Shown: positions 1-48,923 of the stretch, one piece after another
Layout of the letters: the number at the start of each line of letters is the position of its first letter
Numbering within the stretch: the first letter of the stretch is position 1
From: a virus
Reading direction: 5' to 3' (one strand)
IMG/VR virus record: IMGVR_UViG_3300005613_000097
Span: 1 to 48,923 of that record
DNA: 48,923 nucleotides
Position numbers and translations under genes: made by a program
The notes under the pieces: model-generated
Database searches by the model: none
What the model saw: the letters and a program-made list of their open reading frames with translations, nothing else
What the model was told of the DNA's origin: nothing

Positions 1-2
1 AG

Positions 3-302
3 AAACACTTCAGACCGCTGAAGCCCTATCTAACGATACAAAAATCAGGCATCGAGGGTCTGGGTCTGTTCGCCACTGAGGACATACCCGTTGGCGAGGT
101 GATCGGTATAACACACGTATGGGATGAGCGGTTCAAAGACAACTACATCAGGACGGCTACTGGGGCGTTCATAAACCACAGCGACAGCCCCAACATCAAG
201 CTCGTAACAGACAACGACATGAGGTATGGTAAAACCTTGCGCCATATAAAAAAAGGCGAGGAATTATGCACGCAATACACACTTTATTCACTATCTTTGT
301 AA
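3..302 (+). CDS. SET-domain protein (5' truncated by window edge)
   Basis: The open frame runs in from the left edge (codons start at base 3) and stops at TAA 300-302, so the start codon lies outside the window. The visible 99 residues carry the core of a SET domain. An SGIEGLGLFA segment corresponds to the N-terminal SAM-binding part, FINHSDSPN matches the NHS-x-x-PN motif, and GEELCTQYTLY matches the C-terminal G-E-E-L-x-x-x-Y motif with the catalytic tyrosine. SET domains are lysine methyltransferases that use S-adenosylmethionine. The target here (host chromatin-like protein, ribosomal protein or phage protein) cannot be told from sequence. An internal ATG at 99 would remove the SAM-binding half and is an unlikely start. 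Confidence 0.85.
   Translation, partial: KHFRPLKPYLTIQKSGIEGLGLFATEDIPVGEVIGITHVWDERFKDNYIRTATGAFINHSDSPNIKLVTDNDMRYGKTLRHIKKGEELCTQYTLYSLSL
292..299 (+). promoter_or_regulatory. TAnnTTTG -7-type promoter box
   Basis: TATCTTTG fits the Bacteroidota sigma-A -7 consensus TAnnTTTG and ends 15 bases before the ATG at 315. It overlaps the end of the SET-domain gene. No clear -33 TTG box is seen at the usual distance. Confidence 0.45.
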
Positions 303-314
303 ACAATCAAATCA

Positions 315-608
315 ATGGACAGAGTCAAATTCAATCAACTGGCAGACGACATCGCCAACGCATACGGAACGGACAGGAATCGCCTGTTCGAGCGTAGTAA
401 AAAACAAATCGACACGCAGCCACGCCACCTGCTGTGGTACGTGTGCAGCAAGAGAGGTATTCCAAACGTGTTCATAGAGTCATTTACTAACGAGAACGGT
501 CTCGAAGTAAATCACAGCACGATCAGCAGGGGCATCTCTAGAGCGGTCACTATCATCAAAAGAAACGAGCAGGCACGTAAACTATCAGAAAAACTAATCA
601 AATCATGA
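315..608 (+). CDS. DnaA domain IV-like DNA-binding protein, short form
   Basis: This 97-residue protein resembles the C-terminal DNA-binding domain (domain IV) of the replication initiator DnaA without the AAA+ ATPase part. The helix pattern NRLFERSKKQ, then QPRHLLWYVC, then the HSTISRGI signature parallels the DnaA order (LxxKSRxR, ARQIAMYL, HTTVxHAI). It likely binds DnaA-box-like sequence or competes with host DnaA; that is inference. The gene follows a TAnnTTTG box and overlaps the next gene by 4 bases (ATGA), placing it at the head of the recombination operon. A second, larger DnaA-IV-like gene lies at 10606. Confidence 0.65.
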   Translation: MDRVKFNQLADDIANAYGTDRNRLFERSKKQIDTQPRHLLWYVCSKRGIPNVFIESFTNENGLEVNHSTISRGISRAVTIIKRNEQARKLSEKLIKS

Positions 609-1183
609 GTACATTCAAAAAGCTAAGTTCCCTTGACATCAAGTCAAAGGTTGAGCGCAAGGGTTCACAGGACTATCTATCATGGTCAAACGCATGGTCA
701 ATGCTACTGGCTGAGTATCCGACATCGACCAGAACAATCTACGAAGACCCACATACAGGCCTGAACTTCTTCACAGATGGAAGGACAGCCTACGTCAAGG
801 TGGGCGTTACGGTGGAGGGTCTGGAGCATATTGACTACCTGCCAGTCATGGACTTCCGCAACAACAGCATCAGCGTTGATAAGATCACAAGCTTCGATGT
901 GAACAAGACAATCCAAAGAGCAACAGCCAAGGCAATCGCAATGCACGGTCTGGGACTTACACTGTGGTCAGGAGAGGACGTACCTGAGCTTCAGGCAAAG
1001 CCAAAGACGGAGCCAAAGTCGTACACGCTTAACGTTGGTGACGAGAACTGGGACAAGGTTCTGAAGTACATGGTCAACGCACACGGTAAGGGCATGACAA
1101 TGCCGAGCATCTTGAAGCAGCTTGAGACCAAGTACAAGATCACAGCTAAGGTTAAGAATGAACTTAAGAAGGCTGTACAATGA
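605..1183 (+). CDS. Sak3-like (DUF1071) single-strand annealing protein
   Basis: The 192-residue product has the hallmarks of the DUF1071/Sak3 family of phage single-strand annealing proteins: a YLSWSNAW segment near residue 24, FTDGRTAYVKVGVTVEG in the middle, and NKTIQRATAKAIAMHGLGL followed by LWSGEDVP around residues 98-128. Such proteins anneal complementary single strands in phage recombination. The C-terminal third is Lys-rich and looks like a variable tail. The gene overlaps both neighbours by 4 bases and is followed directly by an exonuclease, the usual partner that makes the single strands. Confidence 0.85.
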   Translation: MSTFKKLSSLDIKSKVERKGSQDYLSWSNAWSMLLAEYPTSTRTIYEDPHTGLNFFTDGRTAYVKVGVTVEGLEHIDYLPVMDFRNNSISVDKITSFDVNKTIQRATAKAIAMHGLGLTLWSGEDVPELQAKPKTEPKSYTLNVGDENWDKVLKYMVNAHGKGMTMPSILKQLETKYKITAKVKNELKKAVQ

Positions 1184-1914
1184 TTGACGTGCTATCGCTA
1201 CTTAAGAACGACACCGAGTACTACTCAGGTGTTGGCAAGAACTACCTGTCAAACTCTGACATAGGCACACTACTGACCAACCCACGGAACTTCGGAGTCC
1301 CGAGAGAGGACAACAAGAACTTCGCGGTTGGCAGATACTTCCACCAACTACTCTTAGAGCCTAACAAGGCATCTAAGGTCGTAACTGTTGACGCAGCAAG
1401 TCGTAACACCAAAGCGTACAAGGAAGCGCTTGAGGAGTCTCGTGAGAGCGTCCTGCTGCTATCTAAGGAGGCTGAGGCTACACGAGAACTGACAGATACT
1501 ATGCTCGGGAACATCCACTTCTATGACCTGATACGTGATGATGAGAACACATACGAGGTTCCATCCATCGGGGAGATCATGGGGCATATGTGGAAGGGAA
1601 AGGCTGACATCGTTGGAAGAGACGTACTGATTGACCTCAAGACAACGTCAGACATTGATGGGTTCAGGTGGTCAGCAAAGAAGTACAACTACGACAGCCA
1701 GTGCTACGTGTATCAGGAGTTGTTCGGCAAGCCGCTCATCTTCCTTGTCATTGACAAGCAGACAGGCATGCTGGGTGAGTTCATACCTACCGAGGAGTTC
1801 ATCAAGGGCGGTGGCGACAAGGTTGCCAGAGCCATCGAGGTCTACGAGAGGTTCTTCCACGAGCCGACCAAGACTGACGACATAGGCAGCTTCTATATTT
1901 CTGAGAATCTTTAA
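1180..1914 (+). CDS. PD-(D/E)XK exonuclease, RecE/exodeoxyribonuclease VIII-like
   Basis: This 244-residue nuclease matches the phage RecE-like PD-(D/E)XK family (DUF3799/YqaJ type). GRYFHQLLLEP near residues 51-61 carries the conserved His. GKADIVG has the first catalytic Asp (D143). IDLKT gives the D152-x-K154 pair (Asp in place of the more common Glu). YDSQCYVYQ near residues 171-179 is the trailing Q-x-x-x-Y motif of RecB-type nucleases. It should resect 5' ends to feed the annealing protein encoded just upstream, with which it overlaps by 4 bases. Confidence 0.85.
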   Translation: MIDVLSLLKNDTEYYSGVGKNYLSNSDIGTLLTNPRNFGVPREDNKNFAVGRYFHQLLLEPNKASKVVTVDAASRNTKAYKEALEESRESVLLLSKEAEATRELTDTMLGNIHFYDLIRDDENTYEVPSIGEIMGHMWKGKADIVGRDVLIDLKTTSDIDGFRWSAKKYNYDSQCYVYQELFGKPLIFLVIDKQTGMLGEFIPTEEFIKGGGDKVARAIEVYERFFHEPTKTDDIGSFYISENL

Positions 1915-1963
1915 AACGAGGGTGTCCTGACCTCATCTTCAGGGCGTTAAACAATTTCACAAA

Positions 1964-2251
1964 ATGAGTGAGAAACAAAAACCGATTTACATCGGCAGCG
2001 GTGTAAAGCAAAACGACAATTGGTTGAAGTCAAGCTTCTGCCTAACTGACATCCCGAAGGAACACATGTTCGAGTACAACGGGAAGAAGTACATCAAGGT
2101 GAACATCAACATCAATGACGCACAGGACAAGTACGGCAAGGATGTGAGCATCACTGTAGACACATGGAAACCTGACCCCAGCAAGAAGGCTGCACCGAAG
2201 CCTGATCCAGTGGCAACGGTTGACATTGATGATGATGATCTGCCATTCTAA
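1964..2251 (+). CDS. Small SSB-like protein with acidic C-terminal tip
   Basis: The 95-residue protein ends in DIDDDDLPF, the acidic-tip signature by which single-stranded DNA-binding proteins recruit replication and repair partners. Before it lies a Pro/Lys-rich linker (about residues 70-83) and a compact N-terminal part with a strand-rich KYIKVNININD segment. A canonical OB fold cannot be confirmed by eye. Its place after an annealing protein and an exonuclease supports an SSB role. It is followed by an intrinsic terminator that closes the recombination operon. Confidence 0.65.
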   Translation: MSEKQKPIYIGSGVKQNDNWLKSSFCLTDIPKEHMFEYNGKKYIKVNININDAQDKYGKDVSITVDTWKPDPSKKAAPKPDPVATVDIDDDDLPF

Positions 2252-2270
2252 GCAGATTCTCACATCACTG

Positions 2271-2299
2271 AGAGGAGGGGCTTCGGCTCCTCTTCTTTT
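2271..2299 (+). terminator. Intrinsic terminator after the SSB-like gene
   Basis: AGAGGAG at 2271-2277 pairs with CTCCTCT at 2287-2293, enclosing a GC-TTCG-GC inner hairpin, and is followed by a T-rich tract. It ends the recombination operon just before the first attC-like site. Confidence 0.7.
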
Positions 2300-2301
2300 C
2301 T

Positions 2302-2428
2302 CCAACGTTTTCCGCTAAAGATAATGCGTTAGAAACTGCCGTCCTTTCGCCATGCACAAACAGCGCAGAACGAAGCTGAGACTGACTGACGTACGGTCGC
2401 ACGCATTAGATTTTAGCGGGTGTTGGCA
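2302..2428 (+). repeat. attC-like inverted-repeat site 1 (long form)
   Basis: A large imperfect palindrome. CCAAC (2302-2306), CCGCTAAA (2312-2319) and AATGCGT (about 2323-2329) face ACGCATT (about 2401-2407), TTTAGCGG (2412-2419) and GTTGG (2422-2426). The order of paired arms separated by internal loops, with a roughly 70-base central part, resembles a long integron attC site: R'' (YYYAAC) on the left and R' (GTTRRRY, here GTTGGCA) on the right. A plain terminator would not need the interrupted arms. It could instead be an unrelated stem-loop. Confidence 0.5.
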
Positions 2429-2449
2429 ACCGTAAATTTTAATTTAAAA

Positions 2450-2626
2450 ATGACAAGAATGAAAAATAGGAAAGACATAATAATCATTGACGACTGCGAT
2501 ACTCCAAGTAACTTTCATAAGCTTTTTCAAAGTCTTGATCGGAAGAGGAGAGTAAGACGTTTACTTCGGGTGTTTGTCCTGATAGTATTTGTCGTTTTAA
2601 TTGGTGGAATCCTGACACTGCTTTAG
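2450..2626 (+). CDS. Small single-pass membrane protein (uncertain)
   Basis: A 58-residue reading frame starts 27 bases inside the cassette 5' boundary, where cassette genes usually begin. It has an N-terminal basic/acidic cytosolic part, a strongly basic stretch (RKRRVRR) and a C-terminal hydrophobic segment of about 20 residues, which suggests a tail-anchored membrane protein. It overlaps a - strand frame at 2484-2912, so probably only one of the two is expressed. An ATG at 2420 in the same frame would start within the attC-like stem and is less likely. Confidence 0.35.
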   Translation: MTRMKNRKDIIIIDDCDTPSNFHKLFQSLDRKRRVRRLLRVFVLIVFVVLIGGILTLL

Positions 2627-2912
2627 GCGACATGGAATCTGCAAATGCGTCAAAGTTTGAATCAAGGTCAATTTTCGAGTTAATGACAGCCACATTCGCA
2701 CCTTTTATATTTCGGTCAATGTTGAACAGAATTACAAATTCACCCTTCACAAAACCGCCAGATGGTATTGTTTCCTTATTTGGAAAGTCGCGAACAAAAG
2801 ACTCAATAGATATACCATTTGTCGCAAGGAGATATTCAGCTTTCCTTATGTCTTTAATTATACCGCCTGAGCTTTCAGGATACAACGTGTCGATGAAGAT
2901 GGTGTCGGTCAT
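2484..2912 (-). CDS. Hypothetical protein in cassette 1
   Basis: This 142-residue frame on the opposite strand has the balanced composition of a soluble protein and ends in an acidic/aromatic helix. I do not recognise the family. The ATG at 2912 follows an AAAGA-like purine tract. A longer frame would need a TTG at 2933 inside the attC-like repeat. The protein is encoded against the usual cassette orientation, which occurs in some integron cassettes. It overlaps the small + frame at 2450-2626. Confidence 0.5.
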   Translation of the reverse strand: MTDTIFIDTLYPESSGGIIKDIRKAEYLLATNGISIESFVRDFPNKETIPSGGFVKGEFVILFNIDRNIKGANVAVINSKIDLDSNFDAFADSMSPKAVSGFHQLKRQILSGQTPEVNVLLSSSDQDFEKAYESYLEYRSRQ

Positions 2913-2924
2913 TTCTTTATTTAT

Positions 2925-2965
2925 GGTTGCCAACGGTTACTGCTAAACAACGGAATTAACGGGTA
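2925..2965 (+). repeat. attC-like left half-site 2
   Basis: GGTTGCCAAC followed by a GGTTACTGCTAAACAACGG-type core closely resembles the element at 13166 (ACAACGGGTACCGCTAAACAATG). No matching right arm is visible. Both, like the one at 4917, run into TTAACG 10-20 bases later. The repeated core also supplies in-frame TAA codons. Confidence 0.4.
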
Positions 2966-2986
2966 GATATCACAAAAACAAATAGG

Positions 2987-3289
2987 ATGATTATAGAAGA
3001 TTTATTGCAAAAAGTACTACACGACAGAAGGGTTAACGATTTAATCAAAGAAGACGGTAGATTATGGAATGCGGTGATTGAGTTCGCTGAGAAATACCAC
3101 GAACAACAAGTCAAATCTGTTGATTTAGCTGATGTTGGTGGTTCGTTGCTTAATGACAACACTTGCAACATCAAACACGATGATAGTGATGAGTTCTATG
3201 CCTGCGATGTGACAAGTTGCTGTGGTGTTGGGCCGATTGTACGTGAAAAGTATTGCCCTGAATGCGGTAAAAGGATTCTAAGGCAATGA
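2987..3289 (+). CDS. Hypothetical zinc-ribbon protein
   Basis: A 100-residue protein with no recognised family. The N-terminal two thirds are mostly helical and acidic. The C-terminus has four or more cysteines (CDVTSCCG, then CPECGKR) arranged as a zinc ribbon, which suggests nucleic-acid or protein binding. The gene lies between two attC-like elements and is followed at once by a complete one (3291-3357), so it may be a cassette gene. Unlike its neighbours, its cassette 5' boundary does not match its own R''. Confidence 0.6.
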   Translation: MIIEDLLQKVLHDRRVNDLIKEDGRLWNAVIEFAEKYHEQQVKSVDLADVGGSLLNDNTCNIKHDDSDEFYACDVTSCCGVGPIVREKYCPECGKRILRQ

Positions 3290-3290
3290 C

Positions 3291-3357
3291 CACCAACGGT
3301 TTGGCTATGTGCCGTTGTGAGGTACGAGCAATGGACATATAGCCGTTGTTGTGCGTA
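3291..3357 (+). repeat. attC-like inverted-repeat site 3
   Basis: CAACGG (3294-3299) pairs with CCGTTG (3343-3348), and CTAT followed by a GTGCC-like arm (3305-3313) pairs with GGACATATAG (3333-3342). The left arm has five extra unpaired bases and the loop is about 19 bases. The right edge, GTTGTGC (3348-3354), fits the R' form GTTRRRY with one deviation and begins the 10-base sequence that recurs inverted at 4037. Confidence 0.5.
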
Positions 3358-4086
3358 TGTACTGGATTATTAACGAAAAACTTAAATAGAATGAAAATAT
3401 TAATAGCCTGTGAGGAAAGCCAGGCAGTAACGAAAGAATTTAGAAAGTTAGGACACGAGGCTTTTTCTTGTGATATATTACCTTGTAGCGGTGGGCATCC
3501 TGAATGGCACTTACAGCAAGATGTAACCGAACTATTAAAACAGGAATGGGATTTGATTATAGCCTTCCCACCGTGTACATACCTAACTGTAACAGGCAAT
3601 AGATGGTTTAACATTGAAAGGTATGGCGAAAAAGCCGTGAAGCGATACGAAGACCGCAAAGAAGCGATTAAATTCTTTATGATGTTTGCAAATGCTAACT
3701 GTGAACATATTGTAATTGAAAACCCTGTTGGCGTAATGAGCAGCGAATGGCGGAAACCTGACCAAATTATAAACCCTTGGCAGTTTGGCGACCCATTTGA
3801 AAAGAAAACCTGCCTTTGGATTAAAGGACTTCCGAAATTAAAGCCTACGAATGAAGTAGAACCTGCACCCAGAAAAGAATTTAAGAGCGGTAAAACTATG
3901 CCTGCCTGGTATGCTGATGCTTGGAAACTACCAAAGGATGAAAGAGCGAAACTAAGAAGTAAGACCTTTCCAGGGATTGCACAGGCTATGGCGACCCAAT
4001 GGCATAACTTTCTTATGAAAACGGATGCTTAGGTATTACGCACAACGGTTAGTATAAAAAATCGTTTTAATGTTTTTTATACAGTG
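3349..4086 (+). mobile_element. Putative integron-type gene cassette 2 (cytosine methyltransferase)
   Basis: The clearest cassette. Its 5' end GTTGTGCGTA (3348-3357) is the exact reverse complement of TACGCACAAC (4037-4046), the left edge of the attC-like site that follows the gene. The expected crossover point lies between G and TT at each GTT (3348/3349 and 4086/4087). It carries one + strand gene starting 43 bases inside. A sampled 60-base stretch of the gene (3421-3480) is about 35 percent GC, against about 50 percent in a sample of the primase gene. Confidence 0.55.
3391..4032 (+). CDS. C5-cytosine DNA methyltransferase-like protein
   Basis: A 213-residue protein beginning MKILIACEESQAV. 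The N-terminal strand and helix (residues 2-30) fit the SAM-binding motif I region. AFPPC at residues 58-62 is the Pro-Cys catalytic motif IV of C5 methyltransferases. VIENPVG is a motif VI (ENV)-like segment carrying the Glu. It is shorter than bacterial enzymes (over 300 residues) and lacks an obvious long target-recognition domain, as many phage versions do. The ATG at 3391 is preferred over an in-frame upstream start at 3346, which lies in the attC-like repeat. Its likely role is DNA modification against host restriction. Confidence 0.75.
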   Translation: MKILIACEESQAVTKEFRKLGHEAFSCDILPCSGGHPEWHLQQDVTELLKQEWDLIIAFPPCTYLTVTGNRWFNIERYGEKAVKRYEDRKEAIKFFMMFANANCEHIVIENPVGVMSSEWRKPDQIINPWQFGDPFEKKTCLWIKGLPKLKPTNEVEPAPRKEFKSGKTMPAWYADAWKLPKDERAKLRSKTFPGIAQAMATQWHNFLMKTDA

Positions 4087-4094
4087 TTATGTAC
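4037..4094 (+). repeat. attC-like inverted-repeat site 4
   Basis: The left edge TACGCACAAC matches, inverted, the start of cassette 2. The right edge GTTATGTAC (4086-4094) matches, inverted, the end of cassette 3. Between them GTATAAAAAA (4052-4061) pairs with TTTTTTATAC (4073-4082). The core is clearly related to the site at 13539 (AACGGTT, AATCGTTT, AATG, ATACAG shared in order). It could also work as an AT-rich terminator. Confidence 0.55.
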
Positions 4095-4925
4095 TGTATA
4101 GCGACTTTAAAGTACGAACCTAAATAAAAAGAACTGAACTAAGTAATAATATTTTTGTGCGGTGGCAAATTGCTGAGGCACGAAGCAAAATAAGTAATAT
4201 ATGTTTAGCTACTATGGAAGTAAAAGTAAATTGATTAACTATTACCCAAAACCGACAAAAGGCTTGATAATAGAGCCATTTGCTGGGTCTGCAAGATATG
4301 CTTTAAAATATTGGGATAATGATGTAATAATAAATGAAAAATACAAAGTTGTATTTGATGTTTGGAAATGGCTGCAGATATGTAGCGAAAAAGATATTTT
4401 GAAATTACCAACACCTAAACCTAAAGAAGATATAAGAAATTACAATTTAAGCAAAGAAGAACTTAATTTTATGGGCTTCTTGATTAATAGGGGTAGCGTT
4501 TCTCCAAAAAATAAAGTTGGTAATTTTAGTGATGGATTGCCAAATACTTTAAAAAGAGTTGCATCTAATTTGCACAAGATAAAGCATTGGGATATTAGAT
4601 TGGGGTGTTATACTGATTTAGAAAATAAAGAAGCTACTTGGTTTATTGACCCACCTTATCAATTTGGCGGTGAACATTACAAAGAAAATAATATTGATTT
4701 TGATAAACTTTCCAAGTGGTGTAAAAGTAGAAATGGCGAGGTTATAGTTTGCGAAAATACAAAAGCTAATTGGATAGATTTAAAACCTTTAAAGAAAATA
4801 CAAGGGTCGAGAAATACAAACACTATTGAGGCAGTTTATTTAAAAGGGTGGGGAAAAAATATTATTACGACTGGTAAGCAAACAAGTATATTAGATGAAC
4901 TGAACTAAGCTATATTGTACATAAC
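4087..4925 (+). mobile_element. Putative integron-type gene cassette 3 (adenine methyltransferase)
   Basis: The 5' end GTTATGTAC (4086-4094) recurs as its exact reverse complement GTACATAAC at 4917-4925, directly after the gene. The gene lies on the + strand and is very AT-rich (about 28 percent GC in its first 60 bases), unlike the backbone. Cassettes 2 and 3 are head-to-tail and share the site at 4037-4094. The exact right limit is not resolved. Confidence 0.55.
4201..4908 (+). CDS. D12-class (Dam-like) N6-adenine DNA methyltransferase
   Basis: A 235-residue protein with the order of a D12-class adenine methyltransferase. YYGSKSKL at residues 4-11 is motif X, EPFAGSARYAL at 25-35 is the SAM-binding motif I, and DPPY at 150-153 is the catalytic motif IV. 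Length is slightly below the usual 260-280. It likely methylates adenine in a short site to protect phage DNA. Base composition is strikingly AT-rich compared with flanking phage genes, which supports recent acquisition. It is the only gene in cassette 3. Confidence 0.85.
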   Translation: MFSYYGSKSKLINYYPKPTKGLIIEPFAGSARYALKYWDNDVIINEKYKVVFDVWKWLQICSEKDILKLPTPKPKEDIRNYNLSKEELNFMGFLINRGSVSPKNKVGNFSDGLPNTLKRVASNLHKIKHWDIRLGCYTDLENKEATWFIDPPYQFGGEHYKENNIDFDKLSKWCKSRNGEVIVCENTKANWIDLKPLKKIQGSRNTNTIEAVYLKGWGKNIITTGKQTSILDELN

Positions 4926-4945
4926 TATTCGCTAAGATTAACGAC
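4917..4945 (+). repeat. attC-like left half-site 5
   Basis: GTACATAAC followed by TATTCGCTAAGATTAACG. The CGCTAA-type core and the TTAACG ending parallel the half-sites at 2925 and 13164. No right arm is evident before the next gene. Confidence 0.4.
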
Positions 4946-4956
4946 AAATTAGTCCT

Positions 4957-5178
4957 ATGCAAACAATTGACAAACAAGATATTGAGTTAATCAAAACTGA
5001 ATTCATGTTACGTTGGTGTGGTAAGGTTCAGGAGTTAACCAAGATACGTAGGTCAAAAATGTCTCAATCGGAAATGGCGTTCATATCTGGAAGAAGTTTG
5101 AAGACCATTCAAAGATTTGAGCGTTACAAGGTGTACGATCCTGAGTTGATGTTTATTTACAACAGATTACTGGTTTGA
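4957..5178 (+). CDS. Small helix-turn-helix DNA-binding protein
   Basis: The 73-residue protein contains a likely HTH in its C-terminal half: SQSEMAFISGRSLKTIQRFE, where a helix beginning SQSEMA, a tight turn at SGRS and a recognition helix KTIQRFE resemble Cro/CI-type or XRE repressors. The N-terminus is helical. It lies between the cassette cluster and the primase-helicase gene, so a regulatory role over replication genes is plausible but unproven. The 121 bases that follow (5179-5299) hold T-rich runs but no convincing stem-loop or promoter. Confidence 0.6.
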   Translation: MQTIDKQDIELIKTEFMLRWCGKVQELTKIRRSKMSQSEMAFISGRSLKTIQRFERYKVYDPELMFIYNRLLV

Positions 5179-5299
5179 AATCCTCGCGCGTATATTTTCC
5201 CTTTTACTTTTTTATAGACTCTTTTTTTTATTTCTTACGCACGTAGGAATAAAATCGACATTTATGGAATACTAACTGATAATCAAATACTTACGAAAA

Positions 5300-7720
5300 A
5301 TGAATCGACACAAAGTGACTGTTTTTCGGTCAATAATCGACACAGACACCCCATTTCACAGGGATGTTATGGTGGTGCTAGACCGAATAAAGAATGGTTC
5401 GAGCAAGGACTTGGTAACCAAAATCCGAAAGGAGAAGGATAAGACCGAGCGCAATAACCTTAAGAAGAACCTGCCGTCCATCTGTTTCTCGGGTGAGTTT
5501 ACCAAGCGGAAGGATGATGCACTGGTACAACACAGCGGCCTGCTGTGTATCGACCTTGACGACTACGAGAGCGTTAAGAAGATGAACAAGGCGAAGGACG
5601 ACCTATCCAAGAGTAAGTACACATACGCTGTGTTCGTGTCTCCGTCTGGCAATGGACTCAAACTACTGGTCAGAGTACCTGCTGATGTTCAGAACCACAA
5701 GAACTACTTCAATAGCCTTGAGAAGCACGTCAACTCGCCTCACTTTGACACCACAAGCAAGAACGTGTCAAGGGTATGCTACGAGAGCTACGACCCGAGC
5801 ATATACATCAACGAGAACGCTGAGATATGGGATAAGATAGACGAGGAGGAGCATGCTGACATCGTGAAGCAGCACACCGAGGTGACCATACCGATCACGG
5901 ACGAGAACAAGATAGTTGACATCCTTGTGCGTTGGTGGTCTAAGAAGTATCCGATGAACGAGGGCAAGCGCAACGAGAACGCATACATACTTGCTGCAGC
6001 GTTCAACGACTTCGGGGTTCAGCGGTCTCTTGCCGAGTACGTGCTTAACCAGTACGCTGACAAGAGCTTCCCAAGCTCTGAGATAAAGATCACCATTGAC
6101 TCAGCATACTCGAAGACACAGAACTTTGGAACTAAGGTGTACGAGGACACCGACAAGATGAACATGATACGCTCGAAGATACGCAGGGGTGTGCCGCGTA
6201 AGGAGGTTCGCTCTGAGATAGTTGACGAGGGCATCGACCCAAAGACTGTAGAGGCAGTGCTGGGAAAGATAGAGGACGAGGCGGAGTCACAGAAGTTCTG
6301 GACGAAAACAGACCGAGGCGTGGTCAAGATCGTCCACTTCTTATTCAAGCTATTTCTGGAAGACAACGGTTTCTACAAGTACTGTCCAGAAGGAGGCAAC
6401 AACTACGTGTTCGTCCGAGTAACTAACAACCTGATAGACCACGCCAGTGAGAAGGAGATAAAGGACTTCATCCTCAACTACCTGATGAACCTTGACGACA
6501 TCTCCGTCTACAACTACTTCGCTGACAACACACGATTCTTCAAGGAGGAGTTCTTGTCCATGTTGGCAACGGTTGACATACACTTCATCGAGGACACCAA
6601 GGAGGAGGCATATCTATACTATCGCAATTGTGCCGTAAGGATTGACAGGGGTGGTGTAACTGAGATAGACTACATCGACCTTGGTGGTTATGTATGGAAC
6701 GAACACATCATCGACAGGAACTTTGTCAAGTGTGACTCTGACGAGTGTGACTACAAGCAGTTCATCCGCAACATCTGTGCTGACGATACGTCAAGGGTCA
6801 GGTCAATGGAGTCAACCATCGGATTCCTGCTGCATGGCTACAAGAACCACAGCTACTGTCCTGCTGTCGTGCTGAACGATGAGGTCATCACAGACAACCC
6901 AGAGGGAGGCACGGGCAAGGGTCTGTTCATGAACGCACTGAGCAAGATGAAGAAGCTCGTCACGATTGACGGTAAGTCGTTCACCTTTGAGAGTTCATTC
7001 GCATACCAGTTAGTAAGTGCTGATACTCAGGTACTTGTATTCGATGATGTACGCAAGCACTTTGACTTTGAGCGTCTGTTCAGCGTGGTAACAGAGGGAC
7101 TGACGCTTGAGAAGAAGAACAAGGACGCCATCAAGATTCCGTTCAGCAAGTCGCCCAAGATTGCCATCACAACCAACTACGCCATCAAGGGTAGCGGCAA
7201 CTCGTTTGAGAGACGCAAGTGGGAGCTTGAGCTGCACCAGTTCTACCGTAAGGACTTCACACCGTTCGATGAGTTCGGCAAGCTGATGTTCGGTGACTGG
7301 GACGAGGATGAGTGGTGTCAGTTTGACAACTACATGATCGGATGCCTGCAGGGCTTCTTGGAGACAGGGCTTGTTCAGAGTCAGTTTGTTAACCTTGAGA
7401 TACGCAAGCTGTCTGCTCAGACGTGCCATGAGTTCATCGAGTGGTGCGGTCTTATTGATGGGGCGCAGCCTAACCAGTCTCTTGTGCTTAATACCAAGCT
7501 CAACAAGCAGGCGCTGTACTATGAGTTCGTGGATGAGTTCCCAGACTTCGGGCCGAAGGCTAAGATGACCATAAGCAGGACAAAGTTCTACAGGTGGCTC
7601 ACGCACTTTGGAGAGTTCAAGTACGGCATGAAGCCACTGCATGGCAGAGACTCAAACGGAAGATGGATAGAGTTCGTCAAGAAAGAGATAGCTGAATCAA
7701 CAATAGAAATGGATTTTTAA
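5300..7720 (+). CDS. Primase-helicase fusion (BT4734-like primase plus SF3/D5-like helicase)
   Basis: The 806-residue protein starts with a BT4734/VirE_N-type primase region typical of Bacteroidota elements. CIDLDDY near residues 83-89 supplies the D-x-D metal site and SPSGNGLK near 114-121 the second catalytic motif of archaeo-eukaryotic-type primases. A linker follows, and a helicase domain holds Walker A GGTGKG near residue 536, Walker B VLVFDDV near 579-585, a TTNY sensor near 624 and a likely arginine finger in SFERRKWEL. It should prime and unwind phage DNA. Its start ATG follows GAAAA-type A-rich sequence. It is the main replication gene in the window. Confidence 0.88.
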   Translation: MNRHKVTVFRSIIDTDTPFHRDVMVVLDRIKNGSSKDLVTKIRKEKDKTERNNLKKNLPSICFSGEFTKRKDDALVQHSGLLCIDLDDYESVKKMNKAKDDLSKSKYTYAVFVSPSGNGLKLLVRVPADVQNHKNYFNSLEKHVNSPHFDTTSKNVSRVCYESYDPSIYINENAEIWDKIDEEEHADIVKQHTEVTIPITDENKIVDILVRWWSKKYPMNEGKRNENAYILAAAFNDFGVQRSLAEYVLNQYADKSFPSSEIKITIDSAYSKTQNFGTKVYEDTDKMNMIRSKIRRGVPRKEVRSEIVDEGIDPKTVEAVLGKIEDEAESQKFWTKTDRGVVKIVHFLFKLFLEDNGFYKYCPEGGNNYVFVRVTNNLIDHASEKEIKDFILNYLMNLDDISVYNYFADNTRFFKEEFLSMLATVDIHFIEDTKEEAYLYYRNCAVRIDRGGVTEIDYIDLGGYVWNEHIIDRNFVKCDSDECDYKQFIRNICADDTSRVRSMESTIGFLLHGYKNHSYCPAVVLNDEVITDNPEGGTGKGLFMNALSKMKKLVTIDGKSFTFESSFAYQLVSADTQVLVFDDVRKHFDFERLFSVVTEGLTLEKKNKDAIKIPFSKSPKIAITTNYAIKGSGNSFERRKWELELHQFYRKDFTPFDEFGKLMFGDWDEDEWCQFDNYMIGCLQGFLETGLVQSQFVNLEIRKLSAQTCHEFIEWCGLIDGAQPNQSLVLNTKLNKQALYYEFVDEFPDFGPKAKMTISRTKFYRWLTHFGEFKYGMKPLHGRDSNGRWIEFVKKEIAESTIEMDF

Positions 7721-7721
7721 C

Positions 7722-8369
7722 ATGAAGATACTTGAATTATTTGCAGGCAGCAGGTCGATAGGCAAGGCTGCTGAGGAGCTGGGACACGAGGTGTTCTCGA
7801 CAGATATACATCCATTCGAGGGTATTGACCTCGTGTTGGATGTGTTGGAAATAGAACCCAACGACATACCTTTTGTTCCTGATGTCATATGGGCGTCACC
7901 ACCATGCACGGGCTTCAGTGTGGCTGCCATAGGTCATCACTGGACTGGAGGTAAGGGAGCATACATTCCCAAAACAGACACGGCAAGGCTCGGTATAAAG
8001 CTTGTCGAGAAGACGTTTGAAATCATAAACTTCTACTGCGACATGAATAATTGTATGGAATGGTTCGTTGAGAACCCAAGAGGCGTACTTCGTAAGATGC
8101 CGATTATGGAAAGATATCAGAGGCATACGGTCACGTACTGCCAGTATGGTGACGAGCGAATGAAACCTACCGACATTTGGACGAATAGCGTTGAGTGGAC
8201 TCCAAAACCTATGTGTAAGAACGGAGCACCATGTCATGTTGCCGCACCGAGAGGAAGTCGTACAGGAACACAGGGGCTGAAAGGGAACTACGAGCGAAGT
8301 AAGATACCTCACGAGCTTTGCTTGGATGTGGTCAAGGCATCTGAAATCGGACACTTATTACCATTTTAA
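7722..8369 (+). CDS. C5-cytosine DNA methyltransferase
   Basis: A 215-residue enzyme beginning MKILELFAGSRSIGKA. LELFAGSRSIG (residues 4-14) is the F-x-G-x-G SAM motif I, ASPPCTGFS near 58-66 carries the catalytic Cys, and WFVENPRG near 108 is motif VI. The C-terminal half has the Cys/His-containing stretch common in phage versions. Base composition matches the phage backbone, unlike the two cassette methyltransferases. The gene starts just after the primase-helicase stop and the SNF2-like helicase follows at once, indicating one operon. Confidence 0.82.
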   Translation: MKILELFAGSRSIGKAAEELGHEVFSTDIHPFEGIDLVLDVLEIEPNDIPFVPDVIWASPPCTGFSVAAIGHHWTGGKGAYIPKTDTARLGIKLVEKTFEIINFYCDMNNCMEWFVENPRGVLRKMPIMERYQRHTVTYCQYGDERMKPTDIWTNSVEWTPKPMCKNGAPCHVAAPRGSRTGTQGLKGNYERSKIPHELCLDVVKASEIGHLLPF

Positions 8370-8370
8370 C

Positions 8371-9603
8371 ATGATACAATTCAGAGACTACCAAGAACAG
8401 ATAATAGATAGAGGGCTGCATACGTTGCAGTCCCACGGTTTCCTGTACCTCTCAATGGAAGTCCGCACGGGCAAGACACTGACGGCACTCGGAATCTGCG
8501 ACAGGATGCCTGATGTCAACAGGGTTCTGTTCCTCACCAAGAAGAAGGCAATCAGCAGCATCACTGATGATAGTGATAAGCTCTGCCCAAGCTACGAGCT
8601 GTGGGTCAAGAACTACGAGTCGATGCACAAGCTTCCACCGTTGAAGTGGGATGTTATCATTCTGGACGAGGCACATGGCATGGGCGCATTCCCCAAGCCG
8701 AGCAAACGTGCCAAGGACGTGAGGCAGATGATAGCCGTCAACAGACCGAAGGTCATTCTGTTGTCAGGCACGCCAACGCCTGAGTCATACGCTCAGATGT
8801 ACCATCAGGTGTATGGCATACCGAACAACCCGTTCAGTCGGTACAAGAACTTCTACCGATTCGCTGACGACCACGTTAACAAGAAGCAGCGCAAGATAAA
8901 TGGGCTGATGATCAACGACTACTCGCATGGCAAGGAGACCATACTCAGTCTGATGAAGCCATACACCATCTCATACACACAGAAAGAAGCGGGATTTGAG
9001 TCTGAGATAACCGAGAGGGTTCTGAGGGTGCGTATGGATGAAGACACGTACTACCTTGCCAACAAGCTCCAGAAGGACTTGGTTATCGAGGGAGCCACCG
9101 AGACCATACTTGCTGACACACCAGTAAAGCTCATGATGAAGCTGCATCAGATATACTCAGGGACTATAAAGTTCGAGAGCGGCAACAGCATGGTTCTCGA
9201 CCCTACAAAGGCAGAGTTCATCAAGCATCACTTCGATGGTCAGAAGATAGGCATCTTCTATAAGTTCAAGGCAGAGCTGAAGGCACTCAAGAATGTCTTC
9301 GGAAATGAATTATGCGAAGACCTTGACACGTTCAACAACACAGACTGTCAGGCTATAGCCTTACAGATCGTATCTGGGCGTGAGGGTATAAGCTTACGAA
9401 ACGCTGACTCACTTGTCTACTACAACATTGACTTCAGCGCCACAAGCTACTGGCAGTCAAGGGATAGGATGACCACCAAGGAACGGCTGAAGAACGATGT
9501 CTACTGGGTATTTTCGGACAAGGGTATCGAGAGCAAGATATACAAGGCTGTAACAGCTAAGAAAGATTACACACTTAAACACTTTAAACAAGACTTCAAA
9601 TGA
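8371..9603 (+). CDS. SF2 helicase, SNF2-like
   Basis: A 410-residue superfamily 2 helicase. Motifs in order are FRDYQ (Q-like, residues 4-8), EVRTGKT (motif I, about 30), DEAH (motif II, about 98), SGTP (motif III, about 131), then SGREGISLRNAD (motif V) and SYWQSRDRM (motif VI) in the second RecA lobe. The compact size and the tryptophan-containing motif VI fit phage SNF2-like helicases. The start at 8371 directly after the methyltransferase stop is preferred. An in-frame ATG at 8326 would overlap that gene by 44 bases. It probably helps replication or recombination. Confidence 0.85.
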   Translation: MIQFRDYQEQIIDRGLHTLQSHGFLYLSMEVRTGKTLTALGICDRMPDVNRVLFLTKKKAISSITDDSDKLCPSYELWVKNYESMHKLPPLKWDVIILDEAHGMGAFPKPSKRAKDVRQMIAVNRPKVILLSGTPTPESYAQMYHQVYGIPNNPFSRYKNFYRFADDHVNKKQRKINGLMINDYSHGKETILSLMKPYTISYTQKEAGFESEITERVLRVRMDEDTYYLANKLQKDLVIEGATETILADTPVKLMMKLHQIYSGTIKFESGNSMVLDPTKAEFIKHHFDGQKIGIFYKFKAELKALKNVFGNELCEDLDTFNNTDCQAIALQIVSGREGISLRNADSLVYYNIDFSATSYWQSRDRMTTKERLKNDVYWVFSDKGIESKIYKAVTAKKDYTLKHFKQDFK

Positions 9604-10073
9604 GAATAGAAGAATTAGTTTACAACAGGGGATACAGGGTTGACAAGGATGGTATTCTAACTAACCCAAAAGGAGAGAGTATAGGTAGGGTCGAGCCATC
9701 TGGAAATCTACCGTACCACTTAAGCTCTGTAAAGATAGAGGGCAGGTCAAAGAAGTTCAGGACGCACAGGCTACAGGCGTTCCAAAAGTTTGGAGACAAG
9801 ATGTACGAAGAGGGAATATGCGTGAGGCATCTGAACGGAAACTCTTTGGACAACAGCGCAGATAACATTGAGATAGGAACTCATTCAGACAACATGATGG
9901 ATAAGAGTCCTGAAGTAAGAATGAAGGCGGCTATGCACGCAACATCATTTGTCAGGAAGTACGACAAGCAGGAGGTTAGAGACTTTTACTCTGAGCATAG
10001 GTCTTACAAAAAGACAATGGAGAAGTTCGGTATATCAAGTAAGGGTACTTTGAATTACATATTGAAATCGTGA
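9600..10073 (+). CDS. HNH endonuclease, homing-type
   Basis: The 157-residue protein contains a typical HNH core, THRLQAFQKFG then VRHLNGNSLDNSADNIEIGT (about residues 58-105): His in RHLNGN, Asn in SLDN and SADN, the usual order in intron-type and free-standing phage HNH nucleases. The C-terminus (MEKFGISSKGTLNYI) looks like a small HTH that reads the target. It overlaps the helicase stop by 4 bases (ATGA). Free-standing homing endonucleases are common passengers in phage genomes. Confidence 0.8.
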   Translation: MRIEELVYNRGYRVDKDGILTNPKGESIGRVEPSGNLPYHLSSVKIEGRSKKFRTHRLQAFQKFGDKMYEEGICVRHLNGNSLDNSADNIEIGTHSDNMMDKSPEVRMKAAMHATSFVRKYDKQEVRDFYSEHRSYKKTMEKFGISSKGTLNYILKS

Positions 10074-10078
10074 TTCCG

Positions 10079-10086
10079 TATCTTTG
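10079..10086 (+). promoter_or_regulatory. TAnnTTTG -7-type promoter box
   Basis: TATCTTTG lies between the HNH stop (10073) and the ATG at 10091, only 4 bases before the start codon. If used as a -7 box the transcript would be almost leaderless. Confidence 0.45.
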
Positions 10087-10090
10087 AATA

Positions 10091-10333
10091 ATGACTGAGC
10101 AGGCTATACAGAACAAAAGGATAAAGCAACTTGAAGAAGAAGGGTATTACGTTATCAAACTGGTTCAAACGAATAAGAACGGCATTCCTGACCTCATTGC
10201 TATACCTCCAGACTCTGGTGTTCTGTTTTCGGAAGTTAAAAGACCTAATGGTCGTCTATCTAAGCTACAGGAATATAGACTTAAAGAACTCGATAAACAT
10301 GGATGCAGAACAGAGGTATATAGAGGAGGCTAA
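10091..10333 (+). CDS. VRR-NUC domain nuclease
   Basis: The 80-residue protein is a stand-alone VRR-NUC domain, a PD-(D/E)XK nuclease common in phages and in Fan1-type repair nucleases. The GIPDLIAI segment has the catalytic Asp (about residue 34). FSEVKRPNGRLSKLQEYRLKEL holds the E-x-K pair (about 49-51) and the helix carrying the conserved Q. It likely processes branched DNA during phage replication. A TAnnTTTG box lies just upstream. The next gene overlaps its 3' end by about 35 bases. Confidence 0.85.
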   Translation: MTEQAIQNKRIKQLEEEGYYVIKLVQTNKNGIPDLIAIPPDSGVLFSEVKRPNGRLSKLQEYRLKELDKHGCRTEVYRGG

Positions 10334-10643
10334 CTTCGAGTTCGAAGACATGGCCTATGATAAGATCATTTCACTTGGCAACTTGGGATACCACCTTGCT
10401 ATGACCATACACGAACACGCACACAAGATACCAGTGAACAACGGTATAATACAGAAGTTCGGTGTGATGGTCGAGGATGCTGGAGATATCCCGTTCCAAG
10501 TTAAGATCTTTCATCAGGATGATGATGTGCCTATCCTCGTTGACATGAACGAGATAGACATGGATGAATACTTAGACCTAATGAATCAAAACAAATCAAT
10601 TACACATGAGATCAAAAAGAAGACCAAGTCCGTCAGCGAGTAG
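10299..10643 (+). CDS. Hypothetical acidic protein
   Basis: No recognised family. The 114-residue product starting at the ATG at 10299 is acidic with a Lys-rich C-terminus. The frame stays open further upstream (to 10131), but that part is in the shadow of the VRR-NUC gene and has shadow-like composition. The gene overlaps the VRR-NUC gene by 35 bases and the next gene by 38 bases, in line with the tight packing of this operon. Confidence 0.6.
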   Translation: MDAEQRYIEEANFEFEDMAYDKIISLGNLGYHLAMTIHEHAHKIPVNNGIIQKFGVMVEDAGDIPFQVKIFHQDDDVPILVDMNEIDMDEYLDLMNQNKSITHEIKKKTKSVSE

Positions 10644-11136
10644 GCTGATGGGAATCGTATCGTCAGTCACTGGTGTAAACATAAATGAAGACTCAAGGAG
10701 GCGGCCTGTTGTTGATGCCAGATATATATTCTACAAGATATATAAGGACATGGAAGGATGGACTTTCTCAGATATAGGAGCGCTATTCGGTAAGGATCAC
10801 GCAACCGTGATACATGGCATAAACACCATTGAGAATATAATCGACCAAGACAAGAATATAAGGTCAATGTATGACAGGTGCAGAAAACTATATTTTGGCG
10901 AGTCAAGCGAGGATGAAGCATTAAGCAAACACGAGCTGATTGAAAAAGTTTCTCAGTTAGATGGTCGTATTCTTGACTTAAATGCATATATTGCACAACT
11001 GGAGGATGAGATAAAGGAGGCGAAGATGGAAAAGGACGTAATGTCTGACCTATACGAAGTCATCCGTATTCACACTCCGAAGGCAAAGATTGAGGATGCA
11101 AAGAAAAAAGTAAGAGCAGTATTGAATGGACTTTGA
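10606..11136 (+). CDS. DnaA domain IV-like protein with C-terminal coiled coil
   Basis: The 176-residue protein contains a clear DnaA domain IV signature, GKDHATVIHGI near residues 63-73, matching the G-x-R-D-H-T-T-V-x-H box-binding motif, preceded by WTFSDIGALF. The first 25 residues are basic. Residues about 105-165 form a long heptad-rich helix likely to dimerise. There is no AAA+ ATPase domain. It may bind DnaA-box-like DNA at a phage origin or block host initiation; both are inference. A second, shorter relative lies at 315. Confidence 0.75.
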   Translation: MRSKRRPSPSASRLMGIVSSVTGVNINEDSRRRPVVDARYIFYKIYKDMEGWTFSDIGALFGKDHATVIHGINTIENIIDQDKNIRSMYDRCRKLYFGESSEDEALSKHELIEKVSQLDGRILDLNAYIAQLEDEIKEAKMEKDVMSDLYEVIRIHTPKAKIEDAKKKVRAVLNGL

Positions 11137-11374
11137 TGATATGTACGAAGAGATAGACCAGATAGCAGAGAACTCAGAGCTTGATGACAGGCAGAAGATA
11201 GATAGGCTCCTACACATGGATGCCATGATGTATGCCAACATGGGTACTGACTCAGAGCCTTCAGAGCGAGAACAAACCAAGAAGAGAAGCCGTCTTATAT
11301 ATAGGACAATCAAGACCATTGACATGGAGACTGGTGATCTTTTCCTTAGAGCAATGAGAAATGAGTCCAACTGA
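11126..11374 (+). CDS. Hypothetical protein
   Basis: Unrecognised 82-residue acidic, helical protein. Its start overlaps the end of the DnaA-like gene by 11 bases and its stop overlaps the next start by 14 bases, so it belongs to the same transcript. No cysteine motif, signal or membrane segment is visible. Confidence 0.6.
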   Translation: MDFDDMYEEIDQIAENSELDDRQKIDRLLHMDAMMYANMGTDSEPSEREQTKKRSRLIYRTIKTIDMETGDLFLRAMRNESN

Positions 11375-11564
11375 GCGCAAAAGATTCCTTTACATCAACT
11401 TCGTTATGGGTCAGATAAATTCCCATACAGACGAGATATACGAGGCTCTTGCTGACAACGACACCGACAGTGTTGTTGACGCCATAGCAAGCCTAATGTC
11501 AGTCTGCGAGGACTTACAAGAATCAATAGCTGATGAGCATACCGAGGATAAGGCTAAAGCCTGA
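11361..11564 (+). CDS. Hypothetical protein
   Basis: Unrecognised 67-residue acidic helical protein with no motif that suggests function. It overlaps the neighbouring genes on both sides (14 bases upstream, 32 bases downstream), which favours translational coupling. Confidence 0.55.
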   Translation: MSPTERKRFLYINFVMGQINSHTDEIYEALADNDTDSVVDAIASLMSVCEDLQESIADEHTEDKAKA

Positions 11565-12621
11565 AGAGTACGAGGTCATCATGGAGATGCGTGGCGAGAC
11601 CGTCACCAACATAAACAACAACAGCGCACTTGACCAGCACCTGCACGACCGAGGCATAGACAAGGCTGACGTTGTAAGCGTAAAGCACTGGCAGTCAGCA
11701 AACGGTGAGTATAGGTTCTCTGTTGTAACCAAAGAAGACGGAGGCTCCATAGACCTTGAGGATGCGTTTGCACCTATACTTGAGGAGCTTAAATCTTACT
11801 CACCCAAGTTTGATAAGATTGACAGGAATCCCATTACCGACCCTCACTGCTTGGTGATAGACCCTGCTGATATACACGTTGGTAAGTTGTCGAGTATGAG
11901 AGAAACTGGACAGCACTACGATATACAGAAGGCAGTCAGCCAAGTAGATGAGGCGGTAGATGGGCTTATCAAGAAGGCTCAGGGCTTTGAGATAGATAAG
12001 ATATTCTTTGTGATCGGCAACGATGTCCTTCACATTGACACAACGAAGAGAACCACAACGAGTGGTACTCCGCAGGACACATCAGGAATGTGGCACGAGG
12101 CGTTTCAGGCAGCCAAGTCCATGTATGTACGTGCCATTGAGCGCATGCTGCCACTTGCTGACGTCCATGTTATATTCAACCCCTCCAACCATGACTACAT
12201 GAGTGGCTATATGCTCGCCCAGACAGTCGAGGCGTACTACAGGCTGCACGACAACGTGACCTTTGACGTGAGCATAGCCCATCGTAAGTACACCCAGTAT
12301 GGCAACAGCATGATAGCTACCAGTCATGGGGACGGAGCAAAGCTTGACAGCCTACCGTTACTGATGGCTACAGAGAACCCTAATATGTGGAACGAGTGTG
12401 ACTACAGGTACATATACCTCCACCACATACACCACAAGCAGCGCCATAAGTTTATGGATAACAAGGACTTCATTGGTGTGACCGCTGAGTATCTGAGGAC
12501 GCCATCGCCATCAGACAGCTGGCATCACAGGAACGGATACGTGGGAGCTAAAAAGGCAATAGAAGCATTCATACATTCAAAAGAACATGGACAGGTCGCG
12601 CGTCTCACACATCATCTCTGA
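11533..12621 (+). CDS. Calcineurin-like metallophosphoesterase (SbcD/Mre11-like fold)
   Basis: The 362-residue protein carries the dinuclear-metal phosphoesterase motifs in order: DPADIHVG (about residue 111), GNDVLHID (about 162), PSNHDYMSG (N-H-D, about 219), SHGDGA (about 262) and YLHHIHHKQ (about 297). The family includes DNA exonucleases and phosphatases. In phage replication operons it is usually taken as a repair nuclease, but the substrate is not shown by sequence. The ATG at 11533 overlaps the previous gene by 32 bases; 11581 is an alternative start. Confidence 0.82.
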   Translation: MSIPRIRLKPEEYEVIMEMRGETVTNINNNSALDQHLHDRGIDKADVVSVKHWQSANGEYRFSVVTKEDGGSIDLEDAFAPILEELKSYSPKFDKIDRNPITDPHCLVIDPADIHVGKLSSMRETGQHYDIQKAVSQVDEAVDGLIKKAQGFEIDKIFFVIGNDVLHIDTTKRTTTSGTPQDTSGMWHEAFQAAKSMYVRAIERMLPLADVHVIFNPSNHDYMSGYMLAQTVEAYYRLHDNVTFDVSIAHRKYTQYGNSMIATSHGDGAKLDSLPLLMATENPNMWNECDYRYIYLHHIHHKQRHKFMDNKDFIGVTAEYLRTPSPSDSWHHRNGYVGAKKAIEAFIHSKEHGQVARLTHHL

Positions 12622-12904
12622 CTGGCAGCACTACTTCGGAATCGAGGACTGGGACATCGTTACAGAGCAGATAGATCTTGACAGGGTTACTGTAGAGTAC
12701 AACGGACACACATACTTCGTTGGGATACTCAGAGACTTTGACGAGAAGAGGGCCACGATATACCACGATGTCGAGCTGGACGAAGAAACTATAATTCACG
12801 AGCTGCTTCATATTGTGTTCCCAAAGCCTAATCCAGATGAGACCTATCAGGATTACGAGCTATGGATAACTGAGGCGGCAGAAAACCTAAGTAAAATAAG
12901 ATGA
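12587..12904 (+). CDS. Small zinc metallopeptidase-like protein (HExxH)
   Basis: A 105-residue protein with IIHELLHIVF near residues 68-77, the HExxH zincin motif. A second likely ligand region is the helix WITEAAENL near the C-terminus (Glu). The layout resembles minimal SprT/putative-metallopeptidase domains of phages. It may act on DNA-protein complexes or host proteins; the target is unknown. It overlaps the preceding gene by 35 bases and the next by 4 bases. Confidence 0.65.
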   Translation: MDRSRVSHIISDWQHYFGIEDWDIVTEQIDLDRVTVEYNGHTYFVGILRDFDEKRATIYHDVELDEETIIHELLHIVFPKPNPDETYQDYELWITEAAENLSKIR

Positions 12905-13092
12905 CCGAGACTGAAGAATGCTACTACAACGCCTACCAGCTATTGATAGGTGCTACAGACTACGACAAGCTCGCAGAGCAAGAGGTGTTCTACCTGCCTG
13001 AGAACCATGAAGACCCTGATGTTGTGTTAAGGTATTACGAGTCCATTGAGGACTACGAGAAGTGTAAGAAGATAATAGAGCGAAACTCTTGA
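12901..13092 (+). CDS. Hypothetical protein
   Basis: Unrecognised 63-residue acidic protein rich in Tyr and Glu, without a visible motif. Its start overlaps the metallopeptidase stop by 4 bases. It is the last gene of the operon before the second cassette-like region. The 124 bases after it contain a possible 31-codon frame ending in the attC-like core, too weak to call. Confidence 0.5.
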   Translation: MTETEECYYNAYQLLIGATDYDKLAEQEVFYLPENHEDPDVVLRYYESIEDYEKCKKIIERNS

Positions 13093-13163
13093 TCAGAGTA
13101 GAAACAACCGTAAATCCTAGGAACAGCTCGGTGATAATGGTGGTAACATATGCCCACCCGCTC

Positions 13164-13205
13164 TTTTACAACGGGTACCGCTAAACAATGTTTTTTAACG
13201 AATAA
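13164..13205 (+). repeat. attC-like left half-site 6
   Basis: ACAACGGGTACCGCTAAACAATG is nearly the same as the core at 2931 (CAACGGTTACTGCTAAACAACG) and is likewise followed by TTAACG (13196-13201). No right arm is visible before the next gene. Confidence 0.4.
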
Positions 13206-13216
13206 ACAACCACAAC

Positions 13217-13534
13217 ATGAATAGAGAAAATGCTTTAAGAATATTGCTTGATAATATGAGTGCTGCAACTGATGAACACGTTGCTAAGATTCCTCACTTG
13301 CAATCTTGGATAATAGATGCGATGATTGAACACGCACAACAGGAAGTTAAAAAATATGGTTTAGCAAATGTTGGCAAACGTTTTTGGCTTACTGACAAGA
13401 TGGAGGTGACGTTGCTTTGTGAAAGATGTGATGCTCCGACAACTAAGGTGATAATTGAACACCAAAAGGTAGTGTCTCAAAAAGAAGTTGATTGTGATTG
13501 TGGCGAGGACATTTACGATGATGATGGTTTCTAA
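13217..13534 (+). CDS. Hypothetical zinc-binding protein
   Basis: Unrecognised 105-residue protein. The N-terminal half is helical. The C-terminal half has two Cys pairs (CERCDAP, then CDCGED) that could bind one zinc, followed by an acidic tail. It lies between two attC-like elements in the same arrangement as the zinc-ribbon gene at 2987 and is more AT-rich than the operon before it, so it may be cassette-borne. Confidence 0.55.
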   Translation: MNRENALRILLDNMSAATDEHVAKIPHLQSWIIDAMIEHAQQEVKKYGLANVGKRFWLTDKMEVTLLCERCDAPTTKVIIEHQKVVSQKEVDCDCGEDIYDDDGF

Positions 13535-13538
13535 ATGT

Positions 13539-13594
13539 TTGCCAACGGTTTACTAAAGAATCGTTTCAATGATTTTTAATACAGGTTGTAACAT
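13539..13594 (+). repeat. attC-like inverted-repeat site 7
   Basis: GTTTGCCAAC opens the site and GTTGTAAC (13585-13592) closes it. TACTAAAGAATC (13551-13562) pairs with GATTTTTAATA (13571-13581) with one mismatch and one bulge. The sequence is related along its length to the site at 4037, as expected for attC sites of one integron family. Confidence 0.45.
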
Positions 13595-13616
13595 TTACGG
13601 GGTTAATTAAATAGAC

Positions 13617-13811
13617 ATGAAGAAACTCAAGATATCAAATAATGAACACGCCACTGAGTGGTACACGCTGCACGTTTTAAGCACTCAATCAGTAATGAAT
13701 AATAACACTTGTCAAGGAGAGTTTCATTACTTTCAGATCGGGATGAAAGAATGCTTGGCCTGCGGTAAAGGTTGCTGGCTACTTAAAAAAGACAAAAAAC
13801 AAACAAGATGA
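13617..13811 (+). CDS. Hypothetical protein
   Basis: Unrecognised 64-residue protein with a Cys pair (CLACGKGC) and a Lys-rich end. It starts 25 bases after the attC-like R' edge at 13585, but no inverted copy of that edge (GTTACAAC) was found downstream. It overlaps the next gene start by 4 bases. Confidence 0.5.
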   Translation: MKKLKISNNEHATEWYTLHVLSTQSVMNNNTCQGEFHYFQIGMKECLACGKGCWLLKKDKKQTR

Positions 13812-14032
13812 GTGATATGCTAAAAGCAAGTGTTGAAAAGCTGAAAAACGACTATTTGAGGGGTGAGTATGAGTTGGACGAGTTTATTGAAAAACTAAAC
13901 ACCACCCAAGACAACGGACTGCGAAAGGCGGCTGAAAAGGTTGTATATGAATGGCATAATTCAGTAGGAGAAGAATGTATTGATGCGGCTATGGTTGAAC
14001 TTGTTAAAGTGTTGAACTCGAAAAAGCATTAA
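13808..14032 (+). CDS. Hypothetical protein
   Basis: Unrecognised 74-residue, mostly helical, charged protein. It overlaps the previous gene by 4 bases (ATGA) and precedes a tiny membrane protein gene by 12 bases. No motif is visible. Confidence 0.5.
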   Translation: MSDMLKASVEKLKNDYLRGEYELDEFIEKLNTTQDNGLRKAAEKVVYEWHNSVGEECIDAAMVELVKVLNSKKH

Positions 14033-14044
14033 ACCAAAACAAAG

Positions 14045-14146
14045 ATGAGTCAAAAAGAACAACAGGATGCATTCTTAAGTGGTTATTTTTTAGGTGCAGG
14101 GTCTGGAATACTATTGGGTATAGTAATAGGTTTTTATTTTATGTAA
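14045..14146 (+). CDS. Tiny single-pass membrane protein
   Basis: A 33-residue frame beginning MSQKEQQDAF followed by a glycine-rich hydrophobic stretch (LGAGSGILLGIVIGFYF) long enough to span a membrane once. It fills the gap between two small genes with the same spacing and orientation, and an A-rich AACAAAG leader precedes the ATG. Function is unknown; membrane-acting accessory peptides are common in phages. Confidence 0.45.
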   Translation: MSQKEQQDAFLSGYFLGAGSGILLGIVIGFYFM

Positions 14147-14158
14147 ATTAATACAAAA

Positions 14159-14521
14159 ATGAGTAAATGTAAAATATGCGGCAAGGAAGGCTTTCACAAG
14201 CTGAGCTGCCCAACGCAGAAGGTGACTCTTTGGTACGATAGTGACTCGTTTATTAAAACCGAAATGGAGATTGATAACGAGATGCGAAAGAGATTTATCG
14301 ACAAGGCAATTGAACTTCAAAAGCGATATGACAATGATTATCGCAGAATGCAGGAGCTTATATCTAAAGAAGCTAATGTGGTTACTGAGAAAGACCTGAA
14401 AAGAATGAGACGCTGCAAGAATCACGTATGGCGTAAGCATTACCTGAACGGTGGCAAGGTGTGTCAGGTGTGTGGAAAGAAGAAAGAAACTCCAACAAGA
14501 AACAAAGACGTAGAACCATGA
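14159..14521 (+). CDS. Hypothetical protein with two CxxC zinc knuckles
   Basis: The 120-residue protein has CKICGKEGFHKLSC at the N-terminus and a Cys-x-x-Cys pair (VCQVCGKK) near residue 103, so it may bind zinc. The middle is helical and charged. No family recognised. Its stop overlaps the next start by 4 bases. Confidence 0.55.
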   Translation: MSKCKICGKEGFHKLSCPTQKVTLWYDSDSFIKTEMEIDNEMRKRFIDKAIELQKRYDNDYRRMQELISKEANVVTEKDLKRMRRCKNHVWRKHYLNGGKVCQVCGKKKETPTRNKDVEP

Positions 14522-14754
14522 CAAGAAAAGAGGTAGAGAAAATGGCTTTAGAGCATTATCCTGACATTGATTGGGAAAACACTCAATTAAGGAAGGCATA
14601 TATGCAATGCTGGGATGACATGCAGCAGGACAAGCAGACCTGCGGATTCTGTGTTGAACCGTACGAAAAAGCCAAGCAAAAAGAAGCACTGATTGAACTC
14701 ACGCAAATGGGTGATTATGAAACAGATGAACACGACAATAACAATCAAGAATGA
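14518..14754 (+). CDS. Hypothetical protein
   Basis: Unrecognised 78-residue acidic protein with a CGFC pair. The ATG at 14518 overlaps the preceding stop (ATGA) and is preferred over an in-frame ATG at 14461 that lies within the previous gene. It overlaps the next gene by a few codons. Confidence 0.5.
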   Translation: MTRKEVEKMALEHYPDIDWENTQLRKAYMQCWDDMQQDKQTCGFCVEPYEKAKQKEALIELTQMGDYETDEHDNNNQE

Positions 14755-14917
14755 ACACGGTGAGTTCAGCGTGTCAGCACCGATAGAAGCTAACCCAGTG
14801 CATCTGTTGAACTTGTTTAAATTAGCAGCGCAAGTGGCAGGATGGAATTCTAATACCATCGAACACGCTATTGTCGAGATGTCAGAAAATAAGGAATTTG
14901 ACATAAAACAAGATTGA
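14726..14917 (+). CDS. Hypothetical protein
   Basis: Unrecognised protein of 63 residues if started at 14726 (MNTTITIKN). In-frame ATGs at 14717 and 14693 would extend it further into the previous gene. The N-terminus looks beta-stranded and the rest helical. It ends directly before the next start (TGA then ATG). Confidence 0.5.
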   Translation: MNTTITIKNEHGEFSVSAPIEANPVHLLNLFKLAAQVAGWNSNTIEHAIVEMSENKEFDIKQD

Positions 14918-15184
14918 ATGACAAGCAATATAACCAAGAAGGTAATTGACGACCTGATAGAGTCTGATAAGAAAGGTCTAGAAGAGTACGGTGTGACAGT
15001 TGACAGGGAAGACTACACCCTTAGAGACTGGCTACAGGAGGCTTACGAGGAGACCTGTGATACAGCCAAGTACCTGAAGGCTGCTATTGAGAAGCTCGAC
15101 AAGAAATGCGTCAAGTGCGGTGCCAATCCGAACAACGAGATATCAGACTGGTGCGAACAATGTGTTAGAGATATAATACTCTAA
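14918..15184 (+). CDS. Hypothetical protein with C-terminal zinc ribbon
   Basis: The 88-residue protein has a helical N-terminal region containing LRDWLQEAYEETCDTAKYL, reminiscent of small phage proteins in nucleotide-metabolism clusters, and a C-terminal four-Cys ribbon (CVKCG then CEQC). I cannot assign a function. It is the last + strand gene. Its stop overlaps the convergent - strand HNH gene by 4 bases, with no terminator between the two transcription units. Confidence 0.55.
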   Translation: MTSNITKKVIDDLIESDKKGLEEYGVTVDREDYTLRDWLQEAYEETCDTAKYLKAAIEKLDKKCVKCGANPNNEISDWCEQCVRDIIL

Positions 15185-15414
15185 CGCCTCTTTGAACCTT
15201 TAAGTCTGGACTTCTCCCTCTTTCCCCTGTTCTTACTGACGCTTATGCACACGCAGTTTGATGGTGAGCTGTTACGAGGATTCCCGTCCTTGTGATGAAT
15301 CTCCTTACCAGCAGGACATTTCTTCTTCCGATTGACCTTGTTCCTTGCAGCCCTGTCCAACTTTGACTTCCTTGAGCTGTGGAACTTCTTGTATTCCTCC
15401 TTGTAGTTGCGCAT
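15181..15414 (-). CDS. Small basic HNH-type nuclease protein
   Basis: The 77-residue, very basic protein contains EIHHKDGNPRNSSPSN, a compact His-His/Asn core of the kind found in short phage HNH proteins, preceded by an arginine/lysine-rich RKSKLDRAARNKVNRKKK stretch. Such proteins occur near structural or packaging genes in many phages. It is the promoter-distal gene of the late - strand module but has its own TAnnTTTG box just upstream. Confidence 0.6.
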   Translation of the reverse strand: MRNYKEEYKKFHSSRKSKLDRAARNKVNRKKKCPAGKEIHHKDGNPRNSSPSNCVCISVSKNRGKREKSRLKGSKRR

Positions 15415-15418
15415 AAAA

Positions 15419-15426
15419 CAAAGATA
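15419..15426 (-). promoter_or_regulatory. TAnnTTTG -7-type promoter box
   Basis: TATCTTTG on the - strand ends 5 bases before the ATG at 15414 of the small HNH gene. Confidence 0.45.
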
Positions 15427-15471
15427 ATGATAACCCCCGACATCAAGTCAGATGGATACCATATCAAGATA

Positions 15472-15903
15472 TCAGACCTGCTCAGGTTCAAGACCTGAAT
15501 ACTCAGCCTTGGCATCAAACGATGGGCAGGCCTTGGAGCTTACGTCTCTGTGACCGATTATCTCAGCATCAGGGTATCTTCCTAACAGGTCAATAAGCAG
15601 GCAGCGTAGCGTCTCCTTCTGCTTCTCTGTTCTGGTGTCTTTTGGGCTTCCATCACTATCATCAACTCCTCCTATGTAGCAGACCCCGACAGATGCCTTG
15701 TTATGACCCTTAGCGTGAGCGCCTGACCGCGACTCAGGGCGACCCTTTGCAATACTTCCGTCAAGCTCAATCACCCAGTGGTAACCAATGTCGCTCCATC
15801 CGTTGTCCTCAACATGCCAACGCTTGATGTCTTCCATCTTCACGTCACGCCCCTCTGGGGTTGCTGAGCAGTGTACTATTATCTTTTCTATCTGTCTTGC
15901 CAT
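15472..15903 (-). CDS. N-acetylmuramoyl-L-alanine amidase (T7 lysozyme-like endolysin)
   Basis: This 143-residue zinc amidase matches the T7 lysozyme/Amidase_2 fold in size and motif order. IIVHCSAT holds the first zinc His (H11), YHWVIELDGSI and GAHAKGHNKASVG are the conserved middle motifs, and IIGHRDVSSKACPSFD carries the second His and the Cys ligand. It cleaves the amide between N-acetylmuramic acid and L-alanine in host peptidoglycan at lysis. No signal peptide is seen, so release depends on a holin, a candidate for which is at the right edge of the window. Confidence 0.92.
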   Translation of the reverse strand: MARQIEKIIVHCSATPEGRDVKMEDIKRWHVEDNGWSDIGYHWVIELDGSIAKGRPESRSGAHAKGHNKASVGVCYIGGVDDSDGSPKDTRTEKQKETLRCLLIDLLGRYPDAEIIGHRDVSSKACPSFDAKAEYSGLEPEQV

Positions 15904-15976
15904 TGTGTTCGCATTGATTGGTTTTTAGGCATTTCTTTCCGCATTCTACAGGTCTGGTCTCGCACCATTTCTTCAT
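15845..15976 (-). CDS. Small Cys-rich protein (uncertain)
   Basis: A 43-codon frame starts with ATGA overlapping the stop of the 3069-residue gene and runs into the amidase gene in another frame. It has four cysteines in its first 22 residues (MKKWCETRPVECGKKC). The stop/start overlap and placement in an otherwise empty 70-base gap favour a gene. The short length leaves real doubt. Confidence 0.3.
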   Translation of the reverse strand: MKKWCETRPVECGKKCLKTNQCEHNGKTDRKDNSTLLSNPRGA

Positions 15977-18900
15977 CTACGTTCCTTATACTTCCTTTCC
16001 TGATATTTTCTCACAGGCCTCTCTTTATATCGTGACTTCTCTTTCTTTTCCTTCTTCTCTTTCTCACCTTTAGGCCTTGCTGACTTTGGTAGACCAAGTG
16101 TGTCGTATATCACCTCGTCTTCAAAGCCCTCTGTTGTTCCTTCATAAACACTAAAGAATGGGTCTGTATTTGTTGATGCAAAAAAGCTGACAAGTTTGAT
16201 TACAATACTTGTGTAATCTTCATCTTTTATTGATTTAGCAACGTCATATACAAGTCTGTCTAATGGCCCTTGTATCCCTCTAGTAGCAGGTTTACCCTCA
16301 ATAACAGCTTCAGCAGCTCCAACCGCAGAACCGACCAATGGTATCATTTTCAATTGATTAACAAATATCATTGCCTTTAACATGTCGTAATATACCTCTT
16401 CTCTATCCTCGTCATCTCCTTTTATTAGCTTCATCATGTTTCCAGCAAGAACAAACATTACGTTTGCCACTCCAGCGTTCAAGTATAATGCTCTTACATC
16501 AGACTTATTAGGCATTTTCTTGCTTCTTAAATCTCTCGATATCTTTATTGATGACTGGTATACCTTATTCATCTGTAATAGAGCAACACTTGAGAACATG
16601 GTCAACATCCTTAACATTGGCTGCTTTCTTGCCATTACTTGAATTGGTGAAGATTCTGTTCCTCTTTTTGATTGCTGTGTTTCGTTATAGTCATTGAATA
16701 TCTTTACGGCTTGTTCGTGACTCATTCCGTTTGCTATATTCCTGTTGTACACGGCCATATATCCCATTACTCCGAGTATATCTCCCAATGTGGTTGCTCC
16801 TGCCGTGGCTACACTAAACCATCTTCTCAATTCACTTACTTGTTCCTCATCAATTTTTGATCCTGCCTCCAGCGAAAATACATCACCTTTCAACGCATCA
16901 ATAACCCTCTGATTAAATGTTGCTGATATGTCTCTTCCCTTTTTAATGCTTGAAAATATTGTGAGTGCCACCTTTGTCACGTCATACGCAAACCCTATAA
17001 GGTCAGGGCCGAGAACCCCAAGACTTTTTTTCTTTCCATCTTTAGATAATGAGTATTGCTCATACGCATTGATAAATGATGAAGCCTGCTTTGGAATCTG
17101 TATAAGCTTGAATCCAAGAACCATCCCGTAGAACCTGCTCATTAACTTATCAAAGAATGGTATTCTGTCTGTGACTGGATTTACCATACCATCTATTGTC
17201 ATATAGTACATCTTCTTTATTCCAGTCTGCTCAAGAAGTGCGTTAACGTGCGGAAACGCAAGTATCTTATTTATTGTGTTGACCGTTTCAGCATACGCCT
17301 TGTACTTTTCCATTTGCTGAAAGTGCCTTTTTATTTCTCCTTGAAATGTGTAATTTAAATCAATGCCACTTTTAGTATCTACACGTTGGCTTATTGCTGA
17401 TGGAGACATTTGACCAAATGCTTTAGCAAAACTATCTGGGCTATATTCCTCAGCTTTTTCTTTCACAAGAGATCTCGTGGGAAAGTAGTTCTCAACGAAA
17501 TCTAAGTTGATATCGTTAACCCTTACGTGAACGTCATTAACAGATTCGTAGTATTGACCACTTAGATAGTCAACTACATTATCTGCAAATGCAACAAGTT
17601 CAGGGCCTAAAAACTGCTCTATCTCAGTCATTACTTCACCCGTAAATCCCTGCCCTCTTAGCTTCTCTCTCTGCACATCATTCTTGCTTAGAGCATACAC
17701 CCTGAGAAGCTGACCCTTATTAAGTGTTATGCCGTTTATCTGCTTTAGTTTTGATATCTCCTCAATAAACTTAACTTGCTCTTTTACAAGTGTCGCAGCG
17801 TCAATGGTCTCGTTTATAGCCTTTATCTGATCCTTTATATCAGACTTGCTCATCCCAAGATACTTCATTTTATCTGCGACTACCTCAGCGATAAGCTTCT
17901 TCGCTTTAGCAAGTGTCTTGGCGTCTGTAGGGTTTTCGTCAACCATAGCTTTTATGGATTCAATCTCAGCATCTTCGCTTTGCTCAATCCCAGCCACGAA
18001 CATGCCTTTTCCTTTTAGCAGCTTCATAACCTGCTTGAAACCACCATCAATACCCTTTACCGCATTCGCAAGGTCGTCAAGCTTCTGAATCTGCTGCTGG
18101 TATCCCTTTAGGCTGTTCTCATCTGCGTCTTTAAGTGGATTCACGATGTTGTCAGTAAAGAATGTACCTCCCTTGTCGAGAACTGTTGACAGAGAAGTCA
18201 TATTTAAAACAACGTCTTTGACAAATTTTAATAGACCCTCATCCGAGTCATAGAATTTACTTATTATTTTTTTTAGTCCAGCGATAGTTCCATTCTTTTC
18301 AAACTCTTCCCTTATTGATTCTGCCGTTTTACCAAGTTGATTCTTTGTCTTAAGTATGCCGTTTATGGTAAACAGCTCTCTGAACCCTTTCTTAATCTGA
18401 GCATTAGACTCCTTTGACAGCTTAGCATATCTCTCTGACCTCTCAAGCCTTGCGTTCTTAAGGCGTACCGCTGATTCATTCTTCACGTCATTTACAGCCT
18501 CCTCAAGGGTCATAACGTCCTCAAGATCCATACTCATGATATCTCCGAACGTGTCAAACGCATATACCCTATCAAGCAGCGCCTGCTCTTGTTGGGTTAG
18601 CTTCTCTCCGTTTATCTCCTTCTGTACTATCTCATCAATACCATCAAGGTCTGACAGCTCCTGAGCAAGCTTCATCATGCTCTCGATGTCATTGTTGTAT
18701 GCGTACTTTAATATCTTAGCTGCCTCCTCGAAGAACATTTGACCCTGCGCCTCAACGCTACCAGCTTTTGCTACGAGCTTTCCAGTTCTCTTCTTGGTTG
18801 CATACTTCTTTGCCTTGTCAAGCATCCTCTTGACGGTAGCCTTCTTGATTTTCTCTCTTTGGGCCTCAACTATGTCAAGAACCTTTTGAACCATTTCTAC

Positions 18901-21900
18901 CTGATTATCAAAGTTTACCTTGTCGATAATAGCATTAGTCTTCTTCATCTGAGCCTCACTATACGTGTCTGATACTGGAAGTGACTGACCTATGAACCTT
19001 CTCATCTGACCCTTGAGTGTTGCAAGGTCTTTTGCGTTCTTCTTCAGTTCGGCTATCTTCATCTGCAACGCACGCTTTTGGGCGTCAGACACGGCTTCTT
19101 TTGACTTGATATTATCTACAAGTTCAGATATTCTTTCAAGCTGAGCCAAGACATTGTCTTGGTTGACATCGCCTACAGCCTTTATGATACGTCTTATATC
19201 CTGAGACATAGGCATCTCTTTGAGAGCGGCTTTCAACTCTTTCTGAGCTTCCTTAATGCTCTTGACACCCTCTCTCATTGCCTTAGCCTTGTTCTTGATG
19301 TTGTTAATCACATCCTGAACCTTCTTGTTAGACTTAGTTCCAATGGTCTTGTCAAACCCAACCAATATCGCTCCCTGCACAGCTGCGCTTTGCTTTTGGA
19401 ATACTGGATGTGCTTTTAGAAGCTCAATAGCCTTAGCCCTTACCTCTGACATTGTAGGCGCTGACGCAACCTCATACTTCGCTGGTTCTGGGAACTTCTT
19501 CAGTATGGCGTCATCAGACATATCAAACAGCGATGGATTGAGCTGTCTAAGCTCATTTGCCTTAGCCCTTTTTTCATCGGCTGTAAGTTTCTTTGCAGGA
19601 ATCTTCTTTCGCTTCCCTTTTGCAAACGTACTCAGCTTTTTCCTCACGTCCTTGAACATCTGAGTAGCCTCTCCTACACCACCTTTTACCCTATTGAACT
19701 CTGATGGCAGCTGCGTTTCGATGTCAATGTTGACAACCATTGCCTTGTTGATGTCGGCTACCTTGAATCCACGTTTTTTCAGAAGCTCTTTGATGGATGC
19801 GTCAGAAAAGTTCTCGGCACGTCCAAACTCAATTATCTTATTCATCGAGTTCTCAGGAACCGTCATCAGCTGTAGCTGCTCACCGAATGACTTGACCTCA
19901 GCACCAGCAAACACCTCATTCTCAGACATCATGTCAACCACAACGCCCTGCACAAACTCATCAAGGGTTATGTTTTGTAACTGATCAGGTGTAAGCTCAG
20001 ATATACCAGTTAGCTTACCTATGAACTCAAATAGTTCGTTCAGCCAGTTCTTGAAGTTCTTCTTCTGTGCCGCAGATGCGAATGACTCCCCCTTATCACC
20101 GATGGCTGTAGCCAGTGCCTCCTCTTTGATGTACGCCTCGATGTCAGCCTCAGACACGCCATCCTTACGCATCTTATCAATAATCTTTCCGTACTCCTTA
20201 CTGTTGATGACCTGCTGGTAGTATGGGCTATCTTTGGTCATAAGCTCCATACCCTTCTTGTAGGTATCCTTTCCAAGTTCCCTTGCTACATTAAGCCATA
20301 CGTGACCAAACTCATGTATAGGCGTGTTATAGTTTGGAAGGCTCGGATTAAGGTATAGTTTACCTTCATACACAGCACCGTACACCTTTTGATTGGCCGT
20401 TACAAGCTTCTTTGCCTGAGCGTTTGCTATGATAGCATCGAACTCATTTTGAGACAGTACCACATCAACGGTTGGGAATGCCTTTGACAGTCTTCCCAAG
20501 AATCTTTCGTGTTGGCCTTTTAGATACTCAACCACCTCATAAGCTGTGGTTGATGTACCCATTGCAGAACTCATAGCAGCACTTCTCATTTCTCCAGCGC
20601 TGTATTGGGTTGTTTCGGCAAAAGGGGTCTCAGCTTTTGTAAGAATTTCTTTTATGCCAGCCTTATTATTTATCTTTAGCGCACTCTTTAGAAGAGAAAT
20701 TGTTTGAGATTTTACCTCACCGTTTTTGAGTTTTTTTACGTTTCCTTTTAATAACTCCTTAATAATCTCTTTCTTAGAATCTACTGACGCGCTATCTTTT
20801 TTTGCTTCCTTGATTTGATTGTAAATACTCTCTTCGACTTTTGTAGCGCCCTCTTTTACTTTGCCAGTCTTTTTCTTGTCAATCCCAGATACCCTTTCGT
20901 TGATTTTCTGTCTGTATTCTGGAATGACATTGAAGAATGACGCTGTTTCCTCCATTATGCCAACTGCCTTTCCTCTGATATAAACTGAATAGTTTCTGTG
21001 TGAAGGAATTCCCTCTTGTTGCTGTTGTTCTACAGACATCCTTGCCGAGTCTATGATGGCATTGTATTTAGCCTCATACTCTTTGTCCGTTATCTTTCCA
21101 TCAGCAAGCTCCTTGTCGATTGCGAGCTTTCTTTCTCTAACGGGTACGCCATTCTCATCCTGAACCTCAACCACCATTGTGAGAGCGCCATCTGGTAGTT
21201 CTTTTGCAAACTGCTCGGCATTTTCCTCTCTCAGCTTTTCAATCGTTACGCCTAACTCTTTAAGCTTAACATGCAAATCAATCCTGCTACCCTTAGCCCC
21301 TGTTGGTATTATCAGCCTTGTTACGGCAGCTCTAACATCAACGCCTTCTTTTTTCATGGTACCATCCTTTTGAATGGACTCTGTATTTGCAAGGCTTTCA
21401 AACGCCTCCATTAGTGTTTTGGCGTTTTTAAAATGCTTGTGTGCCCTTTTTATTTTTTTCTCATCAGAACCTAAAACCCTTTTTTTGATTAACTGGAATA
21501 TCTCATCTTTTCTGTTTTCAGGTATGGCATTGTCCAAAGCTTCGGCCATGGCGATGTTTGAGTCAACACCACCGTCTCCCATATTGTAGACAACCGACAG
21601 GTCGCCATTCATTGCGCCAATTATGATTTTATTGGCTGCGGTCTTGTCTATTGATGCCCATGCGGCTCTACCGAATATCTTCTCCATCAATGGGAAGAAG
21701 TTTCCGCCCATCTTTACGTATGGGTTTGTTTCTTGGTCGTATGGCTTGGACGGATCCATTAGCTCTATCTTCAGCTTATCCGCCATTAGAAGGTTGAGCT
21801 TTTTACCAACTATATCCTTCAGTCTGAACCTCTTTATGCCAGTTCTTTTTACGGGTTCTGCCCCTTCATCGAGGTTTACTGGTATTGGTTCAGCAGCCTC

Positions 21901-24900
21901 TACGCTTTCAACCGTTTCAATATTCTCAGGCTGTACCTCATTCATCAGGTCTTCAGCCTCTTTCTCAAGCGTCTCCTTGCGTTGCTTGTCGGTCATGTCG
22001 GTCTCAAGCTGGAACTTCACGTCATCGTCAAGTCCGAGCGCATCGGCAAGGTCGTCAGCCTCCTGCTTTACTTGCGCCCTTTCTTCTGGAGTTTGGTCTT
22101 CGGTGTCAATCTCTTCGGTAACTTCCCGAACGTCTCCTTCTCCCACCGCTTCGCTGTCTCTGGCAGGTTCTTGTACATCCACCGTCTCTGTGCTTGGCTC
22201 TTGAATGGCATCTCTTTTATCTTGAAGTGTATAATCTACAGCGTTGAATATAGATTCTAAAGCACTGTTATCTATTTCAAAATTGTATTCTGATTTAAGG
22301 AATTTACGTATAGCATCTATAAAGCTTTTAAATATATTTGATTTAATGCCAGATGACCCATCGCTTATGTATGATAATTCTTGCCTAAAATTTCTATTGC
22401 CAAATGCTTCAGATACGAATTCGTCTAAATTGCTAAATGCATAATCATACCTTGAAACTAAGTCGTTGTCTTGTTTTACAAGGTCGAATATCCTCTGTAT
22501 TTCATCTACAAAAACCTGATCCTTTTCATTCCTAGCAGTTTCATTTATCTTTGTAAATACAAGTGAATGTAATCCTTCATGCAGGATTGTTTCAGTGTTT
22601 AATAATTCTTTTTCAAAAACAAGTACATCTCCGTTTTCTGAAATTGTAGCTCCATAACCACCTAGATCACCCGTGAGTTCATTTGAAATATTGTAGTTGA
22701 ACCCATCTTGGTAATATACATTTTTGCCTTTTAAAAAAGGTAAAAGTGCGCTAATGAGTTTTTTGTCTAACTCAGTAACTTCAGAGTCTTGATTTACAAC
22801 CTCTTCAAATGAAATTTTCCTTGTTTTTGCATCCTTTAAAAATCTTTCCCCCTCTCTGTATGCCTCTTCACTAAATACAAGATTATCAATATCCACAACA
22901 GGCGCAACCTCCTCAGCAGGAGCAAACTTCTCCATCTCAGCGTTGTACTCATCCTCAGTGAGTGTAACGGTACCGTTGCCATCATTACGGTTCACAGTGG
23001 CAAACGCCTCGGCTGTAGGTGACGTTACCTGTGTAGGCGCTTCGTATGTTGGGGCAACCTCTTCTGTAACAACTTCTTCGGTAGGCCCTTTAGCCATCAC
23101 CTCCTCGATCTGAGAATTTATCTCTTGTAACTTTTTCTTACCAGCCTCGGTTGTGTTTCCCTGAAGTTTTTTCTTTTCCTTCTCAAGAGAAACCAACTCA
23201 CTTACCCTTCCATCGTCTGTGATACCAGCTTCAACAAGGTCTCTCTTGATGATGGCATCTTCTCTTACATCTTTCTTCTTTTGTTCTGCGGCTTTCTTTA
23301 AGGCGTCATTTCCCTTGATATCGATTTTAGCAGCAGCAATCTGCTCGTCAGTAGCGTTGTCAAGGAATGACTGGAAGTCTTCAAATGACAACTTTTTACC
23401 ATCAACATCTATGGATTCCCTTTCGGATATCGCAAGCATCCCTCCTCTTCCAACACCAAACATCAACATGCTGCCAAGTAATGTTGATACGGCTGTTTCA
23501 GCAGCCTCTCCCGATTCTACAAAATCACCAACGGCCTCAAATAGTGTTGTCCCAGAACCCTTCGTCCCAATTACAATCCCCTTCTCTTGCAATTTTCTAT
23601 TGTACTCTTCCAGCACTCCTTGAGGTACTTCCGTTCCAACCTCTGTTAAGCTTGATTTTGTGATATCCCAAAGTTCCTTTCCTACCCTTACTCTATTACT
23701 TTTGATTTCATTTTCTACTGCCTTTTTTATTATCTTGTTCTTAGCGAATCCGACAGCCTGTCCTATACCAACTTTTTCTAATGCTCCAGCCATTACGCCC
23801 AAAGTCATTGATGTCAACTCGTCTTCTGAATCTTCATAGATAATCTCCTCTGGAGTCTTGCCGTCTCTCTTTGCCTTTGCCTCTACCGCATCAATATACA
23901 TGGGAGTCCCCATTTCATATATAGCAGAACCTCCCTCTGTAAAAACACTCCTCATTATGGATCCAATGAATTGAATAGAGTTTGATACGGCTCCAGACAA
24001 TACTTTTGACCCCTCTAAATCTTTTATAGATTCCCACGTTGGTACAACGTCTTTTAACTCTTTCTCATACTCTTTTATTCTTTGGTAGTTTCTTGTCTGA
24101 GAAGCTGCCTCCACTTCTCTTAATTTTTTTCTAAACGTATCAGAGTCTGCTCTACCTCCCGTTAGCGCTGGAGCGAGAATAGATATAAAATCGGATTGCT
24201 TTTCAGCCAATTGAGCGTTATATAGTGCATTTTGCAACGGAAGCATTTTCGTCTTCACGTACTCATTATGAAGAGCATTACCTATGCCTTCCCAGAATCC
24301 AAGTTGGTCTATCTTTTCTTTAGCGTAAAGCTCTCTATCTATGGATAGTTCTTTTGACAGTTCTTCAACTTGACGCTCAGACTCTTCAATGGCTAAATTC
24401 TGAAGCCTTTCGGATTCCTTGACAAATTGAGGGTCTTTGTTTATCTCATCAGCAATCCTCGCGTCCATTATTGAACTGAACTTTGAAAGCTCAACATTAG
24501 CCTCGCCTTCAGTCATCCCTCCTGAATTTACAAGATCAGTAAGCTCATTGAACTTGTCTTGATACTGTGATTGATATTTTGAACTCACCCTTGAAACAGC
24601 CTCTTTTACCTCTTGACTTTCGTTTAGTGCTTTTTGAAAGTCTATTGATATGTTTGTGTTTATCCTTTTGACTTCAGACAGCTCTTTCTTCAGCATCTTG
24701 TCATCGAATATCTGATCTGGCGTCTTGATATCCTTCATGGTCATCTCACCACTCAGAATCTTTTTCCCATAATCCTCAAAGTCAGGGACTTTTGCTTTAT
24801 ATACTTCTTCTGTTGGGAATATGCCTACAGGTTCTTCAGATACTTCTTCTATCGCCTCTTCTTCTACTGGGAATATACCAACTGGCTCCTCCTCCTCCTC

Positions 24901-25182
24901 AACAGGTTCCTCAACCACATCGGCAGATACACCATCTTGTAAAGGGGATTCGGTAGGACTTTTTTTTTCAGCCGTCTCCATCATCTCAGGGGTGAGTTGT
25001 TCTTGTTGTATTTTGAAGTTTGAAATATCTCCAACGTCATACCCTTCGTTTTCAAAAAAGCCGTGGAGTTCAGTTCTTTTTTTATCATCTTTCAAAGCTG
25101 AAATAAAGTTTTGCTCATCTCCAAGGTCGTACCCTTCGTTTACAAAAAACGAGTATAATTCTAATGCTTTAGACTTGTCCAT
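15973..25182 (-). CDS. Giant polyvalent virion protein with two zincin metallopeptidase motifs
   Basis: At 3069 residues this is the largest gene. The N-terminus has two tandem copies of a FF-x-NEGYD-x-GD motif (about residues 11-24 and 41-54), then an acidic, low-complexity Glu/Val/Pro stretch. HEGLH at 868-872 and HEFGH at 1623-1627 are two separate HExxH zincin motifs. The middle is charged coiled coil. The last 500 residues are less charged, with hydrophobic helices that could enter a membrane. This resembles phage polyvalent proteins carried in the capsid and injected with DNA. No D-x-D-x-D RNA polymerase motif was found. The next protein upstream ends 2 bases before its ATG. Confidence 0.7.
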   Translation of the reverse strand: MDKSKALELYSFFVNEGYDLGDEQNFISALKDDKKRTELHGFFENEGYDVGDISNFKIQQEQLTPEMMETAEKKSPTESPLQDGVSADVVEEPVEEEEEPVGIFPVEEEAIEEVSEEPVGIFPTEEVYKAKVPDFEDYGKKILSGEMTMKDIKTPDQIFDDKMLKKELSEVKRINTNISIDFQKALNESQEVKEAVSRVSSKYQSQYQDKFNELTDLVNSGGMTEGEANVELSKFSSIMDARIADEINKDPQFVKESERLQNLAIEESERQVEELSKELSIDRELYAKEKIDQLGFWEGIGNALHNEYVKTKMLPLQNALYNAQLAEKQSDFISILAPALTGGRADSDTFRKKLREVEAASQTRNYQRIKEYEKELKDVVPTWESIKDLEGSKVLSGAVSNSIQFIGSIMRSVFTEGGSAIYEMGTPMYIDAVEAKAKRDGKTPEEIIYEDSEDELTSMTLGVMAGALEKVGIGQAVGFAKNKIIKKAVENEIKSNRVRVGKELWDITKSSLTEVGTEVPQGVLEEYNRKLQEKGIVIGTKGSGTTLFEAVGDFVESGEAAETAVSTLLGSMLMFGVGRGGMLAISERESIDVDGKKLSFEDFQSFLDNATDEQIAAAKIDIKGNDALKKAAEQKKKDVREDAIIKRDLVEAGITDDGRVSELVSLEKEKKKLQGNTTEAGKKKLQEINSQIEEVMAKGPTEEVVTEEVAPTYEAPTQVTSPTAEAFATVNRNDGNGTVTLTEDEYNAEMEKFAPAEEVAPVVDIDNLVFSEEAYREGERFLKDAKTRKISFEEVVNQDSEVTELDKKLISALLPFLKGKNVYYQDGFNYNISNELTGDLGGYGATISENGDVLVFEKELLNTETILHEGLHSLVFTKINETARNEKDQVFVDEIQRIFDLVKQDNDLVSRYDYAFSNLDEFVSEAFGNRNFRQELSYISDGSSGIKSNIFKSFIDAIRKFLKSEYNFEIDNSALESIFNAVDYTLQDKRDAIQEPSTETVDVQEPARDSEAVGEGDVREVTEEIDTEDQTPEERAQVKQEADDLADALGLDDDVKFQLETDMTDKQRKETLEKEAEDLMNEVQPENIETVESVEAAEPIPVNLDEGAEPVKRTGIKRFRLKDIVGKKLNLLMADKLKIELMDPSKPYDQETNPYVKMGGNFFPLMEKIFGRAAWASIDKTAANKIIIGAMNGDLSVVYNMGDGGVDSNIAMAEALDNAIPENRKDEIFQLIKKRVLGSDEKKIKRAHKHFKNAKTLMEAFESLANTESIQKDGTMKKEGVDVRAAVTRLIIPTGAKGSRIDLHVKLKELGVTIEKLREENAEQFAKELPDGALTMVVEVQDENGVPVRERKLAIDKELADGKITDKEYEAKYNAIIDSARMSVEQQQQEGIPSHRNYSVYIRGKAVGIMEETASFFNVIPEYRQKINERVSGIDKKKTGKVKEGATKVEESIYNQIKEAKKDSASVDSKKEIIKELLKGNVKKLKNGEVKSQTISLLKSALKINNKAGIKEILTKAETPFAETTQYSAGEMRSAAMSSAMGTSTTAYEVVEYLKGQHERFLGRLSKAFPTVDVVLSQNEFDAIIANAQAKKLVTANQKVYGAVYEGKLYLNPSLPNYNTPIHEFGHVWLNVARELGKDTYKKGMELMTKDSPYYQQVINSKEYGKIIDKMRKDGVSEADIEAYIKEEALATAIGDKGESFASAAQKKNFKNWLNELFEFIGKLTGISELTPDQLQNITLDEFVQGVVVDMMSENEVFAGAEVKSFGEQLQLMTVPENSMNKIIEFGRAENFSDASIKELLKKRGFKVADINKAMVVNIDIETQLPSEFNRVKGGVGEATQMFKDVRKKLSTFAKGKRKKIPAKKLTADEKRAKANELRQLNPSLFDMSDDAILKKFPEPAKYEVASAPTMSEVRAKAIELLKAHPVFQKQSAAVQGAILVGFDKTIGTKSNKKVQDVINNIKNKAKAMREGVKSIKEAQKELKAALKEMPMSQDIRRIIKAVGDVNQDNVLAQLERISELVDNIKSKEAVSDAQKRALQMKIAELKKNAKDLATLKGQMRRFIGQSLPVSDTYSEAQMKKTNAIIDKVNFDNQVEMVQKVLDIVEAQREKIKKATVKRMLDKAKKYATKKRTGKLVAKAGSVEAQGQMFFEEAAKILKYAYNNDIESMMKLAQELSDLDGIDEIVQKEINGEKLTQQEQALLDRVYAFDTFGDIMSMDLEDVMTLEEAVNDVKNESAVRLKNARLERSERYAKLSKESNAQIKKGFRELFTINGILKTKNQLGKTAESIREEFEKNGTIAGLKKIISKFYDSDEGLLKFVKDVVLNMTSLSTVLDKGGTFFTDNIVNPLKDADENSLKGYQQQIQKLDDLANAVKGIDGGFKQVMKLLKGKGMFVAGIEQSEDAEIESIKAMVDENPTDAKTLAKAKKLIAEVVADKMKYLGMSKSDIKDQIKAINETIDAATLVKEQVKFIEEISKLKQINGITLNKGQLLRVYALSKNDVQREKLRGQGFTGEVMTEIEQFLGPELVAFADNVVDYLSGQYYESVNDVHVRVNDINLDFVENYFPTRSLVKEKAEEYSPDSFAKAFGQMSPSAISQRVDTKSGIDLNYTFQGEIKRHFQQMEKYKAYAETVNTINKILAFPHVNALLEQTGIKKMYYMTIDGMVNPVTDRIPFFDKLMSRFYGMVLGFKLIQIPKQASSFINAYEQYSLSKDGKKKSLGVLGPDLIGFAYDVTKVALTIFSSIKKGRDISATFNQRVIDALKGDVFSLEAGSKIDEEQVSELRRWFSVATAGATTLGDILGVMGYMAVYNRNIANGMSHEQAVKIFNDYNETQQSKRGTESSPIQVMARKQPMLRMLTMFSSVALLQMNKVYQSSIKISRDLRSKKMPNKSDVRALYLNAGVANVMFVLAGNMMKLIKGDDEDREEVYYDMLKAMIFVNQLKMIPLVGSAVGAAEAVIEGKPATRGIQGPLDRLVYDVAKSIKDEDYTSIVIKLVSFFASTNTDPFFSVYEGTTEGFEDEVIYDTLGLPKSARPKGEKEKKEKKEKSRYKERPVRKYQERKYKERR

Positions 25183-25184
25183 TA

Positions 25185-27101
25185 TTAGCTAATTGGGGTT
25201 GGTTTTTTACCTTTTACTCCATCAGGCTTTCCGCTTCCACCCACCTTCTTGCCTGTTGTCAGTGCGGTGTATATGTCCTCCATGTACTTCTTGAACGCCC
25301 CACGTCTATTGTCATGCTCATCTCCATGAGCCGATAACGTCATGTTGAAATCCAAAGACCCGTACTCTGGAATAGATATCGTCAAAACATCCCCATTCCT
25401 TGTGATGTTGTAATCTTCAAAGCCCATCCTTTTGAACATGTCATCCGCTGCTGTACTCATGTCTGAATACGCACGACCCATGTTTAAGTATGAATAACTA
25501 TCAAGCTCCGACTCAACAGTATCCATTGCATCAGATAATGTTGCATCGGTCTCAACCACAGGGAGCCGCTCTTCAAGAACCTTTACCTCATATGCGCCAC
25601 CTTCATTTCCCCTGACGAGTGACGATGGGTCTGATATCTCAGCCATTGCCTCTTCACGAAGAGTTCGTAAGTTGTCATTTCCTGTTATTAAAACCCCTCC
25701 AGAATCGACAAAGTCTTGGAAGTTGTCAGGTATCTGTACACCCGCTGGCCTGCTTTTTATTGCGCCGTACTTGTCTCTGTACACTACATTTATAACTCTG
25801 TTGTCTCCAGTCCCAACAACCTCTGCTCTAATAAACTCACTTCCTGTGCGTTCTGTTTCGGGTATTAGATCTATCAACTGGTTGCTATATCTTGCAAGAA
25901 CCTGACTCACATCTTCAGGTGTTTTTGCCTCAAAAATCTTCCTCAGATATGCTATGTCTAATTTAGCAGCCTTTATATTTTTATCTCTATATTCAGCCGC
26001 CTTTCTCTCAGTTGCGGTTGTCCTTGTCGCAGGCTTCTTCAGTGGATTCAGCTGAGTCAACACAGCTGCTGTTGCGAAGTCTCTTGCGGCTTGTTTCTGG
26101 TTGTCAGTAAGCTTAGCTTCATACTGACCGCTAATTGGACTTATTGTGTAAACCACAACATCATCGTTGCCGAAATCAGCAGGGTTCATCGACCTCTTGT
26201 AATCTTGACTCATCTTCATCTGAAGAATACTTGCAAGCTGATTGTCGCTGTACCCGTCAACATTCTTTTTAATGTAATCCATAGGGGTACTTATCTCGTT
26301 TCCTCTTTGCATTACTTCCTTCTCCAGAAGTTGCTCTGTTGTCATTCCAGAGCCGCGTTCGTTTTCCAGAACCTGACCAATGTCTTTTACAAGAGATTCA
26401 GCCTGACCGTCAATGTCAAAAACATCAAATCGCTGCATGCTAAGCTTGTTCATGTCATACATAGACATCCGCTCAACCTTTCCTGTCGTGGGGTCTGTTA
26501 TGTCAGCGAATATATTCCCCTCCTCGTCAATGTTGTACTGTGCGTTAGTGCTGTCAAACCTACCTTTCAGTATCCGAGTCAGCATGTCGTGCTGTATAGG
26601 AAGCGCTGTTCCGTTCTGCATTGCCTCATTTGTAGCATTGACCATGTCTAAAGAAGTCACGGCTGTTTGCTTCATCATTTTAAATTGGTCTCGGATATTA
26701 TTGACCCTCCTATTGTAGTCTTTAGTGGTCATCTTTCCAGCCTCGTAGTCTCTCTTTAACTTGGCTTTTAAATCAGCAGCGTCAGACGATAAATCAAGTA
26801 TTGTTGACTGAACAGTCTTATAATCTTCTTGATAAGAAAGTGGCAAGTCAGCAGCCCTGCTTACCTTGTCACCATACTGCTTCTGCAGAGCCTCATCCTC
26901 TTTTCTCTTCCTCTCCTCTTCTTTTGCAAACTCTTCTTCAATCTTAGACCTAGCAGCGGCAACCTCACCAGCAGCCTTCTCAGCCTTTTTCTCAAGGCCA
27001 GTGACTGTCGCCATAAGCCCCTCTGATAGACCTTTAGCAGCACCAGCATAATCAACTGGCGTTGTCTCCCTCTTTGCGTATTTATAATATGTCTTAGCCA
27101 T
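25185..27101 (-). CDS. Putative internal virion protein
   Basis: A 638-residue protein with an Ala/Lys/Glu-rich N-terminal coiled coil (about residues 30-75), helical middle, and Gly/Lys-rich end. No enzyme motif is recognised. It lies between a gp14-like internal protein and the giant polyvalent protein with 2-base gaps on both sides, the position and pattern of the internal/ejection protein set in podoviruses. A role in DNA ejection is inferred from position. Confidence 0.55.
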   Translation of the reverse strand: MAKTYYKYAKRETTPVDYAGAAKGLSEGLMATVTGLEKKAEKAAGEVAAARSKIEEEFAKEEERKRKEDEALQKQYGDKVSRAADLPLSYQEDYKTVQSTILDLSSDAADLKAKLKRDYEAGKMTTKDYNRRVNNIRDQFKMMKQTAVTSLDMVNATNEAMQNGTALPIQHDMLTRILKGRFDSTNAQYNIDEEGNIFADITDPTTGKVERMSMYDMNKLSMQRFDVFDIDGQAESLVKDIGQVLENERGSGMTTEQLLEKEVMQRGNEISTPMDYIKKNVDGYSDNQLASILQMKMSQDYKRSMNPADFGNDDVVVYTISPISGQYEAKLTDNQKQAARDFATAAVLTQLNPLKKPATRTTATERKAAEYRDKNIKAAKLDIAYLRKIFEAKTPEDVSQVLARYSNQLIDLIPETERTGSEFIRAEVVGTGDNRVINVVYRDKYGAIKSRPAGVQIPDNFQDFVDSGGVLITGNDNLRTLREEAMAEISDPSSLVRGNEGGAYEVKVLEERLPVVETDATLSDAMDTVESELDSYSYLNMGRAYSDMSTAADDMFKRMGFEDYNITRNGDVLTISIPEYGSLDFNMTLSAHGDEHDNRRGAFKKYMEDIYTALTTGKKVGGSGKPDGVKGKKPTPIS

Positions 27102-27103
27102 TA

Positions 27104-27913
27104 TTATGTTGGATCGTTTAGAGTTGTTACGGGAGTGATGATTTTACTTAAAAAGTTTGGGTCAGAAAGCTGCTCTACTGTGTAGGTTTTTTTGATTTGC
27201 TTTTGAAGATCCACAAGGTTCATCACATCAATAGCAGTCTCGTCAAGAACTTTTTGCTGTCCAGTTGATGTTACTTGAGATTTTAAGAAGCTTTTTAAGT
27301 CGGCTTCAGGTACACTTGCAAGATTCTTATCGACCGCTGCAGACATCTCCATCTTAGGTGCAAGAGCCGCTCCAGCAACGTTTGCAACTCCCTGTACTGC
27401 CTGCATTCCAGACTGTATCGCCTGTGACTCATACTGAGCAGCCATCGCCTCAGCGTCTGCTGCTGCCTGCTGCGCTCCCTCAGCCTCTGCAAGGCTTAAA
27501 CCAGCGAGCTTGTCAGATGCAGCCTGCCTTTCTTTGGCTTTAGCCATTTCAAGTGCTTGAAGCTCAGAAGCCTTGTCAAGACGTGCCTGACGCTGCTGCG
27601 CTATATCAAGCATCTGCGCCCGACCAACTGCCGCTGCAAGGCCACGTCCTTCAGCTTGTTGTGCTGCTTGTACTGCCTGAGCAGCCGCTATCTGTGAAGC
27701 CTCTTGCTCAGCTTTGTATCCTTGAAGGTCGAGAGAAAGCTCTTGTAATGGCATACGCTCAATCTCTTTTCTCGCCTCTTCTAATTTTTTCTTAGCAACT
27801 TTCTCAGCCTCTCTTGCGGCTTTCTTTGATTTGCTTGCCTCAGCACCACTTGCTGCTGCTGTTCCGATTGCTACTGCAGCTCCAATCGCTGCTGCTGCTA
27901 TTGCTCCTGACAT
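27104..27913 (-). CDS. Internal virion (ejection) protein, T7 gp14-like organisation
   Basis: The 269-residue protein begins with a hydrophobic, Ala/Gly-rich segment (about residues 4-22) able to cross a membrane, followed by a long Ala/Gln/Lys-rich coiled coil with many Gln-Ala repeats. This composition and order are typical of the small internal core protein of podoviruses that forms an outer-membrane channel during DNA entry. The assignment rests on composition and position, not on sequence identity. It overlaps the cupin-like gene by 16 bases. Confidence 0.6.
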   Translation of the reverse strand: MSGAIAAAAIGAAVAIGTAAASGAEASKSKKAAREAEKVAKKKLEEARKEIERMPLQELSLDLQGYKAEQEASQIAAAQAVQAAQQAEGRGLAAAVGRAQMLDIAQQRQARLDKASELQALEMAKAKERQAASDKLAGLSLAEAEGAQQAAADAEAMAAQYESQAIQSGMQAVQGVANVAGAALAPKMEMSAAVDKNLASVPEADLKSFLKSQVTSTGQQKVLDETAIDVMNLVDLQKQIKKTYTVEQLSDPNFLSKIITPVTTLNDPT

Positions 27914-28416
27914 AATAGTTTCTTGTTTAATATAACATGCTCTGGTAAGTCTCTGAAGTCTGATGTATAAACATCCTTTTCAGCTTCTTCTACAGTTTCT
28001 TTATCTGTTCTATACACGCACACCCAAACACAGTCTTCATGCATGTAGGCTACTCTTTGAGTCCCTATTTCAGTCATGACCTTCATAGGCGCCTTTATTC
28101 TTTCAACCTCGCCTTTGTCGTTTAGTACCGACATCTCGCCACTTAAAAAGAAAGATGGATGGTTCTGCTTGTGAATAAAGCTAACAACAACAGCCCCCTT
28201 TGGCATAAATATCTCTCTTGTATATAAACCATCTGAAAAGTCATGCTTCAACGGCATTAACTCCTCCATTTCTTCTGTGCCATGTTGTACGGCTGTTTCA
28301 AGAGTGACAAGCTGGTTCTTAAATTCAGCTATTTTTTCCCAAAGGATTCCCCTGTTTTGATGTACATATTTTAGAACGTCCTCTTCTTTATGGACTATTT
28401 CGGCCACTTCAGTCAT
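27898..28416 (-). CDS. Cupin-like protein
   Basis: The 172-residue protein has a helical N-terminal part (residues 1-55) and a beta-rich part beginning GLYTREIFMPKGAVVVSFIH. The pattern of GxxxxxIxMPKG, a following His-rich strand HKQNHPSFFLSGE and a second half ending HEDCVWVCVY looks like the two motifs of a cupin barrel. Related proteins occur among virion genes in marine phages, with unknown job. A TAnnTTTG box lies 5 bases before its start, so it may begin an internal transcript for the ejection proteins. Confidence 0.6.
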   Translation of the reverse strand: MTEVAEIVHKEEDVLKYVHQNRGILWEKIAEFKNQLVTLETAVQHGTEEMEELMPLKHDFSDGLYTREIFMPKGAVVVSFIHKQNHPSFFLSGEMSVLNDKGEVERIKAPMKVMTEIGTQRVAYMHEDCVWVCVYRTDKETVEEAEKDVYTSDFRDLPEHVILNKKLLCQEQ

Positions 28417-28421
28417 GACCC

Positions 28422-28429
28422 CAAAGATA
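28422..28429 (-). promoter_or_regulatory. TAnnTTTG -7-type promoter box
   Basis: TATCTTTG on the - strand, 5 bases before the ATG at 28416 of the cupin-like gene. Confidence 0.45.
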
Positions 28430-28436
28430 CTGATTT

Positions 28437-29216
28437 CTAAGGATAACTCTTCATCAGGTCAACCTTTACTGCCATCATCTCTGTAGCAGTGGTAAGGTTG
28501 TTCTCAAGCGTCATCACGCAGTAGTGTCCTAAAAGACCCTGACTCTCGGCTACTTGGTTGCGGATGTAGAATACGAAGTCAGTTACGAGCGGCTGTGAGT
28601 TACCTGTTGCGTCTACAGTTATCTGTGTCGTTGTAGCCGTTGGGAATGTGATTGATATTATGTTGCCTACCAGATATGGTGTTACTGATGACGGGTTTGA
28701 TGTCGCGTACACCGTGTCTCCAGACTGCATTGGCGTGGTGACTCTGAAACCAAAGTTTATTACGGTTGCGTTCAATGGGCCTGATACGGATGTAGGCACG
28801 CCAACACCTTTAGCAGATCGCATATTGAAGTTGTCGTTAGTGCTGATGCCTCTTATAAACGCAAACCAATCCCCTTCTTTCTTCTTGAACCAATCCGCCT
28901 CAATGTCCCTTGCACCCTGAATATCGCTGTATACGGTAGCTTTCCACGGATCCCGCGCCTCAAGGTCAATGGTCTTGAACACCTTTGTCGTAAGCGCATC
29001 AGTGTTCAGTACTGTTGTAATAGTGGATGGATAGTCTTGACCGTAGTAGTTGTTGCGTGTCTCATTCACGTTGTGCCTGTACAGATTGCCTCCCTTGAAG
29101 GTGTACAGATACTGATTCATGCCCTGTATCCACTCAGGATGGTACGAATGGAATGACGGCCATCCCTGAGATGACTCGCTATATGTAAGTGTATAGTTTG
29201 CTAATGGTACGCTCAT
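28437..29216 (-). CDS. Putative tail or virion protein
   Basis: A 259-residue protein starting MSVPLANYTLTYSES. The start is set by a TAATG stop/start overlap with the upstream gene; the frame stays open to 29294, but that part lies inside the neighbour. The protein is rich in Tyr, Thr, Asn and beta strands. It includes a SQGWPSFHSYHPEWIQGMNQ stretch also typical of other Bacteroidota phage tail proteins as I recall them, which is a low-certainty match. Position among tail genes supports a tail role. Confidence 0.55.
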   Translation of the reverse strand: MSVPLANYTLTYSESSQGWPSFHSYHPEWIQGMNQYLYTFKGGNLYRHNVNETRNNYYGQDYPSTITTVLNTDALTTKVFKTIDLEARDPWKATVYSDIQGARDIEADWFKKKEGDWFAFIRGISTNDNFNMRSAKGVGVPTSVSGPLNATVINFGFRVTTPMQSGDTVYATSNPSSVTPYLVGNIISITFPTATTTQITVDATGNSQPLVTDFVFYIRNQVAESQGLLGHYCVMTLENNLTTATEMMAVKVDLMKSYP

Positions 29217-30490
29217 TATTGACAGTTTGATACGGTTACTACAGACCCTCCTGACACCTCTATCAATGTGTATCCCCTCATAAGTTGATACCATCCATCT
29301 GGCAGTGATGTCGTGCCTAGTACATTTGAATAAACATTGTTACCCACGACTGGAGCATCGTTAGATCCATTGTGCCAATACTGCTGGTCTGGAAGGTTTG
29401 TTCCAAGTGCGTTCTGATACGCACACGCCTGAGTGTCAGTAGGTCTCACTTGAGAGCATATCATCTCCGTAAGCGATGGATACCCACCGCCACCACACGT
29501 ACCTGCCGCTTGAACGACACCATTTGCATCGACACGTATCCAAGCCCCGTTCGTTGTGCCAGCGTATTGGTTGTTTACACCGTAGTATCCAGCTGCTATT
29601 GGCGTGTATCCAGTTGCATCGCCTCCAGCTGAGTCTTCAAAAATCCTGTCATACAATCTAGCAGCACCTGACACGCTATTGACCCTCATTATGAAATACT
29701 CATTAGGATACCCACCGCTCGAAGCCAAGGAACATGCTAACGCTAAACTCGCCTCTGGATCAGTTGTAGAGTAACTTGGAAACGCATACGGGCACTCAAC
29801 GGTCACATCGCAACCACCGCCCCCGCTATCTATTGCCCTGTGCGGAGAAAATATCTGAGCATTTACTGTACTCGTAAGACTTCTCTTAGGTATAAGTAGG
29901 TAGCATTCGTCAGGGTTGTTATTTGCCGAGTTTACCATTGACTGCGTGATATAGGTAGTTATATCCTGCGTCTCTACAAACGTGCTTGACAGTGGCTGCC
30001 ATGCCCATCCATCAAGTGTATATGGTGAGTTTGCCTCAAGGTCAGCAGCTGAAACAACTAGACTTGCCCCTGTCGTATGCCCTGTGTATAACTCAGGCAG
30101 GTATCCGAATCTATTTGAAGTCACACCCTGATAGAACTGACCGTCAAACAACGCTCTTATACCAAGTGGATATCCAAGATACTGTGGCGTTCCTGTGAAC
30201 TTGAATTTTATGACTATGGCAACATCAGATGCCCCTCCTACATTCGAGCATATCTCGTGGTATCTATTCTTCGCTGGAGGTATAGGGTATATGTATGTTG
30301 CGCTACATCCAGCGCAGCAGGTATCGCAGTAGAATACGCTACCAAGGACTCCGCTCGTCAATGTCCTATGGATGCCATTGAATTGATACACGCCATCAGG
30401 TGCAACCGTGGTCAATGTCGCATCGGTGTATATCGTTGTGGCGTTGTTGAACGATGTTGCGTCTATATAATATGTTCCGAAGTTTGGCAT
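29216..30490 (-). CDS. Tail-associated protein with repeated Cys-ended modules
   Basis: The 424-residue protein is beta-rich, low in Lys and high in Gly, Tyr and Thr, as in tail spike or adhesin proteins. A module of 70-90 residues recurs at about residues 245-335 and 350-424, and partly at 1-52. It contains an ACSL/ACAY-type start, a Y-x-x-x..GxY middle, and an IEVxxGxVxxxxxC end. The end of the 1631-residue protein upstream carries the same module. It probably forms exchangeable receptor-contact units. It starts 1 base after the upstream stop and overlaps the next gene by 1 base. Confidence 0.55.
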   Translation of the reverse strand: MPNFGTYYIDATSFNNATTIYTDATLTTVAPDGVYQFNGIHRTLTSGVLGSVFYCDTCCAGCSATYIYPIPPAKNRYHEICSNVGGASDVAIVIKFKFTGTPQYLGYPLGIRALFDGQFYQGVTSNRFGYLPELYTGHTTGASLVVSAADLEANSPYTLDGWAWQPLSSTFVETQDITTYITQSMVNSANNNPDECYLLIPKRSLTSTVNAQIFSPHRAIDSGGGGCDVTVECPYAFPSYSTTDPEASLALACSLASSGGYPNEYFIMRVNSVSGAARLYDRIFEDSAGGDATGYTPIAAGYYGVNNQYAGTTNGAWIRVDANGVVQAAGTCGGGGYPSLTEMICSQVRPTDTQACAYQNALGTNLPDQQYWHNGSNDAPVVGNNVYSNVLGTTSLPDGWYQLMRGYTLIEVSGGSVVTVSNCQ

Positions 30491-30491
30491 G

Positions 30492-33400
30492 TTAGCAGTT
30501 TCCTGAGTCTATTACTACGTTGTCTGAGTCTATTTCAATCCACTTGGATGTTCCGTTGTCATCAAAGTGTATGAATCCAGATGAAAGCAGTCGCCTGTTG
30601 GGGTCGTTACTGCACCCGTCAGATCCATATATTGTCGTACCCACTACGGGTATCGTGTTGGTGACTCCGTTGTTGTTTATAGTAGAGGTGTGATATACAT
30701 TAGTATTATCTGGAAGACCGCAAGCTGTTGCTGAGTCAACCGTAGATATTGCACTACCCTCAAATGGGATGCAGTTAGGTGCAGAAAAGCACTCGCAGCA
30801 GGCTTCGCTCACTGTGGCCGAAGTACACAGTACGATTTCATTCACCTCTCTGTAATCCCAGACAAGATACAGGAATTGCTGGTTGATACCTGATGGCATT
30901 AGGAACGTGCCAAAAACATTAGGCTCAGTACCTCCGTTTGAAAGCGGGGTAGCGTTTGACAATATTGTGGCTATATCTGCCGCATTGTTACCATATGTTG
31001 GATTACCCGTTCTCCAATACATCATCTTGTTTGCAGACAAATTGTAGCTGAAGTTGTCTTGAGGCTTCCACCTTCTCGACCTCATCGTAACAGTAGCTCC
31101 ATCCATAGGTATCATTCCAGTTCCTTGATACCCGTTTATCTGAGGCCCGAATTTAGACACGATATTCGCAGACGAATAACTCTGATTCTGAAGCAGGAAT
31201 GTCAAATGAAGGTCTTCCCAAATAGGGCTTTGATATCCTGTTGTCCCGTCAAAGAACTCAAATTCCTGAGTCCTTGTCTTTCCTGCGTCATTCGATGATG
31301 TTATAACGATTGGTATTATTCTGATAAAGTCAGCAATAGGACACGCAATAGGGTTTACCAATGTAACCGAATCGGTAGATGGTGCGTTAGGCGTTATTGT
31401 CACCGTAGCCTGAGTTACTGATGGAACGTCCTTGTCAAATACCACTGAGAAATCCCCCGTAATAGGGTCTGACGTGTCCGATGTTGTTGCCCCGTTATAG
31501 GTCACGTCAACAGTCGTGTCTTCCGTAGCGTTTCCGCTTACAGTAACATTCCCGTATGTGTTCCCGAACTCAATGATGAACGTCTGAGGCTCCAATAGCC
31601 CCGTGAACTGTATCTCACCTCCGCCACACTCAATAACAGGAACCTCAAATGGAAGCTTGTTTGTGTTTGGAGAAAGAACATATTCATCCATATACGGGTC
31701 GTACCCACCAAGTTTTTGCCTGTTGAAAGATGTTTGGAACAGGTCTCTGAACCAAGAACGCATACCTACATCTGAAATAACATTCAGTGCATCTACACCC
31801 TCACCGCCCTTCAGTTGAATAACAGCAGACCGCTTAGCGTCTGTAAAGTATATGTCTTTCCCATAATTACAGAAGCTCTCAGGGTTTTCGCTTATTCCGT
31901 ACTCCTCAATACGAGCTACCTGCGTTCCAAGAACCTCTGGAACTGATGTGATTATGCCTCCACCAACAGCGTCTGTAAGGAGATTCTTCCCAACGGCAAC
32001 ATATGATATCCTATCCTCCTGTAGCGTCAATAGGTCTGTCCTTCTTCCGTGAAGCACTTGTATAGGGCCGTATGAATCCTCGCAGTCCTTGTAGTTCGCA
32101 AGTCCAAGGTTGAACTCGTTCAGTTTATTGACGTTGTTCTGAGCATTGAATATACCGCTGTATGTGATTGATGACTCCCTCCTTATTTCCTTGTAGTCTT
32201 GCTCGGACACGGCAGTAACCCTGTTACCAAGGTATATCTTCTTTCCAGTAATCGAGTCCCTTATCTTGTAACTCTCAACGCCATTGAAGAACGTGTAGCA
32301 GTTGAAGAATCCGAGGTTGACAACTCCAGCCGTAGTTCCAACCACTTGGTCAACATCTCCGACCTTATCTCCAGATAGGTGATTTCCTCCACTTATCTCA
32401 AATGACTCACCGTTCTCGTAGTATATCTCACCAGTTGTGGTTGTTGGTGTTGTCTCAAACACAAGCGCTGCATTAGCTGGGTATATTGCTATCTCGCACT
32501 CTATCTTTGAGACCCTTGCAAGTGTTCCACCTCCCCAGCAGTGATGCGTGCCTGACTGTATCTCAAGCCAAAATTCATTTGTTGATGGTCTCTCGGTGAA
32601 CTGAAAGTGGTTTTCGTCATTTGAGTTAGGGCCAGAATCTCTGACAGCGTTTTCAGGAGCCGTCCACCTTGTTGGAGTCCCTGTGTCGTAGTCGTATATG
32701 TCAGAGTAGAACACGTTTATGTTAGCGCCAGAGTCATCGTCATACCCCCAAGGGCCACAGTTAGACTGCGCTGGTATGTTTACTCCTTCCCCTAAAAAGA
32801 AGTCTCTAAGGTTCTCATAATCCTGAGTAGCAACGCCCTCAAACTCGAAGTTACACGTCTCCCTTCCGCACACGTCCTGTTCTATTCTGTCATACTCGCG
32901 TCTGTGGAGGTGCGTCTTTATCTTGACCGTTGTGCCTTCTGGTATTTCCCAAACGCCACCACCATCATCATGAAGTGGATACATTAGCGTGTCTGGATAC
33001 CTCTTCCCGTTTCTTGTCTTCTCTGTTATCTTTCCGTATGTCAACACGCTTGTGTCGGTGGCAAAAGAAACTGTGAAGTTATCTGGAACGATGAGCATAT
33101 ACACACCAGCTGGAGTTGGAGTAGGTGTTAAATATATATCCCCCTCTGCCATTGATTTTACCTCGAGGACGGTTGTCTTCACGGGATTGTCTATAGCACC
33201 AGAGTAGTCTATCTTAACATAAAGCTCCTGCCCTTCCTTTACCTTGTCAGCGTTCTCACCCTCAAGCCTTACCCATACCCTTCCAGTCCTCTCGTCAGCA
33301 GCGTCTTCTCCAAGAACCTCCCTAAAGTATGTGGTTGAATATATCGTCTCGTAGTCCGTCTCAGTCTGCTTCATGACGAACTTATATCTATCAGCCCAGT

Positions 33401-35387
33401 ATGGAGGCTTCATGGATGGAGGTATCGTGACCTTTGCCCAGTTTATGTTCTCACTGTCGTAGGCTGACACATGAAACGAGTTCAACTTGCTTTCAAGAAC
33501 AGTGGACTGTCTTCCTTCTGCATCTTGATAGACTATTCCTACCTGATAGTCTCTGTTGCTATGTAGGCTTTTCTGATTGCCTGTTTTCCTGAATGTGACC
33601 CTTACACTTACCAACTGAGGTATCATTATAACCGTTCCGCCTCCATAGTAGTCGTACTCAAATCCGTTAGGAACTACATGTAGTTCGTTTCCAGACACAA
33701 ACATCTTAAACGGATCAGTACCACCTCTTATGGTAAGATCGTCATTCTCAATCGCTGACCTTCTTAGTGTCAGTGGCAGAAACACGTTTGGGTCTGCTGA
33801 AGTAGGAGGTTCTCTCCAATCTGCATTATAGTTATCAGTAAGCGTATATCCTATGTCGTAGTTGTTTGGATTCTGCTGGTAATTTCCAGAGATTCCTATC
33901 TGATCAAACCAAGTTTGCCCATTGAACGCTGACTCATATGTAGAATGACTCCCTTCAATCGTATATAGGAATTGTATTGTTTTCGTTGGCCTTAGCGATT
34001 CTGGCACTTCCAACTGAGGATTCCCCAAATACGGATAATATCGCTCGCTCACAAATGTTGATGACTGCGGATTATTAAACCTTACAGCGCCAGCTCTTGT
34101 TTCAATTGCAACAAGTATCTGTGCTCCATCTATAAGGTCATCAGTCGGTATTCCAGACAAACCTACCAGTATTTCATTTGGCTTGTTTTGAGTATATCCA
34201 GTGTATTTGTACGGAACATCAAAAAGACATCCTCCCAACGAAGCTGGGCCGCAGTCTCTGTTCTCTTCTTTTGCATAAGATCCCTCGGCCTCAGATTCCT
34301 GTTCTACGCTGTATGTCAACTGTATGTCATTTCCAGCGTCATCCTTCAGGTCATAACCCTCAAGGTAGTTTCCATACATAAGCCTATTGCCCATGATGGT
34401 CTGTGCCTTTGCCAGCCTCGGAACATTATCGTACAGCCTAAGTATCTCACCTTCATTAAGTACGGTATAGATGTCACCGTTTGAGAAGGTTAGGCTTTCT
34501 GTGGAGTTGTTCTGATAACCGTATGTTGCCTTGTTAAGCTTCTTTGCGACCCATATCGTGCTCGAGTCCATCTCCTTGAATACAACGTCAATGGCTACAA
34601 CATTTGAACCGCCTGTATCAAACTCGACAACAACGCTGTTTATAGAGTTCTCCATGCCTCCGTTCATGTAACTTCTTCGCTCAAGAGAGAAGTCAGATGG
34701 AAGGAATGCTGGGTCGCTGAACTGTGATATTGCACTGTACTCTCCGTCCTTGTACTTATACCTGTAGGCAAAACAGAGGAACGTGTCCTCCATAAAATTA
34801 TCGTTAGCCTGATTCGCCTGTAGCGTAATGGATGGCGAGTTTATGGGTTGCGGCTTGATAACGCTTATGTCAAGCTCAACAATTTGGTCAACGTCAGTAA
34901 TAGGGTCAGGCTGTGCGTACCCTCTCGTTACATTTATCTTTCTCGGAGGGTTGTAATCATCCGTGAAGAATAACAGGTCGTCAATCTTGTCAACACCATT
35001 TACAAGGTATGTTGGATTGAAGTTGAGCAGCGAGGTGGTCACGACATGATATGTCAACAACTGTGTCTGAGTATTGAACGACACGATCATGTCAACCACG
35101 CCACCGTATGAATGATTCGGGTCGTGTACGAACCAGTACATCGTCTCCTCAGCTGAGTCATCAAAAGCACCGATACATACAGCATCACCACTCAGGTCAA
35201 CACCTTTATACTGTAACGTTGTAAGCTGCACGTTTCCCTTTGAGTTCTCAACAGCGCCAACCTCACTCAGCTCTGTTGAACCAAGTCTAATGTTCAGCGC
35301 GTCAATATACTCGCCTTCAGGCAAAAGTCTCTCATCGATACTCTTGTTCATCCTGCCCTTGATGAAACTCTTCTGTTCTTTAGCCAT
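30492..35387 (-). CDS. P22 gp10-like tail stabilisation/tail hub protein with C-terminal module
   Basis: The 1631-residue protein begins with FIKGRMNKSIDERLLPEGEY and a following DALNIRLG, the N-terminal signature of the P22 gp10-like tail stabilisation protein family seen in crAss-like and other Bacteroidota podophages. Repeated beta-rich blocks follow. Near residue 1230-1290 there are short Thr-rich Ig-like strands (TVSGNATEDTTVDVTY). The last 90 residues (about 1540-1631) are a Cys-ended module shared with the next gene. The product probably caps the tail and carries receptor-binding appendages. Confidence 0.7.
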   Translation of the reverse strand: MAKEQKSFIKGRMNKSIDERLLPEGEYIDALNIRLGSTELSEVGAVENSKGNVQLTTLQYKGVDLSGDAVCIGAFDDSAEETMYWFVHDPNHSYGGVVDMIVSFNTQTQLLTYHVVTTSLLNFNPTYLVNGVDKIDDLLFFTDDYNPPRKINVTRGYAQPDPITDVDQIVELDISVIKPQPINSPSITLQANQANDNFMEDTFLCFAYRYKYKDGEYSAISQFSDPAFLPSDFSLERRSYMNGGMENSINSVVVEFDTGGSNVVAIDVVFKEMDSSTIWVAKKLNKATYGYQNNSTESLTFSNGDIYTVLNEGEILRLYDNVPRLAKAQTIMGNRLMYGNYLEGYDLKDDAGNDIQLTYSVEQESEAEGSYAKEENRDCGPASLGGCLFDVPYKYTGYTQNKPNEILVGLSGIPTDDLIDGAQILVAIETRAGAVRFNNPQSSTFVSERYYPYLGNPQLEVPESLRPTKTIQFLYTIEGSHSTYESAFNGQTWFDQIGISGNYQQNPNNYDIGYTLTDNYNADWREPPTSADPNVFLPLTLRRSAIENDDLTIRGGTDPFKMFVSGNELHVVPNGFEYDYYGGGTVIMIPQLVSVRVTFRKTGNQKSLHSNRDYQVGIVYQDAEGRQSTVLESKLNSFHVSAYDSENINWAKVTIPPSMKPPYWADRYKFVMKQTETDYETIYSTTYFREVLGEDAADERTGRVWVRLEGENADKVKEGQELYVKIDYSGAIDNPVKTTVLEVKSMAEGDIYLTPTPTPAGVYMLIVPDNFTVSFATDTSVLTYGKITEKTRNGKRYPDTLMYPLHDDGGGVWEIPEGTTVKIKTHLHRREYDRIEQDVCGRETCNFEFEGVATQDYENLRDFFLGEGVNIPAQSNCGPWGYDDDSGANINVFYSDIYDYDTGTPTRWTAPENAVRDSGPNSNDENHFQFTERPSTNEFWLEIQSGTHHCWGGGTLARVSKIECEIAIYPANAALVFETTPTTTTGEIYYENGESFEISGGNHLSGDKVGDVDQVVGTTAGVVNLGFFNCYTFFNGVESYKIRDSITGKKIYLGNRVTAVSEQDYKEIRRESSITYSGIFNAQNNVNKLNEFNLGLANYKDCEDSYGPIQVLHGRRTDLLTLQEDRISYVAVGKNLLTDAVGGGIITSVPEVLGTQVARIEEYGISENPESFCNYGKDIYFTDAKRSAVIQLKGGEGVDALNVISDVGMRSWFRDLFQTSFNRQKLGGYDPYMDEYVLSPNTNKLPFEVPVIECGGGEIQFTGLLEPQTFIIEFGNTYGNVTVSGNATEDTTVDVTYNGATTSDTSDPITGDFSVVFDKDVPSVTQATVTITPNAPSTDSVTLVNPIACPIADFIRIIPIVITSSNDAGKTRTQEFEFFDGTTGYQSPIWEDLHLTFLLQNQSYSSANIVSKFGPQINGYQGTGMIPMDGATVTMRSRRWKPQDNFSYNLSANKMMYWRTGNPTYGNNAADIATILSNATPLSNGGTEPNVFGTFLMPSGINQQFLYLVWDYREVNEIVLCTSATVSEACCECFSAPNCIPFEGSAISTVDSATACGLPDNTNVYHTSTINNNGVTNTIPVVGTTIYGSDGCSNDPNRRLLSSGFIHFDDNGTSKWIEIDSDNVVIDSGNC

Positions 35388-35388
35388 G

Positions 35389-36312
35389 CTACTTGATCAA
35401 CTTAGACTGTCCTCTGAGGTTCATCAGAAGTCTTGATGGATTGATATTGCTTATTCTGATTTTTGCATTACTCAATAGAGCACGCCTCTTCTTCCTGTAT
35501 CTGTTCACGATATACTCCTGAATGCCGAATCTTGAGTTGACTATCTCATAGGCGATGTGAGCGTAGATGTACTCCTCAAAAAACTTGTGTACAGATACGA
35601 CACTATCGTCACCTCCCTCCATGCCGTCACTCACGTACTCAAGCACGACAAGCTCGCTGGCTACTCCTGAGCTGAAGTTAATGACACCACCCTTCTTGTC
35701 AATTCTGAACGTAGGGTTGGCGTTTGCTGTCTCTGTATTCAGACCGAACCTTGCGCCTACTTGGAAGTCAAAGTACCACTGGCCGTTGTATAAATACCCC
35801 TCAGACCCGTCATATATGCTATTCTGATTAAGGTAGATGCTTTTTTGCACCCCTGTTATCCTGTCAAAGTCAAGCTGTGACTGACTGGCTTCAAGGATGT
35901 TGCCGTCTTGGTCGAACAGAATGCTACAGTCGTTTGCCTGTAGATATGATTTGGCTCCGTTTACCTGAATATTCTCAGATAAAGGATACAGAACACCGTT
36001 CTTGTACACAGAGATTCTTACCCAGTTCACGTAGTCTGGAGGCAGTACAAATCTTAGATTGTCGCACACGTTCAGCTCAAGTGCCTTTATCTCCTTGAAC
36101 GCATCGTAGTTAAGCTCCTGTATGGCTCTCTTCGCGTGGAATAGAACCTTGTACCTGTTGATGTTATTGATAATCTCATGATTACCTTGATACATTAGCA
36201 TGAAGTTGTTGACGATGTCAGCAAGGCTAACGTACTGATAGCTACCCCAGTTAGCATCCTCTGGCGTGTTACCGTCATTCTCGTAATACTGATATCCTGT
36301 TAGGTATGCCAT
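35389..36312 (-). CDS. Ring/tail tubular-like connector protein
   Basis: A 307-residue protein with a helical N-terminal half, YKVLFHAKRAIQELNYDA near residues 54-71, then a beta-rich middle around FVLPPDYVNWVRIS. This pattern is shared with ring proteins in the tail of crAss-like phages, as far as memory of the family allows. It sits between a head-tail connector and the tail hub with 1-2 base gaps, as expected for a tail ring. The C-terminus is very basic. Confidence 0.6.
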   Translation of the reverse strand: MAYLTGYQYYENDGNTPEDANWGSYQYVSLADIVNNFMLMYQGNHEIINNINRYKVLFHAKRAIQELNYDAFKEIKALELNVCDNLRFVLPPDYVNWVRISVYKNGVLYPLSENIQVNGAKSYLQANDCSILFDQDGNILEASQSQLDFDRITGVQKSIYLNQNSIYDGSEGYLYNGQWYFDFQVGARFGLNTETANANPTFRIDKKGGVINFSSGVASELVVLEYVSDGMEGGDDSVVSVHKFFEEYIYAHIAYEIVNSRFGIQEYIVNRYRKKRRALLSNAKIRISNINPSRLLMNLRGQSKLIK

Positions 36313-36314
36313 TA

Positions 36315-37007
36315 TTATTGCTGGTTATCGTTTATTTGAGCCGTCTTGTACACTTCAGGCTCTCTTATTGACAACCCTGCTTTCTCAAGTATCTTATTTA
36401 CAAGTGTCGGCTCATCATCCTCTGCCACCTCGAAGTCTACAGATCCCGATGCATTATACATCGGCTCTCCATTCGTAAGGTTCACGTAGTCCCATCTTGG
36501 GGCTACTGGGTATCTTACGTATATCGCAGACACGTTTGACTGTATCGTGTTTGGAACAATTGCTATTGAGTCGCCACTTCCCATTGCGTACACTGGGTAC
36601 GTTTCTGATGGCGCTGTAAGGTTTGAGTTTAATAGCCGCGTGATATTAAGCCTGCTTTCCTTAGATATCTCAACATTGTTGTACGTAAGTACGTTGATAT
36701 GATACCAATCTGCTGGTGCTGCAAATATAGCGTAGTCTCCAGACACTAACGAAAATGTAAGCGTTGTGCCGCTTATAAACACCTCAATCGACTCTCTTGC
36801 GCTTTCTGCAAGGTCTGCGAGGTCGCTTCCTGATGTGTGGTTGTTCTCAAGGTTGGTGTAGTAGTTATACTTACTCATATACTCATTGAAGACCTCAAGT
36901 TGCGCCTGCTTAGCGTATAGGTTGAAATCATCTGGTGAGATATATCCGTAGTTGTTCTTATTGCAGATTGCAAGAACTGTTTCCCTTACATCGTTGATAC
37001 TGACCAT
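36315..37007 (-). CDS. Head-tail connector / ring-like protein
   Basis: The 230-residue protein starts at the ATG at 37007 (MVSINDVRETVL); an in-frame GTG at 37013 is less likely and lies in the promoter-like box. It has an N-terminal helical hairpin (YISPDDFNLYAKQAQLEVF), a beta-sheet middle and an acidic end, typical of connector or ring components that join portal to tail. No enzymatic motif is present. A TAnnTTTG box precedes it by 5 bases and a strong terminator lies upstream of that, so it begins a new transcript. Confidence 0.55.
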   Translation of the reverse strand: MVSINDVRETVLAICNKNNYGYISPDDFNLYAKQAQLEVFNEYMSKYNYYTNLENNHTSGSDLADLAESARESIEVFISGTTLTFSLVSGDYAIFAAPADWYHINVLTYNNVEISKESRLNITRLLNSNLTAPSETYPVYAMGSGDSIAIVPNTIQSNVSAIYVRYPVAPRWDYVNLTNGEPMYNASGSVDFEVAEDDEPTLVNKILEKAGLSIREPEVYKTAQINDNQQ

Positions 37008-37012
37008 AAGCA

Positions 37013-37020
37013 CAAAGATA
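37013..37020 (-). promoter_or_regulatory. TAnnTTTG -7-type promoter box after a terminator
   Basis: TATCTTTG on the - strand lies immediately downstream of the terminator at 37029-37070 and 5 bases before the ATG at 37007. The pairing of a terminator with a fresh box favours a real promoter. Confidence 0.55.
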
Positions 37021-37028
37021 GTGAATAT

Positions 37029-37070
37029 AAAAAACCCCTTGAGTGTGCGTTAGCAGTGACCCAAGGGGCT
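37029..37070 (-). terminator. Intrinsic terminator after the 175-residue protein gene
   Basis: On the - strand CCCCTTG (complement of 37062-37068) pairs with CAAGGGG (complement of 37035-37041) around a 20-base loop, and is followed by six T residues. It is about 20 bases past the stop of the gene at 37091. Confidence 0.85.
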
Positions 37071-37090
37071 AGTCGGGGAAAAGATAGTCC

Positions 37091-37618
37091 TTACGCTAAA
37101 GCAACTCCGAATACTCCAACTCCACTAGGTAGAGAGACGAGTTTGCTTACTTCTGGTCGGATGTTGTTTGAGAACGCTCCAAGGATAGCTGACTCAAATG
37201 CAGATGCAACCGCAACTGATGTCAACTGATTTCCTGAGTGAGTGATTGTCAAAACGTCCTTGCCGCCAGATGCGTAGCTGATAGTTGTTGCTCCGATTGC
37301 GTTTGCAGCAGTTGCTGGCTGTTCAGCAAGCAAAAATCTCTCTGCAGATATGATTTTCTCTACAGATGCTGATGTAGCTGAGTAAATAACGTAATCCTCA
37401 GTATTAGCCATAATATCAGCACTGATAGACAACGTGGTATCGCTGTCAATAGCCGTTATTGTAGCAAATGTTCCGTCAGTAGTGTTGTGAATGTAATCAC
37501 CTACCTCAACGGAGCTTGTGAATGTTTGTCCAGAGTCGACCAACTTATCTGAAGTTGTAGCTGTTGCAGCGCTACTTACAAGTGCGTCTTGGATAGGTAC
37601 TTTTACAAATTTTGCCAT
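37091..37618 (-). CDS. Putative virion (decoration-type) protein
   Basis: The 175-residue protein is rich in Ala, Ser, Thr and Val with a strand-rich repeat (VEVGDYIHNTTDGTFATITA) of the type seen in head decoration or fibre-base proteins. No enzyme motif. It lies between the capsid block and the connector block and has its own terminator (37029-37070) and TAnnTTTG box (37651), so it can be made separately and in high amount, which fits a major structural protein. A CATAAACTTTTTA leader precedes the ATG. Confidence 0.5.
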   Translation of the reverse strand: MAKFVKVPIQDALVSSAATATTSDKLVDSGQTFTSSVEVGDYIHNTTDGTFATITAIDSDTTLSISADIMANTEDYVIYSATSASVEKIISAERFLLAEQPATAANAIGATTISYASGGKDVLTITHSGNQLTSVAVASAFESAILGAFSNNIRPEVSKLVSLPSGVGVFGVALA

Positions 37619-37650
37619 GGTAAAAAGTTTATGGGTTAGTGTTTAGGTTA

Positions 37651-37658
37651 CAAAGATA
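37651..37658 (-). promoter_or_regulatory. TAnnTTTG -7-type promoter box
   Basis: TATCTTTG on the - strand, 32 bases before the ATG at 37618, near the stop of the preceding gene. The transcript leader would contain the CATAAACTTTTTA motif. Confidence 0.5.
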
Positions 37659-37659
37659 A

Positions 37660-38403
37660 TCAATCTTCTAACATAGGCTCAAGGAGCTTGAACGTCTCAA
37701 GCCCCTCGTCTGATTGTAGGTATGAGGCTACAATGTAGTCTCTATCCTCACCGTAAGGAACCGTAAGCATTCGCTTCTTGTTGTTTGGAAGGTTGAAGTG
37801 TACATCCTTGCCTGCCCTGTACCCGAGAAGCCCCTTGTCAAACATCAACGCCACTGTTGCCGACATGTTTGTCATAGGGTCGTTCAATGTGTCCAAGAAA
37901 CCTTTTGGGTTGTTTCTCGCATAGACAAGTACGTCACGCTTTAGCTCAGCCGTACTCATCTTGGTCACATCACGTCCAAGTATTACTCTTCCGATACGCT
38001 CAAGGTCATTTAGCCCAAGTTGCTTTGCTGCAATAAGAGCGTCAACCTCGTAGTTCATTACCTCAAGCTCTACCTCAGCGTCTTTCTCGTTGTCAACAAC
38101 CTCAAACTTCTTTCCATTGTCTGGGTGAATCTCTAAGAACCACTGTAGCACAGGGTTTGTCTTAGGAACCTTCAAGAATCCATCCTCAAAGATAATCGGC
38201 TCAAGAATGACGTTCTTGTCCTGTTCATCCTCGAATGGTGTCTTTTGGTTTGGTGAGTATCGCAACGCTCTGTTGCTTGTTCCATCAAAGTACATCAGAG
38301 GGTGTCTGTGACTGTTTCGTGATGGAAGAATGTAGGATAGGGGAGCTACATCTCTCCTTAGCTTGTAAATCTTATCCACCAGTGGCGCTTCTTTTGTTTT
38401 CAT
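37660..38403 (-). CDS. Hypothetical virion-module protein
   Basis: No recognised family. The 247-residue protein is charged and mixed alpha/beta, with a Lys/Arg-rich start and a MEDGL-like end. It lies just after the capsid gene terminator and before the 175-residue structural gene, so a capsid-completion or minor head role is plausible. No catalytic motif is visible. Confidence 0.5.
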   Translation of the reverse strand: MKTKEAPLVDKIYKLRRDVAPLSYILPSRNSHRHPLMYFDGTSNRALRYSPNQKTPFEDEQDKNVILEPIIFEDGFLKVPKTNPVLQWFLEIHPDNGKKFEVVDNEKDAEVELEVMNYEVDALIAAKQLGLNDLERIGRVILGRDVTKMSTAELKRDVLVYARNNPKGFLDTLNDPMTNMSATVALMFDKGLLGYRAGKDVHFNLPNNKKRMLTVPYGEDRDYIVASYLQSDEGLETFKLLEPMLED

Positions 38404-38425
38404 TTTAATTTAGATTAGAGTTAAG

Positions 38426-38455
38426 AAAAAGGAGAGCGGCATTAAGCCGCTCTCC
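38426..38455 (-). terminator. Intrinsic terminator after the major capsid gene
   Basis: GGAGAGCGGC (38431-38440) and GCCGCTCTCC (38446-38455) form a perfect 10-base-pair stem with a 5-base loop. On the - strand the stem is followed by TTTTT (complement of 38426-38430). It lies 13 bases past the capsid stop. Confidence 0.92.
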
Positions 38456-38468
38456 TCGTTATTTGCAA

Positions 38469-39884
38469 TTAGTCCTCGAAGATAACGAAGTTGTTCGCTC
38501 CAAGCGTACAAACTGCTCTCTCAGATAGGAAGTGAACCTCCATAGCGTCAAGGTCAGAGTTGCGTGCGCTTCCAGCAGAACCTGTTACCCAAGTCTTGTA
38601 TCGTCTGTCTTCAGTCTCTGAGGCTCTGTAACGAACGTGTAGGAATGGACGCTTAGCGTTCTTTCCAAGAACTTGGTCGTAAACAGTTGTTGAACCAGCG
38701 GGGACAAGAAGGCCGTTAACCGCTCCAGAAGGAAGGTCGCCACGCATGGTTGGGTCGTTCAAGTATTTCCAGTCAGTCTTGTAGAAGTCGTAACCTCTTC
38801 TGAATCCTGAGAATCCAAGGTTCAATGCCATCTGCTCATCGTTGTCGAACAATCCGTATGATGTGCCACCAGCTCCGTAAGAGTTCTGTGCAGCAAGCAT
38901 ATCGTCAATGTCGAAAGAGAACTGACGGTTTACGAAAAGAACATTCTCCTCGATGGAACCTTGCTTGTCGAGTCTTTGGATGATTGAATCAAACTCAGCA
39001 AGGGTAGTTGGGTTACCACCTCCGAATACGTTTCCTCTCTGCTCAACAGCGTGAAAGACTCCTTCAGAACCAGCCTGTCCAGCAAGACCGCCTGCAAGTA
39101 AGGTCGATGCAGCAGAACCAGCCTCAGCAGGAACAGCCTCAATCATTGCGGTCTCAAGATAGTCCTCGAAACGTAGACGAGTTTCATGCTCAGACTTCAA
39201 GTACCATAGGTATCCTGTTGCTCCGTTCTCAGTAGTTACTTCAATCCATCCGATTTGAGCCATATCAGATCCTGATACAGCATACTTATCCTTGATGATG
39301 ATTGGCTTGTTGTCGAAGATTTCATCCTCAGCCTCAAGAGATTCAACCATTCCGTTGGTTCCTTTTGCAAATTCAGAACCATAGATAAAGATTGTAACAT
39401 CAGCGTTTGCAGCGCCAGTAGTAGCTGCAACAGAACCAGATGCCTCGTAATAGTTTGCTTGGAATGTTCCAGCCGCGTAGTCAGTAGCACTAACAATAGC
39501 CTTGTTAGATCCTGCTCCATTGTTCCAACTTACCACGATTGTCTGACCGTCTCTAATTGCGATTTGACCAGTTAAAGTATCGTTGATTGTGAAAACCTGA
39601 GAGGCCTGTCCAGCCACTGCTACTGCCGCACCTACCTCAACGTACTTAGTGTGTAGACGACCCTGCTCTGCCCATTTAATCATGTCAGAGTTAGTTGGCA
39701 TCTCAGCACCTACCATACGCAGGAACGATGCAACGCTTCGGTTTCCGTAGCGCTCGAATTCCTTCTCGTAAGTATCAGGAAGATACTGATTCAAGAAGTC
39801 AAAGTTTGTAATGTAGTTGCTCTCCAATGCCACTCGTTCTGGGGATGGCTGCAACTGAAATGTTGGGGTTGGGTTTAAAGCCAT
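38469..39884 (-). CDS. Major capsid protein, crAss-like
   Basis: A 471-residue protein in the place between scaffold and connectors. It has an N-terminal helical part (residues 15-60, FLNQYLPDTYEKEF), a beta-rich insert (about 90-170) and a C-terminus LSERAVCTLGANNFVIFED. The GANNF ending is typical of crAss-like phage capsid proteins. Length agrees with that family. High Gly, Ala and Thr use and a strong terminator behind it fit a heavily expressed shell protein. A CATAAACTTTTTA leader motif precedes the start. Confidence 0.8.
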   Translation of the reverse strand: MALNPTPTFQLQPSPERVALESNYITNFDFLNQYLPDTYEKEFERYGNRSVASFLRMVGAEMPTNSDMIKWAEQGRLHTKYVEVGAAVAVAGQASQVFTINDTLTGQIAIRDGQTIVVSWNNGAGSNKAIVSATDYAAGTFQANYYEASGSVAATTGAANADVTIFIYGSEFAKGTNGMVESLEAEDEIFDNKPIIIKDKYAVSGSDMAQIGWIEVTTENGATGYLWYLKSEHETRLRFEDYLETAMIEAVPAEAGSAASTLLAGGLAGQAGSEGVFHAVEQRGNVFGGGNPTTLAEFDSIIQRLDKQGSIEENVLFVNRQFSFDIDDMLAAQNSYGAGGTSYGLFDNDEQMALNLGFSGFRRGYDFYKTDWKYLNDPTMRGDLPSGAVNGLLVPAGSTTVYDQVLGKNAKRPFLHVRYRASETEDRRYKTWVTGSAGSARNSDLDAMEVHFLSERAVCTLGANNFVIFED

Positions 39885-39905
39885 TTTTGTTTTTCTTTAA
39901 AAAGT

Positions 39906-41000
39906 TTATGTTCGTTTACTTCTGATCTTTAACCCTCGACCTGAGTCTTGGTTCAATGATCGTACTTGCATTCCCCCCTTCTTAGTGACCTCTGGCGCTC
40001 TGCGAGTGTCCATGTCAATGTTTTTGGACTTCTTCGCCATACCATCGACCGCTGCTGCTTGACCTTGCTCATAGAAGAACTTGGCAAACTTGTCAGGGTT
40101 CATTGCAATCGAAAGTGACCTATGGTATCCTGCTGCATCACTTAGTAGCCCGTCCTCTCCAATGTACTTGTTAATGAAGTTCATCGGTGATTGCTGGCTC
40201 TTCTTAAGCTCTGTCGCATCCGCTGGTTTGAAGGTGATTTTCTCGTCATTGACATTGAATTCAAAACCTTTGAATTCGTCACTGAAAAGTTCATCGGTCT
40301 TCTTGCTGAACCATTCTCTTTTCTTCTGGTTCTCAGCTTCGATACTTTCAGCCTCTTTCATTTTATCTCGATAAGACCTAAGCTCTTCATCGTACTTAGT
40401 GTCAGCAGGCTCCTTGCTTGACTCAAGCGGAACCTTATATGCTTCCTGCTGTTCCTTAAAGAACTTCTTGGCTTTATTGAGTTCTCTTTTCTTGGCTAAC
40501 TTCTGCTTCTTTACAAGCGACTCGTCATCAAGGTCTTCATCGTATCCGAACTTTGAATCAATCAAATCGTTGATATCATCTTCGTCCAAACCTTCCTCTG
40601 TCTGCCTGTAGTAGTCTGCAAGCAACACGTCTGAATCCATCTCATCGTAGTTCTTATTCAACTGCATGAAATCATTCAGGCCACGACCAGTCTCCTTCTT
40701 GTATTTGAAGAAAGCCTCAACATCCTCTGGTAATTCAGGGGATGATTCTCTTTCAGAGAACAACTCATCAAGTGAGTTTATCTCTTTACCGTATCGGTCT
40801 TTAATATGTGAAAGAACGTCTTCGTCTTTTATTTCAAACTTCTGCTCTTCAGCAGGAGTTTCTTCCTTCGTAACAGGCTCCTGTGCCGCCTGCTCCTCCT
40901 CTTTCATTTGCTGCTCATGCTTTTCGAGAAGCTCGTTCTCTACTTCCTGAACAGACTTTGACTCTACCTCTCCGAGGTCTCTTACTTTAAATTCCGCCAT
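39906..41000 (-). CDS. Scaffold-like protein
   Basis: The 364-residue protein is extremely rich in Glu, Lys and Asp and largely predicted coiled coil or helix, the usual look of a capsid scaffold. The C-terminal 60 residues turn basic (KKSKNIDMDTRRAPE, then RSLNQDSGRGLKIRSKRT), like the capsid-binding tail of scaffolds. It lies directly before the capsid gene. No protease motif is visible. Confidence 0.65.
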   Translation of the reverse strand: MAEFKVRDLGEVESKSVQEVENELLEKHEQQMKEEEQAAQEPVTKEETPAEEQKFEIKDEDVLSHIKDRYGKEINSLDELFSERESSPELPEDVEAFFKYKKETGRGLNDFMQLNKNYDEMDSDVLLADYYRQTEEGLDEDDINDLIDSKFGYDEDLDDESLVKKQKLAKKRELNKAKKFFKEQQEAYKVPLESSKEPADTKYDEELRSYRDKMKEAESIEAENQKKREWFSKKTDELFSDEFKGFEFNVNDEKITFKPADATELKKSQQSPMNFINKYIGEDGLLSDAAGYHRSLSIAMNPDKFAKFFYEQGQAAAVDGMAKKSKNIDMDTRRAPEVTKKGGMQVRSLNQDSGRGLKIRSKRT

Positions 41001-41017
41001 TTTGATTTGATTTTATG

Positions 41018-41025
41018 CAAAATTA
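41018..41025 (-). promoter_or_regulatory. TAnnTTTG -7-type promoter box
   Basis: TAATTTTG on the - strand, 17 bases before the ATG at 41000 of the scaffold gene. Confidence 0.4.
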
Positions 41026-41037
41026 TTGATTTTATTT

Positions 41038-43473
41038 TTATCGGGGTGAGAACTCAGCAAGGTCGAACCCGTCCAAGCTGTCCTCGTTTGACTCAAAGCT
41101 CATTGGAGGAAGGTTGTTCTTACGCTGCTCGATAAGCTTTGACTGCTGCGTGTTCTGCCTATCTATACGCTTACCTTTAGCTTCTTCCTTCATCTCCTCT
41201 CGCTGCTTCAATTGCTCTTGAGTCATGCCCTGTAGCCGCATATTCATCTCGAATTCACGTTCCATAAGCATTAACTTGTACTTAGCCTCAGCGTCAAGTC
41301 GCTGTATGCTCATCTCTGTCTTGGTCTGCTCAAGCTGCATCTTCGCTTGCGCCTCAAGTTGTATCTTCTGCTGAGCGGTCTGTGCTGCCATTTGTTGCGA
41401 CTGCATCTGTGTCTGCGCCTGCATTTGCTGCATCTGCATTGCCTGTTGTTGGTCAGCTTCTTGCTTCTTCTTGCGCTTAAACTTCAACAACTGATTAGCA
41501 AGCTTTATATTTCTTACCTCTCTGATGTCAATAGCGTCCTCAAGGTTTATGTCTTGCTTAGATAGCGCCATCTGAATGTTTGCCTCAAGCTGCGCCTTCT
41601 CTTCTTCGTCTGGAGCGATTTCTATGAATATGCCGAAGTCGTACAGGTACAGATCTTTTATCTGGTCTAGTGTGTTCGCATTATACTTTCCAATCTGATT
41701 CAAGAACTCCTCTTTAAAGTCTGCGTACTCAAGGATGTCAGCAACCCTATATGAAAGAGCCTCTGAAAGTCTTCTGAGTATGAATAGACTTGATTCGAGT
41801 ATATGTCTTGTAGCTGTGTTTGAACTTAGAGCGGCAAGCTTCTGAACACCAACCAGTGCATCTGGATTTGGGGTAGAACCATCCCTGACCTCGTTTAAGC
41901 CACTTACAGCCCTGATCATATCAAGGTAGTGGTTGTAGTTTGCTATAAGAAGCTGCATCTTAGAAGCGCTCCCTGTAGAGTTGATAGGCTGGATAGGTAC
42001 TCTTGCATTATTAAACTCGCCATCCTGCGTGTAGCTCCTGCCTACAACACTACCAGTTTGGAAGTATAGCCGTAGTGCATCCTCTGGGTTATATGCGTTT
42101 CCTGTTCCAAGGTCAACCTCGTTGAGTCCGTCTGCGTCAATGAATACACCATCAGGAACCATACGAGCAATGATTTGCTGCATCTTCAGGTGAGTTACCT
42201 GAATAAGATCTACAAATGGAATCATTCTCCTTACAAGGGACTCAATAACACCCTTATACATTCTTGGCGCACACGCAACGTAGTTAGGCATGGCGTGCTG
42301 ACTTGCTGACTTTGGTCTTACCATATTCTTGGCAAGCTCCCACTTCAGCATAATATTAGTACCCATCACCATGACACCCTCGTACCAAACCTCAATAGTC
42401 TTCTCAACCCTCTCGAAGTTACCCTCATCCATCATCTCTTGTGGTGGGTTGAACTCATCGTCTTTCTCTATAACACGCTCACCTCCGCTTTCAAGCTTTT
42501 TCTTCTTGTAGACGAACTTCTTTGTTGTCTTGTAGTTGAAGAATAGAAGTGTACATGTGTCTCTATAGAACATGTCGTTCTCATAGAACTGAGACACGTT
42601 ATAGTAGTTGTTCCAACTCTGACTATACTTTGAGATAAGCTCCATGTCCTCGTTTGTGAGGTCTGGGTCTATCTTAATAAGCTCAGTCATAGGAAGAGTC
42701 TTTATCTCTCCCCAATAGAAGCAGTCCTTGAAGTATGGGTCTTCAGTATAGCTGTACACCACGTTTGCAGGGTCTACATAGTCGATAACAACTCCAGCAC
42801 CTTTCTTGAACTCGTGCTTAGCGACCGATATACCAAGTACCATTTGGTCGTAGTCGAGCCTCTTTCTTATGTCCTGATACTTGTTCTCGTCAAGTATCGT
42901 ATTGATGGCAACCTCCTCGGCTATCTCAATAGCTGGCTTGTAGTTCAGTTGCATATGAAGAGACATCTCCTCATCACTCTCAGGAACGTCATCAGGATTC
43001 ATTGTAAATGGATTAACCCCGAAGTCTTCTTGTATCTGAAGTAGGAGGTCTTTGCTGACCATCTGAGCTTCTATTCTGTCCTGATACGCATTTCTTTTTT
43101 CTGATGACAACGCATCCTGAGCATACGCCTTTACCTTAAACAACCTGTCCGTCATTCCATTGACCACAATGTCAACGAACTTTGGAAGGATAGGCACTGG
43201 TGTCCAGTCAAGGTTCAGATACGATAGGTCTCCGTCAATAGCAAGCTCGTTCTTGTACTTGTGTACAGACTGCTCTCCTCTTGCATATAGTCTTAGCTTG
43301 TGAAACTCTCTGAACTGATCGTAGTATCTACAGCCGTTTCCATCCTTCTTAAACCACTCATACTGTATGGCCTGACCCACCATAAGTCCATAGCTTGAGG
43401 TCGCCTTTTCTTTGTCTGTTGCAAACTGGTCAGGAAATCCTGCAGCGGAAACATTTATTGTTACTTCCTCCAT
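41038..43473 (-). CDS. Portal protein
   Basis: An 811-residue protein in the standard position after the large terminase. A portal-type core of mixed helix and strand spans about residues 60-640, including a conserved helix segment near 450-470. The C-terminal tail (about 640-780) is a long Gln-rich helix (QQQAMQMQQMQAQ), a barrel-like extension often found in podovirus portals. Size fits crAss-like portals of about 800 residues. It forms the ring through which DNA enters and leaves the head. Confidence 0.75.
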   Translation of the reverse strand: MEEVTINVSAAGFPDQFATDKEKATSSYGLMVGQAIQYEWFKKDGNGCRYYDQFREFHKLRLYARGEQSVHKYKNELAIDGDLSYLNLDWTPVPILPKFVDIVVNGMTDRLFKVKAYAQDALSSEKRNAYQDRIEAQMVSKDLLLQIQEDFGVNPFTMNPDDVPESDEEMSLHMQLNYKPAIEIAEEVAINTILDENKYQDIRKRLDYDQMVLGISVAKHEFKKGAGVVIDYVDPANVVYSYTEDPYFKDCFYWGEIKTLPMTELIKIDPDLTNEDMELISKYSQSWNNYYNVSQFYENDMFYRDTCTLLFFNYKTTKKFVYKKKKLESGGERVIEKDDEFNPPQEMMDEGNFERVEKTIEVWYEGVMVMGTNIMLKWELAKNMVRPKSASQHAMPNYVACAPRMYKGVIESLVRRMIPFVDLIQVTHLKMQQIIARMVPDGVFIDADGLNEVDLGTGNAYNPEDALRLYFQTGSVVGRSYTQDGEFNNARVPIQPINSTGSASKMQLLIANYNHYLDMIRAVSGLNEVRDGSTPNPDALVGVQKLAALSSNTATRHILESSLFILRRLSEALSYRVADILEYADFKEEFLNQIGKYNANTLDQIKDLYLYDFGIFIEIAPDEEEKAQLEANIQMALSKQDINLEDAIDIREVRNIKLANQLLKFKRKKKQEADQQQAMQMQQMQAQTQMQSQQMAAQTAQQKIQLEAQAKMQLEQTKTEMSIQRLDAEAKYKLMLMEREFEMNMRLQGMTQEQLKQREEMKEEAKGKRIDRQNTQQSKLIEQRKNNLPPMSFESNEDSLDGFDLAEFSPR

Positions 43474-45732
43474 TTATCGGTTTAATCGGCTGGATTTGCC
43501 AGAGTTATCGTATCTTGCAAAGTTAATGCTTATTTTCGACTGTGTCCTTTGTGGGGTGTATAGGTTCTTCTGATTGGCCATAATAGCAAGCCCAGAACTG
43601 ATTGAGGCATCGAACTTCGTCCTTGCGTTTATATCAAACCTCGCCCAGTCCTCAAGCGTTCTATTGAACGGCATTGATCCCATCTCGTCAGGGTCTCTGA
43701 ATGTGCCTTCCAAGTCCATTCCAACATACTTCTCAATGTATGACTCGATTGCCGCGGCGTGTGACTGCTTCACGTCCTCGCTTGTGTTTGGTATCCCTCC
43801 CAACTCCTTCTCTGTCTTAGACAGTTTCATAGCGGGCTTATCTGGTCTGTTCATCGAGTACCCCCTGTATCCCCTGTTCTTGAGATGGTATAGCAGTCTC
43901 GGCTTGTTGTTCTCGGCAAGTATTGGCATACCGTAGAAAACAATAGCCATAAGCACCTCTTCAAAGAATATCTCTGCCGTCTGAGGTCTTGCTACGTATT
44001 GCAAGAAAAACTCATTGCTTGGCGCGTCATCCATGTTGAACTTTGTAAGTCCGTGCAACGCACCGTTAGAGCCTCCACCCCCTACTGTTCCTGATATATC
44101 ATATGAATCGCATCCAAACGAGCCTATATGCTCATTCGCTGGATATTTCCTCCCGTTACGCATCTCATATCTGTTCTGCATGTTTGCAGGCGGTATCCAA
44201 GACACGACAAACCTCCCGTTCTTATCTGGCGTCCATATCACCTTTGTATCCTTGATTCCGTTCTCCCAATGGAACCGTCCTCTCGTTAGGTGATGAGAGG
44301 TTATCATATTATCGTTGTAGTCAATCTGCTGATAAATCTTGGTAAGGTTGAACAATGACTGCTTGCTCTCGTCTCTGAAGGCATGTGACTCTGTTCTTGG
44401 AAACTGTCTGTAGTATTCGTTCAAGGCATCAGCGTCACCCTTCAATGACTGCACCTCGTTCTCCCAGTAGTCAATAGCCCCCATGCTCACCATCTCGCCA
44501 TCAACACCTACAACGGGCTTGCTTGGCGTTCTGAGTATAGGCATTCCGTACCTGTCTATAAATCCCTCCATGTTCCATTCCATAGGAATGAAGAGCTTAT
44601 ACATACCGCTCTTTGTCTGACCATTTGAGTTTCTCGTGGAGGTGTCTGAGTCGTTGTATAGCTTTTTGAAGTTGTCTCCCCCTTTGTTGAGTGCGTTACA
44701 TGTTGATCCCATCATACACTTACCAATAATCTTGCTGCCAAGGCGGAGACACGTCTTTGTTACCCTCCAGTTGTTGAGTATGTTCTCAGGCTTCTCCCAC
44801 TTACCGCTCTCATCGTGTATAAGTAGCAGGAGCTTCTCACCATCGTAGCTGTTGTCTGCCGTGTTCTTCCAATCAATAGTTGTATCAAGACCCTCAAGCA
44901 CGTCCTCCTCTACGTTGTGCATGTTGTTCTTTGTGATTTTAGAGGCAGGAACCCTGTACGAAAGCTCGGTCTTCGGTCTGTCCATACCGTCCATGATGGG
45001 CTTGAAGAAGAATGGGTAGTTGCTGTTTATAGGCACAACCTTGTCGGTGAACATCTTCTTTGCATCAGCACCTGTCTTTGACAGTATCCCAACCCTTGCG
45101 TCTTTTGCAAGCGTTGCTGTATTCACGCTCTCTGAAGACCCCATGAACGAGAATCCTGAACGTCTGATTTTAAGGTAAGACATTCCAAAGCATCTCTTGT
45201 CAGCCTTACACGCCTCCCAAAAAATGTGGAATATTCTATTAGCCTCCCTGAAGTCTGGTAGCCCAACGTCTATCTTTGTCCACTGCAAGTACATATAATG
45301 AGACCCTGTTATGTACGTGGGTATTCCATTGTTCATGAACCAAAAGCCAAGTTCTCTTTTATCGAACTCCTTCTCTATATAGTCAACCCACTTGTCCTTG
45401 AAGGATGATGGCATCTCATTCCACTGGAATATACTCTGTATCCTCTTGAGTTCTTTCGGGTACTCTTCAGGCTCCCAGTACTGCTCTGATTGTTTCTTGC
45501 TTCTCGAAAAAACCTTCTCTGGTACTGACGGAAGCGCGACACGGAGACCCTCTATCAGATAAATGTCTCCTACAGTCCCGTCTCTTGATATAACGACCAT
45601 GTCGTATCTGTCGTCATACCCATACGTCCATGATTTAGCCTTGTTCTTTTTTGAGAGAACGGTTTGTGGTACGTGGCTTTCAACTACCTCGTATATCCTA
45701 CTTTCTCGACCTTCTCTCTGCGAATCCTCCAC
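43474..45732 (-). CDS. Terminase large subunit
   Basis: A 752-residue packaging motor. A deviant Walker A, RRSGFS, lies near residues 190-195, Walker B LLLLIHDE near 300-308, and a Gly-rich FGCDSYDIS near 538-546 supplies the first acidic residue of the RNase H-like nuclease. The C-terminal stretch MPILAENNKPRLLYHLKNRG is typical of large terminases. It starts 35 bases inside the preceding small gene. It cuts and threads phage DNA through the portal. Confidence 0.9.
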   Translation of the reverse strand: MEDSQREGRESRIYEVVESHVPQTVLSKKNKAKSWTYGYDDRYDMVVISRDGTVGDIYLIEGLRVALPSVPEKVFSRSKKQSEQYWEPEEYPKELKRIQSIFQWNEMPSSFKDKWVDYIEKEFDKRELGFWFMNNGIPTYITGSHYMYLQWTKIDVGLPDFREANRIFHIFWEACKADKRCFGMSYLKIRRSGFSFMGSSESVNTATLAKDARVGILSKTGADAKKMFTDKVVPINSNYPFFFKPIMDGMDRPKTELSYRVPASKITKNNMHNVEEDVLEGLDTTIDWKNTADNSYDGEKLLLLIHDESGKWEKPENILNNWRVTKTCLRLGSKIIGKCMMGSTCNALNKGGDNFKKLYNDSDTSTRNSNGQTKSGMYKLFIPMEWNMEGFIDRYGMPILRTPSKPVVGVDGEMVSMGAIDYWENEVQSLKGDADALNEYYRQFPRTESHAFRDESKQSLFNLTKIYQQIDYNDNMITSHHLTRGRFHWENGIKDTKVIWTPDKNGRFVVSWIPPANMQNRYEMRNGRKYPANEHIGSFGCDSYDISGTVGGGGSNGALHGLTKFNMDDAPSNEFFLQYVARPQTAEIFFEEVLMAIVFYGMPILAENNKPRLLYHLKNRGYRGYSMNRPDKPAMKLSKTEKELGGIPNTSEDVKQSHAAAIESYIEKYVGMDLEGTFRDPDEMGSMPFNRTLEDWARFDINARTKFDASISSGLAIMANQKNLYTPQRTQSKISINFARYDNSGKSSRLNR

Positions 45733-45979
45733 TTGACTTCTTTTCTTCTTTCTCTTCAGGAGCGTTGAGCTTTTCCTCTTCCTCCTCGATACGCTTCATT
45801 ATCTCAAACGCATCAAATATGGCAAGCTTCTTTGTGGCGGCAGCGTTCTTTAGTCTGTCAGCCGCAAGCTCATCCTCTGGGTCGGGCTTTATTATCTCTT
45901 CCTTTGCGACCTTGATTAGCTGGTTCACTGCTATCCTCCCAGCTTTGATAATCTCCTCCTTTATAGTTCTTGAATCCAT
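45698..45979 (-). CDS. Putative terminase small subunit
   Basis: A 93-residue, highly charged helical protein with KNAAATKKLAIFDAFEIMKR near residues 44-63 and an acidic end. It lies immediately before the large terminase and overlaps its start by 35 bases, the usual position of the small subunit. The N-terminal part (KEEIIKAGRIAVNQLIKVA) could form the DNA-binding helix pair. The name is given by position and composition, not by a recognised motif. Confidence 0.55.
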   Translation of the reverse strand: MDSRTIKEEIIKAGRIAVNQLIKVAKEEIIKPDPEDELAADRLKNAAATKKLAIFDAFEIMKRIEEEEEKLNAPEEKEEKKSSGGFAERRSRK

Positions 45980-46040
45980 TCTTGTTGTATTTCATTTTTG
46001 GAGATGACCTGTCTCCTGAATATCTTCTACTCTTACCCAT
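45870..46040 (-). CDS. Small basic protein overlapping the terminase small-like gene
   Basis: A 56-codon frame starts 2 bases after the stop of the GroES-like gene and overlaps the next gene in another frame. The product is strongly basic (GKSRRYSGDRSSPK) with a Gly/Asn/Tyr-rich middle. A TGTCTTTG box lies just before the start, one base off TAnnTTTG. Function unknown. Confidence 0.4.
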   Translation of the reverse strand: MGKSRRYSGDRSSPKMKYNKNGFKNYKGGDYQSWEDSSEPANQGRKGRDNKARPRG

Positions 46041-46042
46041 GA

Positions 46043-46594
46043 CTACAAAGACAGCGTTATGTTGTCCGTAAACATTCGATACAGCTTCTCGCCATCAACC
46101 GTGAACTCATAGTCACTGTCTGGCTTGAAAGATATCTCATCACCCTCCTTTAGACCGAATGCCTCAAGCTGCTCGTTGATGTATCTGATCGTGCCTACCA
46201 GAGGCTCCTCAGATACATTCTTGAAGATGATAGAGTCTTTCTTCTCAACTGGCTTGATGAAGCAGTATTTGTCGTGAGCGTTCCACCTCTCTCCATTGTG
46301 ATACATGAAGAACTGCATATGGTCTACAAAGAACAGGTCGTCCTTGAAGAAGCTCCTTCCGCTCTTCTGTCTACCCTTCATGTCGTAGTAGAACTTGAAT
46401 ACGTTATGGTGAACAAGCAGGAGGTCTCCCACCTTTATCGGCCCGTCATACTTTATCGGAAGCTCTACCACCTCCGCTATCCTCTGTGAGAACCTGTGGT
46501 CTTCCTGTGATGTACTTACTATAAGGTCATCGTTGATGTTCGCGTATCGCTTGCCGTCTTTTGGGCGAACGATGAACATATATGGGGATTTCAT
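46043..46594 (-). CDS. GroES-like (co-chaperonin type) protein
   Basis: The 183-residue protein shows two parallel beta-rich halves. GDLLLVHHNVFKFYYDM and SGRSFFKDDLFFVD in the first, and GDEISFKPDSDYEFTVDG then YRM in the second, resemble the G-D-x-V-L-x-x..YGG and mobile-loop surroundings of GroES-fold proteins used by phages to help capsid folding. It lies at the start of the packaging/capsid block. A CATAAACTTCTAA leader precedes it. The assignment is moderate, as the fold cannot be tested by eye. Confidence 0.5.
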   Translation of the reverse strand: MKSPYMFIVRPKDGKRYANINDDLIVSTSQEDHRFSQRIAEVVELPIKYDGPIKVGDLLLVHHNVFKFYYDMKGRQKSGRSFFKDDLFFVDHMQFFMYHNGERWNAHDKYCFIKPVEKKDSIIFKNVSEEPLVGTIRYINEQLEAFGLKEGDEISFKPDSDYEFTVDGEKLYRMFTDNITLSL

Positions 46595-46595
46595 T

Positions 46596-46814
46596 TTAGA
46601 AGTTTATGTTGTACTCGATTGAAATTGGCATGTCTTTAAATTCCTTCCACAGCATTATCTCCTCTCCGTTTGATATCCATATCCTAAAAGAGTCTATATC
46701 GTCATGGAACTTGATAAGGTGTATCTCATACTCACCGCCTATCACCGACTGCCCGATGATGTAGTGCATGGCGTCCTTGTAGTTTGCCCCTACTGAAATC
46801 TTACGGATATCCAT
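46596..46814 (-). CDS. Hypothetical protein
   Basis: Unrecognised 72-residue protein starting MDIRKISVG. The ATG at 46814 lies right after the stop of the upstream gene; the frame stays open to 46883, but that part is inside the neighbour. It is a compact alpha/beta protein with several aromatic and acidic residues. It is 1 base before the GroES-like gene. Confidence 0.55.
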   Translation of the reverse strand: MDIRKISVGANYKDAMHYIIGQSVIGGEYEIHLIKFHDDIDSFRIWISNGEEIMLWKEFKDMPISIEYNINF

Positions 46815-46815
46815 A

Positions 46816-47235
46816 TTACCATGTGGATATTGCAACGCGCTTCCATGTGTCAGTAGCGGTGCATACGTAGATGTAGTTAGCATCAGCTACAATGCTTCCA
46901 GTAGTTCCAGTTGCTGAGGCTGAAGCTGGTGCGTTACTAGCGTCTGTCGCCAAGAAAGAGGCAGCAACTGTTCCGAGGGAAAGAATATTTCCAGAGGTTG
47001 ATATAAGCCCATATGCAGAGATAGAGTTTGCGTCTGTGAATGTAACGGTGCTTTCAAATGTGGCTGATCCAGTTACTGTAAGTGTTGAAAGTGTTGGGTT
47101 CAAATTCAAGAACTGAGACAGCTCACTTACCTTGTAATTTTTTGTCGCACCGCCAATTGACTCAGACCCTAAAAGAATCGTGTTGTTTGTTGGAATTGCC
47201 GTAGCGTATGTTGCCGTGTTGTTTATCTTACCCAT
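46816..47235 (-). CDS. Putative fibre-type structural protein
   Basis: A 139-residue protein (start ATG 47235, MGKINNTA) rich in Thr, Ser and Ala with regular strand repeats (TLSTLTVTGSATFESTVTF) and a C-terminal YIYVCTATDTWKRVAISTW. That ending is common at the tip of phage fibres and virion-associated proteins in Bacteroidota phages. The ATG at 47235 is preferred over a longer frame reaching 47277, which would enter the upstream gene. Confidence 0.5.
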   Translation of the reverse strand: MGKINNTATYATAIPTNNTILLGSESIGGATKNYKVSELSQFLNLNPTLSTLTVTGSATFESTVTFTDANSISAYGLISTSGNILSLGTVAASFLATDASNAPASASATGTTGSIVADANYIYVCTATDTWKRVAISTW

Positions 47236-47236
47236 A

Positions 47237-47476
47237 TTAAACTTTTTGAAGATTTTCCTTAGTAGTAACTTCACCATTTGTCATGTTTATTGTTGAGTCA
47301 GCGCCATACTTCTCGATGAGTGCGTCCTCAAGAACCTTGAACTCAGCCTTGATCGTCTCTATCTCACCAAGCACCACCTGCTTGTTAAGTTCAAGATCAC
47401 CAAGCGTCATCTTTGCCTGATTGAATCTCTCTCTTGCAGATTGAATCTGCTCTAACTCTGTTGTTTCTAATTTCAT
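47237..47476 (-). CDS. Coiled-coil protein
   Basis: A 79-residue protein with long heptad-like helices (residues 5-55), Glu/Lys rich, and a Gly/Thr-rich tail. Function not recognised. A TAAATTTG box lies 7 bases before its ATG and overlaps the end of the upstream gene. It ends 1 base before the fibre-like gene. Confidence 0.5.
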   Translation of the reverse strand: MKLETTELEQIQSARERFNQAKMTLGDLELNKQVVLGEIETIKAEFKVLEDALIEKYGADSTINMTNGEVTTKENLQKV

Positions 47477-47480
47477 TGGG

Positions 47481-48095
47481 TTACAAATTTACGATATTTC
47501 TTCCGACCCGAACTCCAATGTAGTGTTGTCCATTGAATCCGTAGTCAACGCTAAAGTACGTCTTTTTTACTGTAGCCTGAACACCAAGTCCCATTAAAGG
47601 CACATAGCTTGTGTTAAAGTCGCTCAGAAGACCAGCATTACCATGTATGCCAAGTGCAAAATTTGCACCTACCACTTTCTTAGGTAAGTAGTTTATTACT
47701 AAGTTCTCACTTAGATTTTGGTAGTTCTGCCATTGAAGTCTAAGTGCACCACCTCCAACTGGTGCAGTTGTGTCATAGTGCACCACCTCAGTAAGCCAAG
47801 ACTCGATTATCTTAACGGTATCTATTACAAGAATACTGTCGTAAGTGTTGACATATCTTATGTCATGTACGGTATCATGTACGGTATCATATACGGTACG
47901 CCATTCTACAAATCTTAAAGTGTCATATTTCCAACGATCTACGTACTCAATTGTAGGTACTGGCTTTTCGATGGTAGTGGTAACAGGCTTACCGCTTGTG
48001 TTACCGCACCCTTTCCACGCAACTATCACGCCCAATAGAAACGCTATCAGATACGGTAGGTACTGGCTTATGAGATGTTTTGTTAAGTCGTTCAA
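47481..48095 (-). CDS. Membrane-anchored protein, possible spanin partner
   Basis: The 204-residue protein has one N-terminal hydrophobic segment (about residues 12-28, YLPYLIAFLLGVIVAW) followed by KGCGN, then a polar region with a short tandem repeat (TVYDTVHDTVHDIRY, near residue 68), and a beta-rich end. The DNA there repeats GTATCATGTACG-like units. Its 5' part overlaps the 58-residue membrane gene in another frame and lies near the holin gene, an arrangement like two-component spanins. It could instead be an unrelated envelope protein. Confidence 0.45.
   Translation of the reverse strand: MNDLTKHLISQYLPYLIAFLLGVIVAWKGCGNTSGKPVTTTIEKPVPTIEYVDRWKYDTLRFVEWRTVYDTVHDTVHDIRYVNTYDSILVIDTVKIIESWLTEVVHYDTTAPVGGGALRLQWQNYQNLSENLVINYLPKKVVGANFALGIHGNAGLLSDFNTSYVPLMGLGVQATVKKTYFSVDYGFNGQHYIGVRVGRNIVNL
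47484..47491 (-). promoter_or_regulatory. TAnnTTTG -7-type promoter box
   Basis: TAAATTTG on the - strand, 7 bases before the ATG at 47476 of the coiled-coil gene. Confidence 0.4.
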
Positions 48096-48177
48096 TTTTC
48101 AATGATAATCCAATTAACACAAGGCACATTAAAAGCATCATAGTGAGAAGCACTCTATAGCCACCGTCAATCCTCAT
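48001..48177 (-). CDS. Small single-pass membrane protein (lysis-type)
   Basis: A 58-residue frame that begins with a 1-base stop/start overlap (TAATG) with the upstream gene, a strong sign of translation. It has a hydrophobic segment (about residues 9-26, VLLTMMLLMCLVLIGLSL) followed by a polar, basic tail that ends inside the coding region of the 204-residue gene in a different frame. It could serve as an inner-membrane spanin or antiholin. There is no strict lipobox. Confidence 0.55.
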   Translation of the reverse strand: MRIDGGYRVLLTMMLLMCLVLIGLSLKIERLNKTSHKPVPTVSDSVSIGRDSCVERVR

Positions 48178-48539
48178 TACTGTGTCCAGATTCCGTACTC
48201 AAGAACAACCGTAGATGCGCTTGCTGTTACCTCAAGCCCTACAGATGCCTTGATAGGCACAAATGCCCACTCCTCTGGCCCAAGTGTTCCGAAGCTTACG
48301 TTCGTTGCTGCCTCGGCAAGGTCAAGGCTGTTTGTAGCGTCAGTGTTCTTTAGGTAAACGTAGGTTATGGCTGCCTTAGCGGCTGGTACAATAACCTCTG
48401 CTGAAACTGCACCCACACTGATTCTACTTGTGTTCTGCACTGGATTGGTTACCGTGATCGCATCGGTCTGTGATATAGCTAATGACTCAGACGTTGCGTC
48501 AGAGCTTGTGATATTAAGTGTTGCCTGTATTGTTGCCAT
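48177..48539 (-). CDS. Putative virion surface/decoration protein
   Basis: A 120-residue protein rich in Thr, Ser and Ala with a strand-repeat look (MATIQATLNITSSDATSESL). The C-terminal half contains FVPIKASVGLEV, resembling small beta-sandwich structural proteins of marine phages. No enzymatic motif. A TAACTTTG box lies 4 bases before the ATG. It sits between the holin gene and the membrane protein genes. Confidence 0.5.
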   Translation of the reverse strand: MATIQATLNITSSDATSESLAISQTDAITVTNPVQNTSRISVGAVSAEVIVPAAKAAITYVYLKNTDATNSLDLAEAATNVSFGTLGPEEWAFVPIKASVGLEVTASASTVVLEYGIWTQ

Positions 48540-48543
48540 ACTA

Positions 48544-48551
48544 CAAAGTTA
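48544..48551 (-). promoter_or_regulatory. TAnnTTTG -7-type promoter box
   Basis: TAACTTTG on the - strand, 4 bases before the ATG at 48539. Confidence 0.4.
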
Positions 48552-48552
48552 G

Positions 48553-48923
48553 TTACTTTCTTTTGAACGCTTCTCCAATCTTCTCTATGAAGTATTTTAC
48601 ATCAAACCTATCATCCAACGCAACAATGTTCTCAAGTATCGACTTGCCCTCTACACCCATTAGGAACGAGTACGCACCTGTCACTATCCAACCGAATATT
48701 TCCGTCTTTTCACCTTTGATCTCAAAGCTATCAAGTCCGTGAATTACAATAAGAAATACACCGTACTGCAATGCTTTGACAACTGTTCGTCTTATACCGT
48801 AAGAAGTAACCGCTTGCTTGTTTTTAATCGCTTTAGCAACTCCAGTTACAAGGTCAAGCATTATAAATACGGTCAGCCACTTTAAGAATTCCCAATCAGC
48901 GAATAGGTATTTCTCTGTAAATG
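48553..48923 (-). CDS. Phage holin, TcdE/holin-4-like (5' truncated by window edge)
   Basis: The frame stays open to the right edge. Residues before the ATG at 48861 (EFLKWLTVFIM) continue a hydrophobic segment, so the real start lies outside. MLDLVTGVAKAIKNKQ, then SYGIRRTVVKALQYGVFLIVIHGLD, is the core pattern of the TcdE/Bacteroidota phage holin family, with two or three membrane helices and a basic C-terminus. It should open the inner membrane to release the amidase encoded at 15472. Confidence 0.8.
   Translation of the reverse strand, partial: FTEKYLFADWEFLKWLTVFIMLDLVTGVAKAIKNKQAVTSYGIRRTVVKALQYGVFLIVIHGLDSFEIKGEKTEIFGWIVTGAYSFLMGVEGKSILENIVALDDRFDVKYFIEKIGEAFKRK

Follow-up and report, generated by a model that had tools for sequence, protein, structure and literature searches.

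The locus and its setting

The stretch of DNA analysed here, called the window, covers positions 1–48,923 of the IMG/VR record IMGVR_UViG_3300005613_000097 (48,923 nucleotides), and the whole analysis was carried out in silico. The window is a contig of a Flavobacteriia-type podophage. Its nearest named terminase and primase belong to Elemovirus and Cellulophaga phages. An initial reading of the letters by themselves (the sequence-only reading) had called the phage crAss-like, a label that finds no support; its relatives belong to Elemovirus or are Cellulophaga/Tenacibaculum phages, and the NCBI listing places Elemovirus directly under Caudoviricetes. Synteny comparison shows the gene order SAK-EXO-SSB-PRIM-HEL in relatives, with 36–289 nt (about 0.2 kb) between SSB and primase, versus 3048 nt in the window. 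This gap holds the insert described below, and genes for a Sak-like annealing protein and an exonuclease (PHROG matches) lie directly upstream of it. The features are as follows, where R1 is our own covariance model of attC sites, built on pattern matches from 59 sites and giving rough E-values; its training set includes the sites at 4036–4094 and 13536–13593 and excludes that at 3287–3356.

1964–2251, plus strand: SSB-like gene, conserved and bordering the insert on the left (weak match to PHROG 378, single-strand DNA binding protein; synteny)
2302–2431, plus strand: attC-like site A (direct reading, DNA fold)
2422–2934, minus strand: cassette 1, limits GTTGGCAACC and GGTTGCCAAC (exact 10-nt pair)
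2484–2912, minus strand: gene of cassette 1, 142 aa (no Pfam or PHROG match)
2925–2960, plus strand: half-site made up of an R'' box and a left arm (right arm absent, no R1 match)
2987–3289, plus strand: 100-aa gene, a degenerate cassette without upstream hairpin and R' box
3287–3356, plus strand: attC-like site C (R1 32.5 bits, E 1e-5)
3348–4046, plus strand: DNA methyltransferase cassette MT1, limits GTTGTGCGTA and TACGCACAAC (gene 3391–4032; PHROG 757, 5e-74)
4036–4094, plus strand: attC-like site D (R1 70.7 bits)
4086–4925, plus strand: Dam-like methyltransferase cassette, limits GTTATGTAC and GTACATAAC (gene 4201–4908; PHROG 56, 2e-12)
4917–4945, plus strand: half-site, attI-like or secondary-site-like, ATAAC/TATTCGCTAAGATTAACG (direct reading; no right arm)
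4957–5178, plus strand: 73-aa ORF, possibly Xre-like HTH (weak match to Pfam PF20432)
5300–7720, plus strand: primase/helicase, conserved and bordering the insert on the right (PHROG 28855/18375; synteny)
13536–13593, plus strand: solitary attC-like site of the family of site D (R1 45.3 bits)

The description of the units as lying among phage replication genes with no integrase in sight holds: the flanks are an SSB-like gene and a primase/helicase, and a search with Pfam Phage_integrase (PF00589) gave 0 matches in the record, which is possibly incomplete. No relative searched shares the insert at 2302–4926, and the 73-aa ORF had no tblastn match in them. Among 81 loci around related primases, no attC scored above the R1 threshold (best E 0.16). 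Two relatives with larger gaps before the primase (L004 and L006) were considered as carriers of cassettes and rejected, having no attC there. The Dam-like gene also matches Pfam MethyltransfD12, below the cut-off, and both methyltransferase cassettes probably serve anti-restriction.

Cassette units and attC-like sites

Three exact reverse-complement pairs delimit the units, each at the positions first given for it: GTTGGCAACC at 2422 with GGTTGCCAAC at 2925, GTTGTGCGTA at 3348 with TACGCACAAC at 4037, and GTTATGTAC at 4086 with GTACATAAC at 4917. For pairs of 9-mers starting with GTT and set 200–1200 nt apart in 2300–4950, 3 were seen versus 0.28 expected, and 0 of 300 dinucleotide shuffles reached 3. 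All three units at 2302–4926 obey the R''/R' rule of linear cassettes. The site at 4037–4094, which the sequence-only reading had treated as decisive, bears this out: on the left it agrees with the beginning of the preceding cassette, and on the right with the end of the following one. The cassette-type observation at 2302–4926 is confirmed. The unit with the gene at 2987–3289 lacks a corresponding R' box at its beginning.

The covariance-model search with R1 matched at 3287–3356, 4036–4094 and 13536–13593; the last of these lies about 9 kb from the cluster on the same contig. Site A is composed of an R'' box CCAAC, long arms (CCGCTAAA/TTTAGCGG and AATGCGT/ACGCATT) and an R' box GTTGGCAACC. 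At 2302–2428 these arms form a long paired hairpin in the DNA fold, but there is no R1 match (9.1 bits). The half-site at 4917 resembles only loosely the AAC/TATNNTATATA junctions of viral attI-like sites. A search of Rfam gave no match. Fold energies of the window sites lie near those of shuffled controls (z -1.7 to +0.5) and are unremarkable by themselves, so the case rests on the cassette rule, the R1 model and comparisons.

Integrase-less attC clusters (CALINs) have already been reported in phages (Qi et al. 2023, PMC9892861), and the suggestion that such a cluster would be new therefore falls. The cluster has the features of a CALIN: two neighbouring R1 matches (3287–3356 and 4036–4094, 680 nt apart, by our own model rather than that of IntegronFinder), three pairs with R''/R' complementarity across the gene rather than inside the site, and no PF00589 match in the possibly incomplete record. 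It is not a complete integron with integrase, attI and attC, the half-site at 4917 being only loosely attI-like. Gene cassettes have been described in phages before, though seldom; the 2023 survey, which used general attC models, reported 21 phages among 10,705 genomes (PMC9892861). Like Polaribacter phage P12002L, a virulent flavobacterial phage, the window phage combines an integrase-less attC cluster with DNA methyltransferase cargo; unlike it, the window phage belongs to another lineage and has another insertion place. Positions 4035–4079 of the window (site D, 45 nt) are 93.5% identical to P12002L. One site of P12002L (attC2), possibly but not necessarily the D-like one, recombined with attI1 under class 1 IntI1 (PMC9892861).

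The same family of sites in other viral contigs

The attC family of the window occupies at least 119 stretches in one scan of viral contigs. A generic motif finder (RYYYAAC...GTTRRRY plus an L stem) was unselective and was dropped. Matches to AACGGTTN{4,14}TCGTTTTAATG might have been chance, a reading rejected for viral contigs, where 106 of 122 form hairpins; in genomes 71 of 117 form none, and there it stands for many. Covariation in the R1 family is strong: 95% of cells are paired, against 73% after shuffling and 31–52% after sliding. Of 80 viral sites, 32 are preceded upstream by the reverse complement of their R'' 9-mer (control 1.3), and for R' the reverse complement lies downstream in 34 of 75 (control 2.4).

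Cassette MT1 recurs in ten or more viral contigs, in ten of them at 88–97% DNA identity and with an identical right boundary, homology stopping at the R'' box after GCACAAC; its flanks change at the R boxes. More generally, the limits of segments shared between viral loci fall at the edges of R''/R' boxes (29 of 31 right ends and 40 of 50 left ends), and cassette breakpoints in related contigs fall at R boxes. Among related pairs, one clean single-cassette indel was seen (L360/L374), with breakpoints within homologous attC sites. Because common hairpins blur the ends, shared-segment ends alone leave unsettled with which neighbour a hairpin travels; this was assigned instead from gene polarity, attI position and an extra stem base (11:0). 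These contigs are metagenomic, and any single one could be a chimera.

The new part here is the occurrence of attC arrays beside a phage-borne compact tyrosine recombinase. The window's family forms arrays adjoining such an enzyme (about 267 aa) in large, often T4-like, viral contigs; a T4-type portal was found in 13 of 31 integrase-bearing records and a terminase over the cut-off in 12 of 50. The part of the Qi et al. paper available to us describes no phage integrase family tied to such sites (PMC9892861). When viral loci were fetched solely by integrase homology, 54 of 80 contained attC, and 170 of the 172 sites lay upstream of the integrase on the same strand. Of 46 loci tested, 25 have an attI-like AAC/TATNNTATATA at a distance of 37–74 nt ahead of the integrase gene.

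Residues R134, K159, H217, R220, H243 and Y252, which we take from family knowledge to be catalytic, are invariant in the integrase alignment (A2), in keeping with the tyrosine recombinase motif. The additional IntI-specific domain between the catalytic boxes is absent. IntI4 (2a3v) aligns only at 11–178 and 260–308, with about 34 residues between versus 82, and TIGR02249 matches in two pieces, below its cut-off. The best family and structure match is XerA/NF040815 (176 bits, versus a cut-off of 220; PDB 4a8e 163 bits by profile). The role of XerA is chromosome dimer resolution at dif; the viral integrase genes, by contrast, adjoin attC arrays and an attI-like site. Isolated-phage records hold distant integrases only, at best 40% identical.

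Bacterial counterparts

Relatives of the sites were expected in Bacteroidota genomes and do occur there. A related integrase is encoded by 123 of 299 (41%) sampled Flavobacteriales genomes, with R1-type attC near it in several. TIGR02249 matched in 39 of 39 bacterial genomes; many matches are Xer-type proteins and one only is above the cut-off. Relative to attC, genes run 167:3 in viral cassettes versus 8:15 in bacterial ones (Fisher p 4e-14), and the window's methyltransferase cassettes have the viral polarity. Median cassette length is 685–858 bp in bacteria versus 254–368 bp in viral arrays.

As in chromosomal integrons, which consist of intI, attI and an attC array, there is an R'/R'' rule, with imperfect hairpins that have asymmetric spacers and with one-gene cassettes, and related viral contigs carry an integrase beside an attI-like site. 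Unlike them, the window is integrase-less, and the IntI-specific insertion is missing from the related viral integrase; viral cassette genes also have the opposite polarity to most bacterial cassettes seen here.

Origin of the cluster

The stretch 2302–4926 is probably a decayed, integrase-less cassette cluster drawn from a pool carried by phage-borne integrons, and the integron-like arrays of the same kind that other large phages carry with an integrase of their own suggest a pool of exchangeable genes common to phages. The cluster consists of integron-type cassettes in the replication region of a podophage, two with methyltransferases together with remnants, and its cassettes would belong to the pool that these integrons serve. 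A compact IntI/XerA-like integrase beside an attI-like site may capture and excise cassettes at folded attC. The window phage could then receive them by recombination of attC with attC or with a secondary site, the integrase being supplied in the cell by another phage or by the host, and some of its sites would decay after uptake. It may well be that large, often T4-like Bacteroidota phages have an integron class of their own, in which a compact integrase devoid of the IntI-specific domain has an attI just upstream and small cassettes whose genes point to the integrase, the reverse of most bacterial arrays. The gene pool that it maintains would also supply unrelated phages, the window's podophage among them, and leave these with integrase-less clusters.

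Several findings count against drawing the window's cassettes from a phage pool. The compact integrase was absent from all 16 searched records with MT1 relatives, many of them fragments. The gene of cassette 1 has the opposite orientation, two sites are half-sites and site A has no R1 match. The viral enzyme lacks the IntI-specific insertion of about 48 residues, so that its recombination of folded attC is putative, and the published test on a site of a related phage used class 1 IntI1 (PMC9892861).

It is possible, if doubtful, that the whole cluster was passed ready-made from phage to phage by homologous or illegitimate recombination, for instance through the phage's own Sak annealing protein, and that no integrase acted on this genome. 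A Sak-like protein and an exonuclease are encoded right upstream, the cluster does not end in clean, complete sites, the L360/L374 breakpoints would also fit homology-driven exchange, and Qi et al. account for phage clusters by a proposed off-target recombination of homologous or illegitimate type (PMC9892861). However, random recombination would not be expected to place shared-segment limits at R''/R' edges so often, nor to keep the right boundary of MT1 constant in ten contigs.

The sequence-only reading had invoked a host integron enzyme; on this view the cassettes came from the chromosomal integron of a bacterial host, whose integrase worked on the phage DNA. The related integrase in Flavobacteriales, with R1-type attC nearby in several, gives this some footing, but bacterial cassettes are longer and mostly of reverse polarity, whereas the window's methyltransferase cassettes are of the viral type, and no bacterial copy of the window's cassettes turned up incidentally. 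Nor is a host enzyme required, as in other viral contigs this attC family adjoins a compact integrase and an attI-like site of the virus itself, and we regard this origin as rather unlikely. An assembly chimera of a phage contig with a cassette-bearing one is very improbable: the contig is metagenomic and the insert is absent from the relatives searched, but conserved phage genes stand in the correct order on either side of it, a same-family attC lies about 9 kb away and the methyltransferase cassette is known from other viral contigs. That the pairs are chance inverted repeats or terminators, as fold energies close to shuffled controls might suggest, is already refuted by the shuffles (0 of 300), the strong covariation and the recurrence of the rule in dozens of other contigs, and its likelihood is negligible.

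If phages do carry integrons of this kind, they own a device to capture and swap accessory genes, methyltransferases among them. This would help to account for the mosaicism of phage genomes and would give anti-restriction genes a way to spread that can be tested directly. The related integrase in 41% of sampled Flavobacteriales suggests that IntI-based tools may miss integrons of Bacteroidota.

Cassette boundaries in the phage insert

In silico analysis places integron-type cassettes and attC-like sites in the window. The three units that the sequence-only reading had claimed are indeed present in 2302-4926: each opens on a GTT box, and the exact reverse complement of this box follows the unit.

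Paired boxes of the three units (exact reverse complements in every case)
Unit 1 (cassette 1): GTTGGCAACC at 2422 with GGTTGCCAAC at 2925
Unit 2 (MT1, a DNA methyltransferase cassette): GTTGTGCGTA at 3348 with TACGCACAAC at 4037
Unit 3 (Dam-like methyltransferase cassette): GTTATGTAC at 4086 with GTACATAAC at 4917

Three 9-mer GTT pairs spaced 200-1200 nt were observed against 0.28 expected, and 0 of 300 dinucleotide shuffles reached at least three. The site at 4037-4094 was also as that reading described, with mutually unrelated left and right boxes that each pair with the far end of the adjoining unit, the arrangement expected of linear cassette arrays. Half-sites occur at 2925 and 4917, unit 2987-3289 has lost its hairpin, and DNA folding of the individual window sites gave unremarkable energies. 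Similar degenerate left halves, AACGG.TAC.GCTAAACAA, lie at 13166-13200 and 2925-2960, each before a small gene and then an attC, and suggest a decayed cassette type common to both.

A widespread family of attC-like sites

A covariance model of attC-like sites, R1, was built for this analysis from 59 sites; its E-values are rough.

R1 matches in the window
4036-4094: 70.7 bits, training member
13536-13593: 45.3 bits, training member
3287-3356: 32.5 bits, outside the training set

Covariation in the aligned sites is strong (paired cells 95%, vs 73% shuffled and 31-52% slid), with 197 double changes vs 58, and the extra stem base lies in the same arm throughout (11:0). The pattern AACGGTTN{4,14}TCGTTTTAATG occurs in at least 119 stretches of viral contigs and at least 117 of bacterial genomes; among the matches listed, 106/122 viral but only 46/117 genome matches form the hairpin. 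The viral contigs, the window included, are metagenomic. The cassette rule is widespread across viral sites: the reverse complement of the left outer (R'') 9-mer was found upstream of 32/80 (control 1.3) and that of the right outer (R') box downstream of 34/75 (control 2.4). Many viral cassettes are 158-310 nt long with a single small ORF. A leader of ~70 nt after the R' box, e.g., GTTATATTTAGTATCAAAAATTTTATAC, is common to many viral cassette starts (such as loci L204, L353 and L360) and is kept even where the upstream cassette differs; it is perhaps a promoter carried per cassette.

Window 4035-4079 matches part of the Polaribacter phage P12002L genome at 93.5% identity. Qi et al. (PMC9892861) reported that this phage carries a cluster of attC sites lacking an integrase, with methyltransferase genes as cargo, and that one of two tested sites recombined with attI1 under IntI1. 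Such clusters, put forward in the sequence-only reading as a possible new way of gene uptake by phages, are already published, so the window cluster alone is one further example.

Mobility of the MT1 cassette

Homologues of the MT1 gene (88-97% DNA identity) occur on at least 10 other viral contigs. In the MT1 loci L433-L443, the right end of the conserved block takes in TACGCACAAC, where similarity ends in nearly all, followed by differing sequence; beyond this point L436-L438 resemble one another, L439, L440 and L443 form a second matching set, and L441 has a related but different hairpin. On the left, the block extends to the |GTTGTGCG box in most; four MT1 contigs with a common hairpin there differ in their own R'' boxes. 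For segments shared between viral loci, an R''/R' edge was found at 29/31 right ends and 40/50 left ends. These in silico comparisons show the MT1 cassette to be mobile.

A compact integrase beside viral arrays

An IntI-profile match was found in 15/50 attC-bearing viral records, and 14 of the 15 belong to one compact tyrosine recombinase family (~267 aa), usually close to the array. It scores highest against NF040815 (XerA/'integron integrase'; 176 bits, cut-off 220) and falls below cut-off for TIGR02249 (IntI). It aligns to IntI4 over 11-178 and 260-308 only; as ~48 residues are missing between, the compact viral integrase, unlike IntI4, lacks the IntI-specific insertion. In the reverse test, 80 viral loci were picked by integrase homology alone: R1 sites were found in 54, and 170/172 sites lay upstream of the integrase and on its strand. 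The last cassette ends in AAC, followed by TATNNTATATA and the integrase start 37-74 nt on, in 25/46 loci examined; this is an attI-like junction. In other phages, therefore, in silico evidence ties the site family to both a compact integrase and an attI-like site. Many such records are large T4-like phages, since a T4-type portal occurs in 13/31, a terminase over cut-off in 12/50, and several integrase/array records exceed 150 kb.

Place and origin of the insert

The window is a 48.9-kb virus record.

Gene order in the window
Sak annealing protein
DUF3799 exonuclease
SSB
insert
primase/helicase
methyltransferase
helicase
virion genes (opposite strand)

Judged on primase and terminase, the named phages nearest to it are Elemovirus of Flavobacterium and phages of Cellulophaga, Tenacibaculum and Maribacter. 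Because Elemovirus is placed directly under Caudoviricetes in NCBI, the earlier 'crAss-like' label is unsupported. Between SSB and primase, 35 relatives with detectable SSB have a gap of only 36-289 nt (median 211) vs 3048 nt in the window, and 0/81 relative loci carry an attC above threshold; therefore, the insert is peculiar to the window lineage among the relatives searched. A second methyltransferase gene (7722-8369), which shares its PHROG family with MT1, sits between primase and helicase; some relatives (L031, L033, L040, L060 and L071) also carry a methyltransferase gene at this position. On the minus strand, 15973-25182 encodes a 3069-aa protein adjoining an amidase gene and having no PHROG match.

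The compact integrase may recombine sites of this family, and it, or a host relative, could have put the cassettes into the window phage; the likeliest point of entry is a secondary site in the SSB-primase interval. Partial decay after entry would then account for the half-sites at 2925 and 4917 and the lost hairpin of unit 2987-3289. A rival to be taken seriously for the entry step is that the phage acquired a ready-made block via homologous or illegitimate recombination.

Bacterial counterparts and gene polarity

A related integrase occurs in 123/299 sampled Flavobacteriales genomes, often at contig ends. In several of them, R1 sites are present past the integrase 3' end and on the opposite strand, adjoining a palindrome with a GTT box at its end. 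These integrases (e.g., in loci L546, L547, L553, L555 and L560) are 280-400 aa and XerA/IntI-like; the palindrome follows directly, then cassettes, and contigs often stop within a few hundred bases of the integrase 3' end. Possibly, these loci are under-annotated Bacteroidota integrons.

In silico, the polarity of viral arrays differs from that of bacterial arrays. Relative to R1 orientation, viral genes are 167 plus/3 minus and bacterial genes 8 plus/15 minus (Fisher p 4e-14, inflated by related contigs), and viral cassettes have the lower median length, 254-368 nt vs 685-858 nt. In the window, the MT1 and Dam cassettes have viral polarity and cassette 1 the opposite. No description of a phage integron class with compact integrase and reversed gene polarity was found in the open-access literature. 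Among the 39 bacterial genomes searched, the only TIGR02249 match over cut-off (279.8 bits) was locus L335 (G028:C64:4339-4917), from a Bacteroidetes MAG in which R1 sites are also present.
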